Assembly: GCA_022843945.1 (NCBI GenBank)
Contig: JALHMR010000002.1
Location: forward strand, 136,073-200,072
Direction: 5' to 3'
Length of the DNA: 64,000 nt
From: Rhodospirillaceae bacterium
GTDB taxonomy: Bacteria; Pseudomonadota; Alphaproteobacteria; CACIAM-22H2
Both the position numbers and the translations under genes were made by a program. Under the pieces are notes generated by a model. The model was not told the origin of the DNA. It did not search any database and saw only the letters and a list, made by a program, of their open reading frames with translations. Of the stretch, positions 1 to 64,000 are shown one piece after another. Each line of letters opens with the position of its first letter. Within the stretch, counting starts at the first letter, position 1.

Positions 1-112
1 CCGTGGGGTAGGCGCGCTCGCGGTCGAGGGCGCGCCAGTACTCGCCGGGAAAGCGCTCGCACAGCGCGCGCACGCCTTCGCGGATATCGGCATGGTCGGT
101 GGTCTCGGTCAT
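1..112 (-). CDS. Acyl-CoA dehydrogenase, N-terminal fragment (runs off the window)
   Basis: Only the first 37 codons lie in the window. The start ATG is at 112 on the minus strand, and the peptide begins MTETTDHADIREGVRALCER, then has FPGEYWRALDRERAYPT. This is the typical opening helix of acyl-CoA dehydrogenases that act on short or branched acyl-CoAs. The FAD and substrate regions are outside the window, so the family is inferred from the N-terminus alone. It lies 14 bp downstream of the Liv-type fusion gene on the same strand and may be the last gene of that transcript, which would link import of a branched acid or amino acid to its acyl-CoA oxidation. Confidence 0.6.
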   Translation of the reverse strand, partial: MTETTDHADIREGVRALCERFPGEYWRALDRERAYPT

Positions 113-126
113 GGCGCGACTTTAAT

Positions 127-2610
127 TCAGGCTGCGGAGCCGAGATAGGCCTGCTCGAGGGCCGGGTTGTTGCGGATCTCCTCCGGCGTGCCTTCGTGCA
201 CCGTGCGGCCGGACTCGATGACATAGCCGCGATCGGCCAGCGCCAAAGCCAGGCCGGCCATCTGGTCCACCAGCAGGATGGTGGTGCCTTCGTCGCGCAG
301 CCGGGCGAAGGCGCCGAACAGGTCGTTGACCAGCTGAGGGGCCAGGCCGAGCGAGGGCTCGTCGAGCAGCAGGATCTTGGGCCGCGCCATCAGGCCGCGC
401 GCCACCGCCAGCATCTGCTGCTCGCCGCCCGACAGCAGACCGGCGCGGCTGGAGATACGCTCGCGCAGCCGCGGGAAGCGCTGCAGGGCCGCTTCGACAT
501 CCTGCTCGATATCACCGTCGCTGCGGCTGAAGGCGCCGAGGCGGATGTTGTCGAGCACCGAGAGCTCGGGGAAGACCTGGCGACCTTCGGGAACCAGGAT
601 CAGACCATGCCCCACGATGCGGTGGGCGGGCAGGGTGGCGATATCCTGCCCTTCCAGGGTGATGGTGCCCTGCACGGGACGGCGCAGGCCCGACAGGGCC
701 TTCATGAGCGTCGACTTGCCGGCACCGTTGGCGCCGAGCACGGCGACCATCTCGCCCGCGCCGACCGAGACGGTGATGCCCTTGAGCACGGGCTCGGCGC
801 CGTAGCCGGCGACCAGGTCGCCGGTCTGCAGGACGGGGGCGCGTGGCCCGCTCGGAGCCCGCGGCGCTGCCGCGAGCTTCATGTCCTCGCCGAGGTAGGC
901 TTTGCGCACGGCCGGGTTGACGCGCACCTCGGCCGCCGTGCCGGCAGCGATGCGCGCACCAGCGTCGAGCACCACGACGTGGTCGGAGATGCCCATCACC
1001 AAGCCCATGTCGTGCTCGACCAGCACAACCGCGACGCCGGTATCGGCGATCTTCCGAAGCAGCGCGGCGAGGGTGGTCTTATCGCCGGCACCCAGGCCGG
1101 CGGCCGGTTCGTCAAGCACCAGCACGCGCGGGCCCGTGGCCAGTGCCCGGGCAATCTCCACCAGGCGCTTGTCGACATGCGGCAGCGAACCAGCGAGGCG
1201 CTCGACGGCTCCTCGGTAGCCCACGAAGCCCAGAAGGCTCTCGGCCAGGCGCGCCGTCTCGCCGTCGTCGCCGCCCGCGCGCAACGGGCTGATCGACAGG
1301 CCAAGATTGCCGCGCCGTAGCGCGATCAGCAGGTTGTCGAGCACCGGCATCTGACCGAAGAGCTGGGTCGTCTGATAGGTGCGGGCGATGCCGGCACGGG
1401 CGATCTCGTAGGACGGCTTGCCGGTCAGGTCGATATCGGCCAGCCGGATCGAGCCGGCATCGGGCCTGTAGAAGCCGCAGAGCAGGTTGAGCACCGTCGT
1501 CTTGCCGGCACCGTTCGGCCCGATGATGCTGGTCACCTGGCCGGGCCGGGCCATGAGGGTGATGTCGTGGGCGGCGCGCACACCGCCGAAGGCGACGCTG
1601 AGACCGCGGATCTCGAGATTGCCGCCGTCGGCGCGCTCGTGCAGGAAGCGCTCGATATCGACGCCGGGCCGGGGCGGCCGCTCGTCGGCGCGGCGCAGGT
1701 GGCGGGCGACGGCGCCGACGATGCCCTCCGGCGCGACCCACAGCACGACCAGCAGCAGCCCGCCGAAGAACAGCAGACGGTACTCGGCCAGGAACGCCAG
1801 GTATTCCGGCAGCAGCACGACGACCACGGCGCCGATCAGCGGTCCGAGCACCGTGCCGGCCCCGCCGATGATCACGGCCAGCAGGAAAAGGATCGACTGG
1901 AAGAAGGGAAAGGCGCTGGGCGCCACGAAGTTGGTCAGCGGCACCGAGAAGGCGCCGGCGATGCCGGCGGCGGCGGCCGAGAGGGTGAATGCCGCGGTGC
2001 GGATGGCCACGAGATTGAGACCCAGCGATTCAGAGGCGGTCTCGGCGTCGCGAGCGGCGCGCATGGCCGCTCCCCAGGCGCTGCGCGCGAACACCCAGTA
2101 GAGGAAGGTGGCGATTGCCGTCACCCCGACGATGACCAGGGCGAGCGGCTTGTCGTCGAGCTTCAGGCCGAAAAGGCCGGGGTCCGGAATATTGAGGATG
2201 CCAGTGGCGCCGCCGGTCAGCGCCCGCCATTCGACCGCCCCGTGCTCGATGATGAAGCCGAAAGCGATGGTGATCATCGCCAGGTAGGGCCCACGCACCC
2301 GCAGCGACGGGATGGCGAGGATGGTGCCGACGATGGCCGAGAGGATCGCGGCGACCGGCAGCGCCAGCCAGAAGCTGACGCCGAGCTTGGTTTGCAGGAT
2401 GGCGACGGTATAGGCGCCGATGGCGTAGAAGCCGACATGACCGAGGGAGACCTGGCCGGCCAGGCCCAGCAGGACGTTGAGCCCGAGCCCGACCACGGCG
2501 GTCAGCCCGACCGTGGCGATGACGAAGAGCTGGTAGCCGTCGGCGACGAAGCAGAGCGCCGCGGCGGCGGCGAAGAGAGTGGCAGCGCCGAGGAGGGCAA
2601 GGGGTTTCAT
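127..2610 (-). CDS. Triple fusion of branched-chain amino acid ABC transporter permease and two ATPases (LivM-LivG-LivF)
   Basis: An 827-residue inner-membrane protein that joins three normally separate subunits of a Liv (HAAT) importer. Residues 1 to about 300 form a LivM-type permease with many hydrophobic helices. Residues 331-575 are a LivG-type ATPase with Walker A GPNGAGKT (364-371) and Walker B VLVLDEP. Residues 594-827 are a LivF-type ATPase with Walker A GANGAGKS (625-632), signature LSGGEQQ and Walker B ILLLDEP. The first ATPase has AGSLPHVDKRLVEIAR where LivG proteins usually read AGNLAYGQQRRLEIAR, so its ABC signature looks degenerate. Its start codon overlaps the livH stop (ATGA). 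The fusion is uninterrupted in frame. The substrate is unknown; the family carries branched amino acids, amides, urea and aromatic acids. Confidence 0.9.
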   Translation of the reverse strand: MKPLALLGAATLFAAAAALCFVADGYQLFVIATVGLTAVVGLGLNVLLGLAGQVSLGHVGFYAIGAYTVAILQTKLGVSFWLALPVAAILSAIVGTILAIPSLRVRGPYLAMITIAFGFIIEHGAVEWRALTGGATGILNIPDPGLFGLKLDDKPLALVIVGVTAIATFLYWVFARSAWGAAMRAARDAETASESLGLNLVAIRTAAFTLSAAAAGIAGAFSVPLTNFVAPSAFPFFQSILFLLAVIIGGAGTVLGPLIGAVVVVLLPEYLAFLAEYRLLFFGGLLLVVLWVAPEGIVGAVARHLRRADERPPRPGVDIERFLHERADGGNLEIRGLSVAFGGVRAAHDITLMARPGQVTSIIGPNGAGKTTVLNLLCGFYRPDAGSIRLADIDLTGKPSYEIARAGIARTYQTTQLFGQMPVLDNLLIALRRGNLGLSISPLRAGGDDGETARLAESLLGFVGYRGAVERLAGSLPHVDKRLVEIARALATGPRVLVLDEPAAGLGAGDKTTLAALLRKIADTGVAVVLVEHDMGLVMGISDHVVVLDAGARIAAGTAAEVRVNPAVRKAYLGEDMKLAAAPRAPSGPRAPVLQTGDLVAGYGAEPVLKGITVSVGAGEMVAVLGANGAGKSTLMKALSGLRRPVQGTITLEGQDIATLPAHRIVGHGLILVPEGRQVFPELSVLDNIRLGAFSRSDGDIEQDVEAALQRFPRLRERISSRAGLLSGGEQQMLAVARGLMARPKILLLDEPSLGLAPQLVNDLFGAFARLRDEGTTILLVDQMAGLALALADRGYVIESGRTVHEGTPEEIRNNPALEQAYLGSAA

Positions 2611-3479
2611 ACCTTCTTCACCCCCGCCCGGCCGAGCAGGCCGTTGGGCATCAGCGCCAGCGCCACGATGATCAGCGCGAACATCACGATCTGGGTGTAG
2701 ACCGAGCCGAACAGCACGGTGACCAGCGCCTCGACGATGCCGAAGACCAGGCCGGCGAGCATCACGCCCCAGGCACTGGTGATGCCGCCGAGGATGGCGA
2801 CGGCGAAGGCCTTGATGCCGAACAGCGTGCCCATGTCGGAGTTCACGTTGAACAGCGGGGCGATCAGGATGCCGGCAATACCGGCGAAGATCGTGGAGAT
2901 GGCGAAGGAGGCGGCGATGGCGCCGCTGACATTGATGCCCATCAGGCGCGCGGCATCGGGGTTCTGGACCACCGCCAGCAGGGCCTTGCCGTACTTGGTG
3001 CGGCGCGAGAGCACGTGGAGGGCCGCGGCCAGGGCGAGGCCGACCACCGGAATGACCAGCTGCAACGGGTAGACGCCGACATCGGCGATCGACACCGGCA
3101 TGTCAGCCAGCGGCGAGGGGAAGCGCCGCGGCTCCTTGCCGAAGGTGAAGAGCACGATGTTGTCGACCAGGATGCCGACCGCGACGGTCGCCATCAGCCA
3201 GGCGTTGGAATCGCGGCGCACGAAGGGCCGCACGGCGAAGCGCTCGACCGCCAAGCCGTAGACGCCGCACAAGACGAGGGCTGTGAGGATGCCGAGCGGC
3301 GGATACCAGCCCCAGGTGACGACGAAGGCGTAGGCGAGCACGGCGCCCAGCATCATCGAGGAGCCCTGGGAGAAGTTGACCGTGCTGGAGACCGAGTAGG
3401 TGATGTAGAAGCCCAGCGCCAGCAGCCCGTACATGCTGCCGAGGCCGAGGCCAGTGACGATGGCTGCCGTGATCAGCAT
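2607..3479 (-). CDS. livH: Branched-chain amino acid-type ABC transporter permease (LivH family)
   Basis: A 290-residue inner-membrane permease of the LivH family. It has about eight hydrophobic segments and the typical early stretch YSVSSTVNFSQGSSMMLGA, where the family has a conserved NFAQG-like motif. It pairs with the LivM part of the downstream fusion, with which it overlaps by 4 bp. A strong terminator-like hairpin separates it from the upstream binding-protein gene, as is common where the binding protein is needed in excess. The substrate cannot be read from the sequence. Confidence 0.9.
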   Translation of the reverse strand: MLITAAIVTGLGLGSMYGLLALGFYITYSVSSTVNFSQGSSMMLGAVLAYAFVVTWGWYPPLGILTALVLCGVYGLAVERFAVRPFVRRDSNAWLMATVAVGILVDNIVLFTFGKEPRRFPSPLADMPVSIADVGVYPLQLVIPVVGLALAAALHVLSRRTKYGKALLAVVQNPDAARLMGINVSGAIAASFAISTIFAGIAGILIAPLFNVNSDMGTLFGIKAFAVAILGGITSAWGVMLAGLVFGIVEALVTVLFGSVYTQIVMFALIIVALALMPNGLLGRAGVKKV

Positions 3480-3505
3480 GGACGTGGAACGCTGCCCCCA
3501 AAGAA

Positions 3506-3536
3506 AAAGGCCGGCGGGAGGAGCCCGCCGGCCTTT
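3506..3536 (-). terminator. Intrinsic terminator/attenuator between binding-protein and permease genes
   Basis: A perfect 13-bp stem (3506-3518 with 3524-3536) closes a 5-nt loop. On the minus strand it is followed by a T-rich run (TTTTTCTT). It lies between the binding-protein gene, which ends at 3547, and livH, which starts at 3479. It should stop most transcripts after the binding protein, with read-through into the membrane genes. Confidence 0.8.
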
Positions 3537-3546
3537 GCCGACCTGC

Positions 3547-4725
3547 TTAGTGCTTGATCGGGATGATCTGATCGTTGATGAACTGCGTCCAGACGTAGTC
3601 GTCGGCCGTCACCGCGTCGTGGTTCTGCGGCGTGAACGGCTTGGCGAACTTCTTGATCAGCCCGTCGTAGCTCTCGATCTTGTAGAAGCCCTCGCGCACC
3701 TTGTCGCCGTCCGTGCTGCCGGCCGCCTGGATGGCCAGCGCCACGAGTTGGGCGGAGTCATAGGCGTTGGCGACGCCCACGGCCGGCGTGATGTCGCCCG
3801 GGCCCTTGTAGTCGGGATACTTCTTCATCAGCATGTCGAGCACCTGCTTGCCTTTGGGCGACAGGTCGCCGAAGAAGCTGTAGGTCTGCACGAAATGCAC
3901 GTTGGCGGCGCTCGGGCCGGCCAGCTCGGTGAAGCGCCCGCCCGCCGGTCCCCAATGCGAGACCACCGGCACCTTCCAGGCCATCTTGTCGAGCGACTTC
4001 ACCACCTGGGCCGAGGGACCGACATTGCCCACGAGGTAGAGCACGTCGGCGCCCGACGCCTTCAGGCGCGAGAGCTGCGGCACGACGTCGAGCTCGTTGC
4101 CCTCGAACTTCTCGATGCCGGCGTATTTCATGTTCGAGGCCGTGAGCGCGGCCTTGAGGCCCTGCTCGTTCGACTCGCCCCACGGGTTGTTGACCAGGAT
4201 CATGCCGGGGTTCTTGGCGCTGTAATGGCGCACCGAGTATTTGACGATCGCCTGGTCGACGATCTCGTCCACCGCCGAGACGCGGAAGACGAAGTTCGGG
4301 TTGGCGCCGTTCTTGGTGATCGGCGTACCGGCGGCCCAGGTGCCCATGAACGGCACTTTCTCGCTGTTGGCGAGCGGCACGATGGCCAGCGACACCGGCG
4401 TGTCGAGGCCGCCGAACAGCGCCGCGACCTTCTCGCGCTGGATGAGCTCGCGCGCGGCGATCAGGCCTTTGGACGGGTTCGATTCGTCGTCGCGGCGCAG
4501 CAGCACGATCTTGCGGCCGCCGAGGATGCCGCCCTTGGCGTTGATCTCCTCCACCGCGACGGTCAGGCCGCGGGTGATGGCTTCGCCGGCCCGGGCCGAC
4601 TGCCCGGAGAGGGCGGCGACGAGGCCGAACTTGATGTCCTGCGCCTGGGCGGCGGGTGCCATGGCCAGCAGCGCGACGGCGGCGCCAGCACCCAGCAGGG
4701 CGCGGCGCGAGGTCTGAAGAGTCAT
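3547..4725 (-). CDS. Branched-chain amino acid-type ABC transporter substrate-binding protein (Peripla_BP_6)
   Basis: A periplasmic binding protein of the LivK/Leu-Ile-Val family, 392 residues from the chosen ATG at 4725. That start has a GGGAG ribosome site 8 nt upstream and begins MTLQTSRRALLGAGAAVALL, a Tat-like or Sec signal ending near AQAQ. The reading frame extends 38 codons further upstream, but that part does not look like a signal. The mature part opens DIKFGLVAALSGQSARAGEA, the usual first strand and ligand loop of this family. It delivers ligand to LivH and the LivMGF fusion just downstream. The ligand is unknown. Confidence 0.9.
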   Translation of the reverse strand: MTLQTSRRALLGAGAAVALLAMAPAAQAQDIKFGLVAALSGQSARAGEAITRGLTVAVEEINAKGGILGGRKIVLLRRDDESNPSKGLIAARELIQREKVAALFGGLDTPVSLAIVPLANSEKVPFMGTWAAGTPITKNGANPNFVFRVSAVDEIVDQAIVKYSVRHYSAKNPGMILVNNPWGESNEQGLKAALTASNMKYAGIEKFEGNELDVVPQLSRLKASGADVLYLVGNVGPSAQVVKSLDKMAWKVPVVSHWGPAGGRFTELAGPSAANVHFVQTYSFFGDLSPKGKQVLDMLMKKYPDYKGPGDITPAVGVANAYDSAQLVALAIQAAGSTDGDKVREGFYKIESYDGLIKKFAKPFTPQNHDAVTADDYVWTQFINDQIIPIKH

Positions 4726-4882
4726 GCGGTATCTCCCTTTAAGCCGGGACAGGTGTCCCGTGAGTGCGCCCTGAAACTGCGATTTCCGTGCCATGGCGCT
4801 CTTTCGGCAGCAGCCTCCCCAGGTGCGGCCGAACGCCATGGCCGCTCAATAATCGGGCAACTTACCAGTGTCTGCAACTCCG

Positions 4883-6139
4883 CTATGCAGTGAGGCCGGT
4901 CCGTCTGGCGAAACGCTGCCGGGCGACCAGGATACCGACGACCACCAGATTAAGGGCGTTGGTCAGGACGCCAAAGGCAAAGGCGGGGGCGTAGTAGCCG
5001 AAGAAGTCGTAGATCACGCCGCCCAGGTAGCCGCCGCTGGCCATGCCCACGCCGGCCGAGAGCAGCACACCGGGCACGCGCCATCCCGCCTCGTGCGCCG
5101 GGTACAGCTCGCGCACGACCAGGACGTAGGCCGGGATAATGCCGCTGAAGCCGATGCCGAAGAGACCGGCGACCGTGAAGAGACCCACTTCGTCCTGGGT
5201 GAAGACGAAGCCCACCATGGCGGCAATCTGCAGGCTGGAACTGGCCAGCACCGTCAGCAGGCCCCCGATGCGGTCCGAAGCCGCGCCCCAGATCTGGCGG
5301 CAGACGACGCCGCCAGCCAGGAGGACGGAGAGCATCGCCGCGCCGTGCGCCGCCGAGATGCCGAGATCGCTGCACAGGGCGACAAGATGGGCCTGCGGCA
5401 TCGACATGGTGATGCAGCAGAGGAAGGCCGCAATGCTGAGCAGTACGAATACGAGGTTCGGGTGCCAGCCAAAGATGCGGTAGGTCGATGCTCCCCCGGC
5501 GCCTGCGGCGGCGGCCGGGATCTCCGGCGGCCGGCGAAGCACGGTCAGGGCGATCGGCACGATGACCACCATCTGGAGGATGCCGAAGCCCAGCATGGTC
5601 TGCTGCCAGCCGTAATGCGCGATCGAGCGCTCGAAGATCGTCGGCCAGATGGCACCGGCGATGTAGGAGCCGCTGGAGATCAGCGCCAGCGACGAGCCGC
5701 GGTGCTTGTCGAACCAGCGGCTGACATAGACGTAGAGCGGCGCGTTGATGCCGGCGTTGCCGAGCAGGCCCATGAACAGGCCGTGGCCGACATAGAGCTG
5801 CCAGGGCTCGCCGCCCGACGACAGGGCGAGACCGATGGCCATCGACACGGCGCCGAAGGCGACGGTCCAGCGCACGCCGATACGCTCGGCGATCTGCCCC
5901 ATGATGATGCCGCCGAAGGCCGTGCCCAGCCAGGCCAGCGAACTCGCCGCCGAGGGCACCGAACGGGAGCCGCCGGTATCCGCAGCGATGGTCTTGAGGC
6001 CGACGGCGATGATCCACAGGCCGCCGAAAGAGAAGGCGAGAAGGGACAGGCTGACGCCGGCAATGATCCAGGAAAAGCGTGTTTCGATGCTGGACGGGGT
6101 CAAGGCAGTGGCAGACCGGCAGGGCGTTCCCGCGGGCAC
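4883..6139 (-). CDS. MFS transporter, OFA/monocarboxylate-like
   Basis: A 418-residue inner-membrane carrier with about 12 hydrophobic helices. The inter-helix 2-3 loop reads GQIAERIGVRWT, a form of the MFS loop motif (GxxxDRxGRR). Overall pattern and length resemble the oxalate/formate antiporter or monocarboxylate branch, which exchanges small organic acids. The gene ends about 160 bp upstream of the Liv binding-protein start and is divergent from the NTF2-like gene. The substrate is unknown. Confidence 0.8.
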   Translation of the reverse strand: MPAGTPCRSATALTPSSIETRFSWIIAGVSLSLLAFSFGGLWIIAVGLKTIAADTGGSRSVPSAASSLAWLGTAFGGIIMGQIAERIGVRWTVAFGAVSMAIGLALSSGGEPWQLYVGHGLFMGLLGNAGINAPLYVYVSRWFDKHRGSSLALISSGSYIAGAIWPTIFERSIAHYGWQQTMLGFGILQMVVIVPIALTVLRRPPEIPAAAAGAGGASTYRIFGWHPNLVFVLLSIAAFLCCITMSMPQAHLVALCSDLGISAAHGAAMLSVLLAGGVVCRQIWGAASDRIGGLLTVLASSSLQIAAMVGFVFTQDEVGLFTVAGLFGIGFSGIIPAYVLVVRELYPAHEAGWRVPGVLLSAGVGMASGGYLGGVIYDFFGYYAPAFAFGVLTNALNLVVVGILVARQRFARRTGLTA

Positions 6140-6247
6140 GCATCTGGCGGCGTGCTCCGCAACAGCCTTTTACAATAGTCATCAGCGGGCGTGACGGCAA
6201 TCGAGGAGGCGTAGTACGGTTGCGCCGCACACGCCGATGGAGGCCGT

Positions 6248-6676
6248 ATGACGACGCTCGCCGCCAATCCCGCCGCTGCGAAGGATCCCGCCTCGATCGT
6301 GGAGGAGTTCCTGCGCATCCACATGATCCCGGACCCCGAGCGCGCCCGGCAGTACATGGTGAAGGACGTCAGGATCACCTTCACCGGCGGGCGACGCTTC
6401 CCCGAGCCCCGGGACTGCACGGAATTCAACAAGAAACGCTACAAGTGGGTGAAGAAGAAGTTCGAGCGCACCGACGTCTGCCCGGTGGCCGGCAGCGACG
6501 AGGTCATCGTCTACCAGATCGGCACGCTCTACGGCGAATGGCCAGACGGCACGCCCTTCGAGGGCAACCGCTACGTCGACCGCTACGTGGTGCGTGACGG
6601 CCTCATTCACTCGATGGACGTGTGGAACGACAGCGCCGAGCTCCTGCTGCTGCGCGCCGGGATTCCCCAGCCCTGA
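6248..6676 (+). CDS. NTF2-like / SnoaL-like domain protein
   Basis: A 142-residue soluble protein with the length and strand pattern of the NTF2-like alpha+beta barrel: an N-terminal helix pair (ASIVEEFLRIHMIPDPERA), then MVKDVRITFTGG, and a C-terminal sheet with EGNRYVDRYVVRDGLIHSMDVWNDSAELLL. Many such proteins are small isomerases, hydrolases or ligand-binding folds, and the activity here cannot be assigned. Its stop codon overlaps the start of the polysaccharide-deacetylase-like gene (TGATG), so the two are translationally coupled and probably act in one pathway. Confidence 0.75.
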   Translation: MTTLAANPAAAKDPASIVEEFLRIHMIPDPERARQYMVKDVRITFTGGRRFPEPRDCTEFNKKRYKWVKKKFERTDVCPVAGSDEVIVYQIGTLYGEWPDGTPFEGNRYVDRYVVRDGLIHSMDVWNDSAELLLLRAGIPQP

Positions 6677-7566
6677 TGAGTACGCTGCCGACGCATGGCC
6701 GCTACGACTACCGGCCGATCAAGGGGCGCAAGAGCTACGAGTGGCCGGGCGGCAAGCGCCTCGCCGTCTATATCGGCCTCAACCTCGAGCATTTCGCCTT
6801 CGGTGAGGGGCTGGGCGCCGAACTGGCTCCGGGCGGTCCGCAGCCCGACGTTCTCAACTACGCGTGGCGCGACTACGGTAACCGCGTCGGCGCCTGGCGC
6901 ATGCTCGACCTGTTCGAGAGCCTGAAGTTCCCGGCCTCGGTGCTGGTCAATTCCTCGCTCTACGACTATTGCTCGGATCTGGTGCAGGCCTATGCCCAGC
7001 GCGGCGACGAGATCGTCGGCCACGGCCGCAGCAACTCGGAGCGCCAGGGCACGCTGCCCGAGGCCGACGAGAAAGCGCTGATCGCCGAGACCACCGCGGC
7101 GATCGAGAAGGCGCATGGCCGCAAGCCGACCGGCTGGCTCGGCCCGTGGATCTCCGAAAGCAAGGTGACGCCTGATCTTCTGGCCGAGCAGGGCTACACC
7201 TATCTGCTCGACTGGTGCATGGACGACCAGCCGGTGTGGTTCAAGACCCGCAAGGGGCGAATCCTCGCCGTGCCGTATCCCCAGGAAGTGAACGACATCC
7301 CGGCCATCGCCGCGCGCAAGATGAACGCCGACGCCTTCGCCGACATGATCGTCGACAATTTCGACGAGATGCTCGAGCAGTCCAGCGACGGGCCGCTGGT
7401 CATGGGCATCGCGCTGCACCCCTATCTGGTCGGCCAGCCGTACCGGCTGCGCCATCTGCGGCGCGCGCTGAAGCATATCGCGGGGCAGTCGGAAAAAATC
7501 TGGCTGACGAAGGCCGGCGACATCGCCGCGCACTGCGCCAGGCTGCCCGAGGGCCTGGTCCCCTAG
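6676..7566 (+). CDS. Polysaccharide deacetylase family protein, PuuE/allantoinase-like
   Basis: A 296-residue cytoplasmic NodB-fold protein; no signal peptide is seen. The ATG at 6676 overlaps the upstream stop codon, so it is preferred to an upstream in-frame start inside the NTF2-like gene. The segments RVGAWRMLDLFE, VNSSLYDY, IVGHGRSNSERQG and GWLGPWISES match the branch that includes the metal-independent allantoinase PuuE rather than chitin deacetylases. It may hydrolyse a cyclic amide or amidated small molecule. That is inference, supported only weakly by the nitrogen-heterocycle genes further downstream. It overlaps the convergent thiolase gene by 4 bp. Confidence 0.75.
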   Translation: MSTLPTHGRYDYRPIKGRKSYEWPGGKRLAVYIGLNLEHFAFGEGLGAELAPGGPQPDVLNYAWRDYGNRVGAWRMLDLFESLKFPASVLVNSSLYDYCSDLVQAYAQRGDEIVGHGRSNSERQGTLPEADEKALIAETTAAIEKAHGRKPTGWLGPWISESKVTPDLLAEQGYTYLLDWCMDDQPVWFKTRKGRILAVPYPQEVNDIPAIAARKMNADAFADMIVDNFDEMLEQSSDGPLVMGIALHPYLVGQPYRLRHLRRALKHIAGQSEKIWLTKAGDIAAHCARLPEGLVP

Positions 7567-8777
7567 GACTTCTTCTTGGCGTCGGTGACTTCGACGACCA
7601 CGGCCATCCCTGAATCGCCGGCGGCGCAGCCATTGAACAGGCCGTAGCCGCCGCCGCGCATCGCCAGCTCCTCGATCAGCTCGACGACGGCGCGCAGGCC
7701 GGTCGGTCCCTGCGGGTGGCCCCAGACCAGCGAGCAGCCGTAGTTGTTCATCTTCATCACGTCGAAACCCAGCTCGTGGGCGAAGACGATGTCGTTGATG
7801 ACGAACGGGTTGTGCGATTTGACCGCGGCGATGTCCTGGATGCCGATCCCGGCATCTTCCAGCGCGCGCTTCGAGGCCGGCACCGGCGCCATCGGCATAT
7901 GCGCCTTCTCGACACGCGCCTGGCCGAAACCGGCAATCCGGATCTCGATGTCGGGATTGCGCGACAGCTCGCGCGCCCTGTCGCGGGTGGCGACCACGAT
8001 GGCGGTGTTGCCGTCGGCGGGATGGGTCTGGCCGCCATAGGTCACGGTGCCGCCCTCGACCACCGGCTTGAGCCGGGCGAGGCCTTCGGCGGTGGTGTTG
8101 TGGATGCCCTCGTCGCCCTCGAGGGTGCCGCGCGTCTTCACGTATCTCGCGTCGGGCACCTCGAAGGGCAGGGTCATGTAGCGCTTGTGGAAGGCGTGGC
8201 CGTCGGCGCACGCCTCCGCGTATTGCTGGTAGCGCCGCAGCACCACCTCGTGCTGGCGCGACGTCGGGATCTGGTATTTGCGCGCCACGTTCTCGGCCGT
8301 GTTGACCATGGCGCACTTGGCCCAGGGGTCGTCCTGGAAGTTGTCCTGCACCCAGTCCTCGGCCCGGCCCTTGGCGCCCGGCCCTTCGGGATTGGGGTAG
8401 TAGACATGCGGGCCGTTGGAGGTGCGGTCGGCGGCGATGACCAGTGCGCAGGACGCGGCGCCATCATCGATCTCCTGATCAGCCATCTTGAGGATACGCG
8501 CCGAGGTGGCGCAGGCCTGGTTGATGGTCGGGCCGGCAATGTCCGGATTGCCGGCCAGCGCGATCACCCAGTTGAAGCCCTGGAACGAGCGGAACTGCGG
8601 CACGGTGGTGCCCAGCACGCCGTAATCGAAGATCGCGGCCGACAGGCCGCGTTTGGCCAGCTCGGCCTTGGCCACGTGCCCGGCGAATTCGAGGCTATGG
8701 AGGTGGGCGAAGCTGCCCTGCCAGCGGGCGTAAGGCGTGCTCCAGTAGACGCCGTAGGGGATATAGGTATGAGACAT
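7563..8777 (-). CDS. Thiolase-family protein (lipid-transfer/SCP-x type acetyl-CoA acetyltransferase)
   Basis: A 404-residue thiolase-fold protein. The nucleophile cysteine sits in NQACATSA (Cys89), a GHPQGPTG motif carries the conserved histidine, and NGCAAGDSGMAV near the C-terminus matches the second catalytic cysteine region. It probably condenses or cleaves acyl-CoA substrates. The start is taken at ATG 8777; a TTG two codons upstream is also possible, and neither has a good ribosome site. Direct repeats and a palindrome 85-135 bp upstream may be its control region. Confidence 0.8.
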   Translation of the reverse strand: MSHTYIPYGVYWSTPYARWQGSFAHLHSLEFAGHVAKAELAKRGLSAAIFDYGVLGTTVPQFRSFQGFNWVIALAGNPDIAGPTINQACATSARILKMADQEIDDGAASCALVIAADRTSNGPHVYYPNPEGPGAKGRAEDWVQDNFQDDPWAKCAMVNTAENVARKYQIPTSRQHEVVLRRYQQYAEACADGHAFHKRYMTLPFEVPDARYVKTRGTLEGDEGIHNTTAEGLARLKPVVEGGTVTYGGQTHPADGNTAIVVATRDRARELSRNPDIEIRIAGFGQARVEKAHMPMAPVPASKRALEDAGIGIQDIAAVKSHNPFVINDIVFAHELGFDVMKMNNYGCSLVWGHPQGPTGLRAVVELIEELAMRGGGYGLFNGCAAGDSGMAVVVEVTDAKKKS

Positions 8778-8863
8778 AACCAATTCTGGCCTAACCGGTC
8801 AGGCCCGACAAGGGCGCCGCCATTGCGGCGAGTGTGGCAGAGGCGCTGCCTTGGCCTACGGAT

Positions 8864-8911
8864 ATGAGATAGATACGAGACACATGAGATAGGTCGAGAC
8901 ACATCTGTCTC
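8864..8911 (-). promoter_or_regulatory. Tandem direct repeats and a palindrome upstream of the thiolase gene (putative operator)
   Basis: Two adjacent copies of a 19-20 bp unit, ATGAGATAGATACGAGACAC (8864-8883) and ATGAGATAGGTCGAGACAC (8884-8902), are followed by an overlapping perfect inverted repeat, GAGACA-catc-TGTCTC (8896-8911). They lie 87-134 bp upstream of the thiolase start on the minus strand. The arrangement resembles a regulator binding site. No adjacent regulator gene is present. Confidence 0.4.
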
Positions 8912-9438
8912 AATAATCGCGCTGCCGAATCAGCGTTCTGGATACCGGTGTCTGGATGGTCGCAAAGAAGCCATAAAGCCGCGCGAGCGCCGCAATCGCG
9001 CGAAAACCGCTGCTAAGTGACGCCGCACACCGGCCGCGCCCCCGCAAAAGACTTCACCATGTCAAAGAGCCAACCTCTCCATATGGGAGACGAATTGGCT
9101 GATACAAGGTGTGCTCCGATAGGCGCCGGCAGCGGCTACGGTCATCGAGGAGGTGCTGTCTTGATCTCGTTAAAAAACGGAATAGTCCGTGGATTGAGGC
9201 CGGTTCCCAGGCACTCGGGCGGTGGGCTTTCGCCGGAGCACTCTCCCGAGAAGAAGGCGCTAAGGTAAGTGCTTCTTAGGTGGGGTAGGGACGACAACAA
9301 AGCGACGGCCAGCAGAACAATCAGAATGATCCAATGATGCGGAGCAAATACGCGATAGCGACCTTCCTGCCGACCCTCATCCTGTTCCATCGCAAAAGAA
9401 TAGGCTATTTCAGTGAACCTTCAAGCCCGGCTGCCAGC
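8912..9438. other. Intergenic region without a confident gene
   Basis: This stretch separates the divergent thiolase promoter from the end of the Tau/Ssu-type permease gene and looks less GC-rich than its surroundings. It holds a possible 82-codon minus-strand frame (9142-9390) with one hydrophobic segment, HHWIILIVLLAVALLSSLPH, but no ribosome site and an implausible C-terminal half. No terminator or RNA gene was recognised. Confidence 0.5.
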
Positions 9439-10188
9439 TTATTTCCCAGACCAGTGGACGAAACGCTTCTCGATCAGCAGGAAGAGCAGGTTGAGCCCGT
9501 AGCCCAGGGCGCCGGCCGCGAAGATGGCGGCGTACATGTCCGGCATGTCGAAGAGCTGCTGCGCCTCGAAGACCCGGTGGCCGAGCCCGTCGACCGAGCC
9601 GATGAACATCTCGGCGACCACGACGATGACCAGCGCCAGGGACACGCCGTTGCGCAGTCCGACGAAGGTCTGGGGCAGGGATTCGAGCAGCATCACGTCG
9701 GTCAGGACGCGCAGGCGCGAGGCCCCCATGACCTTGGCGGCCAGCAGGCGCGTCTTGCGGGCATTCATCACGCCGTAGGCGACGTTGAACAGGATCACCA
9801 GCGCCGCGCCGAAGGCCGCGACCAGGATCTTGGTCCAGTTGCCGACACCGAAGAGCACCAGGAACAGCGGGAACATGGCCGAGGCCGGGGTCGAGCGGAA
9901 GAAATCGATGACGAACTCGACCGAGCGGTAGAGCTTCTCGCTGGCGCCCAGGAAGACACCCAGCGGGATGGCGATCACCGCGGCGATCGCCGTGGCGTAG
10001 AAGGTGCGCTCCACGGTCTTGAAGAAATCGAAGCCGAGCTTGCCGCCCATCCCCTTGACCAGGGCGGCGAACGAGGCCTGCGGCGAGGGCAGGAGCACCG
10101 GATCGACGATCCGCACCCAGACCGCGATGTACCAGACGACGATCAGCCCGACGACGCCGACCAGCGGCAGGAAGGAGTCGCGCTTCAT
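9439..10188 (-). CDS. ABC transporter permease, TauC/SsuC type
   Basis: A 249-residue inner-membrane permease with about six helices and the EAA-type loop MGASRLRVLTDVMLLESLPQ facing the ATPase. The start is set at ATG 10188 (MKRDSFLPLVGVVGL), because the frame upstream runs into an intergenic palindromic repeat. It forms an importer with the ATPase and the NMT1-like binding protein on its upstream side. The family moves sulfonates, nitrate, taurine, pyrimidine precursors or aromatics. Co-location with the ring-opening amidohydrolase suggests a nitrogen compound, by inference. Confidence 0.85.
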   Translation of the reverse strand: MKRDSFLPLVGVVGLIVVWYIAVWVRIVDPVLLPSPQASFAALVKGMGGKLGFDFFKTVERTFYATAIAAVIAIPLGVFLGASEKLYRSVEFVIDFFRSTPASAMFPLFLVLFGVGNWTKILVAAFGAALVILFNVAYGVMNARKTRLLAAKVMGASRLRVLTDVMLLESLPQTFVGLRNGVSLALVIVVVAEMFIGSVDGLGHRVFEAQQLFDMPDMYAAIFAAGALGYGLNLLFLLIEKRFVHWSGK

Positions 10189-10211
10189 GGGAACGCTCTG
10201 AGGTCCTGATT

Positions 10212-10351
10212 CCCTCTCCGCCGCGGAGCGGGGGAGAGGGAGGGGCCCAACGCGAAGCGTTGGGAGGGTGAGGTGGTGTTCGTCGCTAGCACCCACCTCA
10301 CCCGCTCGCTACGCTCGCACCCTCTCCCCCCGCCATGCGGGCGGAGAGGGT
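10212..10351. repeat. Composite palindromic intergenic repeat
   Basis: About 140 bp made of several hairpins in a row: CCCTCTCC/GGAGAGGG-type arms at both ends, a small CCAACGC-GAA-GCGTTGG stem, and GGGTGAGGTGG paired with CCACCTCACCC around the centre. Similar mosaic elements are dispersed in alphaproteobacterial genomes. It lies between the ATPase and permease genes of one operon, so it is transcribed and could fold or be processed in the mRNA. Confidence 0.7.
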
Positions 10352-10381
10352 CAGCGGCAGCGGCAATGACCGGTGAAAGCG

Positions 10382-11221
10382 TCATCCCTTGCGCACCTCG
10401 CGCTGGAAGACCTCGAGGCAGTGCGCCTTGAGCTGGACGAAGCCCGCCTCCGACAGCGTGGCGTCGGTGCGCGGGCGCGGCGCCTCGTTCCAGGGATAGT
10501 CGGCCACCCGGGCCGGTCGCCGCGAGAGCAGCAGGATACGGTCCGCGAGGTAGACCGCCTCCTCCAGGTCGTGGGAGACCAGGACCATGGTCGTGCCGGT
10601 CTCGGCGAAGATGCGCTGCAGCTGCTGGCGCATGAACAACGTCATTTCATAGTCGAGGGCCGAGAAGGGCTCGTCGAGGAACAGCACCTCGGGCTCGACG
10701 ACCAGGGCGCGCATGATGGAGATCAGCTGCTGCTGGCCGCCCGACAGCTCGTAGGGGTAGCGCTGCAGGTCGATCTTCACGCCGAGATGCGCCACCAGCC
10801 GCTCGACCTTTGCGCGGCGTTCCGCCTTGGGCAGGTTCATGTGCTTGAGCGGGTATTCGATGTTGTCGATCGAGCGCAGCCAGGGGAACAGCGCTTCGCG
10901 ATAATTCTGGAAGACGTAGCCGAACTTGATCTGGCTCAGTGTCTTGCCGGCGAACAGGATCTCACCGGCATCGATCGGGATCAGGCCGGCGATCATGTTG
11001 ATCAGCGTCGATTTGCCGCAGCCGTTCGGCCCGAAGACCGAAACGAACTTGCCGCGCGGGATGTCGAGGTCGAACTTGTCGTAGACGACCGCGCCGTTGA
11101 ACTGTTTCGACAGGCCGCGGATGGTGATATGGGCCGGCGGCTCGGCACCCTTCAGGGAGACGGGGGCGCCGGCAGGCCGGCTGACCGGAACGACTTTCAC
11201 TGCCGACGCACCCCGTTCCAA
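10382..11221 (-). CDS. ABC transporter ATP-binding protein, TauB/SsuB type
   Basis: A 279-residue ATPase of the nitrate/sulfonate/taurine class with Walker A GPNGCGKS, a Q-loop region (YVFQNYREALFPW), signature LSGGQQQL, Walker B VLFLDEPFSALD and H-loop VSHD. The first codon at 11221 would be TTG; a GTG at 11200 preceded by GGGG is an equally plausible start. It lies just after the binding-protein gene, whose stop is 5 bp upstream of the TTG, and before the permease. It powers the importer encoded at 9439-12195. Confidence 0.88.
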   Translation of the reverse strand: MERGASAVKVVPVSRPAGAPVSLKGAEPPAHITIRGLSKQFNGAVVYDKFDLDIPRGKFVSVFGPNGCGKSTLINMIAGLIPIDAGEILFAGKTLSQIKFGYVFQNYREALFPWLRSIDNIEYPLKHMNLPKAERRAKVERLVAHLGVKIDLQRYPYELSGGQQQLISIMRALVVEPEVLFLDEPFSALDYEMTLFMRQQLQRIFAETGTTMVLVSHDLEEAVYLADRILLLSRRPARVADYPWNEAPRPRTDATLSEAGFVQLKAHCLEVFQREVRKG

Positions 11222-11226
11222 GAACC

Positions 11227-12195
11227 TCAGAAGACCTGCAGGTACTTGTTCACGTCGACCTTCTCGGTCAGCGTGCCGGTCTGGGTCGAGAAGTCGATGA
11301 ACTTCTGGAAATCCGCCTTGTCCTTGGCGTTCAGATCCTTGGCCGCGAAGTAGCGGATCATCGGCACCGTGTCGACCACGTCATCGGGCGTGAAGGTGTT
11401 CTTGATCAGGTGCTTGCGTGCCTCGGTCGGGTTGGTGTTGATCAGGTCCATGGCCTTGTGCCAGGCCGCAGTGAAGCGCCGCGCCACGTCCGGCTTCGCC
11501 TTGATGAAGTCGGTGGTCAGCGCGCAGCCGCCGACGAAGGCGTTGGCTTCCGGGTTGCCGAGCACGTAGTTGGCGATCACCCCGGCTTCGAGCGTCGTCG
11601 CGACACCCATCTTGCGCATGGTCGAGGCGTTGGGCTCCAGCGTGTAGCCGGCGTCGAAGGTGCCGGCGGTCATGGCGTTGACGTGCTGGCCCATGTCGAG
11701 CTGGTCGATGGTGTAGTCGCCGTCCTTGAGGCCGACCGCGGCCAGCGCCGCCTTGGCCATTGTCACGTTGGCCGGGCCGGGGGCCGACATGATCTTGGCG
11801 CCCTTGAGGTCCTTCAGCGAGGTGGCGTTGAAGCCCTTGCGGATGACGAACTGCTCCATCTGGTAGGTGCGGTTCTGGCTGTTGACCGAGATATACATGG
11901 CCACGCCGGGTTTCTTGATGTTGGCGTTCATGCCTTCGATGGTCACCAGCACGGCCGCCGCGTCGATCTGGTTGCCGATCATCGCCGCGACGTTCGGCGG
12001 TCCGCCGATCAGCCGGGTCATCTCCGGCTCGATGTTCTGCTCCTTGAAGTAGCCTTTTTCGAGGGCCACGAAGTAGGGCAGCGTCGAGCTCACCGGGAAG
12101 ACGCCGACCCGCACCTTGTCCTGGGCGAAGGCCGGAGTGGCGGCGATGACGGCGAAAGTTGCCAGGGCGAGAGCCCTGGATGCGATGTTACCCAT
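11227..12195 (-). CDS. ABC transporter substrate-binding protein, NMT1/SsuA-like
   Basis: A 322-residue exported protein with a clear signal peptide (MGNIASRALALATFAVIAAT, ending AFA before QDKV). The ATG at 12195 has an AGGAGG ribosome site 6 nt upstream, which rules out longer frames. The mature protein has the NMT1/SsuA pattern: VRVGVFPVSSTLPYFVALEKG, then a GPANVTMAKAAL segment and a closing helical domain. Relatives bind sulfonates, pyrimidine precursors, nitrate or aromatic acids. It is the first gene of the three-gene importer and lies next to the amidohydrolase gene, so a heterocyclic nitrogen ligand is a reasonable guess. Confidence 0.88.
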   Translation of the reverse strand: MGNIASRALALATFAVIAATPAFAQDKVRVGVFPVSSTLPYFVALEKGYFKEQNIEPEMTRLIGGPPNVAAMIGNQIDAAAVLVTIEGMNANIKKPGVAMYISVNSQNRTYQMEQFVIRKGFNATSLKDLKGAKIMSAPGPANVTMAKAALAAVGLKDGDYTIDQLDMGQHVNAMTAGTFDAGYTLEPNASTMRKMGVATTLEAGVIANYVLGNPEANAFVGGCALTTDFIKAKPDVARRFTAAWHKAMDLINTNPTEARKHLIKNTFTPDDVVDTVPMIRYFAAKDLNAKDKADFQKFIDFSTQTGTLTEKVDVNKYLQVF

Positions 12196-12267
12196 GGAAG
12201 CCTCCTGTTTTTTTACGTGACGGGATGTTTGCATATTCGGGGCCAAGATTTCTATTCGCCCCCCAAC

Positions 12268-13362
12268 TTATTCACCCATATCGACGATGGCGATGACCGG
12301 GCCGCCGCCATGCGGACCCTGGTGCATCGCATCGACGGACACGAACACCGCGGGATCGCCGATGGCCGCCGCCGCGACACCGCCCACCGCGCCCTTCGAA
12401 TGGCGATGGTGATGGACGTCCGAATCGTCGAGCATGATCTGGCGCCGGCCGCGCAGCTTGGCCCGGCGGTCGGCCTCGCACTTCATGAAGCAGTTGACCA
12501 GCCGGCCCTTGAGGTCTTCGGCCCGCGCCCGCTCCGGCAGGTCGAGCCCGGCATTGCGGATCGCCTCGTAGATGCCATCGATGTCGAGGGCGTCCTTCAT
12601 CACCGAGTGGCCGATGCGGTAGCGGCCGCCGGCGCCGGCCTTGTTGCCCAGCAGCACGATCTGCGCCTGGGTCAGCTCGACGCCCGAGGAGCACGAGGCA
12701 ACCGAGGAATAGAGGTCGAGGTTCTTACAGATCTCCTCGGCCTTGGGCATCTTGATCTCGCCCAGCGCCACGGCGATGCCGAGCCCGGTCGTGCCGTTCG
12801 AGACACCCATCGAATCGTGGACCTCGCAGAACACCGTCTTGCCGCGATGCTCGGCGTCCTGCACCGAATCAACCGTGAGCAGCGGCGTCTTGGTCTGGAC
12901 GTAGTGGACGTCCTTCGGGTTGTCGATGCCGGCGTCCTTCATCGCCTTGCGCACACCCTCGGCGACCTTCTCGACCATCGCCGGGCGGCCGATATCCTCG
13001 GGGAAGATCTCGGCGCTCAGCGCCGTGCCGATGACCAGCCGGTCCTTGCTGGCCGGTCCGGTCTTGTCGTTGCGCGCGAAGACCGTGGCGTGTGGCGTGA
13101 TGACGCCGTCGCAGCCGCCGGACCAGACCATGGGGACGGTGGCGATCTCCTTCTCGCTGCGCTTGCCGTGCTTGAGCAGCACGCGGCGGAAGGCCTGGTC
13201 GGCCAGGATGCGGGTGAAGTCGTTGACCCCGCCATTGCCCTCGGTCTTGCCGATGACACCGATGACCTGGTCGGCGGTGAACTGGCCGCGCTTGATGCAT
13301 TCCTCGACGCCCGAGGCGTCAGACACCGTCTTCAGCTCGACTTTCGCGACTTCGATTGCCAT
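12268..13362 (-). CDS. Ring-opening amidohydrolase, cyanuric acid hydrolase/barbiturase family
   Basis: A 364-residue enzyme of the small AtzD/TrzD/barbiturase family, which hydrolyses a cyclic imide in cyanuric acid or barbiturate. The fold has three similar domains, each giving a Ser-Lys pair. Visible are GKTEGNGG (Lys39) with [10 protein letters not shown] (Ser81), QTKTPLL (Lys158) with CSSGVEL, and a third [10 protein letters not shown] with GGGP near the end. The ATG at 13362 has AAGGAG 10 nt upstream; a GTG two codons earlier is also possible. An NCS2 permease gene lies just upstream in the same direction. Substrate choice between barbiturate, cyanurate and a relative cannot be decided by eye. 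Confidence 0.88.
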
Positions 13363-13391
13363 TGCCACTCTACTCCTTGCTGCGATGCGGA

Positions 13392-13416
13392 CCGCGGGCG
13401 GCTCATCCGCCCGCGG
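13392..13416 (-). other. Stem-loop between permease and amidohydrolase genes
   Basis: A perfect 10-bp GC-only stem (13392-13401 with 13407-13416) with a CTCAT loop lies in the 66-bp gap between the NCS2 permease and the amidohydrolase. No T-run follows on the minus strand, so it is more likely an attenuator or mRNA-stabilising hairpin than a full terminator. Confidence 0.5.
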
Positions 13417-13428
13417 CCGTACTCTCGT

Positions 13429-14802
13429 CTAGTGCCGTGTAGCCTCGTTCGGCCGCAGCGCGGTGAACACCAGGTTCAGCACGATGCCGACGACCGCCGC
13501 GGTGGCGATGGCCGGCAGGCCGCTGGGGAAGATCCCTGCGATCTTGATCGGCAGGAAGCCGCCGGGATAGCCGATATTGCCGCCGATACCGATGACCATG
13601 ATGACCGCGCCGACGGCCAGCGTCAGGGGATCGAACATGTTCACCTTGTTCTCCTGCATCAGCGCGATGCCCTGCATGCCGACCACGCCGAAGAGGTAAA
13701 GGGCGAGGCCGCCGCTGACGAACACCGGGATGGTGCCGACGAAAGCCGACAGCTTGCCGATGAAGGCCAGCACGATGCAGATGGCGCCGGCGGCCATCAG
13801 GGCGGGGCCGGAGTAGTTGCGGGTGATGGCCATCAGCGAGTTGTTCTCGCCGTAATTGGTGCCGGCGGTGGCCCCGAACAGGCCATGGATGAAATCGCCC
13901 ACACCGTCGAGCATGAGGTTGAAGCCGACATGCCGGTCGAGGTGATACTTCTCACGGCCCTGTTCCTCGGCCAGCCGATCGGCGTAGAGGCTGATCTGGT
14001 AGAGATGCGCGGTGGATTCAGGGATCGTGGCCAGGGCCATGATCGAGATGCTGAAGATGGCGGTGGCCACCATCGGCCCGGTGAAGTCGGGCAGGGTGAT
14101 ATGCGGGGCGGTGATCAGCGGCGCCGCGGCGACCCGGGCAAAGCTGATCTGGTCCGGGGCGATGATCAGCGTCACGATGTAGCCGACTACGGCACCGATG
14201 AGGATCGGGATCATGCCCATGAATCCCTTGCCGCGCAGCAGATGCGAGGCGCCGATGGTCACCACCAGGGTCAGCACGGCGATGCCCCAATAGCCGTTCA
14301 TGAACGACATATCGAGAGCGGCCTTGGCGAGACCGAAGCCGATGACGCAGGCCACCGAGCCGGTGATCACCGGCGGCAGGACCTTGTCGAGCGCCGCCTT
14401 GCCCACCGACTTGATGATGTAGCCGACGATGATGTTGAGGATGCCGGTGGCGATGATGCCGGCCTGCATGACGGAGATGACGTGGTCGGGTGCCGGCTGC
14501 CCGAACTGCACCGTGTGACCCATGGCGCTGGCGATGCCGAGATAGGCGGCGATGTAGCTGAAGCTCGAGCCGTAGAAGAGCGGGATGTACATGCCGATGC
14601 CGCGCTTCGACAGCGTCAGGGCGACGATCGTCGACACGCCGGCTCCGAGCAGCACCGTCTGGACATGGAAGCCGCAGAGCAGGGCGACGAGCACCGTCGC
14701 CGGAAACATGGTGATCGTGTGCTGCAGGCCCAGAAGGACCAGCCGGCCCATCTCCGGCGTGTCGTTGGGCAGGTAGCCGGGAACCGATGTCTTCGTAGCC
14801 AT
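13429..14802 (-). CDS. NCS2-family nucleobase/xanthine permease
   Basis: A 457-residue inner-membrane carrier of the nucleobase-ascorbate (NCS2, UraA/UapA) family with about 14 hydrophobic segments. Recognisable parts are GLQHTITMFPATVLVALL at the start, GATAGTNYGENNSLMAITRN (the family has an NxGxxxxT signature here) and a conserved glutamate region SISIMALATIPESTAHL. It should import uracil, xanthine or a similar planar heterocycle with protons. Its place between the molybdenum hydroxylase and the ring-opening amidohydrolase supports a nucleobase-like substrate. A strong AAGGGGG ribosome site precedes the ATG. Confidence 0.88.
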   Translation of the reverse strand: MATKTSVPGYLPNDTPEMGRLVLLGLQHTITMFPATVLVALLCGFHVQTVLLGAGVSTIVALTLSKRGIGMYIPLFYGSSFSYIAAYLGIASAMGHTVQFGQPAPDHVISVMQAGIIATGILNIIVGYIIKSVGKAALDKVLPPVITGSVACVIGFGLAKAALDMSFMNGYWGIAVLTLVVTIGASHLLRGKGFMGMIPILIGAVVGYIVTLIIAPDQISFARVAAAPLITAPHITLPDFTGPMVATAIFSISIMALATIPESTAHLYQISLYADRLAEEQGREKYHLDRHVGFNLMLDGVGDFIHGLFGATAGTNYGENNSLMAITRNYSGPALMAAGAICIVLAFIGKLSAFVGTIPVFVSGGLALYLFGVVGMQGIALMQENKVNMFDPLTLAVGAVIMVIGIGGNIGYPGGFLPIKIAGIFPSGLPAIATAAVVGIVLNLVFTALRPNEATRH

Positions 14803-14821
14803 GACCCTTTTCCCCCTTTGT

Positions 14822-17191
14822 TTAACGGACTCGAGTTGCTGACGTGTCGATTTTAGCTAGCGCTCCGGCCAGTTCCCACAAGCGGCTCGGGCTGAGCGGG
14901 ATCTCGTTGAGCTCGACGCCTTGGCCCGGCAGGCCGAGCGCATCCTCGATCGCCTGGGCGAAGAGCGGCCCGACGGGGATGGCGCCCGCTTCGCCGGCAC
15001 CCTTTATGCCCAGCGGGTTGAGCGGCGAAGGCGTGACCGTGTGATCGAGGGTCATGCGTGGCACGTCTAAAGCCGTGGGGATCAGGTAGTCGGCCAGCGA
15101 GGCGTTGAGCAATTGACCACGGTCGTCAAAGACCAGTTGCTCATAGAAAGCGTTGCCCACCCCCTGGGCTACTCCCCCATGAATCTGACCGGCAAGAATC
15201 AAGGGATTGATCACCGTGCCGCAGTCATGGACGACGACATATTTCTTGATCTCGAGGGTACAGGTCTCGGGATCGACTTCGACGATCATGGCGTGGATGC
15301 CGGCGGCGGTGGCGCCCATCTCGGGGCCGAAATAGCTGGTGGCCTCCAGGCCGGGCTCGGTGCCGGGCTTGACCGCGCCGCGCATCGGGTTCGCCTCGTC
15401 CGCCAGCACGCCCAGCTTCACCGTCTTGCCGGGCACGCCCACGACGGAGACGGCGCCGTTCGAGAGGGCCAGGTCTTCCTCGGCGCATTCGAAATGCTCG
15501 GCGGCGGTGCGCAGGATCTTCTGGCGCACGACCTTGGCGGCGTCGTTGACCGCGTTGCCGGCCACCACCGCACCACGGCTGGCGAAGGTGCCCGCACCCC
15601 AATAGAACTGGTCGGTGTCGCCGGTGACCACGTCCACGTCCGTGACTGCGACGCCGACCTGGTCGGCGACGATCTGAGCAAAGCTGGTGTAGTGGCCCTG
15701 GCCTTGCGTGCCGATGCCGGTGGCGAGAGAGACTTTGCCGCTGCCCTGGACCTGGACCTTCGCCCCTTCGTAGGGACCGATGCCGGTGCCTTCGACGTAG
15801 CAGACGAGACCGATCCCCTGGTGCTTGCCGGCGGCCCGCAAGGCGGGCTGCTCTTCCAGGAATTGCTTGTAGCCGATGGCCTTGAGCGCCTTGTCGAGGA
15901 TCGGCTGGTAATTGCCGCTGTCGTAAACCAGCGGCGCGAAGTCCTGGTAGATGATCTGGTTGTCGTAGGGAAAGGCGTCGGGCGGGATGAAGTTGATCCG
16001 CCGGATCTCGGCGCGGTCCATCTTCAGCTCGCGCGCCGCGATATCGAGCAGCCGCTCCATGACGAACACGCCGTGCTGGCGGCCGGCCCCGCGATAGGGT
16101 GTGACGATCGGCTTGTTGGTGAACAGCGCCGTGAAGGTGCTGTCGTAGTTCGGCACGATATACGGGCCGAGCAACGTGCACTGGCTGTTGATCGGCACGG
16201 TCAGGCCGTAGGGATCGTAGGCGCCGGTGTCGTGCAGGAAGACGTCCTTCACGCCTATGATGCGGCCGTCTTTCGAGAGTGCGATCTCGGCGTCGTGGAG
16301 CTGGCCGCGCTCGTGGGTGGTGGCGAAGAAATGCTCGAAACGGTCCTCGATCCACTTGATCGGCCGGTCGAGCTTCATCGCCGCCCAGGGCAGCAGCACC
16401 TCCTCCGGATAGAACATCATGATCTTCGGGCCGAAGCCGCCGCCGATGAACGGCGCGATCACCCGCACCTGGCGCTCGCTCAAGTTCAGCATGGCGGCGA
16501 GGCCGTTGCGGATGAAGACCGGCGCCTGGGTCGTGTCCCAGACGGTCAAGCGGTCGGCCTTGCCATCCCATTGCGCCACCACGCCGCGCGTCTCGATGGG
16601 CAGCGATGTGCCGCGGTCGTACAGGAAGCGGCGCTTGATCACGCAGGCCGCCCCGGCGACTGCCTTGGCATAGTCGCCCTTGGTCTGCCGGACATGCGCT
16701 GCGACGTTGGTCTTGAGGTCGTCGTGCACGAAGCCTGTTTTGGCGTCGCGGGCCTTCTCAAGGTCGACGACCGCCGGCAGCGCCTCGTAATCGACGACCA
16801 CGTCGCCGGCCGCATCCTCGGCGATGTAGCGGTCCTCGGCGATCACCAGGACCACCGGCTCGCCGGCATGGCGCACCTTGTCTTTCACCAGCGGCACCTG
16901 CGTGCGCTCGTTGAACACGACCCCTTCGATGGGCGGCGGCGGCAGGAGCAGGGGGCCGGGCTTCCAGTAGTCGCCCAGGTCGGCGGCGGTGTAGACTGCG
17001 ACCACGCCGGCCCGTTTCTTGGCAGCCGAGGTATCGATGCCGCGGATGCGGGCGTGGGCGTGCGGGCTGCGCACGAAGGCGGCATGCAGCAGGCGCGGCA
17101 GCTCGACATCGTCGACGAACAGCGCCTTGCCCTGGAGCAGGCGCGCATCCTCGTTGCGCTTGATCGGCTGGCCAAAGCTGCGCGTGCTCAT
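14822..17191 (-). CDS. Molybdopterin-binding large subunit of a xanthine dehydrogenase-family hydroxylase
   Basis: A 789-residue catalytic subunit (CoxL/XdhB class) that would hydroxylate a heterocycle or aldehyde with water-derived oxygen. It begins FGQPIKRNEDARLLQGKALF, typical of the class, and has GGGFGPKI, TPYRGAGRQHG and GIKGAGEAG, the last carrying the catalytic glutamate. The carbon-monoxide-dehydrogenase loop with its special cysteine (AYRCSFR) is absent, so it is not a CO dehydrogenase. The start ATG overlaps the stop of the iron-sulfur subunit gene. With its two partners and the nearby permease and amidohydrolase it could oxidise a pyrimidine or purine-like ring. Confidence 0.9.
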   Translation of the reverse strand: MSTRSFGQPIKRNEDARLLQGKALFVDDVELPRLLHAAFVRSPHAHARIRGIDTSAAKKRAGVVAVYTAADLGDYWKPGPLLLPPPPIEGVVFNERTQVPLVKDKVRHAGEPVVLVIAEDRYIAEDAAGDVVVDYEALPAVVDLEKARDAKTGFVHDDLKTNVAAHVRQTKGDYAKAVAGAACVIKRRFLYDRGTSLPIETRGVVAQWDGKADRLTVWDTTQAPVFIRNGLAAMLNLSERQVRVIAPFIGGGFGPKIMMFYPEEVLLPWAAMKLDRPIKWIEDRFEHFFATTHERGQLHDAEIALSKDGRIIGVKDVFLHDTGAYDPYGLTVPINSQCTLLGPYIVPNYDSTFTALFTNKPIVTPYRGAGRQHGVFVMERLLDIAARELKMDRAEIRRINFIPPDAFPYDNQIIYQDFAPLVYDSGNYQPILDKALKAIGYKQFLEEQPALRAAGKHQGIGLVCYVEGTGIGPYEGAKVQVQGSGKVSLATGIGTQGQGHYTSFAQIVADQVGVAVTDVDVVTGDTDQFYWGAGTFASRGAVVAGNAVNDAAKVVRQKILRTAAEHFECAEEDLALSNGAVSVVGVPGKTVKLGVLADEANPMRGAVKPGTEPGLEATSYFGPEMGATAAGIHAMIVEVDPETCTLEIKKYVVVHDCGTVINPLILAGQIHGGVAQGVGNAFYEQLVFDDRGQLLNASLADYLIPTALDVPRMTLDHTVTPSPLNPLGIKGAGEAGAIPVGPLFAQAIEDALGLPGQGVELNEIPLSPSRLWELAGALAKIDTSATRVR

Positions 17192-17664
17192 GGCTTCGCG
17201 CTCATGCGTTCGGCCGCCAGCTTCACCGCATCGACGATGTTCTGGTAACCGGTGCAGCGGCAGAGATTGCCGGACAGCGCCTCGCGGATGTCGCCCTCGC
17301 TGGGCTTGGGCGTCTCGGCGAGGAACGCGGTCATCGTGGTGAGGATGCCGGGCGTGCAGTAACCGCATTGCAGGCCATGCGCGTCGCGGAACGCCTCCTG
17401 CAGCGGGCTGAGCTTGCCGTCAGCGCTCAGGCCCTCGACCGTGGTGATCGACTTGCCGTTGATCTGGGCCGCGAACATCAGGCAGGAGCGCACCGGCACG
17501 CCGTCGAGCAGGATCGTGCAGGCACCGCATACGCCGTGCTCGCAGCCGACATGGGTCCCGGTCAGGCCGAGATCGTGACGGAGGAAGTCGCTGAGCAGCA
17601 GCCGCGCCTCGACCTCACGCGTATGCGCCGTGCCATTGACGGTGAGGGAGACCTTGTGGCTCAT
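17188..17664 (-). CDS. 2Fe-2S iron-sulfur subunit of the molybdenum hydroxylase
   Basis: A 158-residue small subunit (CoxS class). The N-terminal plant-ferredoxin-type cluster is bound by [10 protein letters not shown] and a later Cys in RSCLMF. The second cluster, in the C-terminal four-helix domain, uses CGYCTPG and LCRCTGY. It passes electrons from the molybdenum centre to the FAD subunit. It overlaps both neighbouring subunit genes by 4 bp, giving the order FAD, FeS, Mo along the transcript. Confidence 0.95.
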
Positions 17665-18530
17665 GCGCGGGCGCGCCCGTACGCGGCGATGAGCGCGCGG
17701 CGGGTCAGCACGCCGGCCAGGTGGCGCTGGTAGTCCACGCTGGCGTGGACATTGCCGAACGGGCGGATCTCGCCCTTTGCCATCTCGGCGGCATCGCGGG
17801 CCGTCTTGTCGTCGAGGCGTTGGCCCTTGAGCGCCTGTGCCGCCTTGGGCGCGGCGACAGGTGTCTCGCCGGCATTGCAGTAGGCGAGGTGCACATCGCT
17901 GCAGGCGCCGCCGGCATCGAGGGTCACCGCGCAGGCCACGCCCATCATGGCGTAGTCGCCTTTGCGGCGCGCGACCTCCAGGAAGCAGGTGCCGCTGCGC
18001 GGCGGGAAGACCGGCAGCTCGATCTCGGCCAGCAACTCGTCATTCGCTAGGGCCGTTGTCAGAACCCCGACGAAGAAATCCTTGGCCGTGATGGCCCGCG
18101 CACCCTTCTTCGAACGCGCGTGCAGGGTGCCGCCGAGGGCCAGGACCACCGCCGGCAGCTCCGAGGCGGGATCGGCGTGCGAAAGATTGCCGCCCAGCGT
18201 GCCGCGGTTGCGGATTGCCGGATGGGCGACCTCGGGCAGCGCCTCGGCCATCAGCGCGACCTTGCTGCCGATCGTCTTGTCGCGCTGCAGGGTGTGATAG
18301 CGGGTCATGGCGCCGATGCGCACCGTGCCGCCTTCGGCCTTCACGTAGGCGAGGGCATCGAGCCCGTTGAGGTCGATCAGCACCGCCGGCTGCGCCAGGC
18401 GGAAGTTCATCGCCGGGACCAGGCTCTGCCCGCCGGCCAGGAACTTCGCCTCGTCGCCATGTTCCGCCTTGAGCGCCAGGGCTTCCTCGAGCGAGGCGGG
18501 CGCTGCGTAGCGGAACGGGGCGGGCTTCAT
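17661..18530 (-). CDS. FAD-binding subunit of the molybdenum hydroxylase
   Basis: A 289-residue medium subunit (CoxM class). The FAD pyrophosphate loops are seen as FLAGGQSL near residue 31 and NRGTLGGNLSHADPASE near residue 108. The C-terminal CO_deh_flav_C-type domain follows. It takes electrons from the iron-sulfur subunit and passes them to an acceptor. It is the first gene of the three-subunit set, 9 bp downstream of hyuB, so the hydantoinase-type and molybdoenzyme genes probably share one transcript. Confidence 0.93.
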   Translation of the reverse strand: MKPAPFRYAAPASLEEALALKAEHGDEAKFLAGGQSLVPAMNFRLAQPAVLIDLNGLDALAYVKAEGGTVRIGAMTRYHTLQRDKTIGSKVALMAEALPEVAHPAIRNRGTLGGNLSHADPASELPAVVLALGGTLHARSKKGARAITAKDFFVGVLTTALANDELLAEIELPVFPPRSGTCFLEVARRKGDYAMMGVACAVTLDAGGACSDVHLAYCNAGETPVAAPKAAQALKGQRLDDKTARDAAEMAKGEIRPFGNVHASVDYQRHLAGVLTRRALIAAYGRARA

Positions 18531-18539
18531 CGGCGCAGT

Positions 18540-20405
18540 CTACCGGCGCCTGGCGAGTTTGTCGTAGCCCGGGCCGCGATCGATCATCGGCGGCTTGCCG
18601 CGGCGCTTGCCGGCCAGGCGCTTGCGCAAGGCCGCCGTCTTCTTCGCGTCGACCGCCAGCAGGCCTTTGCGTTTCGCCAGCACCACGCCGTAATCCTCGC
18701 GCGCCGCCTTGGCCGAGACCTTGCCCTGGTTGACGTCGATCAGCACGCGCTCGGGCTCGCGGGTCAGCGGGTCGCCCCAGCCGCCGCCGCCGGTGGTGAT
18801 GACGCGCACGACCCGGCCGGCCTTCATGGGCTCGCCGTCGACCAGGCCGCCGAGATCCTTGGGCTTCTTGCCCAGCGCATCGACGGTGACGCGGAAGGGC
18901 TGGCCGGCCTTACCGCCGTTGAGCCCGTAGCAGCCGAGCCGCACGCGGTCGGCGGTGACGATGGTGTGGCAGTCGACCAGCGCCCGGTAATGCTTCTCGT
19001 AGCCGAGGCCGCCGCGCCGGAATCCGGCGCCGCCGGAGTCAGTGCGCAGCGCCAGCTTCTCGACGATGACGGGGAAGCGGTTCTCGGTGAACTCGGCCGG
19101 CTGGTTTCTGGAGTCAGGGACAATATGAATGGCGTCGTTGCCGTCGGCGTAATAGCGCCCGCCCGAACCGCCGCCCAGGACTTCGCGGGACAGGAAGGAT
19201 TTGCCGTTCGCATCGGTGCCGTAGAAGCCGGTGTAGCGGATGGTCTCCTGGTCGGCCGGCATGCGGCCCTTTACGGCCTGCGCCACCACGCCGGCCAGCA
19301 GGCCGAGCGAGCGCAGCAGCACGAAGGAGCGCGCGTTGGTCGCGGCCGGCCATTCCGGCGTGATCAGCGTGCCCTTGGGCGGGAAGACGACGTCGAAGAC
19401 CTCGCACACGCCTTCGTTGACGTGGATCTCGGCTGCTCTCTCTGGCGTTTCCGCCAGATTACGGAGAATAGGAGCGATCCATTTAATCAAGAACGCGCCG
19501 TCGGCGTAGTCGGCCGGCCAGTTGATCGGGCCGGTGGATTGCGGGTCGGTGCCGTTGAAGTCGAGGGTGATGCGCTCACCCTTCTTGGTCATCGTGAGGG
19601 CGAGCTTGTGCAGCTTGGGATCGGTGACGCCGTCGTGCTCGACGAAGTCTTCCCAGTAATAGGTGCCGTCGGCGATCCTGGGCAGCAGCTCCTTGCGGTA
19701 GATGTCGCGGCACTTGTCGAGGATGGCCTGGAAACAGGCCTCGACCGTGTCGGCGCCAAAGCGTTGGAAGAGCTCGGCCATGCGCTTGGCGCCCATCAGG
19801 CAGGCCTGGACCTCGCTGTCGAGATCGGCGGCCAGCATCTCCGGCACGCGGGTGTTGCGCTTGACGATCTTGAAGGCCTCGTCGTTGCGCACGCCCTCGC
19901 TGTAGAGCTTGATCGGCGGGATGGCGAGGCCTTCCTCGAACACGGTCACCGCCGTGCCCGGCATCGAGCCTGGCACCCGGCCGCCGATATCGTCGTGATG
20001 GCCGAAGGCCTGGATGTAGGCGACGACGGTACCGTCATGGAACACCGGCACGGTCGAGCACATGTCGGGCAGGTGCCCGATGCTGCCTTCGGTCAGATAG
20101 GTGTCGTTCATCAGGAAGACGTCGCCGGGCTTCATCGTCTCCGGCGGGTAGTCGCGCACCACGGCCTGCGGCATGGCCGAATAGGAGCGCCCCGTCAGCT
20201 TGCGGCAGTAGCGGTCGAACAGGCCAACGCGGTAGTCGTGCGCCTCGCGGATCATCGGGCTGCGCGCGGTGCGCTCGATGGCGAACTCGATCTCGGCTTC
20301 GATCGAGTTGAGCGTGCCCTCGACGATCTGCAGCACGATCGGGTCGACGTCGCGCGGGGCGAGCTTCTTGGGCGGGACGGGCCAGGGCTTCGTGGAAGAG
20401 CTCAT
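18540..20405 (-). CDS. hyuB: Hydantoinase B/oxoprolinase-family subunit
   Basis: A 621-residue HyuB-type subunit with the family segments DPIVLQIVEGTLNSIEAEIE at the start, GDVFLMNDTYLTEGSIGHLPD, then FGHHDDIGGRVPGS, whose His/Asp residues lie at the metal site in this family. With HyuA it forms ATP-dependent hydrolases or carboxylases that act on cyclic amides or ketones: 5-oxoproline, N-methylhydantoin, acetone or acetophenone. The C-terminus is basic and repeat-poor. Its start overlaps the hyuA stop. The nearby heterocycle genes favour a hydantoin or similar cyclic ureide. Confidence 0.9.
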   Translation of the reverse strand: MSSSTKPWPVPPKKLAPRDVDPIVLQIVEGTLNSIEAEIEFAIERTARSPMIREAHDYRVGLFDRYCRKLTGRSYSAMPQAVVRDYPPETMKPGDVFLMNDTYLTEGSIGHLPDMCSTVPVFHDGTVVAYIQAFGHHDDIGGRVPGSMPGTAVTVFEEGLAIPPIKLYSEGVRNDEAFKIVKRNTRVPEMLAADLDSEVQACLMGAKRMAELFQRFGADTVEACFQAILDKCRDIYRKELLPRIADGTYYWEDFVEHDGVTDPKLHKLALTMTKKGERITLDFNGTDPQSTGPINWPADYADGAFLIKWIAPILRNLAETPERAAEIHVNEGVCEVFDVVFPPKGTLITPEWPAATNARSFVLLRSLGLLAGVVAQAVKGRMPADQETIRYTGFYGTDANGKSFLSREVLGGGSGGRYYADGNDAIHIVPDSRNQPAEFTENRFPVIVEKLALRTDSGGAGFRRGGLGYEKHYRALVDCHTIVTADRVRLGCYGLNGGKAGQPFRVTVDALGKKPKDLGGLVDGEPMKAGRVVRVITTGGGGWGDPLTREPERVLIDVNQGKVSAKAAREDYGVVLAKRKGLLAVDAKKTAALRKRLAGKRRGKPPMIDRGPGYDKLARRR

Positions 20406-22504
20406 CGCACCACCTCCAGCCGGGCAGCACCGGCACGGCGGATGACCAGGATGCCGTGCGGATCGACCTCAAGGGTCTGACCGGGGAAGACGACGCTGGT
20501 CGAGCCGAACTCCTCGACGATCACGGGGCCCTCGAACCGCCAGCCAGGCGGCAGCGTAGCGCGGTCGTAGACGGCCGTGTCGCGGAAGGCGCCGGCGAAC
20601 CACACCGGGCGCACGGCCTTGCGCGCCGGGGTGACGCCGTCGCGCATCTCGAGGCGCGGCAGGGTCGGCCGGTCGATGACGCCGAAGCCGGAGACCGAGA
20701 GGTTGACCAGCTCGATCTTCTGCTCGCCTTTGTAGTCGTAGCCGAAGGTGCGGCGATGCGCCGCATGGAAGGCATCGGCCAGCCTGGCGAAGAACGTCTT
20801 GTCGACCGTGCCGCCGGGGGCGGTGACCCGCACCTCCATCGACTGGCCGGCGTAGCGGATATCGGCCTCGCGCACGAGGCGGATGTGGGATGCGTCGATG
20901 CCGTCGCGGCGCAGCGTCTCGGTCGCGTCACGCTCGAGCCCGGCATAGAGGCTGGCGACCGTCTTCAGGTCGACCGTGTCCTCGTGCATCACCTTGGTGG
21001 TGATGTGGTCGGTGCGCCAGTCGACGGCGAGCAGACCAAAAGCGGACAGGTTGCCCGGGTTGGGCGGCACGATGCAGGCCTTCATGCTCAAAAGGTCCAT
21101 CACCGCCGCCGACTGCGCCGGGCCGGCGCCGCCGAAGGAGAGCAGCGCGAAGTCGCGCGGGTCGATGCCGCGCTGGATGGTCATCTGGCGGATGCAGTTG
21201 GCCTGGTTCCAGTTGGCGATCTCGATGATGCCCTCGGCCAGGGCTTCGGCCGACATCTTGCGCCCGAGCTTTTCGGCCAGCGCCGCGAGACCGGTGCGCG
21301 AGCGCTCGACGTTGAGCGCGATGCCGCCGCCGATCAGCGCCGGCGGCAGGCGGCCAAGCACCAGGTTGGCGTCGGTAATCGTCGGCTCGTTGCCGCCCTT
21401 GGGGTAGCACATCGGCCCCGGCTCGGCGCCGGCGCTGCGGGGGCCGACCCTGAGATGGCCTTCGCGGCTGACCCAGGCGATCGAGCCGCCACCGGTGCCG
21501 ATGGTCTCGATGCTGATCATCGGGATGCGCACGGGGAAGGGGCCGACCGAGCCGCCATTGGTGACGTGCGGCTTGCCGTCCTCGATCAGGCAGAGATCGG
21601 TCGAGGTGCCGCCGGCATCCAAAGTCACCACGCTGTCGAAGCCGGCGATCCGGGCGACCACGGCGCTGCCCAGGGCGCCCGCCGCGGGGCCGGACAGGGC
21701 GGTGGTGATCGGCTTGTGCACGATCTGCTCGGCGCTCATCACGCCGCCGCTCGACTGCATGACCAGGAACGGCTTCTCGCGCAGGCCCGGCCCGAGCTCG
21801 TCGTGGATGCGCTTGAGGTAGCGCTCCATGTGCGGCTTGACGAAGGCGTCGACCAGCGTGGTCACGGCGCGTTCGTATTCGCGATATTCCGGCAGCACGT
21901 CGCAGGACAGCGACACGGTGCATTCCGGGTATTCCTTCTTCAGGATCTCGGCGACCCGGCGCTCGTGCCGGTCGTTGGCGTAGGAATGGATGAGGCAGAC
22001 GCCGATCGCCCGGATGCCGCGCTGCTTGAAATAGCGCGCCGCCTCGCGGGCGGACTTTTCCTCGAGCTTGCGCAGCTCCTTGCCCTGGAAGTTGAGCCGG
22101 CCGCCGACCTCGCGCACCAGGTCCAAAGGCACGATGCGCTCGGGCTTCACCCAGAAGTAGGAATTGCCATAGCCCTCGGGCACCGACTGGCGGGCGATCT
22201 CCAGGATATGGCGGAAGCCTTCGGTGACGATCAGGCCGAGCGAGTCGATCTCGCCCTGCAGCAGGGCGTTGGTGGCCACCGTCGTGCCGTGGGCCAGGCC
22301 GACGACCTGGTCGATCGACGCCCCGCCCTGCTCGAGGACCTGCTTGACCCCGCGCACCAGCCCGATGGCCGGGTTGGAGGGCGTGCTGGCCACCTTGGTG
22401 ACCCGCATGGCGCCGGAGGCGCCATCGACGGAAACGATATCGGTGAAGGTGCCGCCGGTGTCGATGCCGATGCGAAGCGAGGCAGGGCGGGCGATGGTCG
22501 TCAT
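20402..22504 (-). CDS. hyuA: Hydantoinase A/oxoprolinase-family ATPase subunit
   Basis: A 700-residue HyuA-type subunit of the actin/acetate-kinase-like ATPase fold. It opens with RIGIDTGGTFTDIVSVDGAS, the phosphate-binding loop, and has VTLDAGGTSTDLCLIEDG and SFGGAGPAQSAAV later, all diagnostic. It phosphorylates the cyclic amide or carbonyl substrate that HyuB then hydrolyses. It is the first recognisable gene of the minus-strand hyuA-hyuB-FAD-FeS-Mo-NCS2-amidohydrolase run. The about 160 bp upstream of it likely holds its promoter, although no motif stands out. Confidence 0.92.
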   Translation of the reverse strand: MTTIARPASLRIGIDTGGTFTDIVSVDGASGAMRVTKVASTPSNPAIGLVRGVKQVLEQGGASIDQVVGLAHGTTVATNALLQGEIDSLGLIVTEGFRHILEIARQSVPEGYGNSYFWVKPERIVPLDLVREVGGRLNFQGKELRKLEEKSAREAARYFKQRGIRAIGVCLIHSYANDRHERRVAEILKKEYPECTVSLSCDVLPEYREYERAVTTLVDAFVKPHMERYLKRIHDELGPGLREKPFLVMQSSGGVMSAEQIVHKPITTALSGPAAGALGSAVVARIAGFDSVVTLDAGGTSTDLCLIEDGKPHVTNGGSVGPFPVRIPMISIETIGTGGGSIAWVSREGHLRVGPRSAGAEPGPMCYPKGGNEPTITDANLVLGRLPPALIGGGIALNVERSRTGLAALAEKLGRKMSAEALAEGIIEIANWNQANCIRQMTIQRGIDPRDFALLSFGGAGPAQSAAVMDLLSMKACIVPPNPGNLSAFGLLAVDWRTDHITTKVMHEDTVDLKTVASLYAGLERDATETLRRDGIDASHIRLVREADIRYAGQSMEVRVTAPGGTVDKTFFARLADAFHAAHRRTFGYDYKGEQKIELVNLSVSGFGVIDRPTLPRLEMRDGVTPARKAVRPVWFAGAFRDTAVYDRATLPPGWRFEGPVIVEEFGSTSVVFPGQTLEVDPHGILVIRRAGAARLEVVR

Positions 22505-22667
22505 GCTGGCGTCACCGGTTCAGAGGGGGAAGAAGTCCCCAAGAACGGGGGCTCGCGGCCTGCTGACTCGGGCGTGCCGTCTCCCCCGGCGGCAAAAGTA
22601 TCCGCTCCGGCCGGGAGACGAGTCAAAGCGTCGTTGTCGATGGGGATATCGGTAAATCCGATACCGG

Positions 22668-23264
22668 CTAGTCCCGGGGCTTGGACAGCTGAAAGGTGAG
22701 GTGCGCTTTCACGGTCGGCCATTCGGCCGCGACGATCGAGTAGACGCAGGTGTCGCGCAGCGTGCCGTTGGGCGCGACCTGGTGGCTGCGCAGGATGCCG
22801 TCGAGCTTGGCGCCCAGTCGCTCGATGCCGCGCCGGCTCTGCTGGTTGAAGAAATGTGTGCGGAACTCGACGGCGATGCAGCCGAGCGCCTCGAAGGCGT
22901 GGGTGAGCAGCACCAGCTTGCACTGGGTGTTGATCGCGGTGCGCTGGGTGCTCTTGCGATACCAGGTGGAGCCGATCTCCACGCGCCGGTTCGCCGCATC
23001 GATGTTCATATAGGTGGTCATGCCGACGGCCTTGCCGCCGGCCGCGTCGATCACGGCGAAGGGCAGCATGGAGCCCGCCTTCTGCAGGCTCAGCCGGCGG
23101 TCGATCTCGGCGCTCATCTTCCCGGGTTCAGGGATCGCCGTGTACCAGAGGTTCCACAGCTCGCCGTCCTTCACCGCCTCGACCAGGTCGTCGTGATGGC
23201 GCGGGGCGAGCGGTTCGAGCGTGGCGCCGGCGGCGCGCAGGGTGACGGGTTCGGGCCAAGGCAT
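22668..23264 (-). CDS. GNAT-family N-acetyltransferase, RimJ/RimL-like
   Basis: A 198-residue protein with the Acetyltransf_3 pattern: TLEPLAPRHHDDL at the start, PFAVIDAAGGKAVGMTTYMN for the central strands, VEIGSTWYRKSTQRTAINTQ for the acetyl-CoA loop, and an FNQQSRRGIERLGAKLDG motif with the conserved Asn. Members acetylate protein N-termini, amino acids or small amines. The target is unknown. It lies 18 bp downstream of the LysR-type gene in the same direction, so the two are probably co-transcribed. Confidence 0.88.
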   Translation of the reverse strand: MPWPEPVTLRAAGATLEPLAPRHHDDLVEAVKDGELWNLWYTAIPEPGKMSAEIDRRLSLQKAGSMLPFAVIDAAGGKAVGMTTYMNIDAANRRVEIGSTWYRKSTQRTAINTQCKLVLLTHAFEALGCIAVEFRTHFFNQQSRRGIERLGAKLDGILRSHQVAPNGTLRDTCVYSIVAAEWPTVKAHLTFQLSKPRD

Positions 23265-23282
23265 GGTGATCTCTCCGGGTGT

Positions 23283-24176
23283 TCAGTCGCGCAGCGCCTG
23301 GCGCAGGCGGGTGACGAAGGCTTCCTTGCGCCGCGACATCGGCTGGCGGCGGCGGAACAGGCTGAAGGTGACGCGCCGCGGCGGTGTCAGCGCCAGCACC
23401 TTGAGAACACCGAGCTTCGCCTCGATCTCGGCGCAGGCGCGCGGCACGATGGCGACACCGGCGCCCGACTGGACGATGACCTTCATGGTCTCGATGTTGT
23501 CGGCGATGGCCAGGATGTTGGGGCGCAGCCCCAGATCGGCGAACATGGCCATGACCACGTCGCCGTAGCCGACCGTCAGCTCGCTCATGATAATCGGCTC
23601 GGCGCCCAGTTGCCCAAGATCGACGGGACGCCGGGACCCGGCGAGCTTGTGTCTCGCCGGGACAATGAGCGCCATCTCCGCCTGCGCCAGCCGCTCGAAG
23701 ATCAGCCCGGCCGGCACGCGGTCGGGGTCGGACTCGATGGCGATGCCGACATCGATGCGCTCCTCGTGCAGGTCGCTGAAGATGCTTTTGGTCGGAGCCG
23801 TGACGATCTCCAGGCGGAAGCCCTGCAGCGCCTCGTCGGCATCGCCGAACAGCCGCGGCATGAATATAGGCGCCATGCCCGAGCCCATGCCCAGGGTGAG
23901 CGCATCCGCCGGCACACCGCGCAGCCGCCGCGCGGTGTCCGACAGGCTGAGCACATCGCCGACCACGCGCTCGGCTTCGTAGAGAAACGTGCGGCCGCGC
24001 TCGGTCAGCTCGATGCCGCGGCCGGTGCGGCGGAAGAGCGGAAAACCGACTTCGTCCTCGAGCAGCTTCACCTGCTCGCTGACCGCCGATTGCGAGATGT
24101 TCAGGCGCGCCGCGGCCTTGGTGAAGCTGCGCTCCTTGGCCACCGAGAGCGCGTAGCGGATCTGTCGGAATTCCAT
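23283..24176 (-). CDS. LysR-family transcriptional regulator
   Basis: A 297-residue LysR-type regulator. The winged helix-turn-helix is at residues 1-60 (MEFRQIRYALSVAKERSFTK, then AAARLNISQSAVSEQVKLLE), followed by a two-lobed effector domain. The ATG at 24176 fits the family start; a longer frame upstream is not supported. The gene is divergent from the Dpp-type operon (start 24352), with 175 bp between them, the usual arrangement for a LysR protein controlling the divergent unit. The effector is unknown. Confidence 0.9.
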   Translation of the reverse strand: MEFRQIRYALSVAKERSFTKAAARLNISQSAVSEQVKLLEDEVGFPLFRRTGRGIELTERGRTFLYEAERVVGDVLSLSDTARRLRGVPADALTLGMGSGMAPIFMPRLFGDADEALQGFRLEIVTAPTKSIFSDLHEERIDVGIAIESDPDRVPAGLIFERLAQAEMALIVPARHKLAGSRRPVDLGQLGAEPIIMSELTVGYGDVVMAMFADLGLRPNILAIADNIETMKVIVQSGAGVAIVPRACAEIEAKLGVLKVLALTPPRRVTFSLFRRRQPMSRRKEAFVTRLRQALRD

Positions 24177-24351
24177 GGCTGTCCCGGGCGGGATAGTAGC
24201 GTTGGCGCGGACCCGGCGCACCCCGTTTGGGTTGGAAACATGAGGGAAATCTCCGGGGGATGAGGCGTGCTCAACTTGACTCCCGCCGCCCGCCGCGCTC
24301 TCCTCGGGCCATAAGAGGGTGCCGCAGGGTGCGCCGCCCCATGGAGGTTTC

Positions 24352-25932
24352 ATGAAGAAGGTTGCTTTGGCGCTGGCCGCCGTGCTGGCGACGACGGGTG
24401 TTGCATCGGCCCAGACCCCGCGCGACACGCTGGTGGTCGGCTGGAAGTTCGACGACATCCTGTCGCTGGATCCGCATGAGAGTTTCGAGTTCGCCGGCTC
24501 TGAGTTCGGCGCCCAGGTCTATGACAAGCTGATCACCTTCGATCCGCAGAATATCGGCCCGATCAAGCCGGGCGTGGCGGAGAGCTGGTCGGTCTCGGGT
24601 GACGGCAAGGTCATCACCTTCAAGGTCCGCCAGGGCATCAAGTTCCATTCCGGCAATCCGCTGACCGCCGAGGACGTGGCTTACTCGGTGCAGCGCGCCG
24701 TGACCATGAACAAGTCGCCGGCCTTCATCATCACGCAGTTCGGCCTCAACAAGGACAACGTCAAGGACAAGGCCAAGGCGGTCGATGCCTCGACCTTCAC
24801 CATCGAGACGGACAAGGCCTACGCGACGAGCTTCGTGCTCAACTGCCTGTCGGCCAACGTCTCGTCGATCGTCGATTCCAAGCTTGTGAAGTCGAACGAG
24901 AAGGACGGCGACTGGGGCAATACCTGGCTCAAGACCAACTCCGCCGGCTCCGGCGCGTTCAAGCTGACGCAGTGGCGGGCCAACGAGACGCTGAGCTACG
25001 AGCGCAACGACGCCTACTGGCAGGGCGCGCCGAAGCTCCGCCGCGTCGTCGGCCGCTACATGGCCGATGCCAACACCCGCCGCCTGGCCCTGGAGAAGGG
25101 CGATATCGACGTCGCCCGCGACCTGCAATCCGACCAGGTGAAGGCGCTGCAGAGCAACGCCAACGTCAACGTGCGATCGATTCGCAAGGCGTATATCTGG
25201 TATCTCGGGCTCAGCACCAAGCATGAGCACCTGAAGAAGCCGCAGGTCCAGCAGGCGCTCAAGCACCTGATCGATTATGACCAGGTGGCCAACACCGTGC
25301 TGGCCGGCGCCTACGCCAACCAGCAGACCATCATCCCGCAGGGCTTCCTCGGCTCTATCGACGACAAGCCGTTCAAGCTCGACGTCGCCAAGGCCAAGCA
25401 GCTCCTGGCCGAGGCGGGCGTGCCCAACGGCTTCTCCGTCACGATGGATGTGACCAACACCTATCCCTCGCCGGAGATCGCCCAGGCGATCCAGGCGACC
25501 TTCGCCCAGGCCGGGGTGAAGCTCGAGCTGATCCCGGGCGATTTCCGGGCGACGCTGACCAAGTACCGGGCGCGCAACCACGACATCTATGTCGGCCGCT
25601 GGGGCTCGGATTTCCTCGATCCGCACTCCAACGCGGACACCTTCGCCAAGAACGTCAACAATGCCGACGACGCCCCCGCCAAGCCGCTGGCCTGGCGCAA
25701 CTCCTGGCAGAGCAAGGAGTTCTCGGACATGGTGGAAGCGGCGATGATCGAGCGCGACACCGAGAAGCGTAAGCAGATCTACGAGAACCTGCAGCGCAAG
25801 TTCACCCAGAGCTCGCCTTTCGTGGTCGCCTTCCAGAACACGGAGCTCGTGGCGGAGCGCAAGAACGTCAAGGGCCTGGCCATCGGCCCGATCTCGGAGA
25901 CCACGTTCTTCCGCATGGTCGAGAAGAACTGA
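24352..25932 (+). CDS. Peptide/nickel-type ABC transporter substrate-binding protein (family 5)
   Basis: A 526-residue exported binding protein of the DppA/OppA family. The signal peptide is MKKVALALAAVLATTGVASA, and the ATG has GGAGG 5 nt upstream. Typical segments are SLDPHESFEFAGSEFG near the mature start, KFHSGNPLTAEDVAYSV and the C-terminal ERDTEKRKQIYENLQ. Family members bind di- or oligopeptides, but also opines, glutathione, sugars and nickel complexes. The four following genes complete the importer. Confidence 0.92.
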   Translation: MKKVALALAAVLATTGVASAQTPRDTLVVGWKFDDILSLDPHESFEFAGSEFGAQVYDKLITFDPQNIGPIKPGVAESWSVSGDGKVITFKVRQGIKFHSGNPLTAEDVAYSVQRAVTMNKSPAFIITQFGLNKDNVKDKAKAVDASTFTIETDKAYATSFVLNCLSANVSSIVDSKLVKSNEKDGDWGNTWLKTNSAGSGAFKLTQWRANETLSYERNDAYWQGAPKLRRVVGRYMADANTRRLALEKGDIDVARDLQSDQVKALQSNANVNVRSIRKAYIWYLGLSTKHEHLKKPQVQQALKHLIDYDQVANTVLAGAYANQQTIIPQGFLGSIDDKPFKLDVAKAKQLLAEAGVPNGFSVTMDVTNTYPSPEIAQAIQATFAQAGVKLELIPGDFRATLTKYRARNHDIYVGRWGSDFLDPHSNADTFAKNVNNADDAPAKPLAWRNSWQSKEFSDMVEAAMIERDTEKRKQIYENLQRKFTQSSPFVVAFQNTELVAERKNVKGLAIGPISETTFFRMVEKN

Positions 25933-25940
25933 GACTGAAG

Positions 25941-25968
25941 CGGCGGCCGGGCACGTCCCCGGCCGCCG
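25941..25968 (+). other. GC-rich stem-loop between binding-protein and permease genes
   Basis: An 11-bp perfect stem (25941-25951 with 25958-25968) and 6-nt loop, with no T-run after it. It probably protects the binding-protein mRNA 3' end and reduces read-through into the permease genes. The next start codon (25978) follows within 10 nt and is preceded by CTCCTCC rather than a ribosome site. Confidence 0.55.
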
Positions 25969-25977
25969 GGCTCCTCC

Positions 25978-26982
25978 ATGCTCCGTAAGCTCGCCGGTCT
26001 TTCCGGCTCCATCGTCCTGACCGTTCTCGGTCTGCTGGCGGTGACCTTCGTCATCGGCCGGGTTGTGCCGATCGATCCCGTCCTCTCGGTGATCGGCGAG
26101 AACGCGCCGCCGGGCGCCTACGAGAGGGCGCGCGCCGATCTGGGCCTTGACCAGCCGCTCCACGTGCAGTTTGGCCGTTTCGTGAAGAAGGCGGTCACGG
26201 GCGATTTCGGCGTCTCGGTGCTGACCGCGCGGCCGGTGATCGACGATCTCAAACGGGTTTTCCCTGCCACGATCGAGCTCGCAAGCCTGGCGACGCTGAT
26301 CGGCGTGCTGCTCGGCGTGCCTCTCGGCATCGTCGCCGCCGTGCGGCACCAGACCTGGGTCGATCACCTCGCTCGTATCCTGGCCTTGATCGGCCATTCC
26401 GTGCCGGTCTTCTGGATCGGCCTGATGGGTCTGCTCGTCTTCTATGCGGAACTCGGCTGGGTCGGCGGGCCGGGACGGCAGAGCATCGCCTTCCTCGACA
26501 TCGTGCCCGTGCGCACGGGCATGATCCTGCTCGACTGCCTGATCGATGGTGACTTCGAATCGCTGGCCGATGCCTTCCGCCACATCGTCCTGCCGGCCAG
26601 CGTGCTCGGGCTCTTCTCGCTCGCCTATATCTGCCGCATGACGCGCAGCTTCATGATCGAGCAGCTCAGCAAGGAATACATAACGGCGGCGCGCATCAAA
26701 GGTCTCAGCGAGTGGCGCGTGGTCATGGGGCACGCCTTGCGCAACATCGCCGTGCCGCTGGTGACGGTCATCGCGCTGTCCTACGGCTATCTTCTCGAGG
26801 GCTCGGTGCTGACCGAGACGGTCTTCGCCTGGCCGGGTCTGGGCAACTACCTGACCGACTCGCTGCTGCGCTCCGACATGAACGGCGTGCTCGGCGGCAC
26901 GATCGTGATCGGCGCCATCTTCATCGGGCTCAACCTGCTGTCCGACATCCTCTATCGCTTGCTCGATCCGAGGACGCGATGA
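25978..26982 (+). CDS. Dipeptide-type ABC transporter permease (DppB class)
   Basis: A 334-residue inner-membrane permease. The N-terminal helix is followed by the class motif VIGENAPPGAYERARADLGL and a large periplasmic loop, then the BPD_transp core with EAA loop YITAARIKGLSEWRVVMGHALRN and the ending VLGGTIVIGAIFIGLNLLSD. No Shine-Dalgarno sequence is visible at the ATG, so translation may be weak or depend on the hairpin just upstream. Its stop overlaps the start of the second permease gene. Confidence 0.9.
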   Translation: MLRKLAGLSGSIVLTVLGLLAVTFVIGRVVPIDPVLSVIGENAPPGAYERARADLGLDQPLHVQFGRFVKKAVTGDFGVSVLTARPVIDDLKRVFPATIELASLATLIGVLLGVPLGIVAAVRHQTWVDHLARILALIGHSVPVFWIGLMGLLVFYAELGWVGGPGRQSIAFLDIVPVRTGMILLDCLIDGDFESLADAFRHIVLPASVLGLFSLAYICRMTRSFMIEQLSKEYITAARIKGLSEWRVVMGHALRNIAVPLVTVIALSYGYLLEGSVLTETVFAWPGLGNYLTDSLLRSDMNGVLGGTIVIGAIFIGLNLLSDILYRLLDPRTR

Positions 26983-27890
26983 GCGGGGCGGCCTCAACCT
27001 TGCGCGACTATCTCACCACGCCGACGCCGCGTTCGCGCCGGCATGCAGCACTGCAGCGTGCCTGGCTCGCCTGGCGGCGGCTGCGTAACAATCCCACGGC
27101 GATGGCCGGGCTGGGGATCATCGTCCTCATCGTTCTGGTCGCTGCCTTCGCGCCATGGATCGCGACGCATTCTCCTTTCGAGCAGAACCTGAACAACCGG
27201 CTGGCGCCGCCCAGTGCCGCGCACTGGCTGGGTACGGACGAGTTCGGGCGCGACGTCTATTCGCGCCTGGTTTACGGCTCGCGCGTCGCACTGCGCATCA
27301 TCGGGCTGGTCACCGTCATCACCGGCCCGATCGGTCTGCTGATCGGCGCCATTGCCGGCTATGCCGGCGGCTGGGTCGATGCGGCGTTGATGCGCATCAC
27401 TGACATCTTCCTCGCCTTTCCGCGTCTGATCCTGGCTCTGGCCCTGACCTCGGCGCTGGGCCCGAACATCGACAATGCCATCCTGGCCATCGGCATCACC
27501 GGCTGGCCGCCGCTCGCTCGCCTGGCGCGAGCCGAAACCCTCACCATCCGGGCCAGTGATTTTATCGCCGCCGCGCGCGTGATCGGCGCCTCGGCCACCC
27601 GCATTGTCGTCGGCCATGTCATGCCGCTTTGCATGCCGTCGCTGATCGTACGCCTGACCCTCGACATGGCCGGCGTGATCCTGATCGCCGCCGGTCTCGG
27701 CTTCCTCGGCCTGGGCGCGCAGCCGCCACAGCCGGAATGGGGGGCGATGATCGCCGCCGGCCGCAAGTTCGTCTTCGACCAGTGGTGGATCGCCGCCATT
27801 CCCGGCATTGCCATCTGCGTGCTGAGCCTCGGCTTCAACCTGTTCGGTGATGGGCTGCGCGACGCCCTCGATCCGAAAACGCATTCTTGA
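26979..27890 (+). CDS. Dipeptide-type ABC transporter permease (DppC class)
   Basis: A 303-residue permease. The N-terminal OppC_N segment (RAWLAWRRLRNNPTAMAGLG) precedes the first helix, HWLGTDEFGRDVYSRLVYGS is the hallmark of the class, and the EAA loop reads FIAAARVIGASATRIVVGHV. It pairs with the DppB-class permease to form the channel. The ATG at 26979 overlaps the upstream stop codon, which decides the start against a longer upstream frame. Confidence 0.92.
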   Translation: MSGAASTLRDYLTTPTPRSRRHAALQRAWLAWRRLRNNPTAMAGLGIIVLIVLVAAFAPWIATHSPFEQNLNNRLAPPSAAHWLGTDEFGRDVYSRLVYGSRVALRIIGLVTVITGPIGLLIGAIAGYAGGWVDAALMRITDIFLAFPRLILALALTSALGPNIDNAILAIGITGWPPLARLARAETLTIRASDFIAAARVIGASATRIVVGHVMPLCMPSLIVRLTLDMAGVILIAAGLGFLGLGAQPPQPEWGAMIAAGRKFVFDQWWIAAIPGIAICVLSLGFNLFGDGLRDALDPKTHS

Positions 27891-27900
27891 TGAGCGAGGC

Positions 27901-28743
27901 ATGACGGACGCGCTGCTCACCATCGAGGACCTGCACGTCCGCTTCGACCTGCCGACGCGGCAGGTCCACGCGGTGCGCGGCGTGAGCTTCAGCATGGGCC
28001 GCGAGAAGCTCGGCATCGTCGGCGAATCAGGCTCGGGCAAGTCGTTGACTGGTCGCGCCATCATCGGCCAGGTGGCGAAGCCTGGGGTTGTTACAGCCAC
28101 ACGTCTGGAGTTCGACGGCATCGACCTGCGGACGCTGGACAAGGCCGCCCGGCGCAAGCTGACCGGCCGGCGCATCGGCATGATCATGCAGGACCCCAAG
28201 TTCTCGCTGAACCCCGTGATGACTGTGGGCAAGCAGATCGCCGAGGCTTACCGGGTCCATTCAAACGCCAGTGCCGCCGAGGCGAAGAAGCGCACGCTCG
28301 ATATGCTGGCAGCGGTGCGTATCCGCGAGCCCGAGCGCGTCTGGGGTCTCTATCCGCATGAAGTCTCCGGCGGCATGGGCCAGCGCATCATGATCGCCAT
28401 GATGCTCATCCCCGAGCCGGACCTGCTGATCGCCGACGAGCCGACCTCGGCCCTCGACGTGACCGTGCAGACCCAGGTGCTGGCGATCATCGACGACCTG
28501 GTCAGCCAGCGCGGCATGGGCTTGATCTTCATCAGCCACGATCTCAACCTCGTCGCCTCGTTCTGCGACCGCGTGCTGGTCATGTACGGCGGGCGCATCG
28601 TCGAGACCTGCCGCGCCTCCGAGCTCGACCGCGCGCAGCATCCCTATACGCGCGGCCTGCTGGCGGCTTTGCCGCGCATCGATGCGCCGCCCGGCGACCT
28701 GCCGGTGCTGCGCCGCGACCCCGCCTGGATGGGGGAGCCATGA
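27901..28743 (+). CDS. Dipeptide-type ABC transporter ATPase (DppD class)
   Basis: A 280-residue ATPase with Walker A GESGSGKS, the signature in EVSGGMGQR (G-M-G-Q in place of the usual G-M-x-Q), Walker B LLIADEPTSALD, and the C-terminal oligopeptide-ABC extension HPYTRGLLAALPRID. The start ATG at 27901 follows the permease stop by 10 bp; the open frame upstream overlaps the permease gene and is not needed. It works as a pair with the next ATPase. Confidence 0.92.
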   Translation: MTDALLTIEDLHVRFDLPTRQVHAVRGVSFSMGREKLGIVGESGSGKSLTGRAIIGQVAKPGVVTATRLEFDGIDLRTLDKAARRKLTGRRIGMIMQDPKFSLNPVMTVGKQIAEAYRVHSNASAAEAKKRTLDMLAAVRIREPERVWGLYPHEVSGGMGQRIMIAMMLIPEPDLLIADEPTSALDVTVQTQVLAIIDDLVSQRGMGLIFISHDLNLVASFCDRVLVMYGGRIVETCRASELDRAQHPYTRGLLAALPRIDAPPGDLPVLRRDPAWMGEP

Positions 28744-29525
28744 CGGGTCCCGTCATTTCCGTGCGCGACCTCACGGTGCGTTTCGGCGCCTCGGTCGCCG
28801 TCGACAGCGCGACGTTCAGCGTCGGCAAGGGCGAGAGCTTCGGCCTGGTCGGGGAATCGGGCTCGGGCAAGACCACGGTCCTGCGCGTGCTCGCTGGCCT
28901 GATCCGCGACTGGACGGGTGCAGCGAGCGTCGCCGGTCACGACCTCAAGCGGCAGCGGCCGCGCTCGCTGGCCCGCATGGCGCAGCTGGTGTTTCAGGAT
29001 CCCTATGCCTCGCTGCATCCGCTGCACACGGTCGACCGGGTGCTGGGCGAGGTCGCCGCCATCCACCGGCTCGACAATCCCAACGAGCGCATCGAGGCGG
29101 TCCTGCTCGCCGTCGGCCTGGGTCCCGAGTTCCGCTTCCGCTTTCCCCATCAGCTCTCCGGCGGCCAGCGCCAGCGCGTGGCCGTGGCCCGGGCCCTGAT
29201 CCTCGAGCCGACCATCCTGCTGCTCGACGAGCCGACCTCGGCCTTGGACGTCTCGGTGCAGGCGGAGATCCTCAACCTGCTGCGCCGGCTGCGCGCCGAG
29301 CGCGGCCTCACCCTGCTGCTGGTCACTCACAACCTCGCCGTGGTGGCCAATCTCTGTGAGCGCCTGGCGGTGATGCGCCGCGGGCGCATCGTCGAGACGA
29401 TGGACGCTGAACGCCTGCGCCGCGCCGAGCCGGAGCAGGCCTATACCCGCCAGCTAATCCTGGCCAGCCGCGGCTACGACCGCGCCAACGCCGCGGAAAT
29501 AGCCTTCGAGACCGAAGTCGGTTAG
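28740..29525 (+). CDS. Dipeptide-type ABC transporter ATPase (DppF class)
   Basis: A 261-residue ATPase with Walker A GESGSGKT, the class motif MAQLVFQDPYASLHPLHTVD, signature LSGGQRQRVAVARAL, Walker B ILLLDEPTSALD and H-loop VTHN. It overlaps the DppD-class gene by 4 bp and ends the five-gene importer operon. Its end overlaps the convergent DUF6455 gene by 4 bp, so the two transcripts could interfere. Confidence 0.92.
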   Translation: MTGPVISVRDLTVRFGASVAVDSATFSVGKGESFGLVGESGSGKTTVLRVLAGLIRDWTGAASVAGHDLKRQRPRSLARMAQLVFQDPYASLHPLHTVDRVLGEVAAIHRLDNPNERIEAVLLAVGLGPEFRFRFPHQLSGGQRQRVAVARALILEPTILLLDEPTSALDVSVQAEILNLLRRLRAERGLTLLLVTHNLAVVANLCERLAVMRRGRIVETMDAERLRRAEPEQAYTRQLILASRGYDRANAAEIAFETEVG

Positions 29526-29977
29526 GGCGCGCAATCCGCCGGCCGCCTGAGGTTGTCCAGAAGTCGCCACAGGTCACACGGGTCGACGCCGTCTGCAGCC
29601 ATCAGGCGCGTCACCAGGGGATCGCCGAACAGTTCGGACACGCTCGGCTCGGGTTCGGCACGGCCGTCTTTCCTTCGCACCGCAGCGCTGTCACTGGCCA
29701 TGAGGCGGAACGCCCCGAGTGTGCGGCGGTTGCGGCAGAAGGCCGGCGGCGCCGTCCGCGACGGCGACCGCGCGAGCCAGGAACGGCATTCCGTCGTATG
29801 GGTGCAGGCCTCACAGCGCTCGGTGACGCGCTCGATCAGGCCCTCCGATCCATGCCACCACGGGTCGCCGGGATCGATGCCCTGGCGCACCATCATGCGC
29901 CAGAGGAGGGGACGGGCATGCATCCCGAACAGCAAGCCGATGCGCCGTTTAGCCGAGGCTGCCAAGCCATTGCCCAT
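29522..29977 (-). CDS. DUF6455-family protein with a second partial copy of the motif
   Basis: A 151-residue soluble protein. The first half has the DUF6455-like cysteine pattern: CEACTHTTECRSWL and then PAFCRNRRTL, which could hold a metal or disulfide. It is preceded by RMMVRQGIDPGDPWW. The C-terminal 40 residues repeat that leading helix as RLMAADGVDPCDLWRLL, without the cysteine cluster. So the protein looks like one complete and one half domain. The family's function is unknown. It is a single gene, convergent with the Dpp-type operon. Confidence 0.7.
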   Translation of the reverse strand: MGNGLAASAKRRIGLLFGMHARPLLWRMMVRQGIDPGDPWWHGSEGLIERVTERCEACTHTTECRSWLARSPSRTAPPAFCRNRRTLGAFRLMASDSAAVRRKDGRAEPEPSVSELFGDPLVTRLMAADGVDPCDLWRLLDNLRRPADCAP

Positions 29978-30078
29978 GACATCCTCCCCTCAATTTGGCG
30001 AAGGATAGGCCAGGCGGCGACAGCGGTCTTTGACGTGGATCAAACAGGGCGGGCCGCGGCGCGATCGATGGGCCCGCG

Positions 30079-30624
30079 CTAGGAGAGCCTGCGAAGGGAG
30101 ATCCTCGAGAAGACGTGCCAGGGCGAATCCAGCACGAAAACGCGCAGGTAGACCTGTGGGGGATTGTGTCCCGCCTGATGCTCCAGAACCATTGACACCC
30201 AGTCACCGGTTTTATTCTCGAAATAGGTGTCGATCAGGCTCGGCGTCATGTTGGCGGTGGCCACGCTGCCGATGCATAGGACACTCGGATCGGAATCCAG
30301 GATCGGGTCGGGGTCCACCCAGGTCGTGAACGTCCGCAGCCGGCAATACCCGGCGGCGGCGGGCGCGCGGATCGTTGACATTTCGGGCGGTTCACCGCCG
30401 CTGTTGTAGGTGACGGTCGACAGGCCCGTGATGTGGTAGAGGCCCGGCGCCACCCAGACGTAGCCGTTGGTGAAATCGCACTTGATGCTGCTGAGTTCAA
30501 CCTGCGAGGTGACGTCGGTGAAGACGCGGGTGTTCCAGAAGCCCGTCACCGGTTTCGAGGCGGGCGAATATTCGGTGAACACGGCATAGTCCGCCGTAGC
30601 GGTGGTCGTGGTCGATTTTGTCAT
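30079..30624 (-). CDS. Hypothetical protein, strand-rich
   Basis: A 181-residue protein that I do not recognise. The start ATG at 30624 has an excellent GGGGAGGAG ribosome site, which supports expression and rules out the longer frame. The sequence lacks a signal peptide or membrane helix and is rich in short beta-type segments (YVWVAPGLYHITGLSTVTYN, VYLRVFVLDSPWHVFSRISL), so it may be a jelly-roll or other beta-sandwich domain. The gene stands alone between DUF6455 and a putative substrate-binding-like enzyme. Confidence 0.6.
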   Translation of the reverse strand: MTKSTTTTATADYAVFTEYSPASKPVTGFWNTRVFTDVTSQVELSSIKCDFTNGYVWVAPGLYHITGLSTVTYNSGGEPPEMSTIRAPAAAGYCRLRTFTTWVDPDPILDSDPSVLCIGSVATANMTPSLIDTYFENKTGDWVSMVLEHQAGHNPPQVYLRVFVLDSPWHVFSRISLRRLS

Positions 30625-30945
30625 GTCTCCTCCCCGTTTGAGGGAGTGTCTCAGCTTGAAACCTGGCGCGCATCGCTGGTGCGCGCCTTGTCCACAGCTT
30701 CGTGCGTTTTCCACAGGCTGCTGCTGAGTAACGGAGGGCGCCGCCGGCGGTGACCACTTTCGAAAGCTGAGCGCCACGAGGTAGCCAACACCGAATGGCG
30801 CGCGGGATTTAGAACCAGATCGTCAATCGTGTTATCAGATTGTCGTCCCGGCCAAACGACGTCAGTCGCGCGAGCCGGGATGCATCATGCCGATGGACAA
30901 ATGGACCCCGGCTGTCGCCGGGGTGACAGCGCACTGGATTGACGC
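30625..30945. other. Intergenic region between divergent genes
   Basis: About 320 bp between the hypothetical gene (minus) and the dihydroxyphthalate-decarboxylase-like gene (plus). The middle (about 30780-30860) is relatively AT-rich and may hold the divergent promoters. A perfect hairpin, ACCCCGGC-TGTC-GCCGGGGT (30905-30924), lies 21 nt upstream of the plus-strand ATG, where it could affect translation or be a dispersed repeat. No gene was recognised. Confidence 0.5.
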
Positions 30946-31830
30946 ATGACGAACACCGCTCCCCTCCGTCTCGAAACCCTGCTCGGCGACTATCCGCAGA
31001 CCAAGGCGCTGAAGAGCGGCGCCCTGACCTCGCCGCTGGTGAGCTTCGAGTTCGCGCCCTACAAGTCGGCCTTCCAGGGCTTCAAGCCGATGGTGCGCGA
31101 GGGCAGGTTCGATTTCGGCGAGCTCGCCATCGTCACCTATCTGCAGGCCAAGGCGGCGGGTAAGCCCTACGTCCTGGCGCCGGCGACGATCTACGCCCGC
31201 AGCCAGCTCGCCATGATCGTCTACAACGCCGAACGCGGCATGCTGCGGCCGGAGGACCTGCCGGGCCGGCGGGTGGGCGTGCGCTCCTACACCCAGACCA
31301 CCGGCACCTGGATCCGCGGCACCCTGCGCAACGACTACGGCGTCGACACCGACAAGGTCACCTGGGTAACCTTCGAGGACCCGCATCTGCCGGCGGTCAA
31401 GGACCCGCCACGGCTTGAGTTGATGGGCCCCGGCAAGAACCCGTTGGACATGCTGCTGGCCGGGGAGGTCGATGCGGCGATCCTGGCTGCCGTGCCGGAC
31501 GACAAGCGGCTCAAGCCGCTCTTCCCCGATCCCGAGGCGGCGGCCAAGGCGTGGGAGAAGAAGCACGGCACCATTCCGATCAACCACCTGATGGTGGTGA
31601 AGTCCTCCCTGTCGCAGGAGCGCCCCGACGTGGTGCGCGAGGTCTATCGCCTGCTGCGCGAGGGCAAGCGCCAGGGCGGCGACAATCCGGTCCTGCTCTA
31701 CGGCGTGGAGACCATGCGCAAGACATTGGATGTGATGATCGGCTACTGCCTGCAGCAGGGCCTGATCGAGCGGCGCTACACGGTCGACGAGCTGTTCGAC
31801 GAGACGACGCGCGCGCTGCCGGCCGGGTGA
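30946..31830 (+). CDS. NMT1-like protein, 4,5-dihydroxyphthalate decarboxylase-like
   Basis: A 294-residue protein with a periplasmic-binding fold but no signal peptide. It opens directly with TNTAPLRLETLLGDYPQTKA. Segments such as FDFGELAIVTYLQAKAAGKP, GRRVGVRSYTQTTGTWIRG and LLAGEVDAAI match the cytoplasmic proteins annotated as 4,5-dihydroxyphthalate decarboxylase. Many of these may be ligand-binding proteins rather than enzymes. No transporter genes accompany it. It is followed closely by a GNAT gene. Enzyme or binding role is undecided. Confidence 0.75.
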   Translation: MTNTAPLRLETLLGDYPQTKALKSGALTSPLVSFEFAPYKSAFQGFKPMVREGRFDFGELAIVTYLQAKAAGKPYVLAPATIYARSQLAMIVYNAERGMLRPEDLPGRRVGVRSYTQTTGTWIRGTLRNDYGVDTDKVTWVTFEDPHLPAVKDPPRLELMGPGKNPLDMLLAGEVDAAILAAVPDDKRLKPLFPDPEAAAKAWEKKHGTIPINHLMVVKSSLSQERPDVVREVYRLLREGKRQGGDNPVLLYGVETMRKTLDVMIGYCLQQGLIERRYTVDELFDETTRALPAG

Positions 31831-31849
31831 GACCGCGGGACGAGTGGCC

Positions 31850-32284
31850 ATGCAGATCGCCCTTCGCCCCGCCCGGCCTCAGGACTTTGAGTACTGCTCG
31901 GCGCTTTACTTCGCCGAGATGGACCGGTTCATCGACGAATTGAAACTCGATCGTGCGGCCCAGGTCGCCAGTTTCCGCGAACGCTGGCACGTGACCGAAG
32001 TCCGCCTGATCGTCCTCGACGACGCCGATACCGGCTGGCTGCAGAGTCGGGCCGAGGGGGACGCGGTCTTCCTGGCCCAGATCTTTGTCGATCGTCCCTG
32101 CCAGTGCCGCGGGATCGGCACGGCGGTCATGCAGCGCCTGATCGCCGAGGCCGCCGCAGCGGGGCTGGCCGTTACCCTCGGCGTGATCAAGGCCAATCCG
32201 ACCTTGCGCCTCTATCAGCGGCTTGGCTTCCAGACGACGCACGAGGATGCGCGCAAGTTCTACATGCGGCGCGAGCCTGGCTAA
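31850..32284 (+). CDS. GNAT-family N-acetyltransferase
   Basis: A 144-residue acetyltransferase. The acetyl-CoA motif is seen as VDRPCQCRGIGTAVMQRLI, and the ending NPTLRLYQRLGFQTTHEDARK is characteristic (N-x-x-x-x-x-Y-x-x-x-GF). The ATG at 31850 is preferred; a GTG two codons earlier is possible. The substrate is unknown. It probably shares a transcript with the upstream NMT1-like gene, 19 bp away. Confidence 0.88.
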   Translation: MQIALRPARPQDFEYCSALYFAEMDRFIDELKLDRAAQVASFRERWHVTEVRLIVLDDADTGWLQSRAEGDAVFLAQIFVDRPCQCRGIGTAVMQRLIAEAAAAGLAVTLGVIKANPTLRLYQRLGFQTTHEDARKFYMRREPG

Positions 32285-32321
32285 GCGCTTGATGTTATAT
32301 CGACTTCGATACCGCTCGTTC

Positions 32322-32927
32322 TCAGGGTTGGGAGAACAGGTCCTCGCGCTCGACCGACACCGCTTCGAAGCGCGACGCCTCCATGGCAGGCGACCAGTGG
32401 GTGAGGGGGATGCCGGCCTTTTCCTTGAGCGCCGTGACGAAGGCCGCGGGCGAGGGCAGCATCTCCCAGACCTGGGGCAGGAACAGCGCCATGCGCTCGC
32501 CGTCGCGCAGGATCAGGCCGTCGTGGCCGGGACGCAAGGTGCGCAGCAGTTCGCTTTCCGAGGACACGGCCATCGGCTCGGGCGCGGTGAGGATCGAGAC
32601 CGACAATGAAAGCCCGCTGAGCTCGTCCTCCGCGAGCGGCGGAAAGCGGGGCTCCTCGAAAGCCGAGGCCGCGGCGTTGCCGGCGACGTCGAGAACCAGC
32701 GGCCGCCAGGCGCGCGAGGAGCCGACGCAGCCGCGCAGCTCGCCGTGCCGGCGCAGGGTGACAAAGCAGGCCCCCGGCATCGCGAGATCCGGCGCGAAAC
32801 GTTGCGGCTCGACGACCAGCCCGTCGCCGGTGCGCAACGTGTGGCGGATGCTGTCAGCGGCCAGACGCAGCAGCGTTTCGCCATGATCCCGGAGCAGAAT
32901 TCCGACCTCGTCGGCTGACAGTCCCAT
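32322..32927 (-). CDS. AMMECR1-domain protein (AmmeMemoRadiSam system protein A type)
   Basis: A 201-residue protein with the AMMECR1 domain: the near-invariant LRGCVG motif (Cys67) follows FVTLRRHGE, then FPPLAEDELSGLSLSVSILT and MALFLPQVWEMLPSPAAFVT. In many prokaryotes this domain sits with a Memo-like protein and a radical-SAM enzyme, but neither neighbour is present here. Its biochemical role is not established. The gene is divergent from the carbonic anhydrase gene. Confidence 0.88.
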   Translation of the reverse strand: MGLSADEVGILLRDHGETLLRLAADSIRHTLRTGDGLVVEPQRFAPDLAMPGACFVTLRRHGELRGCVGSSRAWRPLVLDVAGNAAASAFEEPRFPPLAEDELSGLSLSVSILTAPEPMAVSSESELLRTLRPGHDGLILRDGERMALFLPQVWEMLPSPAAFVTALKEKAGIPLTHWSPAMEASRFEAVSVEREDLFSQP

Positions 32928-32995
32928 GGGGTTCCTGCAGTCCAGAGGACGCTAATCGTATGCTATGGTTGGCGGACCTGACAGGGGGAGGTTCC

Positions 32996-33730
32996 ATGCA
33001 CGACCACGATTTCCGCCCTTGCGATGCTTGCCAGACGACGGTCTCGCGCCGCTGGTTGCTGACTGCGGGTGTAGCCGTGGCCGGAGCGTTGTCTCTGCCG
33101 CGCCAAGGCCAGGCTGCCACGGCGCAGCGACCGAAATCGCCGGTCGACGCCGCTACGGCCCTGCGCGACCTGCAGGAGGGCAATAGTCGCTACGCCGCGA
33201 ACGCGGCGCGCAACACCGATTACTCGCGCGATCGCCTGGCGCGGGCGGCAGGGCAGGCGCCCAAGGCCATCGTCCTGGGCTGCGCCGACTCGCGCGTCGT
33301 GCCGGAGCTGCTGTTCGACCAGGCGCCCGGCGAGGTCTTCGTGGTGCGGGTGGCCGGCAACTTCCTCAACACCGACAACATCGCCAGCATCGAATACGCG
33401 GTCGAGTATCTCGGCAGCCCGCTGCTCTTCGTCCTCGGCCATTCCGGCTGCGGCGCGGTCGATGCCGCGATCAAGGTGATGAAGGACAACCTGGAACTGC
33501 CCGGCCAGCTGCCGCAGCTGCTGCGGCCGATTTTTCCGGCGGTCAGCGCCGCCGAGGCGCAGAGACCGGCCAACCTGCTCGAGGCGGCGATCGAGAGCAA
33601 TGTCCGCGGGCAGGTTCGCCAGGCACCGACCATGTCCGGGCTGATCGGCCGCTACGTGGCGAGCGGCGATGTCCGGGTCGTCGGCGGCGTCTACGAGATC
33701 GCCACCGGTCAGGTGCGGATGGTGAGCTGA
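32996..33730 (+). CDS. Exported beta-carbonic anhydrase
   Basis: A 244-residue beta-class carbonic anhydrase (CO2 to bicarbonate). The zinc ligands are Cys96 in LGCADSR, His149 and Cys152 in GHSGCGAVDAA, with Asp98 and Arg100 forming the catalytic dyad. The N-terminus carries a Tat-like signal (SRRWLLTAGVAVAGALSL) after a short cysteine-containing leader, so the enzyme is probably folded with zinc before export. The ATG at 32996 has GGGGGAGG 5 nt upstream. No transporter or lyase neighbours are present. It may serve bicarbonate supply or pH balance in the periplasm. Confidence 0.92.
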   Translation: MHDHDFRPCDACQTTVSRRWLLTAGVAVAGALSLPRQGQAATAQRPKSPVDAATALRDLQEGNSRYAANAARNTDYSRDRLARAAGQAPKAIVLGCADSRVVPELLFDQAPGEVFVVRVAGNFLNTDNIASIEYAVEYLGSPLLFVLGHSGCGAVDAAIKVMKDNLELPGQLPQLLRPIFPAVSAAEAQRPANLLEAAIESNVRGQVRQAPTMSGLIGRYVASGDVRVVGGVYEIATGQVRMVS

Positions 33731-33767
33731 CGCGGCATGCGGGACTGCCGGCGCGGGGCAATGTGAA

Positions 33768-33796
33768 TTGACACCCTTTGGGAATGCTAAGATGCT
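33768..33796 (+). promoter_or_regulatory. Possible sigma-70-type promoter for the ParA-like gene
   Basis: TTGACA at 33768-33773 followed after 17 bp by GATGCT (33791-33796), a weak -10 match. It lies about 70 bp upstream of the ParA-like ATG, and an 8-bp perfect hairpin (33819-33842) lies between them in the leader. The -35 is perfect and the -10 is poor, so this is tentative. Confidence 0.3.
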
Positions 33797-33818
33797 TTAT
33801 TCCGCGTTGAGTGGACGG

Positions 33819-33842
33819 CGCGACTCCGTGCAGCGAGTCGCG
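33819..33842 (+). other. Leader hairpin or operator upstream of the ParA-like gene
   Basis: CGCGACTC (33819-33826) pairs exactly with GAGTCGCG (33835-33842) around an 8-nt spacer, 20 nt before the ATG. It could be a dimeric protein binding site, as ParA-type ATPases often control their own expression, or an mRNA hairpin limiting translation. Confidence 0.35.
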
Positions 33843-33862
33843 AAACGCATGGGGTCCTGAGC

Positions 33863-34558
33863 ATGCAAGGAAAAGTCCTCGTTGCGGCGACCAGCAAGGG
33901 CGGCGCGGGCAAGTCGACAACCATCGCCTGTCTCGCGCTCTACTGGCACACGACGGGCCGCAAGGTCGCGCTCGTCGATTCCGACCCGAACCAGACCCTA
34001 AGCCGCTGGCATTCCAAGGGCGGCGCCTTGTCCCAGTTGATGCTGCGCACGCAACTCGACGAGCACGCGATGATTCCGACCATCTCCGAGCTCGTCGACC
34101 AGCACGATCTCGTGCTCGTCGATTGCGCGGGCTTCGGCAACCAGGCCATGGTCTTCGCCATCGGCGCCGCGGATGTGGTCATCATTCCGACGATGACCGA
34201 CGAGGCCAACGTGTTCGAGGCGCTGCGCACGCGCAAGGTCGTCGACAGCGCCTCGCGGCTGACGCGGCGCGATATCCTGGCGCGGACCCTCCTGACCCGG
34301 GTGAAGCGCGCGGGCATCGTCGATCACACGCGCGAGGAGCTGGTGAAGTTCGGCGCCCCTCCGTTACGAGCGGTAATGAACGACCGCGTGCTGTTCCAGG
34401 AGGCGACATTCTATGGGTCCTCGCCTACGGTATTATCGCCCGGCAGCTCGGCGGCGATGGACGTGGAGGGGGTCGCGCAGGAGATCGAATCCTTGCTGTG
34501 GGTAAGGATTGAGTCCATTGTGCCGGCCGCGGCGGTCGAGGTTTCGCCCGCCGCCTGA
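33863..34558 (+). CDS. ParA/MinD-like P-loop ATPase without a ParB partner
   Basis: A 231-residue cytoplasmic ATPase with the deviant Walker A motif SKGGAGKST (residues 11-19, with signature lysine Lys12), ALVDSDPNQTLSRW after strand 2, and Walker B-type LVLVDCAGFGNQA. ParA proteins bind DNA or membranes nonspecifically and position cargo such as plasmids, chemoreceptors or carboxysomes. No ParB gene or parS-like cluster is nearby. Instead, a mitofilin-like membrane protein gene starts 20 bp downstream. The likely cargo is therefore a membrane or envelope assembly; that is inference. Confidence 0.85.
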   Translation: MQGKVLVAATSKGGAGKSTTIACLALYWHTTGRKVALVDSDPNQTLSRWHSKGGALSQLMLRTQLDEHAMIPTISELVDQHDLVLVDCAGFGNQAMVFAIGAADVVIIPTMTDEANVFEALRTRKVVDSASRLTRRDILARTLLTRVKRAGIVDHTREELVKFGAPPLRAVMNDRVLFQEATFYGSSPTVLSPGSSAAMDVEGVAQEIESLLWVRIESIVPAAAVEVSPAA

Positions 34559-34578
34559 TTAACCGGCGAGATGTGGCC

Positions 34579-35874
34579 ATGGCCCGAAAGCACACCATTC
34601 CCGGCGTCGATGAAGCAGCTCTGTCGGAGCTGGCGCGCCAGTTCCCAACCCACGATATCGGCGAGCCGCCGCGCCCCTACGAAGACCCGCCCCGCGGGGG
34701 CACCAGGACCACCGGCACCACCGCCACCCGCCGTAGCGCTGCCGCCGGCATAGCCTTGGGCGTTTCGATCGTCGCCCTGCTGGCGGCCGCCGCACCCTAC
34801 GTTGCCCCCTCGTTTCGGGCCGAGCTCTCGGACGCCTTCGGCGACGGCCCGGTGATCCAGACGCTCCTTGGCGACCGCGCCGGTTTCGAGCGCTCCTGGG
34901 GGACGGAGCGCGCCGCCCGGGCCGAGATGGAACGCCGCCTTGCCGAGAGCGTGGAAAAGGCCGGCGCCGAAACGCGCGCCGTCGCGGCAAGGGTGGAGCA
35001 GCTCAATACCCAGGCCCAGCGGACCGATACCCGCGTTGGTGCGATCGAGGCCGTCGGCGGCGGCGGGTTTGAATCCGCGGCGCGGCGCGTGGATGCTGTC
35101 GAGGCTGCCCTGGCGGCGGCGGCGGCGCGTCTCGGCACGATCGAGGCGGGTGTTGCCGAGGCCAAAGGCGGGGTTGAGGCGGTCGGCCGCGATGTCGGCA
35201 GCCGCTTGGCCGAGGTCGAGCAGCGCGCCCTTTCCCTGATCGAGGAAAAGGCCGGCTCGCTGGAGCAGCAGGTAACGGCCGCTCAGGGGGCGGCCGGCGA
35301 GGCTGCCGAGAAAGCCGCCGCGGTGGAGCAGAATTTCGGCGAGCTACGCCAGTTCAACCGGACGTCGGTCCGGCTCTTCCTGATCGCGCTGCATCTGCGC
35401 ACCGCGGTGCAGACACCCTCTCCGTTCGCCCGCGAGATTGCCGCCGTGAAGGCGGTGGTCGGCGAGGACGCGGAGGCCAACGCGGCCTTGCAGGTTTTGG
35501 GCGAGCACGCCAACGGCGTGCGCACGGTCAGCGACCTGCGCGACACGTTTGGCATGGTGGTGGGCCAGCAGGTCAAGGCGCTGGCGGCCGGGCTCGACCC
35601 CTCCTGGGCGTCGCGGCTGGCCGCGATGGTGGCCGGTCCGCAGGTCCCGCGCGGGGGCGAGGGCGAACGGGTCTGGCGTGTGGTCGTCCAGGCGGAACAG
35701 GCGCTGGCCCAGGGCAACCTGGCCGCCGCGATCAATCAGGTCGAGCGCTTTGACGGCCCCGCGGGGGCGGTTGTCGCCGAGTGGCTGCGTGATGCCAAGG
35801 CGCGGCTGGCGGTCGAGAACGCGGCGGCGCAGCTCTCGATCTACGCGCTGAACCAGCTCGTCAGCGGTTCTTAA
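34579..35874 (+). CDS. Mitofilin/Mic60-like membrane protein with coiled coil
   Basis: A 431-residue protein: a short proline-rich cytoplasmic N-terminus, one membrane helix at about 54-76, a long alanine/glutamate-rich coiled coil (about 105-255), and a C-terminal domain (262-431). The last reads RLFLIALHLRTAVQTPSPFA, then GVRTVSDLRDTFG, then QAEQALAQGNLAAAINQVER with GPAGAVVAEWLRDAKARLA. This is the order and spacing seen in the mitofilin domain of alphaproteobacterial Mic60, which bends inner membranes and contacts outer-membrane proteins. Bacterial mic60 normally lies with heme genes; here it follows a ParA gene. The GTG two codons upstream is a less likely start. Confidence 0.7.
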   Translation: MARKHTIPGVDEAALSELARQFPTHDIGEPPRPYEDPPRGGTRTTGTTATRRSAAAGIALGVSIVALLAAAAPYVAPSFRAELSDAFGDGPVIQTLLGDRAGFERSWGTERAARAEMERRLAESVEKAGAETRAVAARVEQLNTQAQRTDTRVGAIEAVGGGGFESAARRVDAVEAALAAAAARLGTIEAGVAEAKGGVEAVGRDVGSRLAEVEQRALSLIEEKAGSLEQQVTAAQGAAGEAAEKAAAVEQNFGELRQFNRTSVRLFLIALHLRTAVQTPSPFAREIAAVKAVVGEDAEANAALQVLGEHANGVRTVSDLRDTFGMVVGQQVKALAAGLDPSWASRLAAMVAGPQVPRGGEGERVWRVVVQAEQALAQGNLAAAINQVERFDGPAGAVVAEWLRDAKARLAVENAAAQLSIYALNQLVSGS

Positions 35875-35923
35875 AGTCCGGGGCTCTTGAAGGCTGGCGA
35901 TCGGGCCTGACGCCGGCCAAGCG

Positions 35924-36406
35924 TCAGACGCGGATCCGGTTATACCAGCGGCGCGCGCCCGGAATCGGCAGGGGCACGAAGAACAGCCGGATACGGCGGG
36001 GGCGCAGTTCCTCGCGGATCATGATCCGTTTGACTTGCTGCTTCGCCTGCTTGACCGTTAGGCCGTCGTTGATCAGGCCGCGATACATCCGGGCTGCCTC
36101 GTTGAAGTCCTTTCGCGCGACCTTCTCCTTGCGCGCCCGATGCTTCAGGAACGCCCGCACGTTCTCTTCCGCCTGGCTCTCGAGGCGGATGTTTTTGTCA
36201 TTGGCGATCCCGTGCAGCACGCCCTGCGCCTGGTCGCGGTCCATCCCGAAATCGGAAATCGCCGCCTTGAGCAGGACGGTTTCGTCGTCGCGCGGGAGGA
36301 AGCGGCGGTTGGTCGCGTGCAGGCTGACATAGTCGGCGAATTGCCGCCGGTCACGCTCGCGCGACAGGGCGCTGACATCCGAAACGGAGAGAGAATGGTC
36401 GGGCAT
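35924..36406 (-). CDS. Hypothetical basic protein
   Basis: A 160-residue helical, charged protein that I do not recognise. The N-terminal half is acidic to neutral (FLPRDDETVLLKAAISDFGM). The C-terminal half is strongly basic (LKHRARKEKVARKDFNEAAR, then VKRIMIREELRPRRIRLFFV) and ends PIPGARRWYNRIRV. No signal or membrane helix is visible. The basic tail suggests binding to nucleic acid or to acidic membrane surfaces. It lies 15 bp downstream of the binding-fold gene on the minus strand and is probably co-transcribed with it. Confidence 0.6.
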   Translation of the reverse strand: MPDHSLSVSDVSALSRERDRRQFADYVSLHATNRRFLPRDDETVLLKAAISDFGMDRDQAQGVLHGIANDKNIRLESQAEENVRAFLKHRARKEKVARKDFNEAARMYRGLINDGLTVKQAKQQVKRIMIREELRPRRIRLFFVPLPIPGARRWYNRIRV

Positions 36407-36421
36407 GCGGGTCGTCGTCCC

Positions 36422-37501
36422 TCAATCCTTGAGGAGGTTGCTGGCAGGGCGCATCTCGGGCGCCGCCGGTTGAGAGGCCGGGTCGGCGGTCCAGCGCGCC
36501 AGCCAGACGAGGCCGGGTTCGGTGACCGCGGTGGCAACGCGCTTGGCCTCGGTGATGGCCTGGCCGAGAACGTTCGTCGCGGTGGCCAGGGCATTGTCGA
36601 GCCACTGGCGCGGCGTACGGCTCAGGCCGCCGTTCACGGTCAGGCGGGCGATCGTCTCTGACACCGCACGGTCGGCGCCGGCATTCACCACCACGCCGAG
36701 CGTCGTGCAGATCGTCTCGTGGCGCGTGGTCCGCAACAGGCCGGGGCCCGGAATCTCGACGCGGCCCGCGCTATAGGGCAGGCCATGCAGGGAGGCGAGC
36801 TTGACGAGATGCGCGTTGAAGAACGGAGCCGGTTCCAGCGCACCCGTGTGGAGGGCGTCGGTCAGCGCCGGATCGAGCGTGGCGCCATACGCCATGACCA
36901 CCATCACGTCGGTTTCGCCGGCGAGCACGCGGCTCACGGCCCGCGCGCCACCGCGGTGCTCCAGCCGCGGATGGGCCAACGCCACGTCGAGACTGCGCAG
37001 GATGGCGAGCGTCGTCGCGGTCCAGCCCTCGGCGCCGCCAACGTCGAAGGTCACCGTTTCCGCCTGACGGCGGGCGGCGATCAGATCGGCGTGTGAGCGC
37101 ACCGGGCTGTCGCGCCGGACAACCGCGAGCGCGCAGGCCGGAACATCGCCGTAAATCTCGAGCCCCGAGCGGGCGCTTTCATTCAGCGAGCGGAAGGCGG
37201 CAAGACCGTCGCGCTGGGCAAAAGCGATCCGGCTGCGATCGGTGAGCACCGCTGCCAGGACGCCTGGGCCGCTCGATGTCGATTGCAGAGACGCGGCGAC
37301 GCCCGGCGAAAGCCCGTGCTTCAGGCGATCGCCGAACGGAGCGAGCGGATCCGCCGGATCTTCACTGGCGAGCACGATGGCGGGGGGCGCCGCGTGGGCA
37401 GGCTGCCCGGTCAGCAGGAAGCCTGCGACGAGACCGGCAACGGCCGCGGCGGAACACCAAGTAACACGTGAAAATTCGGGCGCCGACGAGCGGAGCGCCA
37501 T
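36422..37501 (-). CDS. Exported periplasmic-binding-fold protein (TAXI/NMT1-like) with C-terminal extension
   Basis: A 359-residue protein with a signal peptide (hydrophobic CSAAAVAGLVAGFLLTG, cleavage near AHA-APP). The body looks like a TAXI- or phosphate-type two-lobed binding domain: IVLASEDPADPLAPFGDRLK, IAFAQRDGLAAFRSL, TVTFDVGGAEGWTATTLAIL and RVLAGETDVMVVMAYG. After the domain there is a helical C-terminal extension (QWLDNALATATNVLGQAITE onward) not usual for binding proteins. No transporter genes are near. It may act as a periplasmic sensor or scaffold for the neighbouring membrane proteins rather than in uptake. Confidence 0.65.
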   Translation of the reverse strand: MALRSSAPEFSRVTWCSAAAVAGLVAGFLLTGQPAHAAPPAIVLASEDPADPLAPFGDRLKHGLSPGVAASLQSTSSGPGVLAAVLTDRSRIAFAQRDGLAAFRSLNESARSGLEIYGDVPACALAVVRRDSPVRSHADLIAARRQAETVTFDVGGAEGWTATTLAILRSLDVALAHPRLEHRGGARAVSRVLAGETDVMVVMAYGATLDPALTDALHTGALEPAPFFNAHLVKLASLHGLPYSAGRVEIPGPGLLRTTRHETICTTLGVVVNAGADRAVSETIARLTVNGGLSRTPRQWLDNALATATNVLGQAITEAKRVATAVTEPGLVWLARWTADPASQPAAPEMRPASNLLKD

Positions 37502-37792
37502 GTATTCCCCCAGAACGGGCTCCCCAGAGACCCCGGATTAGCGTGCAAAAAACGCGAAGGGCGCGATTTAAGCGTGCTGTGGATTAGTTGTCACGTGTTA
37601 ATCGGCGCGGGGGCTCCCGGGGGCGTCAAAAACCAGAAATAAGCTTGGCTTTACGACTACTTAATTACCTTCGCGGGCGCAACATAATCGGCGGGCCTGA
37701 CAGTCATCGGCGTTGGGGATAAGCTAGGAATGCGCTCAAGCCGCATGGTACGCTTGCGGTGCAACGGGGACGGTAAAATCGGGGGCAAATCC
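37502..37792. promoter_or_regulatory. Divergent promoter region between the binding-fold and mitofilin-like genes
   Basis: A 291-bp region with an AT-richer core (37560-37700). It contains TCACGTGTTA at 37591-37600, the exact reverse complement of TAACACGTGA at 37462-37471 inside the start of the minus-strand gene. Such a pair around CACGTG could be a looping or tandem operator. No small gene was recognised. Confidence 0.35.
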
Positions 37793-38548
37793 ATGTCAGT
37801 TACGACGCCGTCGACGACCAACGGAAATGGCAAGCGGTCTGCCCGCGACAAGAGCGCGCCGCTCCGGGCAGAAATCGACAGCATCACGGAGCTGGCCAAG
37901 CGCGCAATGATCGTCGCGGGTGCGGCGGTCGTGGTGGCGCTGCTGAGCCCTCTGTGGTCGCCCTGGCTGTTCAGCGTGGTGGGTGGATCCGATCCCGGCT
38001 CGGCGCGGGTGCTGGTGATCGCGGTCGAGCAGTTGCGGCCGGCCATGAATTCCTCGGCGCCGTTCGAGCGCCAGGTTGCTCTCGTCCGCAAGATGATGGC
38101 CGGCGATCGTGAGGTGATACGCGCCCTCGATCAGATCCAGCCGGCGGCGGCGCGCGGCGTGCCCACGGCGGACGCCGTGCGCAGCGGCTTCATGGCCACC
38201 GCGAACCGGGTCTTTGTGGCCGAAGTCCTGCATATCGAGCCTGACCAGCGCTGGGTCAACAAGGCGATGGTCATGGCTGCTTCCGCGGTCCGTCCGCATG
38301 ACGTGGCGCGGACCTTCAACCTCAACAGCATGGGCCCCGCCACGTCGATCATTACGGCGGCCGCCCAGCGGTTGCGGGAGGATGATCTCGGAGGCGCCAT
38401 CCAGGCAGTGGAAACGCTGCCGGGCACGTATGAGGCCCTCACCGGCCCATGGCTGGCGGAAGCGCGCCAGCGCTACGCCGCGACCAACGGCCTTGCCACG
38501 CTCGAGGCGCTGGTGGCTTCCCGGCTCCCTGGCTCGTCGCAGCGCTAA
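37793..38548 (+). CDS. Short mitofilin-like membrane protein without coiled coil
   Basis: A 251-residue protein with a basic N-terminus, one membrane helix at about 38-63, and a C-terminal domain (71-245) that follows the same template as the mitofilin-like protein at 34579: VLVIAVEQLRPAMNSSAPFE, then ARGVPTADAVRSGF, QRWVNKAMVM, and AAQRLREDDLGGAIQAVETL with ALTGPWLAEARQRYAA. The coiled coil that normally separates membrane helix and mitofilin domain in Mic60 is missing. The ATG has GGGGGC 7 nt upstream. I infer a paralogue or partner that may form mixed oligomers at the membrane. Confidence 0.65.
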   Translation: MSVTTPSTTNGNGKRSARDKSAPLRAEIDSITELAKRAMIVAGAAVVVALLSPLWSPWLFSVVGGSDPGSARVLVIAVEQLRPAMNSSAPFERQVALVRKMMAGDREVIRALDQIQPAAARGVPTADAVRSGFMATANRVFVAEVLHIEPDQRWVNKAMVMAASAVRPHDVARTFNLNSMGPATSIITAAAQRLREDDLGGAIQAVETLPGTYEALTGPWLAEARQRYAATNGLATLEALVASRLPGSSQR

Positions 38549-38557
38549 AACGTCGGA

Positions 38558-39145
38558 TCAGATCCGGTGGCGCACATGCTGGATGAGCAGCGCCACCACC
38601 AGCAGGGTCCAGATATTCAGCCAGAATAGCAGCCAGAACAGCAGGCTGACCCCGAACAGGATGAGATAGCCGAACCATAGGGCGAAGCCGATGGTCAGCC
38701 CGACGCTGCGCCAGGCGTCGTTGGCCGGCCAGACGCGAAAGGCCGCCACGCAGATCAACCCGAGCGTTGCCGCGATCGTACCGACCAGGATCAGGGTGGC
38801 GGTGGCCCCCGGCTGGTAGGCCGCGTTGACCGAGGCGATCGGGGCGTAGGAGAACGGGTTTGTGCGCTCGACCAGGAACTGCCAGACCGAGATATTCCAG
38901 GGGCTTTCGTCGACGAACAGGCGTGCGATATCGAAGTAATGGCGCTGGTACTGTTCGAACAGAAGCGCGGCGCCGATCACGCAGCCCAGGACCTTGGCGA
39001 GGAAGATGAACAGCGGCACCTGGAAGAATTCCCGGCGGGCGAACCGGTCGAGCAGGTTGAGGGTAAGGCTGGTAATGCCGAGCAGGACCGCGATCGCGAT
39101 GCCGACGTTCAAAACCAGCCGGCCGAAGGGAGCGAGGACGTCCAT
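38558..39145 (-). CDS. Hypothetical multi-pass membrane protein
   Basis: A 195-residue inner-membrane protein with about five hydrophobic helices (for example LNVGIAIAVLLGITSLTLNL, ATATLILVGTIAATLGLICV and LLFWLLFWLNIWTLLVVALL) and one conserved-looking periplasmic or cytoplasmic loop, DESPWNISVWQFLVERTNPF. I do not recognise the family. The start is placed at ATG 39145, because two overlapping palindromes lie between it and the divergent gene; a GTG at 39235 in frame would cover them. It sits between the short mitofilin-like gene and the binding-fold gene at 39315. Confidence 0.6.
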   Translation of the reverse strand: MDVLAPFGRLVLNVGIAIAVLLGITSLTLNLLDRFARREFFQVPLFIFLAKVLGCVIGAALLFEQYQRHYFDIARLFVDESPWNISVWQFLVERTNPFSYAPIASVNAAYQPGATATLILVGTIAATLGLICVAAFRVWPANDAWRSVGLTIGFALWFGYLILFGVSLLFWLLFWLNIWTLLVVALLIQHVRHRI

Positions 39146-39185
39146 TTGGGAAGGGCGCTCGGGGTTAAGGAAGGCGGGGTGCCAG

Positions 39186-39207
39186 ATTGCGCGCAATTGC
39201 GCGCAAT
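39186..39207. promoter_or_regulatory. Two overlapping 12-bp palindromes in a divergent promoter region
   Basis: ATTGCGCGCAAT occurs twice, at 39186-39197 and 39196-39207, sharing two bases. It lies between the membrane-protein start (39145, minus) and the binding-fold gene (39315, plus). Tandem perfect palindromes in this position look like a regulator binding site for both genes. Confidence 0.45.
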
Positions 39208-39314
39208 GGCGGGTGATCTTAAGGGGTTGGATCACAGAGGAGCAACCGTCGCATCATGGACGGCGTGGTCCGGGAACGGTAGAATCCGCCCAGGGGCAAG
39301 GGGGATTCCGAATC

Positions 39315-40517
39315 GTGGCGGGTGTTAATTCTGATCGCTGGTTGATCGCGGCGCTGACCATGCTTGTCGGCGCCTATGCGCTTGGGGCGCAGGCGCAGCA
39401 GCAGATGACCGCCCAGGGACTGCCGCTCTCGCCGATGCTGCGCGATGCGCTGGCTATCCAGGACGTGAAAGCGGCCCGTCCGCAAATCCGCATCGTCGGC
39501 TCGAGTTCGATGCACGATCTTACCCTGGCCGTTGCCAAAGACGTGATGGCGAAGACGGGTCTGAACGAGCCGATCGTCGAGGCGGTGGGGACCCGCGAAG
39601 GAATGCGGCTGTTCTGTGCTGGCGTCGGCGCGGAATTCCCGGACATCGTTGCGGCGGTACGCCGAATCACGAAGTCGGAATACACGGCCTGCATGGACAA
39701 CGGTATCGTCGACATTATTGAGATGCCGATCGGTCTCGATGCCGTCATTCTGGTGACAGAAAAGGGCGATACGGTTTTCAACCTCACGGCGCGCCACCTC
39801 TATCTTGCGCTCGCCCACCAGGTGCCGCGCGAGTTCGTGGTGACCGCGAACGTTCCGCCGGGCATTGCCCGCATGGCCCTCCTGGCCTATAGCGAACAGT
39901 TCCTGGACAATCCTTTCACTTTCTGGAACCAGATCGACAGCCGGCTTCCCGCCATACCCATCAAGGTTTACGGACCCTCGATCACCGCGGGGACGCGGGA
40001 CTTCGTCAACAGCGCCATCATGGAAGCCGGCTGCCGCTATTTTAAGCCGATCCGCAACATTCCGTCCGCGGCGGAGCGGGTGCGGCAATGCACCACATAT
40101 CGCGGGTCGCCGCAGTTTGTCGACGTCCCGGACCCCTACGAGGATAACGTCGTCAGCGTGGTCCTGGGGGAGGACGACGGCACGCTCGGCATCGTGACTT
40201 TCGCCATTCTCGAGAAGTACAAGGACCAGGTGGTTCCACTTCCCTACAACGGGCTGACCGTGAGCGAGGAGATGATCGCCGGTGGCGAATACCCGCTGCG
40301 GCGCACGATCTATTACTACGTGAAGCGCGCCCATATGCTGAATGCCAAGGGTGAAGGCGTGGTACGCGGCCTGCGCGAGTTCATGGCGGACCTGACCAAC
40401 GAAGCAACCATAGGTCCCGAGGGGTTGCTCGATCGGATGGGCCGGGTACCGTCTGCCGCGGTGGAACGCGAGACCGCGCGCCGCAATGCCGGCATCTTGA
40501 AGCGGCTGGAACGATGA
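39315..40517 (+). CDS. Exported PstS-like periplasmic-binding protein
   Basis: A 400-residue protein from a GTG start at 39315, with a signal peptide (DRWLIAALTMLVGAYALGAQ then AQ). ATG 39360 is an alternative start. The mature part follows the phosphate-binding-protein fold: RIVGSSSMHDLTLAVAKDVM, GTREGMRLFCAGVGAEFPDI, YTACMDNGIVDIIEMPIGLD, and a C-terminal RRTIYYYVKRAHMLNAKGEG. No Pst transporter genes are present. Its stop overlaps the next exported protein's start, and a third exported protein overlaps that, so it heads a small operon of envelope proteins. It may bind an anion as a sensor; the ligand is unknown. Confidence 0.75.
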   Translation: MAGVNSDRWLIAALTMLVGAYALGAQAQQQMTAQGLPLSPMLRDALAIQDVKAARPQIRIVGSSSMHDLTLAVAKDVMAKTGLNEPIVEAVGTREGMRLFCAGVGAEFPDIVAAVRRITKSEYTACMDNGIVDIIEMPIGLDAVILVTEKGDTVFNLTARHLYLALAHQVPREFVVTANVPPGIARMALLAYSEQFLDNPFTFWNQIDSRLPAIPIKVYGPSITAGTRDFVNSAIMEAGCRYFKPIRNIPSAAERVRQCTTYRGSPQFVDVPDPYEDNVVSVVLGEDDGTLGIVTFAILEKYKDQVVPLPYNGLTVSEEMIAGGEYPLRRTIYYYVKRAHMLNAKGEGVVRGLREFMADLTNEATIGPEGLLDRMGRVPSAAVERETARRNAGILKRLER

Positions 40518-41182
40518 GAGCCCACCTTGCCACCGTGATCGTTTGCGCCGGCCTTTTGGTCGCGGCACCAGCGCGGGCCGAGAACCTGTTCGATTCCGTG
40601 GTGGATACGCTGTCCTATGTCTGGTCGACGGTCGTCAGCATGGCGGGTTCGGCGACCGAGGCGGTCACGCCGCCGACGCCGATGGCCACCCTGCGATCCT
40701 TACGCGGCGAGGACAAGGGTGAGTTCTGGTCGATGCTGGAAGATGCCGGCTACGAGCTCCAGCACATCAATACCGAGGTCGGCCTGATCCCGCGCCTCGA
40801 GGCGATCTACATCTTCCGTCGCGAACTGTCCGAAGCCGACCGTGAGGCGCTCGAACTCCGGCTGGATCAGTACGCGCGCAAGGATGGCGGACTGATCGCC
40901 CGTCTTGAGCGCGCCATTGTCCACTCCCTGCTCGACGCCTCGGAGTTCGGTGAATATCGTATCAGCGAGCTCAAGGTCTCGTTCCTGCCGCTGCCTTCCG
41001 CCGCGTTTGTCCTGTCGCCAACCGAAGGCGGCATGGATGGGGACCATGACAAGATCTATCGCGCGGTGCGGGAGCAGACGCGCGAGTTGCGGCAAATGGA
41101 GCGCGAGCGTGCGGAGCGCGAGCGGAAGGCCCTATTGCGACCGCAGCAGGCGTCATCGAACGGTTCATTGCTAAAACCATGA
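40514..41182 (+). CDS. Exported hypothetical protein
   Basis: A 222-residue protein with a signal peptide (MRAHLATVIVCAGLLVAAPA then RAE). The mature part has an amphipathic start (NLFDSVVDTLSYVWSTVVSM), a compact alpha/beta domain (GEFWSMLEDAGYELQHINTE onward, about residues 69-165) and a charged C-terminal helix (EQTRELRQMERERAERERKA). I do not recognise a family. The 4-bp overlap with the PstS-like gene upstream, and a start 20 bp from the glycine-zipper gene downstream, indicate joint expression in the periplasm. Confidence 0.65.
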   Translation: MRAHLATVIVCAGLLVAAPARAENLFDSVVDTLSYVWSTVVSMAGSATEAVTPPTPMATLRSLRGEDKGEFWSMLEDAGYELQHINTEVGLIPRLEAIYIFRRELSEADREALELRLDQYARKDGGLIARLERAIVHSLLDASEFGEYRISELKVSFLPLPSAAFVLSPTEGGMDGDHDKIYRAVREQTRELRQMERERAERERKALLRPQQASSNGSLLKP

Positions 41183-41202
41183 GTGCACGTCAGGAGGAAG
41201 CC

Positions 41203-41583
41203 ATGCGCAAGCTCAGTACGCTTCTTTTCGTTGCTGTCCTGATGAGTTTCACATCCGCGGCGCAGGCAGCCGACGAATCGCCGCACTGGCGCCTGACGCC
41301 GGTCCAGGCCCAGACCTACAAGCAGCAGCGTGAAGGCTGGTCGGCCGGCAAGATTGCGGCCGTTGGCGTCGGCCTGGTCGCCGGGGTTTTCGCCGCCAAC
41401 GCCACTCTGCCGGTGGCGTGGGGCCTCGCCGCCCCGGTCCTCGGCGGTGCGGCCGGCGCCATGCTCGGCAACTGGGGCTATAGGCGCGCGACGGGCGAGC
41501 CGTCGATGCTGCGGCGGGCTTCGGCGACGGAAGTCGAAGTGCCGACCCTGTTCCAGCTCGCGGTGATCTCGAACCCGCAGTAA
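41203..41583 (+). CDS. Small exported glycine-zipper protein
   Basis: A 126-residue protein with a signal peptide (LSTLLFVAVLMSFTSAAQA) and a glycine/alanine-rich hydrophobic stretch, IAAVGVGLVAGVFAANATLP followed by VLGGAAGAMLGNWGYRR, which resembles a glycine-zipper membrane-inserting hairpin. The ATG at 41203 has AGGAGG 5 nt upstream, so the longer frame is rejected. Glycine-zipper envelope proteins often insert into or tether membranes. It is the last gene of the three-gene unit that starts at 39315. Confidence 0.7.
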   Translation: MRKLSTLLFVAVLMSFTSAAQAADESPHWRLTPVQAQTYKQQREGWSAGKIAAVGVGLVAGVFAANATLPVAWGLAAPVLGGAAGAMLGNWGYRRATGEPSMLRRASATEVEVPTLFQLAVISNPQ

Positions 41584-41655
41584 CGGATTGCTGCGGCGGG
41601 ACACAGAAGGGCAGGAGCGGCGCTCCCGCCCTTCGCTCATTCGCAGCCGAGAAGA

Positions 41656-42117
41656 TCAGTAGATTCGGACGTCGTTGGAATCGACCTGACCGGACAACCG
41701 GTGCCGGATGTGGGACCACGACACGCCGATGGCCAGCACGTTGGCCAGCATCAGCATCAGGATCATCGGGGTCGCGAAGCCGGTCAGCAGCTTCAGGTCG
41801 GCCAGGACCCAAATGATGGCGGCTGACAGCGCGGTGATCAGCGCGATCCCCGAATAGCCCAGGGCGCGCAGGGTTGCCAGGCCGTAGAGGCCGTAGACAA
41901 CGATCAGCGCAACTCCGGCCAGGGCCTTGAACGGCCAGAGATCGGTGCTCGCCTGGGCGATCCAGTGAAAATAGGAATAGCCGCTGGGATTGTACGTGGC
42001 GATGACAAGGAACACCGCCACGAGCCAGCGCACGAAGAAGCTGGAATAGCTGAACACGCGGTTTGCACCCCTGGTTCGCCCTCCATCGGTATCGTCCGAA
42101 CGGCCGGGCAGGGGCAA
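41656..42117 (-). CDS. DUF6524-family membrane protein (copy A)
   Basis: A 153-residue four-helix membrane protein. The diagnostic features are FLVIATYNPSGYSYFHWI in the first helix and loop and GVSWSHIRHRLSGQ at the C-terminus, both shared with the paralogue at 43135. The cytoplasmic N-terminus is charged. The family's function is unknown. It lies 12 bp downstream of the MlaA-like gene in the same direction, so the two are probably co-transcribed. Confidence 0.8.
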   Translation of the reverse strand: MPLPGRSDDTDGGRTRGANRVFSYSSFFVRWLVAVFLVIATYNPSGYSYFHWIAQASTDLWPFKALAGVALIVVYGLYGLATLRALGYSGIALITALSAAIIWVLADLKLLTGFATPMILMLMLANVLAIGVSWSHIRHRLSGQVDSNDVRIY

Positions 42118-42129
42118 ATTAGCGCGTCG

Positions 42130-43008
42130 TCACTGCCCAAACAACTGGATCTGCGCGTCTGTCCGCTCGTCGCAGGTCATGCGGGTGATTTGCAGATGGG
42201 CGCTCTTGATCGAGGCGTAAGGGTCGATCGACAGGGATTCGATGAAGCGTAGCTGTTCGCGGCGGTCGACATATTGCACGGCGATGTCGCCCAGCCGGTA
42301 GGGCACGTAAACCGGGCCGAGGATGCCGTAGAGCGCTACCAGGGTGGTGATGCGGCCCACGGCATCGCGCACGGTGGCCGGCCCGAGGACCGGCAGGACG
42401 ACATAGGGTCCCTCCGGCACGCCGAGCCGGCACAGGACCTCCTCGAGGGTGCGCACCTGGCGCGGATAGCCCTGCTCGCTGGCCGGATCATAGTACCCGC
42501 CAAGCCCGGCGGTCGTATTGATCACGAACCGCGCGCCCGCATCCGATGCTCCATCGACATCGCCGAGCAGCAGGTTCGAGGCCACGGTGATCGGCTCGCG
42601 CAGGTTGGCGAACACATTGGCGATGCCCTTCTGCACCGGCGGCGAGGCGAGATCCAGGTAGATCTGGGTCACCGGCTCCAGCAGATTGGCCCGCAGGAAG
42701 GTGTTGAGCTCGTGGGCGTAGCGGTTGATCCGCTCGTAAGGGTCGGAATGCTCCGCTGGCGGCGGGTCGGCGCTGCGCCGGCCCTGGGTCGGCGTGGCGG
42801 CCGGCGCCGGCGAGAGGGCCGAGGCGGGGACGAGGAAAGCCGGGTCCAGCAGCAGCTCGCGCCAGGCCGCTTCGGCCGAGCGCTCGCGCGGGGTTTCGGC
42901 CGCCGCCAGCGCCGCGCCGCCGAGGAGCGCCAGGGCCGTGACAGCGGGCAGCAGCACGCGGGCGACGCTTGGGCGGGCGGACTGCCCGAAAGGGAAAATG
43001 CCGATCAT
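42130..43008 (-). CDS. MlaA (VacJ)-family protein without a lipobox
   Basis: A 292-residue exported protein. The MlaA domain begins at SDPYERINRYAHELNTFLRA, continues with NLREPITVASNLLLGDVDGA, RFVINTTAGLGG, and PEGPYVVLPVLGPATVRDAV. MlaA is normally an outer-membrane lipoprotein that removes phospholipid from the outer leaflet with OmpC and the MlaBCDEF complex. Here the signal (VLLPAVTALALLGGAALAAA) has no cysteine at the cleavage site, so lipidation is unlikely. No mlaBCDEF genes are near; DUF6524 genes lie on both sides instead. Confidence 0.88.
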   Translation of the reverse strand: MIGIFPFGQSARPSVARVLLPAVTALALLGGAALAAAETPRERSAEAAWRELLLDPAFLVPASALSPAPAATPTQGRRSADPPPAEHSDPYERINRYAHELNTFLRANLLEPVTQIYLDLASPPVQKGIANVFANLREPITVASNLLLGDVDGASDAGARFVINTTAGLGGYYDPASEQGYPRQVRTLEEVLCRLGVPEGPYVVLPVLGPATVRDAVGRITTLVALYGILGPVYVPYRLGDIAVQYVDRREQLRFIESLSIDPYASIKSAHLQITRMTCDERTDAQIQLFGQ

Positions 43009-43134
43009 TGGCCGCCTGGTACGCCGGAACGCTGTTGCCGAAGGTTATAGTGCATGTATGACCGGTTCGCTCCCGACCCAGGGATAAACCGGGAAATGTG
43101 CTAGTCTTTAGCGGTACATCAATCGGATAGGCCC

Positions 43135-43581
43135 ATGCGGGCGGCAGAGGCCGAACTCGAACAGCCGACGGAGCACGTCTTCACCCTTGGCGGATTTCTG
43201 CTCCGCTGGGCGGGATGCGTGTTCCTGGTGTTCGCGAGCTACAATCCGACCGGCTATTCCTATTATCACTGGATAATCGGCAGCGGTGATGCTCAGTTGC
43301 CGATGAAGGTCGCGTCCGGCCTGGCGCTCGGTACGGCTTACCTTGCCGCGGTGCGCATCGCCCGCGTGGCGCTGGGTAACAGCGGCTTCATCACCGGATT
43401 GGTCGCGGCCACGCTTGTGAGTATCGCCATGCTGTCGCTTGTTTCGCCGGGAACCCGCTTTGCCGAGGTCATGCGCTACCTGCACCTGGTCTCGGTCGGC
43501 ACGACTCTCGCCGTCGGCGTTTCGTGGTCGCACATCAAGCACCGCGTCACCGGGCAGTGGACAACACGCTTCCTGTCATGA
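43135..43581 (+). CDS. DUF6524-family membrane protein (copy B)
   Basis: A 148-residue four-helix membrane protein and paralogue of the 41656 protein. It has FLVFASYNPTGYSYYHWI in the first helix and loop and GVSWSHIKHRVTGQW at the end. It is divergent from the MlaA-like gene, with about 125 bp between them, and its stop codon overlaps the start of the 563-residue membrane protein gene (ATGA), so the latter is coupled to it. The two DUF6524 proteins may form a pair. Confidence 0.82.
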   Translation: MRAAEAELEQPTEHVFTLGGFLLRWAGCVFLVFASYNPTGYSYYHWIIGSGDAQLPMKVASGLALGTAYLAAVRIARVALGNSGFITGLVAATLVSIAMLSLVSPGTRFAEVMRYLHLVSVGTTLAVGVSWSHIKHRVTGQWTTRFLS

Positions 43582-45269
43582 GCGACGACGCCCTTCCGAC
43601 ATCGCGGATCTCGCCGCCGAGCGGCACGATGGTGGCGCACGGGCTCGAGGCGCGCGTCGAGTTGGCCAATGGCATGGTGCGCATTCGCGGTGAGGGCCTG
43701 CTGGGCCATCTTATGGCGCTGATCGGTCACGGCGATACGCTTGCGGACAAGTCCATACCCGTCCGCATGATCTCCTCCGTGGAGATTTCGCGCACGTTCA
43801 TCCTGGGCGTCTTCTCTTTCGAGACCCTGCGGTTCAGCTATGCCGGCAGTCCCGCGCCGGGCGAAAGCCGCCTACGGGACACGCTGCTCGAGAACGTCGT
43901 GGTCATGAGCCTGTTTGACAACCGCGACTTCTACGCCCTGAAGGCCGCGATCGAGCGCGAGATGGCGGGCTTGCACTACTTCGGCGCGGGGGCGCCGCTG
44001 CCGGCCGCCATGGCTCCACCGTCCGATATGCCCCCGCCAGCGCCGCCTGCGCCATCCACGCCCTGGGCCGAGCGCGCCGGGACCTGGCTGGCCCGCACCT
44101 CGCGCGGCATGCCACGGCGCTGGAGTGGGGCGACGGTGCTGGCCCTGGTTGCCGCGGCGGCGCTGGGCTGGATCCTGGTCGGCAAGGAACAGGTCCCGCG
44201 GGTGGCGGGGACGCCCAACATCCGCCTGACCGATACGCTATTCCCCGCCCTCAACGGCAGCGGCCAGCGCCTGGTCACCTGGGATGCCGGGGCCGGCATT
44301 ACCTACCGCGCCACTGTCCGGGCGCGCGCGCTCGACGAGTTCCAGGCGTTCAACCGCGCCTGGGCCGAGGGCCTGCGCCGGCGTTTCGAGGCGCGGTTCC
44401 ACGAACGGCTGGTGGCCGAGATGGTCCCGGTCTTCGCCGATGTCGACCGGCGCATTCCCGAATACGGGGAGTGGGTATTCAACTGGTGGACGAGCTACAT
44501 CCTGATGGTCAAAGGCATGGGCGCCATCGTCACCCAGGTAGCCGACGGCACCGAGCAGACCCTGCAGGAGGTCGCCGAGAAGGTGATGTCCGATGCGATC
44601 AAGGAACGCTACGTCGAGATCGTCCTCTCACCGCAACGCTTCCGGCCGGCGCTGCACCAGGCGGTCGCTCGTGCCGCGGTCGACACGGTGAAGGAGCTTG
44701 GCGCGGCGTGCGAGGAGATGCGTGGCCGCTTCGTGGCCCTGGTCAGCGAGCACGGCCACGACGTGGAACTGCGCACGGCCGACGGGGCCTGGCTGGCTGA
44801 CCGCGGATGGCAGGCGCGGCTGACCCGCGAGGGCTATTGCCCAAGCCCCGGCAAGCATGTCGGCGCCTCGGTCGCGGCGCTCGAAGCGGCGGCGCCAACG
44901 ACCTTCGGCGTGACCGGCGCGATCGACGACGTGGCGATCCGCATCACCCGGCCCTTTGTCACGACGATGGTCAGCGCCGGCCTGTCGGCCTCGAGCCTCG
45001 CCGGTCTGGCCACGGCCATCGGCATCCCGGCGGCCCTGGTGGCCACCCCGGCCATGGCCGCGGTGCTGACCAAATCGGCCTTCACGCTCGTCGACCTGAT
45101 GCTCAGCGAGCTCGACGAGGCACTGAACCGTGAAAGCTTCGAGACGGCGGTGCACGACGCCGTGGCGCGGGCCCGCAGCGAGTTCGAGCGCGCCGCCGGA
45201 CAGGCCTTACGTCAGGCGCTCGAGCTGGAATTTGACGACATGGGCCTGCGGCCGCAACGAGCCAGTTGA
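43578..45269 (+). CDS. Large membrane-anchored protein with N-terminal strand-rich domain
   Basis: A 563-residue protein that I do not recognise as a whole. Residues 17-135 are strand-rich (EARVELANGMVRIRGEGLLG, then IPVRMISSVEISRTFILGVF) and resemble short bacterial PH-like domains. Residues 140-163 are proline-rich, 184-202 form a membrane helix, 210-460 form a helical domain with a WVFNWWTSYILM segment, and 461-500 form a hydrophobic hairpin rich in Ala/Ser/Gly. A charged helical tail follows. The start overlaps the DUF6524 copy B stop. The layout suggests a cytoplasmic lipid- or protein-binding head with a body across the membrane or in the periplasm. Confidence 0.65.
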   Translation: MSDDALPTSRISPPSGTMVAHGLEARVELANGMVRIRGEGLLGHLMALIGHGDTLADKSIPVRMISSVEISRTFILGVFSFETLRFSYAGSPAPGESRLRDTLLENVVVMSLFDNRDFYALKAAIEREMAGLHYFGAGAPLPAAMAPPSDMPPPAPPAPSTPWAERAGTWLARTSRGMPRRWSGATVLALVAAAALGWILVGKEQVPRVAGTPNIRLTDTLFPALNGSGQRLVTWDAGAGITYRATVRARALDEFQAFNRAWAEGLRRRFEARFHERLVAEMVPVFADVDRRIPEYGEWVFNWWTSYILMVKGMGAIVTQVADGTEQTLQEVAEKVMSDAIKERYVEIVLSPQRFRPALHQAVARAAVDTVKELGAACEEMRGRFVALVSEHGHDVELRTADGAWLADRGWQARLTREGYCPSPGKHVGASVAALEAAAPTTFGVTGAIDDVAIRITRPFVTTMVSAGLSASSLAGLATAIGIPAALVATPAMAAVLTKSAFTLVDLMLSELDEALNRESFETAVHDAVARARSEFERAAGQALRQALELEFDDMGLRPQRAS

Positions 45270-45284
45270 GGCCGGACGTCAGCC

Positions 45285-45860
45285 TTAGTGGAACGAGCGG
45301 CCGGCAACCATCTCGCCGGTACGACTGACGGCGTTGCCCACGGTGGCGATCACCGTGTGTGCACCTTCGGTGACCACCACGATGCCGTTGCGGGTCAAGT
45401 TGCCGGCGGTCACCAGGACGGTGCCGGCGCCGTCGATCGTGGCCACCACGCCGTTACGCGCGAGTTCGCCGACCGTCGAGGCGGTCGTGCCGACACCGTC
45501 GGCCACGCCTGTGACGCCGTCGCGGATGAGCCGGCCGCCGGCCGTGGCTGTTGTGCCGATGCCATCGGCGACGGTGGTGATGGCCCGTGTGCCCGCCCGG
45601 CTGATGCCGGTCACCGCCACGCCCGTCCCTTCGATGGTGCCGCCCACGCCGGCCGCCGTGCTCTGCACGATGCCGCCGCCTGCGGCCGCCACCGGCCAGG
45701 CGTACCAGACCACGGCCGCCGCCGCGGCGACGGCGGCGATGGTGACGATCTCGCCGGTGGTCAGGCCGCCCGACGGGGCCGGGGGCAGGACCTGGGCTTG
45801 CGCGGCAAGCGGCAGATGAGGGGTAAGGGCGATCAGTCCGACGAATGCCAGCTTGTGCAT
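45285..45860 (-). CDS. Exported protein built of 22-residue tandem repeats
   Basis: A 191-residue protein with a signal peptide (FVGLIALTPHLPLAAQAQ), a hydrophobic segment at about 37-60 and then five full 22-residue repeats plus a partial one (residues 63-191). Examples are GISRAGTRAITTVADGIGTT (85-104) and AGGRLIRDGVTGVADGVGTT (107-126). The repeats carry a G-x-x-x-(I/V/A)-(R/D/S) start and a (D/E)G-x-G/H centre. The regular Val/Thr/Gly pattern could give a beta-solenoid or an amphipathic membrane-lining surface. Convergent with the 563-residue protein, it closes the envelope cluster. Confidence 0.7.
   Translation of the reverse strand: MHKLAFVGLIALTPHLPLAAQAQVLPPAPSGGLTTGEIVTIAAVAAAAAVVWYAWPVAAAGGGIVQSTAAGVGGTIEGTGVAVTGISRAGTRAITTVADGIGTTATAGGRLIRDGVTGVADGVGTTASTVGELARNGVVATIDGAGTVLVTAGNLTRNGIVVVTEGAHTVIATVGNAVSRTGEMVAGRSFH
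45288..45674 (-). repeat. Coding tandem repeat, 66-bp (22-codon) units
   Basis: Five complete units and one partial unit encode residues 63-84, 85-106, 107-128, 129-150, 151-172 and 173-191 of the exported repeat protein. All full units are exactly 22 residues with no gap. DNA identity between units is moderate, so the repeats are old or selected at protein level. Confidence 0.75.
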
Positions 45861-45983
45861 AACGACCCCCGATTCGGTTATCGCGACCGTAGGCCAGCAT
45901 CATACCTGAGCCGCGGCATCGGCGAAATCCCACCCCCGGCGGGGTGTCCGGTTGATCCGCTCCCGGGCCTCAGGCACACTCGC

Positions 45984-45997
45984 TGCAATCGTTTGCA
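45984..45997 (+). promoter_or_regulatory. LacI-type operator upstream of the CMD-like and M24 genes
   Basis: TGCAATCGTTTGCA has TGCAA/TTGCA half-sites around a central CG, the form of LacI-family sites. It is the exact reverse complement of the site at 54032-54045 beside the LacI gene, and it ends 40 bp before the ATG at 46038. Confidence 0.65.
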
Positions 45998-46037
45998 CCC
46001 GCAGCCCGCAACCAGCGCACCAGAGGAGGCACGGGCC

Positions 46038-46691
46038 ATGGCCAAGCAGCGCATTCGCTACGTCGATCCGGCCACGATCAGCGATCCCGCCATGCTCGCC
46101 GAGCTCGATCGCTGCCGGCGCGTCGGCACGCCGCGCCCCGAAAGCCAGGCGGTGCGCGCGCACGTGCCGGCGGTCTTCTGGTCCTTCGCCAATTCCTGGC
46201 GCGATGTCTTTCACAACGGCGTGTGCGATCACAGCATCAAGGAGCTGTGCCGGGTCTACGTCTCGCAATCGGTGAAGTGCGAGTATTGCGGCAACCAGCG
46301 CTCCGAGAAGTCGAAGAACGCCGGCCTGGTCGAGGACGACTACAGGGACCTGCTGAATTTCGAGAAATCGACCCGCTTCAACGAGCGGCAGAAGGCGGCG
46401 CTGGCCTATACCGAGACGATCGTCTGGGATCTGCCCTCCGAGGACGCGCTCTGGGCCCGTCTTGATGCCCAGTTCAGCGAGCCTGAGCTTGTCGAGCTCG
46501 GTTATTTCGTCGCCCTGACCATGGGCCAGCAGCGCTGGCTGCGCACCCTCAACATCGATCATCACCAGGTGCTGGCCGGCACGCAGGCCTCGATGGCGCC
46601 CGGCTTCGAGGACGCCGACGCCCTGGCCAGGAGCAAGGCCTCGTCCGATTACTGGGCGAAGAAGAAAGTGCGGCCTTCAGCCGCCGAATGA
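46038..46691 (+). CDS. Carboxymuconolactone decarboxylase (CMD/AhpD-like) family protein
   Basis: A 217-residue all-helical protein of the CMD superfamily with a CxxC pair at Cys81 and Cys84 (SVKCEYCGNQR), as in AhpD-like peroxidase-linked members. The decarboxylase branch lacks this motif. FNERQKAALAYTETIVWDLP and ELGYFVALTMGQQRWLRTLN are the typical hydrophobic helices. The ATG has GAGGAGG upstream. A LacI-type palindrome lies 40 bp upstream, and the next gene is the M24 protein, so the two form a unit likely under the LacI regulator at 52900. Confidence 0.85.
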   Translation: MAKQRIRYVDPATISDPAMLAELDRCRRVGTPRPESQAVRAHVPAVFWSFANSWRDVFHNGVCDHSIKELCRVYVSQSVKCEYCGNQRSEKSKNAGLVEDDYRDLLNFEKSTRFNERQKAALAYTETIVWDLPSEDALWARLDAQFSEPELVELGYFVALTMGQQRWLRTLNIDHHQVLAGTQASMAPGFEDADALARSKASSDYWAKKKVRPSAAE

Positions 46692-46721
46692 CACCGCAGA
46701 AGAATCAGCACTGAGGAGCCT

Positions 46722-48020
46722 ATGGCAAAGCGTCCCGAGCCCACCATCGTAAAGCCTGAAGACATCGATCCGCGCCACGACTGGAATCGGCCGCTGATGA
46801 ACTTCGGCACCATGGCCGTCGATTTCGAGGAGCGCGTCGATTTCCGCCGGCTGCACAACTATCGGCTCGGCCGTACCCGCAAGGCGCTCGCCGCCTCGGG
46901 TCTCGGCGCCATCCTGACCTTCGACCAGCACAACATCCGCTACATCTCCTCGACGGTGATCGGCGAGTGGGCGCGCGACAAGCTGACGCGCTACTGCCTG
47001 ATGACCGGCAACGGTGATCCCTATGTCTGGGACTTCGGCTCGGCGGCGAAGCACCACCGCCTCTACGCGCCCTGGCTGAAGCAGGATCATTGCAAGGCGG
47101 GCCTGCTCGGCCTGCGCGGCGCCATCAACCCGAAGATCGGGCTGTTCAAGCGCGCGGCGGAGGAGATCAAGGCCATCCTCGTCGAAGAAGGTGTTGCCGA
47201 CATGCCGATCGGCATCGACATGGTCGAGCTGCCGATGCTCTTCGAGCTGCAGAAGCTCGGCCTCGAGATTCGCGACGGACAGCAGATGATGCTCGACGCC
47301 CGCGAGCTCAAGAGCCGCGACGAGCTGACGCTGCTCAACATGTCGGCGGCGATGGTCGACGGCACCTATCACAAGATGTACGAGGCGCTGAAGCCGGGCG
47401 TGAAGGAGAGCCAGATCGTGGCACTCGCCAATCACGATCTCTACGAGAAGGGCTCGGACTGCGTCGAGGCGATCAACGCCATCTCCGGCGAGCGGTGTTC
47501 TCCTCATCCCCATAATTTCACCGACCGGCTGTTGCGTCCCGGCGATCAGGCGTTCTTTGACATCATCCAGTCCTACATGGGCTATCGCACCTGCTATTAC
47601 CGGACGTTCAACGTCGGCAAGGCGACGGAAGTGCAGAAGGACGCCTACAAGCAGGCGCGGGAGTGGATCGACGCGGCGATCGCCATGATCAAGCCCGGTG
47701 TGCGCTCCGATCAGGTGGCCGATTGCTGGCCGACCGCCGACAAGATTGGTTTCACCAGCGAGATGGAGGCCTTCGGCCTCGAGTTCGGCCATGGCCTCGG
47801 GCTCGGCCTGCATGAGCGGCCGATCATCAGCCGGCTCAACTCCTTCGAGGATCCGATGGAGATCAAGGCCGGCATGGTCTTCGCGCTGGAGACCTATTGC
47901 CCGGCCAAGGATGGAATCTCCGCGGCGCGCATCGAGGAAGAGATCGTGGTGACCGATAAGGGTTGCCAGGTGATCACGCTGTTCCCGGCCCAGGATCTGC
48001 CGATCGCCAATCCCTACTAG
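46722..48020 (+). CDS. M24 (Xaa-Pro peptidase/creatinase-like) protein with altered metal site
   Basis: A 432-residue pita-bread-fold protein with a creatinase-type N-terminal domain (LTFDQHNIRYISSTVIGEWA). In M24 peptidases five residues (D, D, H, E, E) bind two metals. Here Asp280, His357 (FGHGLGLGLHERP), Glu390 (FALETYCP) and Glu405 (RIEEEIVV) are present, but the second Asp, 11 residues after the first, is Cys291 (FFDIIQSYMGYRTCYYR). It may bind one metal, or act as a non-peptidase such as the M24-fold DMSP lyase DddP or metal-free creatinase. Co-transcribed with the CMD-like gene. Confidence 0.85.
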   Translation: MAKRPEPTIVKPEDIDPRHDWNRPLMNFGTMAVDFEERVDFRRLHNYRLGRTRKALAASGLGAILTFDQHNIRYISSTVIGEWARDKLTRYCLMTGNGDPYVWDFGSAAKHHRLYAPWLKQDHCKAGLLGLRGAINPKIGLFKRAAEEIKAILVEEGVADMPIGIDMVELPMLFELQKLGLEIRDGQQMMLDARELKSRDELTLLNMSAAMVDGTYHKMYEALKPGVKESQIVALANHDLYEKGSDCVEAINAISGERCSPHPHNFTDRLLRPGDQAFFDIIQSYMGYRTCYYRTFNVGKATEVQKDAYKQAREWIDAAIAMIKPGVRSDQVADCWPTADKIGFTSEMEAFGLEFGHGLGLGLHERPIISRLNSFEDPMEIKAGMVFALETYCPAKDGISAARIEEEIVVTDKGCQVITLFPAQDLPIANPY

Positions 48021-48064
48021 CGGGAAGCGGCCGCGGGCGCGCGAGGCGCCCACGGCGTGTTCTT

Positions 48065-51000
48065 CTACCGCACGAGGACGCTGACCAGCTCCTTGCGCAC
48101 GAAGCGCGTATTGAAGGCCGGCAACGCCCCGTCGACCGTGACGACGATGTTGTAGCTTCCAGCCTGGCGCGTATCGGTAAAGCGCCCGGTCAGGGTGGCG
48201 GCAGCTGCCTGGCGCGCACCCGCCCCGTTGAGGCTGGGCAGCGCCGCCAGCGAGCCGTGATCGACAGGGGCCGCCGACAGGCCGAGGCGGGCGGCGATGT
48301 CCGGTGCCTTGAGCTGATCCGCCACGGCCAGCTTGAGCGTCTGGTGGCCAATACTGTGGGCGAACAGGTCCGCCTGGCCCTTGGCCAGGGACTGTGCCCG
48401 CAGGGTCTGCAACCGGGCGATATCGAGCGGCATGGCGTCGCCACCTTTCGGCTTGAGGGGCTTGATCTTCTGCAGCGTGGCTTGGTGGCGCTTGAGCAGG
48501 TCGGGCACGCCCGTGGTCAGGCGTCGAACCTGGATCTGGCCGCGCAGACCGGTGACCGGGCTCCGGACCCCTTGGATGCGGGCGAGGATGTCGAGCGGCT
48601 TGCCCAGTCCGACCGGCCGCGGCCAGGACGGCAGGCTGAGCCGCACGGGCGAGCGCACGAAGCCGCCGACGGTGTAGCGCGTGTGCTCCGTTCGGGCGGT
48701 CATCACCTCGACCTGCCAGTTGCCCGGCATGGGCTCCCGCATCTTGAAGGCGACGTAGCCCATGCCGACGATCTTCCGCACATAGCTGTCGTGCGGATGG
48801 ATGGCCCGCCCCTTGGGATCGCGCAGGCGCACGTGGATCTCACTGCTGCTCACCGGTTCGCGCGGCACGTAGCCCAGCGTGGTATCCGCCCAGGAGACCG
48901 TGAACGTCGCCTCCGAGGCGGTGGCGTCGACGAAGCCCGACATGCTGCTCTGCGAGGCCATGCCGGAGTCGTTGACGATGATCGAATCGCCGGTCACCTG
49001 GCCGCGGATGTAATTGTAGATCTCGAACAGGTCATCAATCGCCGGCATGTAGTAGTAGCGGCCGTCGCTGGCCGTGGCGATCTGCTCGAGCAGGACCTGG
49101 TCGGAGGCCGGGCCCATGGCGCAGGTGTAGACCGGAAGGTTCGCAGGCAGTGCCGCCACCGCGTCCATCGCCGAGGGCTTGGCCGCGTTCCCCGGATCGC
49201 AGCCCTTGTTGTCGTAGCCGTCGGAGAGCATGACGATGGCCCGGTTGCCCGCCGCGGCGGAGAGCAGGCCGGCGGCCTGGTTGATGCCGGCCCCCATATA
49301 GGTGCAGCCTCCGAAGTTGATGCCGTCGACTTCGGTCTTGGCGGCATCGCGCACCGGCTGGCCGTCGATCGTCTGCAGGGTGGGGGAGGCGCCGGTTGGA
49401 TACTCGACCGTGGAGCTCGAGCCGAAGCTCACCACGCCCAGGCTGTCGTCGAGGCTGAGGACGTCGATGAACTGCTTGCTGCTGGTCTTGGTCACCTCGA
49501 CATAGCCGGCAGTGACCATGCTGCCGGAGCGGTCGATCAGCGGCACGACACTGACCGGGGCTGCCGCCGGCACCTCGGCGTTCTCCAGGGCCAGGGCGAA
49601 GTCCTGCCACGGGGTGGCGATATCCGGTCGCGCGCTGGCGCCGACATTGGTTGCCACCACGGTCACTTCGTAGGTGCCGGCCGGGTTCTGCAGGTAGACG
49701 CATTCTACGTTGTTGAGCGTGTCGGCGGCACCGTTGGCGGTCGAGAAGCCGTTGGCGAAGACGTTGCCGCGGAAGACCTGTCCCGTCGCCGTCTCCGTCA
49801 CCTCGAGATCGAGATCGTTGACCAGGGCGGGGTTGGCGCCCGCCGCACCCGCGGCGTCGGTCCAGACCAGGGTGATGCGCATCGGCCGCGCGGCGTCGAC
49901 GGGAGCCACGCGGATGGTGAATTCCTGGCCGTTGGCGGTGAAGGCGTGGCGCTGGTCGGAGAAGATGCGCGGGCCCCGGTCGGAAGCCGGCGTCTGCAGC
50001 ACGATGTTCTCCAGGCTCACCCGCCCCCAGCCCTGGTTGTTGTTCGGGACGTTGGTGAGGTTGCCGCCATTGCCGTCAGGCCCGCCGACGCCGTCCTCGG
50101 CGCCGTTGACCAGCAGTGCCTTGAGCAGCGCTGGGCTCGGGTTGCGGCCGTTCGTCCGGTTCCGCCACCACTGGATGAGCAGGGCGCACATGCCGGCCAC
50201 GTGCGGGGAGGCCATCGAGGTCCCGGACATGCGCGTATAGTCCGCGTGCGCCGTACCTACGGTGTCGGTGTACGTTGTGCGCGGACGCTGGGTGCCGGGT
50301 GTGCCGGGGTCGGCATCCACCCCGGAGCGCGCGGAAATGATGTCCGTGCCAGGGGCGACGATCGTGGGAAGGAAACGTCCGTCTATCGCCGGTCCCCGGC
50401 TCGACGTGCTGCGCATCCCGCGGATGTCGTCGGTGTCGCCTTCACCGGGGCGGAAATTCAGCGAATTGCCGACGATGATCGGATTCTTCGCTTCCCAGGG
50501 CTCGCCTATCGTGCTGGCGCCGGGGCCGCTATTGCCCGCCGCCGAAACCATGACGAGGTATTCGAAGGCGGCGGTATCGTTGTCGGGATCCCGGACGCGC
50601 TGATCGTACATCGCGGCGCCAGCGGTGTAGCCGTTTCCGGTGCCACCCGTGTATCCCCAGCTGTTGTTCATGACCTGGGCGCCGTTGCTCACGCAGTTCT
50701 CGATCACTTGATCCTCGGACATGGCGGAACTGCCGGTGACGAAGTTCACGCTGCCGAACTGCGCGCCGGGCGCTGTCCCCTGACCCAGGAGAAAGCCCTG
50801 CGGGTCGGTTTCGCCGCTCGCTCCGTTGCCCACGGCGATACCGGCGACGTGAGTGCCGTGCCCGTTGGTGTCCGTCGTGAGTGCGCCGGACGTGGTGTCG
50901 ACGAAGAAGGCCATGCGGCCGGCGAGGTCGGTATGCATCGTGGCGTTGTCGTGAGTGTCGACGCCGGTATCGACGATGGCGATGGTAACGCCGGCACCGG

Positions 51001-51847
51001 TCAGCCCCATCGTCGCCAGGTTCGCCTGATAGCCGGTGAGGGGCGCGGTGTTGGGCGCGGCGGCACCATCCAGGTCCTCGATCATGATCTGGGTGGAGCG
51101 CTCGTCACTCGGTTCGGGCCGGCCGCGATACTCGACCCAGCGGACGTCGGGCAGCGTGGCGAGCTTCGCGATGTGCTTGGCATCAATCTCGGCGAGCAGC
51201 ACAAGATAGTCACCCGCCAGCACCGCGCGTTGCGTTGTCTCTTCGACGATGGCGCCGCCGCTGGACTTGATGGCGTCACGGACCGCCGGTGCGGCGGTCG
51301 CCGGGTAGACGCCGATGCTGAGATGCTTGATGCGGCCCTTGAGGCTCTCGACCTTGGCGCCGAGCCGGTAAGCCGGCAGGAACTCGCCGGCCCAGGCGAC
51401 GAAGGGCAGCTTGCGCACCGCTTCGACGCGTTCGGCGTCGCCGGCAACGAAAAGACCGTATCGGGAGATGGGTTCCACGACCTCGACACCCTCGGCCTCG
51501 ATGGCGCGTGTCCAGGCGTCGCTGCGTGGTCCGGCGAGCTGCACCAGGTAATGCTTCCAGGAGCGCTTGAGCTTCGCCGGGATCGCCAGGGCAGCGGACC
51601 CACGCGGCTGCGCGCGGGCAATGTCGATGGAATAGCCGCCGATCTTGAGCAGGTGAAGGTCGGGCAGCTCACGGACCCGGTAGCCCTTCTTCTCCAGCGC
51701 GGCGAACTGGCGCGCCGCGCCGCTGACCAGGGCGCCGTAGGGCAGGTGCTGCTCCGTCTTCAGGCCGGCGCGCTCGACGTCGCGTTGCTCGGTTGCCAGG
51801 TCGATCGTCGCGGCGGTGGCTTTGCGGGTGACGAGTGCGTGTGCCAT
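48065..51847 (-). CDS. Very large subtilisin-like (S8) protease with von Willebrand A domain
   Basis: A 1260-residue protein. After a 270-residue N-terminal region, the S8 catalytic domain has Asp293 (IVDTGVDTHD), His330 (NGHGTHVAGIA), the oxyanion Asn in VSAAGNSG and Ser544 (SGTSMASPHVAG). A P-domain-like beta sandwich follows (PMRITLVWTDAAG, LVNDLDLEV), then a vWA domain (about 765-960) with MIDAS motif DRSGSM (772-777) and LSDGYDN, then two more beta-rich segments. No signal peptide is seen at the ATG, so export would need another route. Such vWA parts usually bind proteins. It stands alone and is convergent with the M24 gene. Confidence 0.9.
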   Translation of the reverse strand: MAHALVTRKATAATIDLATEQRDVERAGLKTEQHLPYGALVSGAARQFAALEKKGYRVRELPDLHLLKIGGYSIDIARAQPRGSAALAIPAKLKRSWKHYLVQLAGPRSDAWTRAIEAEGVEVVEPISRYGLFVAGDAERVEAVRKLPFVAWAGEFLPAYRLGAKVESLKGRIKHLSIGVYPATAAPAVRDAIKSSGGAIVEETTQRAVLAGDYLVLLAEIDAKHIAKLATLPDVRWVEYRGRPEPSDERSTQIMIEDLDGAAAPNTAPLTGYQANLATMGLTGAGVTIAIVDTGVDTHDNATMHTDLAGRMAFFVDTTSGALTTDTNGHGTHVAGIAVGNGASGETDPQGFLLGQGTAPGAQFGSVNFVTGSSAMSEDQVIENCVSNGAQVMNNSWGYTGGTGNGYTAGAAMYDQRVRDPDNDTAAFEYLVMVSAAGNSGPGASTIGEPWEAKNPIIVGNSLNFRPGEGDTDDIRGMRSTSSRGPAIDGRFLPTIVAPGTDIISARSGVDADPGTPGTQRPRTTYTDTVGTAHADYTRMSGTSMASPHVAGMCALLIQWWRNRTNGRNPSPALLKALLVNGAEDGVGGPDGNGGNLTNVPNNNQGWGRVSLENIVLQTPASDRGPRIFSDQRHAFTANGQEFTIRVAPVDAARPMRITLVWTDAAGAAGANPALVNDLDLEVTETATGQVFRGNVFANGFSTANGAADTLNNVECVYLQNPAGTYEVTVVATNVGASARPDIATPWQDFALALENAEVPAAAPVSVVPLIDRSGSMVTAGYVEVTKTSSKQFIDVLSLDDSLGVVSFGSSSTVEYPTGASPTLQTIDGQPVRDAAKTEVDGINFGGCTYMGAGINQAAGLLSAAAGNRAIVMLSDGYDNKGCDPGNAAKPSAMDAVAALPANLPVYTCAMGPASDQVLLEQIATASDGRYYYMPAIDDLFEIYNYIRGQVTGDSIIVNDSGMASQSSMSGFVDATASEATFTVSWADTTLGYVPREPVSSSEIHVRLRDPKGRAIHPHDSYVRKIVGMGYVAFKMREPMPGNWQVEVMTARTEHTRYTVGGFVRSPVRLSLPSWPRPVGLGKPLDILARIQGVRSPVTGLRGQIQVRRLTTGVPDLLKRHQATLQKIKPLKPKGGDAMPLDIARLQTLRAQSLAKGQADLFAHSIGHQTLKLAVADQLKAPDIAARLGLSAAPVDHGSLAALPSLNGAGARQAAAATLTGRFTDTRQAGSYNIVVTVDGALPAFNTRFVRKELVSVLVR

Positions 51848-52084
51848 GGGGGTGCCCCTGTTTCCGGTTGCGGAGTTTCCGTGTCAGTGCCTCATGCGTG
51901 AGCAGTGTGGAGGAGAGCACCATAGTCATTACCAGCCTGGCGGCGTGTGATCCGCTTCACAGCAAAGCTTGAGAGATGCGACGGAACTTCGCACCGCATG
52001 GCGCAGTTTTTATGGACAAGGTTCAACGGCCGCGGTTCGGCGCGTCATTCAGCGCGCCGCGTGCGCTATTTGAGGAGTAAGGCC

Positions 52085-52582
52085 ATGCGTATTTTTGCTT
52101 CACTTTGCGTTCTGGCGGCGGCCGGCCTCGCCGGCTGCACGGGCACCCAGGAAGTTGCCTCGTCCCCGCCGAGCGTCTCGTACAACCCGCCCACCGTCTC
52201 CTATCAGATCACCGGCGGCGATCTCACCTCGGCCAATGCCCAGGCGGCCTCGTACTGCCAGCGCTACAACGCACAGGCGCGGCTGCAGAACGCCACCAGC
52301 AGCCATGCCAATTATCAGTGCGTCGGCGGCACGGCCGTCGCACCGGCCGCTCCCGCCACCGTGGTCACGCCCGGCACGGTCGTCGTCCCGTCCCCGACTG
52401 TCGTCACTCCGGCGCGTCCGCTGGCCGCGATGCCGCCCGGCTCGCAGACCGTGGCCTATCCGGTCGTCGGCAACGATGTCGCCGCCTCTAATGCCAGTGC
52501 CGCGAACTATTGCCGGCAGTACGGCCGTGCCGCGCAGTTCAACGGCGTGACCGGCGGCCAGGCCTATTACACCTGCATGTGA
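52085..52582 (+). CDS. Lipoprotein with two copies of a cysteine-containing module
   Basis: A 165-residue lipoprotein. The signal MRIFASLCVLAAAGLAGC has a lipobox LAGC, and the ATG has GAGGAG 7 nt upstream. Two similar modules, separated by a Pro/Val/Thr-rich linker, read VSYQITGGDLTSANAQAASY with a final NYQCV, and VAYPVVGNDVAASNASAANY with a final YYTCM. Each has two Cys likely to form a disulfide. The role is unknown. It is convergent with the KTSC-domain gene, and the two share a hairpin. Confidence 0.8.
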   Translation: MRIFASLCVLAAAGLAGCTGTQEVASSPPSVSYNPPTVSYQITGGDLTSANAQAASYCQRYNAQARLQNATSSHANYQCVGGTAVAPAAPATVVTPGTVVVPSPTVVTPARPLAAMPPGSQTVAYPVVGNDVAASNASAANYCRQYGRAAQFNGVTGGQAYYTCM

Positions 52583-52589
52583 CGAAAGG

Positions 52590-52620
52590 GACCGCGCCGC
52601 TTCAAGCTAGCGGCGCGGTC
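52590..52620. terminator. Hairpin between convergent lipoprotein and KTSC genes
   Basis: A 12-bp perfect stem (52590-52601 with 52609-52620) and 7-nt loop sits between the two convergent genes. The KTSC stop codon falls in the loop and arm. There is no T-run on either side, so it may be a weak bidirectional terminator or mRNA end-protector. Confidence 0.45.
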
Positions 52621-52840
52621 GCCCGCCCGTATCCGGGCGGCGCCAGTAGGGATAGCGGTCGCGGATGCGGTCGTTGTAGTACGCGCCCTTCGAGGAGGCG
52701 GCCAAAAGAGCGCGGTACTCGTTCTCGGGAACGCCGAAATAGGAGTAGCGCCGGCCCTGCTTGAAACCGACCTCGAGGATGCGGGCCGGCTTCTGATACT
52801 CGACCCAGGCAATGACCGACGACGACCTGATGGCGGGCAT
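52607..52840 (-). CDS. KTSC-domain protein
   Basis: A 77-residue protein made almost entirely of one KTSC domain: PAIRSSSVIAWVEYQKPARI, then LEVGFKQGRRYSYFGVPENE, and a final ASSKGAYYNDRIRDRYPY. The domain is named for the C-terminal lysine tRNA synthetase-like segment, and its function is not established. The start is taken at ATG 52840; a GTG two codons earlier is possible. It lies 59 bp downstream of the LacI gene's stop, on the same strand. Confidence 0.82.
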   Translation of the reverse strand: MPAIRSSSVIAWVEYQKPARILEVGFKQGRRYSYFGVPENEYRALLAASSKGAYYNDRIRDRYPYWRRPDTGGRPRR

Positions 52841-52899
52841 GAACACCGTGGCGCAGATTAGGACGTAATAGCAACGTCCGGCTGGCGCTACGGTTCCGC

Positions 52900-53928
52900 T
52901 TAGCTTGCCGGGCGTCCCGTCGAGCCCCGCACCACCAGCGAGGGTTCCAGCCGCAGGTCGACGCGGCGGGCCTGCGGATCGGTGATCCGCTCTAGCAACA
53001 CCTTGGCCGCCTGCACGCCCATCTCGTAGTGCTGGATGCGCACCGTGGTCAGGGGCGGGTTCAGCTTGTCGACGAACGGCATGTCGTTGAACCCGGTGAT
53101 CGACATGTCGCGCGGGCAGGACAGCTCGCGTGAGACGAGGGCCTCGTAGCAGCCCAGCGCCAGCAGATCATTCGCCGCGACCACGGCGGTGAAACGCTTC
53201 TTGCCGTCGAGCAGGGTGAGCAGCGCCCGCTGGCCCTCGCGCTCGCTGTAGACGCCGGCGACGGCGATCAGTGCCGGATCCGCCTTGAGGCCGGCCGCTT
53301 TCATCGCAGCCAGAAAGCCGCGATGGCGCTCCAACCCGGTCGACAGATCCTGGGGGCCGGCGACATGGGCGATCCGCCGATGGCCGAGGCCGGTGAGGTG
53401 CGAAACGGTAAGGCCGATGCCGCGCACGTCGTCGTTCACCACGGAGGGCACGACGCTGTCCTTGCCGGTGGTGCGATTGATCAGCACCACCGGGACCTCC
53501 TCGGCGATGCAGCGATCGACGACGGCATCCTTGCGGCGCGCCGTGGCCAGGATCAGCCCATCGACCCGGCGCGCCAGCATGTGTTCGAGCACCACGGCGT
53601 CGCGATCGGGCGCACCATCCGTGTTGGCAATGATGGCGATGTAACCCACCGCGGCGAGCGTGTCCTCGATGCCGCGCAGGATCGGCGGGAAAACCGGGTT
53701 GGTGATGTCGGGGATGACCACGCCGACGGTGCTGGAGCGGCGGGTGCGCAGGCTGTGGGCCAGCGCGTTGCGGTGATAGCCGAGGCCGCGTGCCGCCTCG
53801 GTGACCTTCTTGGCGATCTCGGCCGTCACCATGTGTCGCGTGCCCGGATTCATCACCCGGGAGACGGTCGACGGATGCACGCCGACCGCCTTCGCCACGT
53901 CGTTGATCGTCGCCTTCGAGCGCGCCAT
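52900..53928 (-). CDS. LacI-family transcriptional regulator
   Basis: A 342-residue LacI-type repressor. The helix-turn-helix (ATINDVAKAVGVHPSTVSRV, residues 6-25) and hinge helix (NALAHSLRTRRSSTVGVVIP) are followed by the periplasmic-binding-like effector domain (ITNPVFPPILRGIEDTLAAVGY to DMSITGFNDMPFVD). It is divergent from the dehydrogenase and TTT operon. The 14-bp palindrome at 54032-54045, with a central CG as in LacI-family sites, and its copy at 45984-45997 are the likely operators. The effector could be an aromatic or carboxylic acid handled by those genes. Confidence 0.92.
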   Translation of the reverse strand: MARSKATINDVAKAVGVHPSTVSRVMNPGTRHMVTAEIAKKVTEAARGLGYHRNALAHSLRTRRSSTVGVVIPDITNPVFPPILRGIEDTLAAVGYIAIIANTDGAPDRDAVVLEHMLARRVDGLILATARRKDAVVDRCIAEEVPVVLINRTTGKDSVVPSVVNDDVRGIGLTVSHLTGLGHRRIAHVAGPQDLSTGLERHRGFLAAMKAAGLKADPALIAVAGVYSEREGQRALLTLLDGKKRFTAVVAANDLLALGCYEALVSRELSCPRDMSITGFNDMPFVDKLNPPLTTVRIQHYEMGVQAAKVLLERITDPQARRVDLRLEPSLVVRGSTGRPAS

Positions 53929-54031
53929 GGGCCGGTGATAGAGGAGGCTTATGGCCGAGGCAAGCAGCCGGCGCGGAGGCCGGCTTTTCGTTGCCTGGGG
54001 CGGTCAAATCCTCTACATCTGACGCAGGTTC

Positions 54032-54045
54032 TGCAAACGATTGCA
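54032..54045 (+). promoter_or_regulatory. LacI-type operator upstream of the dehydrogenase operon
   Basis: TGCAAACGATTGCA, flanked by C and G to make CTGCAA-ACGA-TTGCAG at 54031-54046. It lies 39 bp before the ATG at 54085 and about 100 bp from the divergent lacI-type start, so it could control both genes. Confidence 0.7.
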
Positions 54046-54084
54046 GGGTTTACCGTCAGACGTATCCGCAGGGGAGTTTCTTCG

Positions 54085-55023
54085 ATGGACGCATCCGTGA
54101 TCGCGACGCATACGCTGGGCTGGATCGGCACGGGCCGCATGGGCTTCCCGATGGCCGCCCGCCTGGCCAAGGCCGGCGGCAAGGTCGCCGCCTATAACCG
54201 CACGCGATCGAAGGCGGAACCCCTGTCGCAATACGGGGCCTCGACCGTGGCCACCCCCGCCGATCTCGCCGACCGCGACATCGTCTTCACCATGGTCTCG
54301 ACCTCCGACGACCTGCTGGAAGTGACCCTGGGCGCCAATGGCGTGCTGTCGCGAAAGGGCAAGGTGCCGAAGATCCTGGTCGATTCCTCGACCGTGTCCG
54401 AGGAGGCCTCCAAGGAGCTGCGCGCCGCCGCCGAGAAGGTGGGTACGCAGCTGCTGGCGGCCCCCGTCAGCGGCAACGGCAAGGTGGTCAAGGCCGGCAA
54501 GCTCAGTCTCGTGGTCTCAGGGCCCAAGGCGGCGTTCGAGACGGCGAAGCCCTATCTCGAGCTGCTGGGCACGGGCGTTAGCTATGTCGGCGAGGGCGAC
54601 GTCGCCCGCATCGTCAAGATCTGCCACAACGTGTTCCTGGGCGTGGTCATCCAGTCACTGTGCGAGATCACCGTGCTGGCCGAGAAGGCCGGCGTACCGC
54701 GCCACGCCTTCCTCGACTTCATCAACAAGAGCGTGATGGGCTCGACCTTCACCCGGTATAAGACGCCGGCCCTGGTGAACCTCGATTTCACCACCACCTT
54801 CACGCCCTATCTGCTGCGCAAGGACCTGGAGCTGGGCCTGTCCGCCGCCCGGGCGCACGAAATCCCCATGCCCCTGGCCACGACCACCCGCGACATCATC
54901 CAGAGCCTGATGGGGCACGGGTATCTCGACATCGACTTCGCGACCCTGCTATTGCTTCAGGCCAAGAATTCCGGCTTCGAAGTAAAGCCGGAGAACGTGC
55001 CGGTCAGCGACGGTCTGTCCTAA
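54085..55023 (+). CDS. NAD(P)-dependent beta-hydroxyacid dehydrogenase (HIBADH family)
   Basis: A 312-residue oxidoreductase. The Rossmann motif is GWIGTGRMGFPMAARLAKAG, substrate-binding DSSTVSEEASKEL and APVSGNGKVVKAGKL follow, and the catalytic Lys is in GEGDVARIVKICHNVFLG. The family oxidises 3-hydroxyisobutyrate, tartronate semialdehyde and similar acids. The usual substrate motif reads GGxxGA; here it is SGNGKVVK, a variant that could alter specificity. The ATG at 54085 has GGGGAG upstream. It heads the operon under the LacI-type palindrome. Confidence 0.9.
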   Translation: MDASVIATHTLGWIGTGRMGFPMAARLAKAGGKVAAYNRTRSKAEPLSQYGASTVATPADLADRDIVFTMVSTSDDLLEVTLGANGVLSRKGKVPKILVDSSTVSEEASKELRAAAEKVGTQLLAAPVSGNGKVVKAGKLSLVVSGPKAAFETAKPYLELLGTGVSYVGEGDVARIVKICHNVFLGVVIQSLCEITVLAEKAGVPRHAFLDFINKSVMGSTFTRYKTPALVNLDFTTTFTPYLLRKDLELGLSAARAHEIPMPLATTTRDIIQSLMGHGYLDIDFATLLLLQAKNSGFEVKPENVPVSDGLS

Positions 55024-55054
55024 CAGGGAACAGGCCGGGATCTGGGAGACCACC

Positions 55055-56026
55055 ATGGCGATCATGCAACGGGCGCTGGCGGGGGCTGCGGCGCTGCTTC
55101 TTTTCGCGGCAGCGGCGGAGGCCCAGACCTACCCCAGCCGGCCGATCAAGGTGATCGTGCCGTTCGTGCCGGGGACGGGGACCGACACGATGGGCCGCGC
55201 CCTGGTGGATGCGATCCAGCCGGCCATGGGCCAGCCGATGATCGTCGAGAACCGGGGCGGGGCGGGCGGCAGCATCGGCGCCAACGCCGTGGCCAAGGCC
55301 ACGCCCGACGGCTACACGCTGCTCGCCACCTCGGCCGGCCATGCCGCGAATCCGGCGATCTACAAGAGCCTGCCCTTCGACACGATCGAGGACTTCGTCG
55401 CGGTGGCGCCGCTGGCCTTCCAGCCGAACGTCCTGATCATCGCGCCTTCACGCGGCCTCAAGACGGTCCAGGAGCTGGTGGCCTACGGCAAGGCCAACCC
55501 GGGCAAGCTGACCTACGGCTCGGCCGGCATCGGCAGCGGCACGCATCTCAATGCCGAGAAGTTCCGCAACGCGGCCGGCGGCTACGACGCCGTGCACGTG
55601 CCCTATCGCGGCAGCACCGAGGCCTTCCCGGACATCATGACCGGCCGGACGGACTACTTCTTCTCGCCCATCTCGGCGGCGCTGCAGCTCATCCGCAGCA
55701 GCAACCTGCTGGCGCTGGCGGTGAGCTCGAAGGACCGCTCGCCCGTGCTGCCGGATGTGCCGACCACGGTCGAGGCCGGGGTGCCGAATTCGGAATTCGT
55801 ACTGTGGTACGGATTGCTCGCACCCAGGAACACGCCGAAGGAGATCGTCCAGCGTCTCTACACCGAGGTGAACAAGGCGCTGCAGTCGCCCGAGATGAGG
55901 GCGCGCCTCGCCGCCGTCGGCGCCACGCCGTGGGTGGCGACGTCGGAGCAGTTCCAGGCCCATATCAAGCAAGAGGTCGCCGACAACATCAAGCTGGCGG
56001 CTGCGGCGGGCATCAAGCCCGAGTAA
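55055..56026 (+). CDS. Tripartite tricarboxylate transporter (TTT/Bug) solute-binding protein 1
   Basis: A 323-residue periplasmic binding protein. The signal peptide ends at AEA-QTYP, and the mature start YPSRPIKVIVPFVPGTGTDT is the family hallmark, followed by VVENRGGAGG-type text (MIVENRGGAGGSIGANAVAK) and THLNAEKF. Bug proteins bind small carboxylates or aromatic acids. No TctA or TctB membrane genes are in the window. It is the first of three tandem paralogues in this operon. Confidence 0.93.
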   Translation: MAIMQRALAGAAALLLFAAAAEAQTYPSRPIKVIVPFVPGTGTDTMGRALVDAIQPAMGQPMIVENRGGAGGSIGANAVAKATPDGYTLLATSAGHAANPAIYKSLPFDTIEDFVAVAPLAFQPNVLIIAPSRGLKTVQELVAYGKANPGKLTYGSAGIGSGTHLNAEKFRNAAGGYDAVHVPYRGSTEAFPDIMTGRTDYFFSPISAALQLIRSSNLLALAVSSKDRSPVLPDVPTTVEAGVPNSEFVLWYGLLAPRNTPKEIVQRLYTEVNKALQSPEMRARLAAVGATPWVATSEQFQAHIKQEVADNIKLAAAAGIKPE

Positions 56027-56071
56027 CGGGCACTGAACTAACGACGACAAGACAGTAAAGGGAGGAAGACG

Positions 56072-57049
56072 ATGACCGTTAGCAAGAGCCTGATCGTGGC
56101 TGCGGCTGTGGCCATTCTGGGGTTTGCCGCGCCGGCGGACGCGCAGAGCTACCCGACACGTCCGGTAAAAATCGTCTCGCCATTTCCACCTGGCAGCGCC
56201 ATCGACATCATTTCCCGTGTTGTCGCCGACAAGCTGACGCAGGGCCTGGGCCAGCCGGTCGTGGTCGAGAACCGTCCCGGTGCGGGCGGCAACATAGGCG
56301 CGACCGTCGTCGCCCAGTCGACTCCTGACGGATACACGGTGCTGATCACCTCGTCGGCGATTGCCGCGGCGCCCGGCCTCTACAAGACCATGAACTACGA
56401 TCCGGTCACCGACTTCGCTGCCGTGACGCCGATCGGCGTGCTGCCGAACGTCCTGGTCGTCGCGCCGAACAACAGCAAGGGCATCAAGACCGTCGCCGAC
56501 CTGGTCGCCTATGCCAAGAAGAACCCGGGGAAGCTCACCTACGCCTCGGCCGGCACCGGCAGCGCCACGCATATGAGCGATGAGAAGTTCCGCGTCACCG
56601 CCGGCTTCGAGGCGGTGCATGTGGCCTACAAGGGCACGCCCGAGGCGATGACCGACATCATGGGCGGCAACGTCGACTACATGTTCACCACGATGGCCTC
56701 GGGCATCCCCCTGATCCTGGGCGACAAGCTCGTGGCGCTCTCGGTAGGGTCCGCGCAGCGCTCGCCGCTGCTGCCGAACGTGCCGACGACGGGCGAGGCG
56801 GGCGTGCGCGATGCCGACTACGCGCTCTGGGCCGGCATGTTCGTGCCCGCCAAGACCCCGCGCGAGGTCGTCACCCGGCTGCATTCGGAAGTCACCAAGG
56901 CTGTGCAGCAGCCCGATATGAAGGAGCGGCTTGCTAAGCTCGGTGCCGATCCGATGCTGGCGACGCCGGAGCAGTTTGCGACCCAGGTCAAGGACGAGAT
57001 AGCGTCCAACATCGAGCTCATCAAGAAGGCCGGCATTCAAGCCAACTAA
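56072..57049 (+). CDS. TTT/Bug solute-binding protein 2
   Basis: A 325-residue periplasmic binding protein with signal peptide (KSLIVAAAVAILGFAAPADA) and mature start QSYPTRPVKIVSPFPPGSAI. VVENRPGAGGNIGATVVAQS and THMSDEKFRVTAGFEAVHVA place it in the family. It lies 45 bp after paralogue 1 with its own GGGAGG ribosome site. Its ligand-loop residues differ from those of the neighbours (SAIDIISR versus TGTDTMGR and SSTDITAR), so different ligands are likely. Confidence 0.93.
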   Translation: MTVSKSLIVAAAVAILGFAAPADAQSYPTRPVKIVSPFPPGSAIDIISRVVADKLTQGLGQPVVVENRPGAGGNIGATVVAQSTPDGYTVLITSSAIAAAPGLYKTMNYDPVTDFAAVTPIGVLPNVLVVAPNNSKGIKTVADLVAYAKKNPGKLTYASAGTGSATHMSDEKFRVTAGFEAVHVAYKGTPEAMTDIMGGNVDYMFTTMASGIPLILGDKLVALSVGSAQRSPLLPNVPTTGEAGVRDADYALWAGMFVPAKTPREVVTRLHSEVTKAVQQPDMKERLAKLGADPMLATPEQFATQVKDEIASNIELIKKAGIQAN

Positions 57050-57097
57050 CCGGGCGCTCAATCCAACGACAGCCCATTTTCGACGGAGGATAACGTC

Positions 57098-58063
57098 ATG
57101 AAGCTTCTTACTACTCTCACCGCGGCCGTTGCGTTGGTCGTGATGACGGCGCCGGTTTCGGCGCAGAACTATCCCAATAAACCGGTGCGCCTTGTCGTGC
57201 CCTTCACGCCCGGCAGCTCGACCGACATCACGGCTCGAGCCGTCGCCGAGAAGTTGACGACCGCGTTAGGACAGCCGGTGGTTGTCGAGAACCGGCCCGG
57301 AGCCGGCGGCAAGATCGGCGGCGAGATCGTTGCCCGTGCCGCACCCGACGGTTACACGCTGCTGGTCAATTCGTCGGCGCATACCGCGAACCCGGCGCTC
57401 TACAAGGACATGCCGTTCAACACGGCGACCGACTTCGCGGGTATCACGCCGCTGGTCAACCTGTCGAACGTGCTGATCATTGCACCGTCGAAAAACATCA
57501 AGACGGTGCAGGAGCTCGTTGCCTACGCCAAATCGAAACCCGGCCAACTCAACTTCGCCTCGGCCGGCGTCGGCAGCGCCACCCACATGAACGCCGAAAA
57601 GTTCAGCGCCCGGGCCGGCATCACGCACGTGCATGTTCCGTACAAGGGCACGCCGGAAGCCATGACCGACGTCATGGAAGGCCGCGTCGACGTGTTCTTC
57701 GCCCCCGTGAACGCCGCCCTGGCTAACATCCAGGCTGGCAAATTCGTGACGCTGGCCGTGGGTTCGGGCACGCGTTCGCCGATCCTGCCCAACGTGCCGA
57801 CCACGGTCGAGGCCGGCGTGGCGGATTCCTCCTACAATTTCTGGGTCGGGATGCTGGCGCCGGCCAAGACGCCGCGCGACGTCGTCAACCGGCTGAATCA
57901 GGAGACCGTGAAGGCCCTGGAGTCGGCTGACCTGAAGGAGCGGATGCAGAAGCTGGGTGCCGCGACCTGGCCGATGAAGCCCGAGGAGTTCGACGCCTAC
58001 ATCAAGGCTGAGCTCACAAGCACGGCCGACATCGTCAAGGCGGCGAAGATCGAACTGAACTGA
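57098..58063 (+). CDS. TTT/Bug solute-binding protein 3
   Basis: A 321-residue periplasmic binding protein with signal peptide (LTTLTAAVALVVMTAPVSAQ) and mature start NYPNKPVRLVVPFTPGSSTD, then VVENRPGAGGKIGGEIVARA. It is the third tandem paralogue and is followed directly by a strong terminator. Codon use appears slightly less GC-biased than in the neighbours (for example aataaa for NK), which might reflect a separate origin. Confidence 0.93.
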   Translation: MKLLTTLTAAVALVVMTAPVSAQNYPNKPVRLVVPFTPGSSTDITARAVAEKLTTALGQPVVVENRPGAGGKIGGEIVARAAPDGYTLLVNSSAHTANPALYKDMPFNTATDFAGITPLVNLSNVLIIAPSKNIKTVQELVAYAKSKPGQLNFASAGVGSATHMNAEKFSARAGITHVHVPYKGTPEAMTDVMEGRVDVFFAPVNAALANIQAGKFVTLAVGSGTRSPILPNVPTTVEAGVADSSYNFWVGMLAPAKTPRDVVNRLNQETVKALESADLKERMQKLGAATWPMKPEEFDAYIKAELTSTADIVKAAKIELN

Positions 58064-58075
58064 CGCTTGTAAACG

Positions 58076-58103
58076 GCGGCCCGGGTTTTCCCGGGCCGCT
58101 TTT
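58076..58103 (+). terminator. Intrinsic terminator after the three TTT genes
   Basis: GCGGCCCGGG (58076-58085) pairs exactly with CCCGGGCCGC (58090-58099) around a TTTT loop and is followed by TTTT. It ends the dehydrogenase-TTT transcript, so the SMP-30 gene starting at 58134 needs its own promoter or read-through. Confidence 0.9.
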
Positions 58104-58133
58104 CATTTCCGCCGCAGGGTTCACGGCCACGCG

Positions 58134-59042
58134 ATGACCCACGAGATCCAGATCCTCACGCCGGAATTTGGCCTTTGCGTGATGGGCAACGCGCCGGTGG
58201 AGAAGCTCTACACCGGCACGCGCTGGTCGGAAGGCCCGGTCTATTTCCGGGACACCGATCAGCTGATCTGGAGCGACATTCCCAACAACCGCATGCTGCG
58301 CTGGACGCCGGACGGCAACGTCTCGGTCTTCCGCCAGCCCTCGAACTTCAGCAACGGCAACACCCGCGACCGCGAGGGCCGGCTGCTGACCTGCGAGCAC
58401 GGCACGCGGCGCCTGACCCGCACCGAGCTCGACGGCACCATCACCGTGCTGGCCGACAGCTATAAGGGCAAGCGGCTGAATTCGCCCAATGACGTCGTGG
58501 TAAAGTCCGACGGCACGATCTGGTTCACCGACCCGCCCTACGGAATCATTACAGACTACGAAGGCTACAAGGGGCCGCAGGAACAGGCGGGCTGCAACGT
58601 CTACCGCCTCGATCCGGCGTCGGGGACGCTCGATGTGGTGGCTGACGATTTCGGCAAGCCGAACGGCATTGCCTTCTCGCCGGATGAGAAACACCTCTAC
58701 GTCGCTGACACATCGGGCTCGCACGACCCCAAGGGCAACCGCCATATCCGCCGCTTCGACGTGGTGGACGGCAAGCAGCTGAGCGGGAGTCAGATATTCG
58801 CGGAGCTCAAGGAGGGCTTCTTCGACGGGTTCCGCCTCGACACCGACGGGCGGGTGTGGACCAGCGCCCATAAAGGCGTGAACTGCTACGCCCCGTCGGG
58901 TGCGCTCCTGGGCAAGATCATCATCGGCGAACTGGTGTCGAATGTCTGTTTCGGCGGGCCCCGACGCAACCGCCTGTTCATTACTGCCCTGTCGGGTCTC
59001 TTTTCGGTCTACCTCGCCGTCAACGGGGCGCTGCGCCCCTGA
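58134..59042 (+). CDS. SMP-30/gluconolactonase-family lactonase
   Basis: A 302-residue six-bladed propeller hydrolase. The metal site is indicated by RWSEGPVYFRDTDQLIWSDI (conserved Glu), LNSPNDVVVKSDGTIWFTDP (Asn and Asp) and VADTSGS (Asp). No signal peptide is seen. Family members open sugar or other lactones. Its place between a carboxylate-uptake operon and the protocatechuate operon suggests a lactone in aromatic or sugar-acid catabolism, by inference. Confidence 0.9.
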   Translation: MTHEIQILTPEFGLCVMGNAPVEKLYTGTRWSEGPVYFRDTDQLIWSDIPNNRMLRWTPDGNVSVFRQPSNFSNGNTRDREGRLLTCEHGTRRLTRTELDGTITVLADSYKGKRLNSPNDVVVKSDGTIWFTDPPYGIITDYEGYKGPQEQAGCNVYRLDPASGTLDVVADDFGKPNGIAFSPDEKHLYVADTSGSHDPKGNRHIRRFDVVDGKQLSGSQIFAELKEGFFDGFRLDTDGRVWTSAHKGVNCYAPSGALLGKIIIGELVSNVCFGGPRRNRLFITALSGLFSVYLAVNGALRP

Positions 59043-59124
59043 TTTTCGCTGGCGAATGCCGGCGCCGAGGCTATGATCCGGCTCAATAGAACGGTTTCAG
59101 ATTTGTCAGTAAGGAGTTGCTTGA

Positions 59125-59829
59125 ATGGTTGATGTCGTCGGTTATCGGCGCGAGATACCGGGTACCCAGCCGGCCCATCTCTTCCCCGACTACAAGTCGA
59201 CGGTGAAGCGGGCGCCGGGCAAGCCACTCATCCAGATTCCCCATACCCTGACCGAGGTGACCGGGCCGCTATTCGGGCACAACAAGCTTGGTCCCAACGA
59301 CGCCGACCTGACCAAGCAGTGCGCAGGAGCGCCGATCGGCGAGCGCATGATCCTGTCGGGGCGGGTGCTCGACGGGGATGGCAAGCCCGTGCCCAACACG
59401 CTCGTCGAGCTCTGGCAGTGCAATTCCGCTGGCAAGTACCATCATCCGGTCGATACGCATGATGCGCCGGTGGACCCGAACTTTACCGGCGCCGGCCGCG
59501 CCTTAACCAACGACAAGGGCGAGTACCGTTTCGTCACCATCCGGCCGGGTGAATACCCGTGGGGCAATCACTACAACGCCTGGCGTCCGGCCCACATCCA
59601 TCTCTCCCTCTTCGGACCCAGTTACCTGACCCGACTGGTGACGCAGATGTATTTCCCGGGCGACCCGCTGCTGCCGCTCGATCCGATCTTCAACTGCATC
59701 CCGGACGAAGCGGCGCGCAACCGCCTGATCTGCAATTTCGACATCGAGACAACCATCCCGCAGACGGCGCTGGGTTACAAATTCGACATCGTGCTGCGCG
59801 GCCGCGCGGCCACGCCGATGGTGGACTGA
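59125..59829 (+). CDS. pcaH: Protocatechuate 3,4-dioxygenase beta subunit
   Basis: A 234-residue intradiol dioxygenase subunit that cleaves protocatechuate to 3-carboxy-cis,cis-muconate. The non-heme Fe(III) ligands are visible: Tyr105 (SAGKYHHPVD), Tyr144 (PGEYPWGN), His157 and His159 (WRPAHIHLSL). The N-terminal dioxygenase_N-type segment precedes the beta sandwich. It has AAGGAG upstream of the ATG. It is the first gene of the pcaHGBDC run and pairs with PcaG 3 bp downstream. Confidence 0.95.
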   Translation: MVDVVGYRREIPGTQPAHLFPDYKSTVKRAPGKPLIQIPHTLTEVTGPLFGHNKLGPNDADLTKQCAGAPIGERMILSGRVLDGDGKPVPNTLVELWQCNSAGKYHHPVDTHDAPVDPNFTGAGRALTNDKGEYRFVTIRPGEYPWGNHYNAWRPAHIHLSLFGPSYLTRLVTQMYFPGDPLLPLDPIFNCIPDEAARNRLICNFDIETTIPQTALGYKFDIVLRGRAATPMVD

Positions 59830-59832
59830 TCC

Positions 59833-60399
59833 ATGACCAAGCTCGTTCCCACCGGCTCGCAGACCGTCGGGCCCTACCTCCATGTCGGTTTGACATGGCT
59901 GACCACCCAGGACATCGCCGGCACCGCCGGCGGGCGGCGGATCCGTGTCACCGGCAAGCTCGTCGATGGCGATGGCGCCGTTGTGCCGGATGCCATCGTC
60001 GAGGTCTGGCAGGCCAATCCGATGGGCAAATACGCCCATCCCGAGGACAAGCAGGACAAGCCGCTCGACGATGCCTTCAAAGGCTGGGGCCGCTGCCCGA
60101 CCGACAAGGACGGAATGTTCGAGTTCACCACCCTGAAACCCGGCCCGGTGCCGGGCCCGGGCAACTCGCTGCAGGCGCCGCATCTGGCCATCACCATCTT
60201 CATGCGCGGCCAACTCAAGCACCTTTACACGCGCATGTACTTCGCCGACGAAGCGGAGAATGCCAACGATCCGGTCCTCAATCTCGTGGAGGATAGGGCG
60301 CGGCGCGACACGCTGATCGCCAAGAAGGACGGCGAGGGGCGCTATCGCTGGGATATCGTGCTGCAAGGCAAGAACGAGACCGTTTTCCTCGATTGCTGA
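59833..60399 (+). CDS. pcaG: Protocatechuate 3,4-dioxygenase alpha subunit
   Basis: A 188-residue intradiol-fold subunit: TGSQTVGPYLHVGL at the start, IVEVWQANPMGKYAHPED, and PHLAITIFMRGQLKHLYTRM near the end. It lacks the full Fe ligand set, as alpha subunits do, and forms part of the active-site pocket with PcaH. It starts 3 bp after the pcaH stop. Confidence 0.95.
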   Translation: MTKLVPTGSQTVGPYLHVGLTWLTTQDIAGTAGGRRIRVTGKLVDGDGAVVPDAIVEVWQANPMGKYAHPEDKQDKPLDDAFKGWGRCPTDKDGMFEFTTLKPGPVPGPGNSLQAPHLAITIFMRGQLKHLYTRMYFADEAENANDPVLNLVEDRARRDTLIAKKDGEGRYRWDIVLQGKNETVFLDC

Positions 60400-60439
60400 G
60401 CAGCCGCGCCGTTGGCGGATACGGAGAGCGTCAGGACCC

Positions 60440-61774
60440 ATGACACTGCTCGGGCCGCTATTCGCGCCGGACGAGGTTCGCGACGTCTTCTCGGACCGCG
60501 CCTGCCTGCAGGCCATGCTCGACGTCGAGGCGGCGCTGGCGCGCGCCGAGGCGACGGCCGGGGTCATTCCCAGGGCGGCGGCGCCGGCCATCCAGGCCAA
60601 ATGCCGCGCCGAGTTGTTCGATCTCGAGGCGATCGCCAAGGCCGCCCCCAACGGCGGCAACCTGGCGATTCCGCTGGTCAGGCAGCTCACCGCCCTGGTG
60701 AAGACGGACGACGCCGAGGCGTCGCGCTTCGTCCATTGGGGGGCGACCAGCCAGGACATCATCGATACGGGGCTGGTGCTGCAGCTGCGCGCCTTCCTGC
60801 CGCTGCTTGAGAAAGACCTGGCGCGCTTGAGCGAGGCGCTCGCGGCTCTCGCCAGGAAACACAAGGACACGCCCGAGGTCGGCCGCACCTGGCTGCAGCA
60901 GGCGTTGCCGGTGACCTTCGGCTTGAAGGCGGCGGGCTGGCTCGACGGGATCGAGCGCCAGCGCGGGCGTCTCGCCGAGCTGAAGGCGCGGCTGTTCGTC
61001 GTGCAGTTCGGCGGGGCGGCGGGGACCTTGGCGGCGCTGGGGCCGAAGGGCCTGGACGTGGCGTCGGCCCTGGCCGGCGAGCTCAAACTGGCTCTGCCCG
61101 ATATGCCCTGGCACGGCCAGCGCGACCGCTTCGCGGAAGCCGGCGCGACCTTCGGCCTGATCATCGGTTCATTGGCGAAGATGGCTCGCGACGTGTCGCT
61201 GCTGATGCAGACCGAAATCGGTGAGGTACAGGAGCCGGCGGGCGAGGGGCGGGGCGGCTCGTCGACCATGCCGCACAAGCGCAACCCCGTGGCTAGCGCC
61301 TCGGTGTTGGCGGCGGCGACGCGCGCGCCCGGTCTTGTGGCGACCCTGCTGCAGGCCATGGCGCCGGAGCATGAGCGCGGCCTGGGCGGCTGGCAGGCGG
61401 AATGGGTGGTCCTGCCGGAGCTGGCCGTGCTGGCCGGCGGGGCGGCGCGCACCATGGGCGAGACCATGGAAGGGCTGGAGCTCAATGCCGGTCGTATGGC
61501 CGAGAATCTCGAGTGCACGCAAGGCCTGGTCCTGGCCGAGGCGGTGCAGATGGCGCTGGGCGCCAAGATTGGCCGCGACGTGGCCCATGACCTGATCGAG
61601 AAGGCCAGCCGCCGGGCGCTGGCCGAGGGCCAGCATCTGCGCGACGTCTTGACCGCGGACCCGGCCGTGACCCAGCATCTGGCGAAAGCCGAGATCGGGC
61701 GCCTGCTCGATGCCAGGAACTACCTGGGCCAGGCGGCCGCGCTCGTCGAGCGCGTCCTGGCCGCGAAGAAATAA
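60440..61774 (+). CDS. pcaB: 3-carboxy-cis,cis-muconate cycloisomerase
   Basis: A 444-residue member of the fumarase/aspartase superfamily with the signature GSSTMPHKRNP (residues 274-284) and HWGATSQDIIDTG. It converts 3-carboxymuconate to 4-carboxymuconolactone. Length and C-terminal ADSL_C-type region fit PcaB. It lies 40 bp downstream of pcaG and 13 bp upstream of pcaD. Confidence 0.95.
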   Translation: MTLLGPLFAPDEVRDVFSDRACLQAMLDVEAALARAEATAGVIPRAAAPAIQAKCRAELFDLEAIAKAAPNGGNLAIPLVRQLTALVKTDDAEASRFVHWGATSQDIIDTGLVLQLRAFLPLLEKDLARLSEALAALARKHKDTPEVGRTWLQQALPVTFGLKAAGWLDGIERQRGRLAELKARLFVVQFGGAAGTLAALGPKGLDVASALAGELKLALPDMPWHGQRDRFAEAGATFGLIIGSLAKMARDVSLLMQTEIGEVQEPAGEGRGGSSTMPHKRNPVASASVLAAATRAPGLVATLLQAMAPEHERGLGGWQAEWVVLPELAVLAGGAARTMGETMEGLELNAGRMAENLECTQGLVLAEAVQMALGAKIGRDVAHDLIEKASRRALAEGQHLRDVLTADPAVTQHLAKAEIGRLLDARNYLGQAAALVERVLAAKK

Positions 61775-61787
61775 AGGGAGAAGACCA

Positions 61788-62573
61788 GTGCCTCATGTCC
61801 AAGCCGATGGCGCCAAGATCAACTACCGCTTCGACGGCGACGAGAAGAAGCCCGTGCTCGTGCTGTCGAACTCGCTCGGCACCAACTACACGATGTGGGA
61901 CGACCAGATCCCGGCCTTTACCCAGCACTTCCGCGTGCTGCGCTACGACCAGCGCGGCCATGGCGGCTCGGACGTGACGCCGGGTCCGTACTCGATCGAA
62001 AGGCTGGGCAGGGATGTCGTGGCCCTGCTCGACGGGCTGAAGATCGACAAGGCCAATTTCCTCGGCCTGTCGATGGGCGGCATGACCGGCATGTGGCTGG
62101 GCTACAGCGCCGGCAAGCGCTTCGACAAGCTCATCCTGAGCAACACCTCTGGTCACACCACCATGCCTGACGCCTGGACCCAGCGTATCGCCTCGGTCAA
62201 GAAGGACGGCATGGAGGCGCTGGCCGCCACCTTGCCGGAGCGCTGGTTCACCGAGGGCTTCCGCAAGTCCAATCCCCAGGCCGTGGCGCGCATCATCGGG
62301 CTGGCGGCCAAGACCAGTGCCGCCGGCTATATCGCCTGCTGCGAGGCGATCCGCGAGATGAACCAGCTCGATGCGGTCGGCAGGATCGCCAACCCGACCC
62401 TGGTCATCGCCGGGGCGAGCGACCCGGCCACGCCGCCGGCCGCCGGCAAGGCGGTCGCCGACCGCATCAAGGGCAGCAAGTATGTCGAGCTGCCGGCGGC
62501 GCACCTGGCGAATGTCGAGCTCGGCGAGCGCTACACCAAGACGGTTCTCGACTTCCTCACGGGAGGGAAATGA
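61788..62573 (+). CDS. pcaD: 3-oxoadipate enol-lactonase
   Basis: A 261-residue alpha/beta hydrolase from a GTG start at 61788, which has GGGAG 7 nt upstream. The nucleophile elbow is GLSMGGMTG, the oxyanion region LSNSLGTNYTMW, the acid is in IAGASDPATPP and the His is in PAAHLANVE. It hydrolyses 3-oxoadipate enol-lactone to 3-oxoadipate. Its stop overlaps the pcaC start (ATGA). Confidence 0.93.
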   Translation: MPHVQADGAKINYRFDGDEKKPVLVLSNSLGTNYTMWDDQIPAFTQHFRVLRYDQRGHGGSDVTPGPYSIERLGRDVVALLDGLKIDKANFLGLSMGGMTGMWLGYSAGKRFDKLILSNTSGHTTMPDAWTQRIASVKKDGMEALAATLPERWFTEGFRKSNPQAVARIIGLAAKTSAAGYIACCEAIREMNQLDAVGRIANPTLVIAGASDPATPPAAGKAVADRIKGSKYVELPAAHLANVELGERYTKTVLDFLTGGK

Positions 62574-62959
62574 TGGCCGACGACCGGGAGCGCTACGACG
62601 CCGGCATGAAGGTGCGCCGGGCGGTGCTCGGCGACGCCCATGTCGATCGCTCGCTGGAGCGCCGCACGCCCTTCAACCAGGAGTTCCAGGATCTCATCAC
62701 CCGCTACGCCTGGGGTGAGATCTGGACACGGCCGGGCCTGCCGCGGCGCGAGCGGAGCCTGATCGTGCTGGCGCTGATGATCGCCCTCAACCGGGCCGAC
62801 GAGTTCAAGATGCACGTGCGCGCCGCCTTCAACAACGGTCTGACGCGCGACGACATCAAGGAAGTGATCATGCAATGCGCCATCTACGCCGGCGTGCCGG
62901 CGGCGAACTCGGCGTTTCATCAGGCGGAGGAAGTCTTCGCCGCCATGGAGAAGAAATGA
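62570..62959 (+). CDS. pcaC: 4-carboxymuconolactone decarboxylase
   Basis: A 129-residue CMD-family enzyme: YDAGMKVRRAVLGDAHVDRS, FNQEFQDLITRYAWGEIWTR, and KMHVRAAFNNGLTRDDIKEV with the conserved His. It lacks the CxxC of AhpD-like members, consistent with a true decarboxylase. It overlaps pcaD at its start and the fourth TTT protein gene at its end (both ATGA). Confidence 0.94.
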   Translation: MMADDRERYDAGMKVRRAVLGDAHVDRSLERRTPFNQEFQDLITRYAWGEIWTRPGLPRRERSLIVLALMIALNRADEFKMHVRAAFNNGLTRDDIKEVIMQCAIYAGVPAANSAFHQAEEVFAAMEKK

Positions 62960-63912
62960 TGCGTTGGCTGCTCGCTCTCATCCTCGTTGCCCTAGCCGTT
63001 CCGGCCGAGGCGCAAACCTACCCGCAGCGCCCGGTGCGCGTGGTGATCGGCTTCGGGCCCGGCGGCGTCGCCGATATCGTCGCCCGCACCGTGGCGCCGA
63101 AGCTGACCGAGGCGCTCGGCCAGCAGGTGGTGGTCGAGAACCGCCCGAGTGCCGGTGGCATCGTCGCCGCCGAGACCGTAGCCAAGGCCGAGCCCGACGG
63201 CCACACGCTGCTGCTGATCAGCGGCGGCAACGCTGTCAGCGCCTCGCTCTACAAGTCGCTGAGCTATGACCCGATCAACGATTTCGCCATGGTCTCCAGC
63301 CTCGGCTTCTTCGACCTCGCCCTGGTCGTCGACCCGTCCTCGCCGATCAAGTCCCTCAAGGACCTGATCCAGGCGGCCAAGGACAAGCCCGGCACGATCA
63401 ACCTCGGCACCATCGGCATCGGCAGCACCCAGCACCTTTCGGGCGAGCTGTTCAAGAGCATGTCCGGGGCGAACATCGTCATCGTCAACTACCGCAACAC
63501 GCCCGGCGTGATGACCGCGCTCAAGGGCGGCGAGATCCAGGTAGCCTTCGAGTTCCTGGCGCCGCTCGCCGGCCAGATCAAGCAGGGCGGGGTGCTGGCG
63601 CTCGGCGCCACCAACAGCAAGCGCTCGGCCATGCTGCCCGAGGTCCCGACCATCAGCGAGAGCGGCCTGGCTGGCTACGAGGCGACCTCGTGGAACGGCA
63701 TCGCGGCGCCCGCCAGGACGCCGGCCGCCGTGATCCGCCGGCTCAACCAGGAGCTGGTCAAGATCGCCGACATGCCCGACGTCAAGGCGCGCCTGCTCGA
63801 GCTCGGCGTCGAGGCGCGCGGCAGCACGCCGGAATGGCTGCGCGACTACTTCCTCGCCGAATCGAAGAAATGGGGCCAGGTGATCGAGCGCGCCGGCATC
63901 GAGAAGCAGTGA
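62956..63912 (+). CDS. TTT/Bug solute-binding protein 4, coupled to the pca genes
   Basis: A 318-residue periplasmic binding protein with signal peptide (RWLLALILVALAVPAEAQ) and mature start TYPQRPVRVVIGFGPGGVAD, then VVENRPSAGGIVAAETVAKA. It overlaps the pcaC stop and the downstream amidohydrolase start, so it is part of the aromatic operon. Its ligand is probably protocatechuate or a related aromatic acid, by context. Confidence 0.93.
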   Translation: MMRWLLALILVALAVPAEAQTYPQRPVRVVIGFGPGGVADIVARTVAPKLTEALGQQVVVENRPSAGGIVAAETVAKAEPDGHTLLLISGGNAVSASLYKSLSYDPINDFAMVSSLGFFDLALVVDPSSPIKSLKDLIQAAKDKPGTINLGTIGIGSTQHLSGELFKSMSGANIVIVNYRNTPGVMTALKGGEIQVAFEFLAPLAGQIKQGGVLALGATNSKRSAMLPEVPTISESGLAGYEATSWNGIAAPARTPAAVIRRLNQELVKIADMPDVKARLLELGVEARGSTPEWLRDYFLAESKKWGQVIERAGIEKQ

Positions 63913-64000
63913 AGTCCTGCCAGCCGCCGGTCGCCCATCCGCGCAAGCCCCGCTACAAGCCGCCGGAAGGGGCCTGCGACGCGCATTGCCACGTCTTCGG
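63909..64000 (+). CDS. Amidohydrolase-family protein, N-terminal fragment (runs off the window)
   Basis: The first 30 codons from a GTG at 63909 that overlaps the TTT gene stop (GTGA). The peptide ends PEGACDAHCHVF, the start of the DxHxH-type metal motif, with the YKPPEGACDAH spacing of the 2-pyrone-4,6-dicarboxylate hydrolase (LigI-like) branch. If so, the operon would join ortho cleavage of protocatechuate with a step of the 4,5-cleavage route. The assignment rests on one motif. Confidence 0.65.
   Translation, partial: MKSCQPPVAHPRKPRYKPPEGACDAHCHVF

Follow-up and report, generated by a model that had tools for sequence, protein, structure and literature searches.

The locus at 33863-45860 of the 64,000-nucleotide stretch analysed here (the window) raises the question of what could bring together, in one set of 14 open reading frames (g1 to g14), a ParA-type ATPase, two Mic60-like proteins, two DUF6524 membrane proteins and an MlaA-family protein. 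Kept together in several distantly related alphaproteobacteria, this undescribed gene set points to a possible machinery for placing contact sites between inner and outer membrane. No described system of this composition was found in open-licence papers, and no mention of DUF6524 was found there. Three lines of earlier work frame the question. Mic60 of alphaproteobacteria is a membrane-bending protein that supports intracytoplasmic membranes (PMC12136173), and orphan ParA proteins position protein clusters (PMC9178275). Mpc, a chimeric Mla-Pqi system of Hyphomicrobiales, provides an example of alphaproteobacterial trans-envelope lipid transport (PMC12436622).

Gene content and boundaries of the locus

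From g1 to g14, the genes lie on strands + + - - + - + + + - - + + -, in the order ParA, Mic60-like, g3, g4, Mic60-like, g6, binding protein, g8, g9, DUF6524, MlaA, DUF6524, PH with the g13 C-terminal part (g13C), and g14. Apart from ParA and g3, every one of the 14 products (12 in all) showed a membrane helix or a signal peptide in a hydropathy scan, and no metabolic enzyme is present among the 14; the original prediction had described the locus in just these terms. Matches above the curated Pfam cut-offs were obtained for AAA_31, Mitofilin (twice), PBP_like_2, DUF6524 (twice) and MlaA, and no Pfam family was found for g3, g6, g8, g9, g13 or g14. Genes for AMMECR1 and a carbonic anhydrase flank the cluster upstream, and those for a CMD-family protein and an M24 peptidase flank it downstream. 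Since none of these flanking genes was seen at any of the other loci, we consider the cluster boundaries to be correct. The loose gene order and alternating strands indicate that the cluster is not a single operon. A role in anti-phage defence was considered and rejected, as a PADLOC scan of 10 proteins returned only the P-loop match of ParA (E 0.001).

Recurrence in other genomes

Recurrence elsewhere was what the original prediction asked for as support, and the set does recur. At least 11 additional genomes have its families grouped together: groundwater MAGs of the same family, MAGs from Lake Baikal, Terasakiella sp. PR1 and another six alphaproteobacteria (G463, G578, G702, G758, G731 and G451). 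The closest counterpart is in G399, of the same family (NC_groundwater_998 MAG, L045/L046/L054). One of its contigs carries 13 of the 14 genes, with order and strands as in the window; inserted genes separate g6 from g7 and g9 from g10, and the contig ends within g13. In G403 (NC_groundwater_909 MAG, L049/L055) the cluster genes on a 7.5 kb contig are rearranged, reading g6, Mic60-like, g4, g3, DUF6524, MlaA, ParA and Mic60-like. A ParA-profile scan of named genomes added two Baikal MAGs (L056 and L057) and Terasakiella sp. PR1 (L058), all three with further cluster families beside the ParA match. Around the more distant ParAs L059-L063, no cluster marker family was present in the flanking DNA examined.

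The core marker of the cluster is g3 (35924..36406, - strand), a cytoplasmic, basic 160-aa protein. A profile for g3, with the window, G399, G403 and G451 as its seeds, was run against a sample of 385 alphaproteobacteria and matched G463, G477, G578, G662, G702, G731 and G758, bringing the total to 9 of 385 genomes. DUF6524 and g6 lie near g3 in five of the seven genomes found by the profile, and Mic60-like and PH genes in most of them; the contigs around g3 in G477 and G662 are short. Strong matches to g6 occur in seven of the 385 genomes, every one a g3 genome, with one additional weak match; the g6 profile was built from cluster loci, so that its presence there is by construction and its absence elsewhere is not. 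DUF6524 scores over its cut-off in 21 of the 385 genomes, namely 7 of the 9 with g3 and 14 of the 376 without (Fisher's test, p 1.7e-8; p 3.4e-6 when the two sampled g3-seed genomes are left out), and outside g3 genomes it mostly stands alone.

Across the 12 genomes, g6 is present in all 12, a cluster Mic60-like gene in 11, DUF6524 in 10, ParA, g3 and PH in nine each, g13C in seven, MlaA and a fused ABC-MlaE gene in six each, and p394 (the periplasmic protein described below) and a binding protein with g8 in five each, with the gene sets of G463 and G731 each divided over two contigs. The maps differ considerably. In Terasakiella (G765), g6, Mic60-like, ABC-MlaE, p394, g13C and PH run on the reverse strand, followed by g9, ParA and Mic60-like on the forward strand. 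G702 has Mic60-like, g3, MlaA, DUF6524, Mic60-like and g6 forward, then Mic60-like, ParA, g9, g8 and a binding protein reverse, DUF6524 forward, a second binding protein reverse, and PH, p394 and ABC-MlaE forward. The order in G758 is PH, p394, ABC-MlaE and g3 forward, DUF6524 and g13C reverse, g3, Mic60-like, g6 and Mic60-like forward, and ParA reverse, and in G451 a forward g3 is followed by g6, PH, DUF6524, ABC-MlaE and p394 in reverse.

Mic60-like proteins and the ParA ATPase

The Mic60-like inner-membrane protein g2 (433 aa; 34573..35874, + strand) and the second Mic60-like protein g5 (272 aa; 37730..38548, + strand) match Mitofilin (PF09731) at E 3.8e-12 and 4.6e-11, respectively, their two C-terminal domains scoring 46.4 and 42.8 bits where the cut-off is 27.4. 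In an hhalign comparison, the cluster mitofilin domains aligned to hem-locus Mic60 with 99.9% probability (E 1.8e-32, 178 columns), and the cluster profile also matched the solved MIC60-MIC19 construct 7pv1 (E 1e-5). At the level of sequence, then, the mitofilin calls of the original prediction are real and both proteins are Mic60 relatives. Each has a membrane helix at 54-81. In g2 this is preceded by a cytoplasmic N-terminal tail and followed by a long helical region, read by eye, and the C-terminal mitofilin domain; in g5 the helix leads to the mitofilin domain with no coiled coil between. An AlphaFold model of g5 contains a confident helical domain at 89-266, with which fold searches of the PDB (Foldseek and VIA) returned generic helical matches only.

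A separate Mic60 next to hemD was found in G398, G403, G463, G702, G758, G764 and G765, hemD being called by inspection of the sequences of neighbouring frames rather than by family search. Because at least seven genomes also hold a hem-locus Mic60, the cluster copies are extra paralogues. The window genome (G000) likewise has a hemD-linked Mic60, truncated at a contig end, and in G731 and G763 mitofilin genes have a hemC-like and a HemY-like frame for neighbours. A tree of cluster and hem-locus mitofilin domains contained many weak branches and gave no clear split into two clades.

The ParA-type ATPase g1 (231 aa; 33863..34558, + strand) matches AAA_31 over the cut-off (45.5 bits) and has an invariant deviant Walker A motif, KGGAGKST, at residues 12-19. 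Its orthologues in two same-family MAGs are 72-78% identical, and its score against the NCBIfam ParA_partition equivalog (113 bits) is below the cut-off of 180. There is no ParB near g1. The Walker A motif of MipZ, KGGAGKS, is the same as that of g1 (PMC9178275). In eight of nine genomes ParA directly precedes a Mic60-like gene of the same strand, and in the ninth (G758) the two are tail to tail, so that they adjoin in nine of nine. The conserved cytoplasmic N-terminal tail of g2 in the window is RKHTIPGVDEAALSELARQFP, and the consensus for the ParA-adjoining Mic60-like protein consists of a basic stretch and RKxxxPGVDExALxxLARQFP. The tail occurs in the window, G399, G403, G763 and G764, as a variant in G758 and in part in G702, and is absent from the Mic60-like proteins of G731 and G765. 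We infer that the g2 tail is a candidate ParA partner site.

Lipid-transport components

The MlaA-family protein g11 (42130..43008, - strand) has a cleavable signal peptide and matches PF04333 with 161 bits against a cut-off of 25 (E 2.7e-47), which upholds the predicted MlaA likeness, though neither g11 nor its G399 orthologue was found to contain a lipobox. Without one, g11 is not a standard MlaA lipoprotein; an MlaA paralogue on contig C12 of the window genome has a suitably placed cysteine.

Six relatives (G451, Terasakiella, G702, G758, G463 and G731) encode one chain in which an ABC ATPase is fused to an MlaE permease domain, either in the cluster or on a second contig with cluster genes. 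The fusions match MlaE at E 1e-7 to 1e-14, compared with 1e-64 or better for standard MlaE in the same genomes. In five of the six genomes the fusion adjoins a 360-394-aa, helical periplasmic protein with one membrane helix and no family (p394), and in G089, which is outside the class, a pair of fusion and p394 genes lies near DUF6524. No fusion is present in the window genome, G399, G403, G578 or the two Baikal genomes, and the only MlaE genes of the window genome are two standard ones, both elsewhere. The window proteins include no MCE family member, p394 gave no MlaD match at E 1, and the scanned sets contained neither MlaC nor a STAS (MlaB) protein. Two other candidates were rejected: a second MlaA-like pair on contig C4, considered as part of a transporter hidden elsewhere in the window genome, has no transporter genes with it, and the ABC matches at window positions 28000-29525, considered as MlaE fusions, are ordinary ABC ATPases. 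The fusion in relatives pulls the reading of the cluster towards lipid traffic.

Remaining components

Of the two binding-fold proteins originally proposed, g7 is firm and g4 weak. The former (39297..40517, start approximate, + strand) is an exported PstS-like protein of the phosphate-binding family, with a PBP_like_2 match (PF12849) at E 9e-29 and a below-cut-off match to TIGR02136 at E 2e-17. The latter (36422..37501, - strand) is a 359-aa protein exported by a signal peptide, possibly a TctC/TAXI-like binding protein on the basis of a sub-threshold TctC match (PF03401, E 0.085); it has orthologues in two same-family MAGs, and its profile shows no relation to that of g7. The exported 222-aa protein g8 (40514..41182, + strand) adjoins g7 wherever it is present. 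The exported, glycine-zipper-like 134-aa protein g9 (41179..41583, + strand) has a G-N-W-x-Y motif, and its family occurs at nine loci, although it is of low complexity and some members may be chance matches. The 195-aa g6 (38558..39145, - strand) has approximately four membrane helices. The DUF6524 (PF20134) membrane proteins g10 (41656..42117, - strand) and g12 (43135..43581, + strand) match their family at E 1.5e-40 and 2.5e-28, with 138 and 99 bits. The exported 191-aa repeat protein g14 (45285..45860, - strand) has no homologue at the other loci and was seen in the window alone.

The 563-aa g13 (43578..45269, + strand) consists of a putative PH-like domain at about 15-137, expected to be cytoplasmic, a membrane helix at 182-204 and a long helical region, in which another hydrophobic stretch lies at 471-489. 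There is no Pfam match for the PH-like part; in a model of g13, built from a shallow alignment of five sequences, residues 15-137 aligned to many PH and FERM-F3 chains with Z 7-8.5 and an rmsd of about 2.8-4 over 80-94 residues. The PH and C-terminal parts are separate genes in G763, G765, G578, G758 and G731, at one locus or merely within one genome, and their fusion in the window indicates that the two parts are functionally linked. Z values under about 13 are common for helical bundles, and the helical part was rejected as a bacterial dynamin-like stalk, its top match having Z 10 and an rmsd of 6.3, with no GTPase domain in the protein. PDB sequence searches with profiles of the g13 C-terminal part, the g13 N-terminal part, g4 and p394 returned nothing credible, and the g13 C-terminal part has no profile relation to the p394 family.

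Discussion

The gene set, its recurrence, the homology to Mic60, MlaA and DUF6524, the adjacency of ParA and Mic60, and the linkage to an MlaE-type transporter are established by sequence. The interactions, positioning, and transport with its direction we infer from what is known of how these families behave (PMC12136173, PMC9178275, PMC12436622). Our leading reading, held tentatively, is that the cluster encodes a ParA-positioned module for inner-outer membrane contact and lipid trafficking. In such a module, g2 and g5 would span and bend the inner membrane and extend their mitofilin domains into the periplasm. The ParA ATPase would bind the cytoplasmic tail of g2 and distribute or place the complexes along the cell, a step modelled on orphan ParAs that place chemoreceptor clusters. 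DUF6524, g6 and the PH-domain protein g13 may form a membrane scaffold, the MlaE-ABC fusion and its 394-aa periplasmic partner, where present, would drive lipid movement, and the lipobox-less MlaA relative g11 with the exported g7-g9 would make up the outer part. In the window genome, which lacks the fused transporter, the module may be a tether or scaffold, or could borrow one of the two standard MlaE permeases. As a whole it would be dedicated to glycerophospholipid traffic via contacts between the inner and outer membranes. A more specific form, in which a Mic60-family contact-site machine with a lipid transporter is ParA-positioned through the tail and is the free-living counterpart of MICOS contact sites, is doubtful. 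Against the main reading weigh the presence of MlaA in only half of the 12 sets, the missing lipobox of the window's copy, the loose gene order with alternating strands, the lack of the g2 tail in G731 and G765 with its partial form in G702, and the absence of the fusion from the window genome, G399, G403, G578 and the two Baikal genomes, and the RND pumps, Na/Pi cotransporter and PstS-like protein of some sets point to other cargo.

Parts of the cluster resemble known systems. The C-terminal mitofilin domain, the inner-membrane anchor and, in g2, the apparent long helical region before the domain are shared with hem-locus Mic60 and mitochondrial MICOS; however, the cluster copies are separate paralogues next to ParA rather than hemD, g5 has no coiled coil, and neither Mic10 nor another MICOS partner was identified. 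The MlaA-family protein and, in relatives, the MlaE-type permease with an ABC ATPase recall the Mla system (MlaA, MlaFEDB and MlaC), whereas the relatives' permease and ATPase form one very divergent chain, the cluster has no MCE, MlaC or STAS partner, its MlaA relative lacks a lipobox, and the window genome keeps standard MlaE and MlaA elsewhere. Mpc likewise builds lipid transport on an MlaE-type ABC transporter, but its own hallmarks, a separate MpcF, an MpcE with STAS, the MCE protein MpcD and the PqiC-like MpcA, were not found in the cluster (PMC12436622). Like the cluster ParA, the orphan ParA PpfA is small, lacks a ParB and is encoded next to a probable membrane cargo; in the cluster the putative cargo is a Mic60-like protein, and its positioning is proposed by analogy (PMC9178275).

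It is unlikely that the cluster is an accessory Mla-type lipid transport system for outer-membrane lipid homeostasis, in which no dedicated contact site exists and the Mic60-like proteins and ParA only help with structure and spacing. The MlaE permease-ATPase fusion, the MlaA relative and the PH-like domain would all fit, as would the operon-like, head-to-tail PH, p394 and ABC-MlaE genes of G702 and G758. However, the lack of MCE (MlaD), MlaC and STAS (MlaB) in the scanned sets argues against it, and the commonest core is g6, Mic60-like, DUF6524, g3 and ParA, not the transporter.

The original prediction had offered a contact site or an internal membrane compartment. The former gains from the MlaE-type transporter of relatives, and the latter finds no support. 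It is quite improbable that the cluster serves an organelle or intracytoplasmic membrane in which Mic60-like proteins sit at the neck and ParA segregates the compartments: normal intracytoplasmic membrane growth needs Mic60 in other alphaproteobacteria (PMC12136173), and the genus of Terasakiella sp. PR1 has magnetotactic members, but no magnetosome or photosynthesis genes were recognised beside the cluster, which is carried by a 1.6 Mb genome and by groundwater MAGs, among others.

More improbable again is a localised complex for uptake, efflux and sensing of phosphate or another anion, in which binding proteins, RND pumps and the Na/Pi cotransporter do the work and the rest is scaffold. PstS-like g7 with g8 in five genomes, HlyD at five loci, RND at four and a Na/Pi cotransporter in G702 and G765 are consistent with it; such parts are nevertheless the least constant, missing from most loci, and no linked PstABC permease was seen. 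A loose envelope island of genes from unrelated pathways, merely travelling together, would suit the strong variation in order and strand and the solitary DUF6524 of many other alphaproteobacteria, but is very unlikely given that strong g6 matches never occur without g3 in 385 genomes, that ParA adjoins a Mic60-like gene in all nine genomes with both, and that g13, fused in the window and two genes elsewhere, links its parts.

The preferred reading, a positioned contact and lipid-trafficking module, bears on how inter-membrane contacts are arranged and placed in diderm bacteria. The idea that the membrane architecture of mitochondria is older than mitochondria themselves draws mainly on Mic60. 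With Mic60 paralogues linked to a putative positioning ATPase and lipid transporters, the conserved locus provides genes, and a genus, Terasakiella, for tests of both, and DUF6524 and several families of no known function gain a genomic context.

Sequence features of g13 and g14

For the helical part of g13 (window 43578-45269), comprising residues 189-563, the best structural match was the stalk and paddle of bacterial dynamin-like proteins (Z 10, rmsd 6.3). This match is inside the chance range for helical proteins, and the helical part is without a GTPase domain. The exported protein g14 (window 45285-45860) carries about three imperfect repeats of 30 residues. Its start resembles that of g9, with a signal peptide followed by G-L-T-x-G-E-I; a search of the g9 profile against g14 gave no match.

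Related genes outside the cluster

Two more MlaA-like genes lie side by side elsewhere in the window genome (G000:C4:229846-231228; locus L175 8757-10745), and no transporter genes were found in their surroundings. The hemD-linked Mic60 copy of this genome (G000:C72:6-1289) extends past the contig end, and the visible sequence represents the N-terminal part only. In G089, a genome from outside the class, regularly spaced short repeats resembling a CRISPR array in appearance (L214, about 812-2850) are located about 12 kb away from the ABC-MlaE gene.

Genes adjoining or inserted into the cluster

Immediately 5' of the cluster is a beta-carbonic anhydrase gene (window 32960-33730) whose product has an apparent twin-arginine-type export signal, adjoined by an AMMECR1-family gene (window 32322-32927); neither turned up at the other cluster loci. 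Genes for an RND pump, an HlyD protein, a Na/Pi cotransporter and a bestrophin-like protein are cluster-linked in part of the genomes (L138 6804-9926, L143 16866-18668, L076 16192-17829 and L140 2237-3028). Adjoining the Na/Pi cotransporter gene, the alphaproteobacterial relative G702 and Terasakiella have in common a protein of 443-447 aa (L132 4443-5783 and L058 7841-9169) that matches no Pfam family. In the same-family groundwater genome G399, g6 and g7 are separated by a transposase-like DDE reading frame and an HlyD-type membrane-fusion gene (L045 12637-15910), an insertion that is perhaps the leftover of the HlyD/RND pair that relatives have at the same place.
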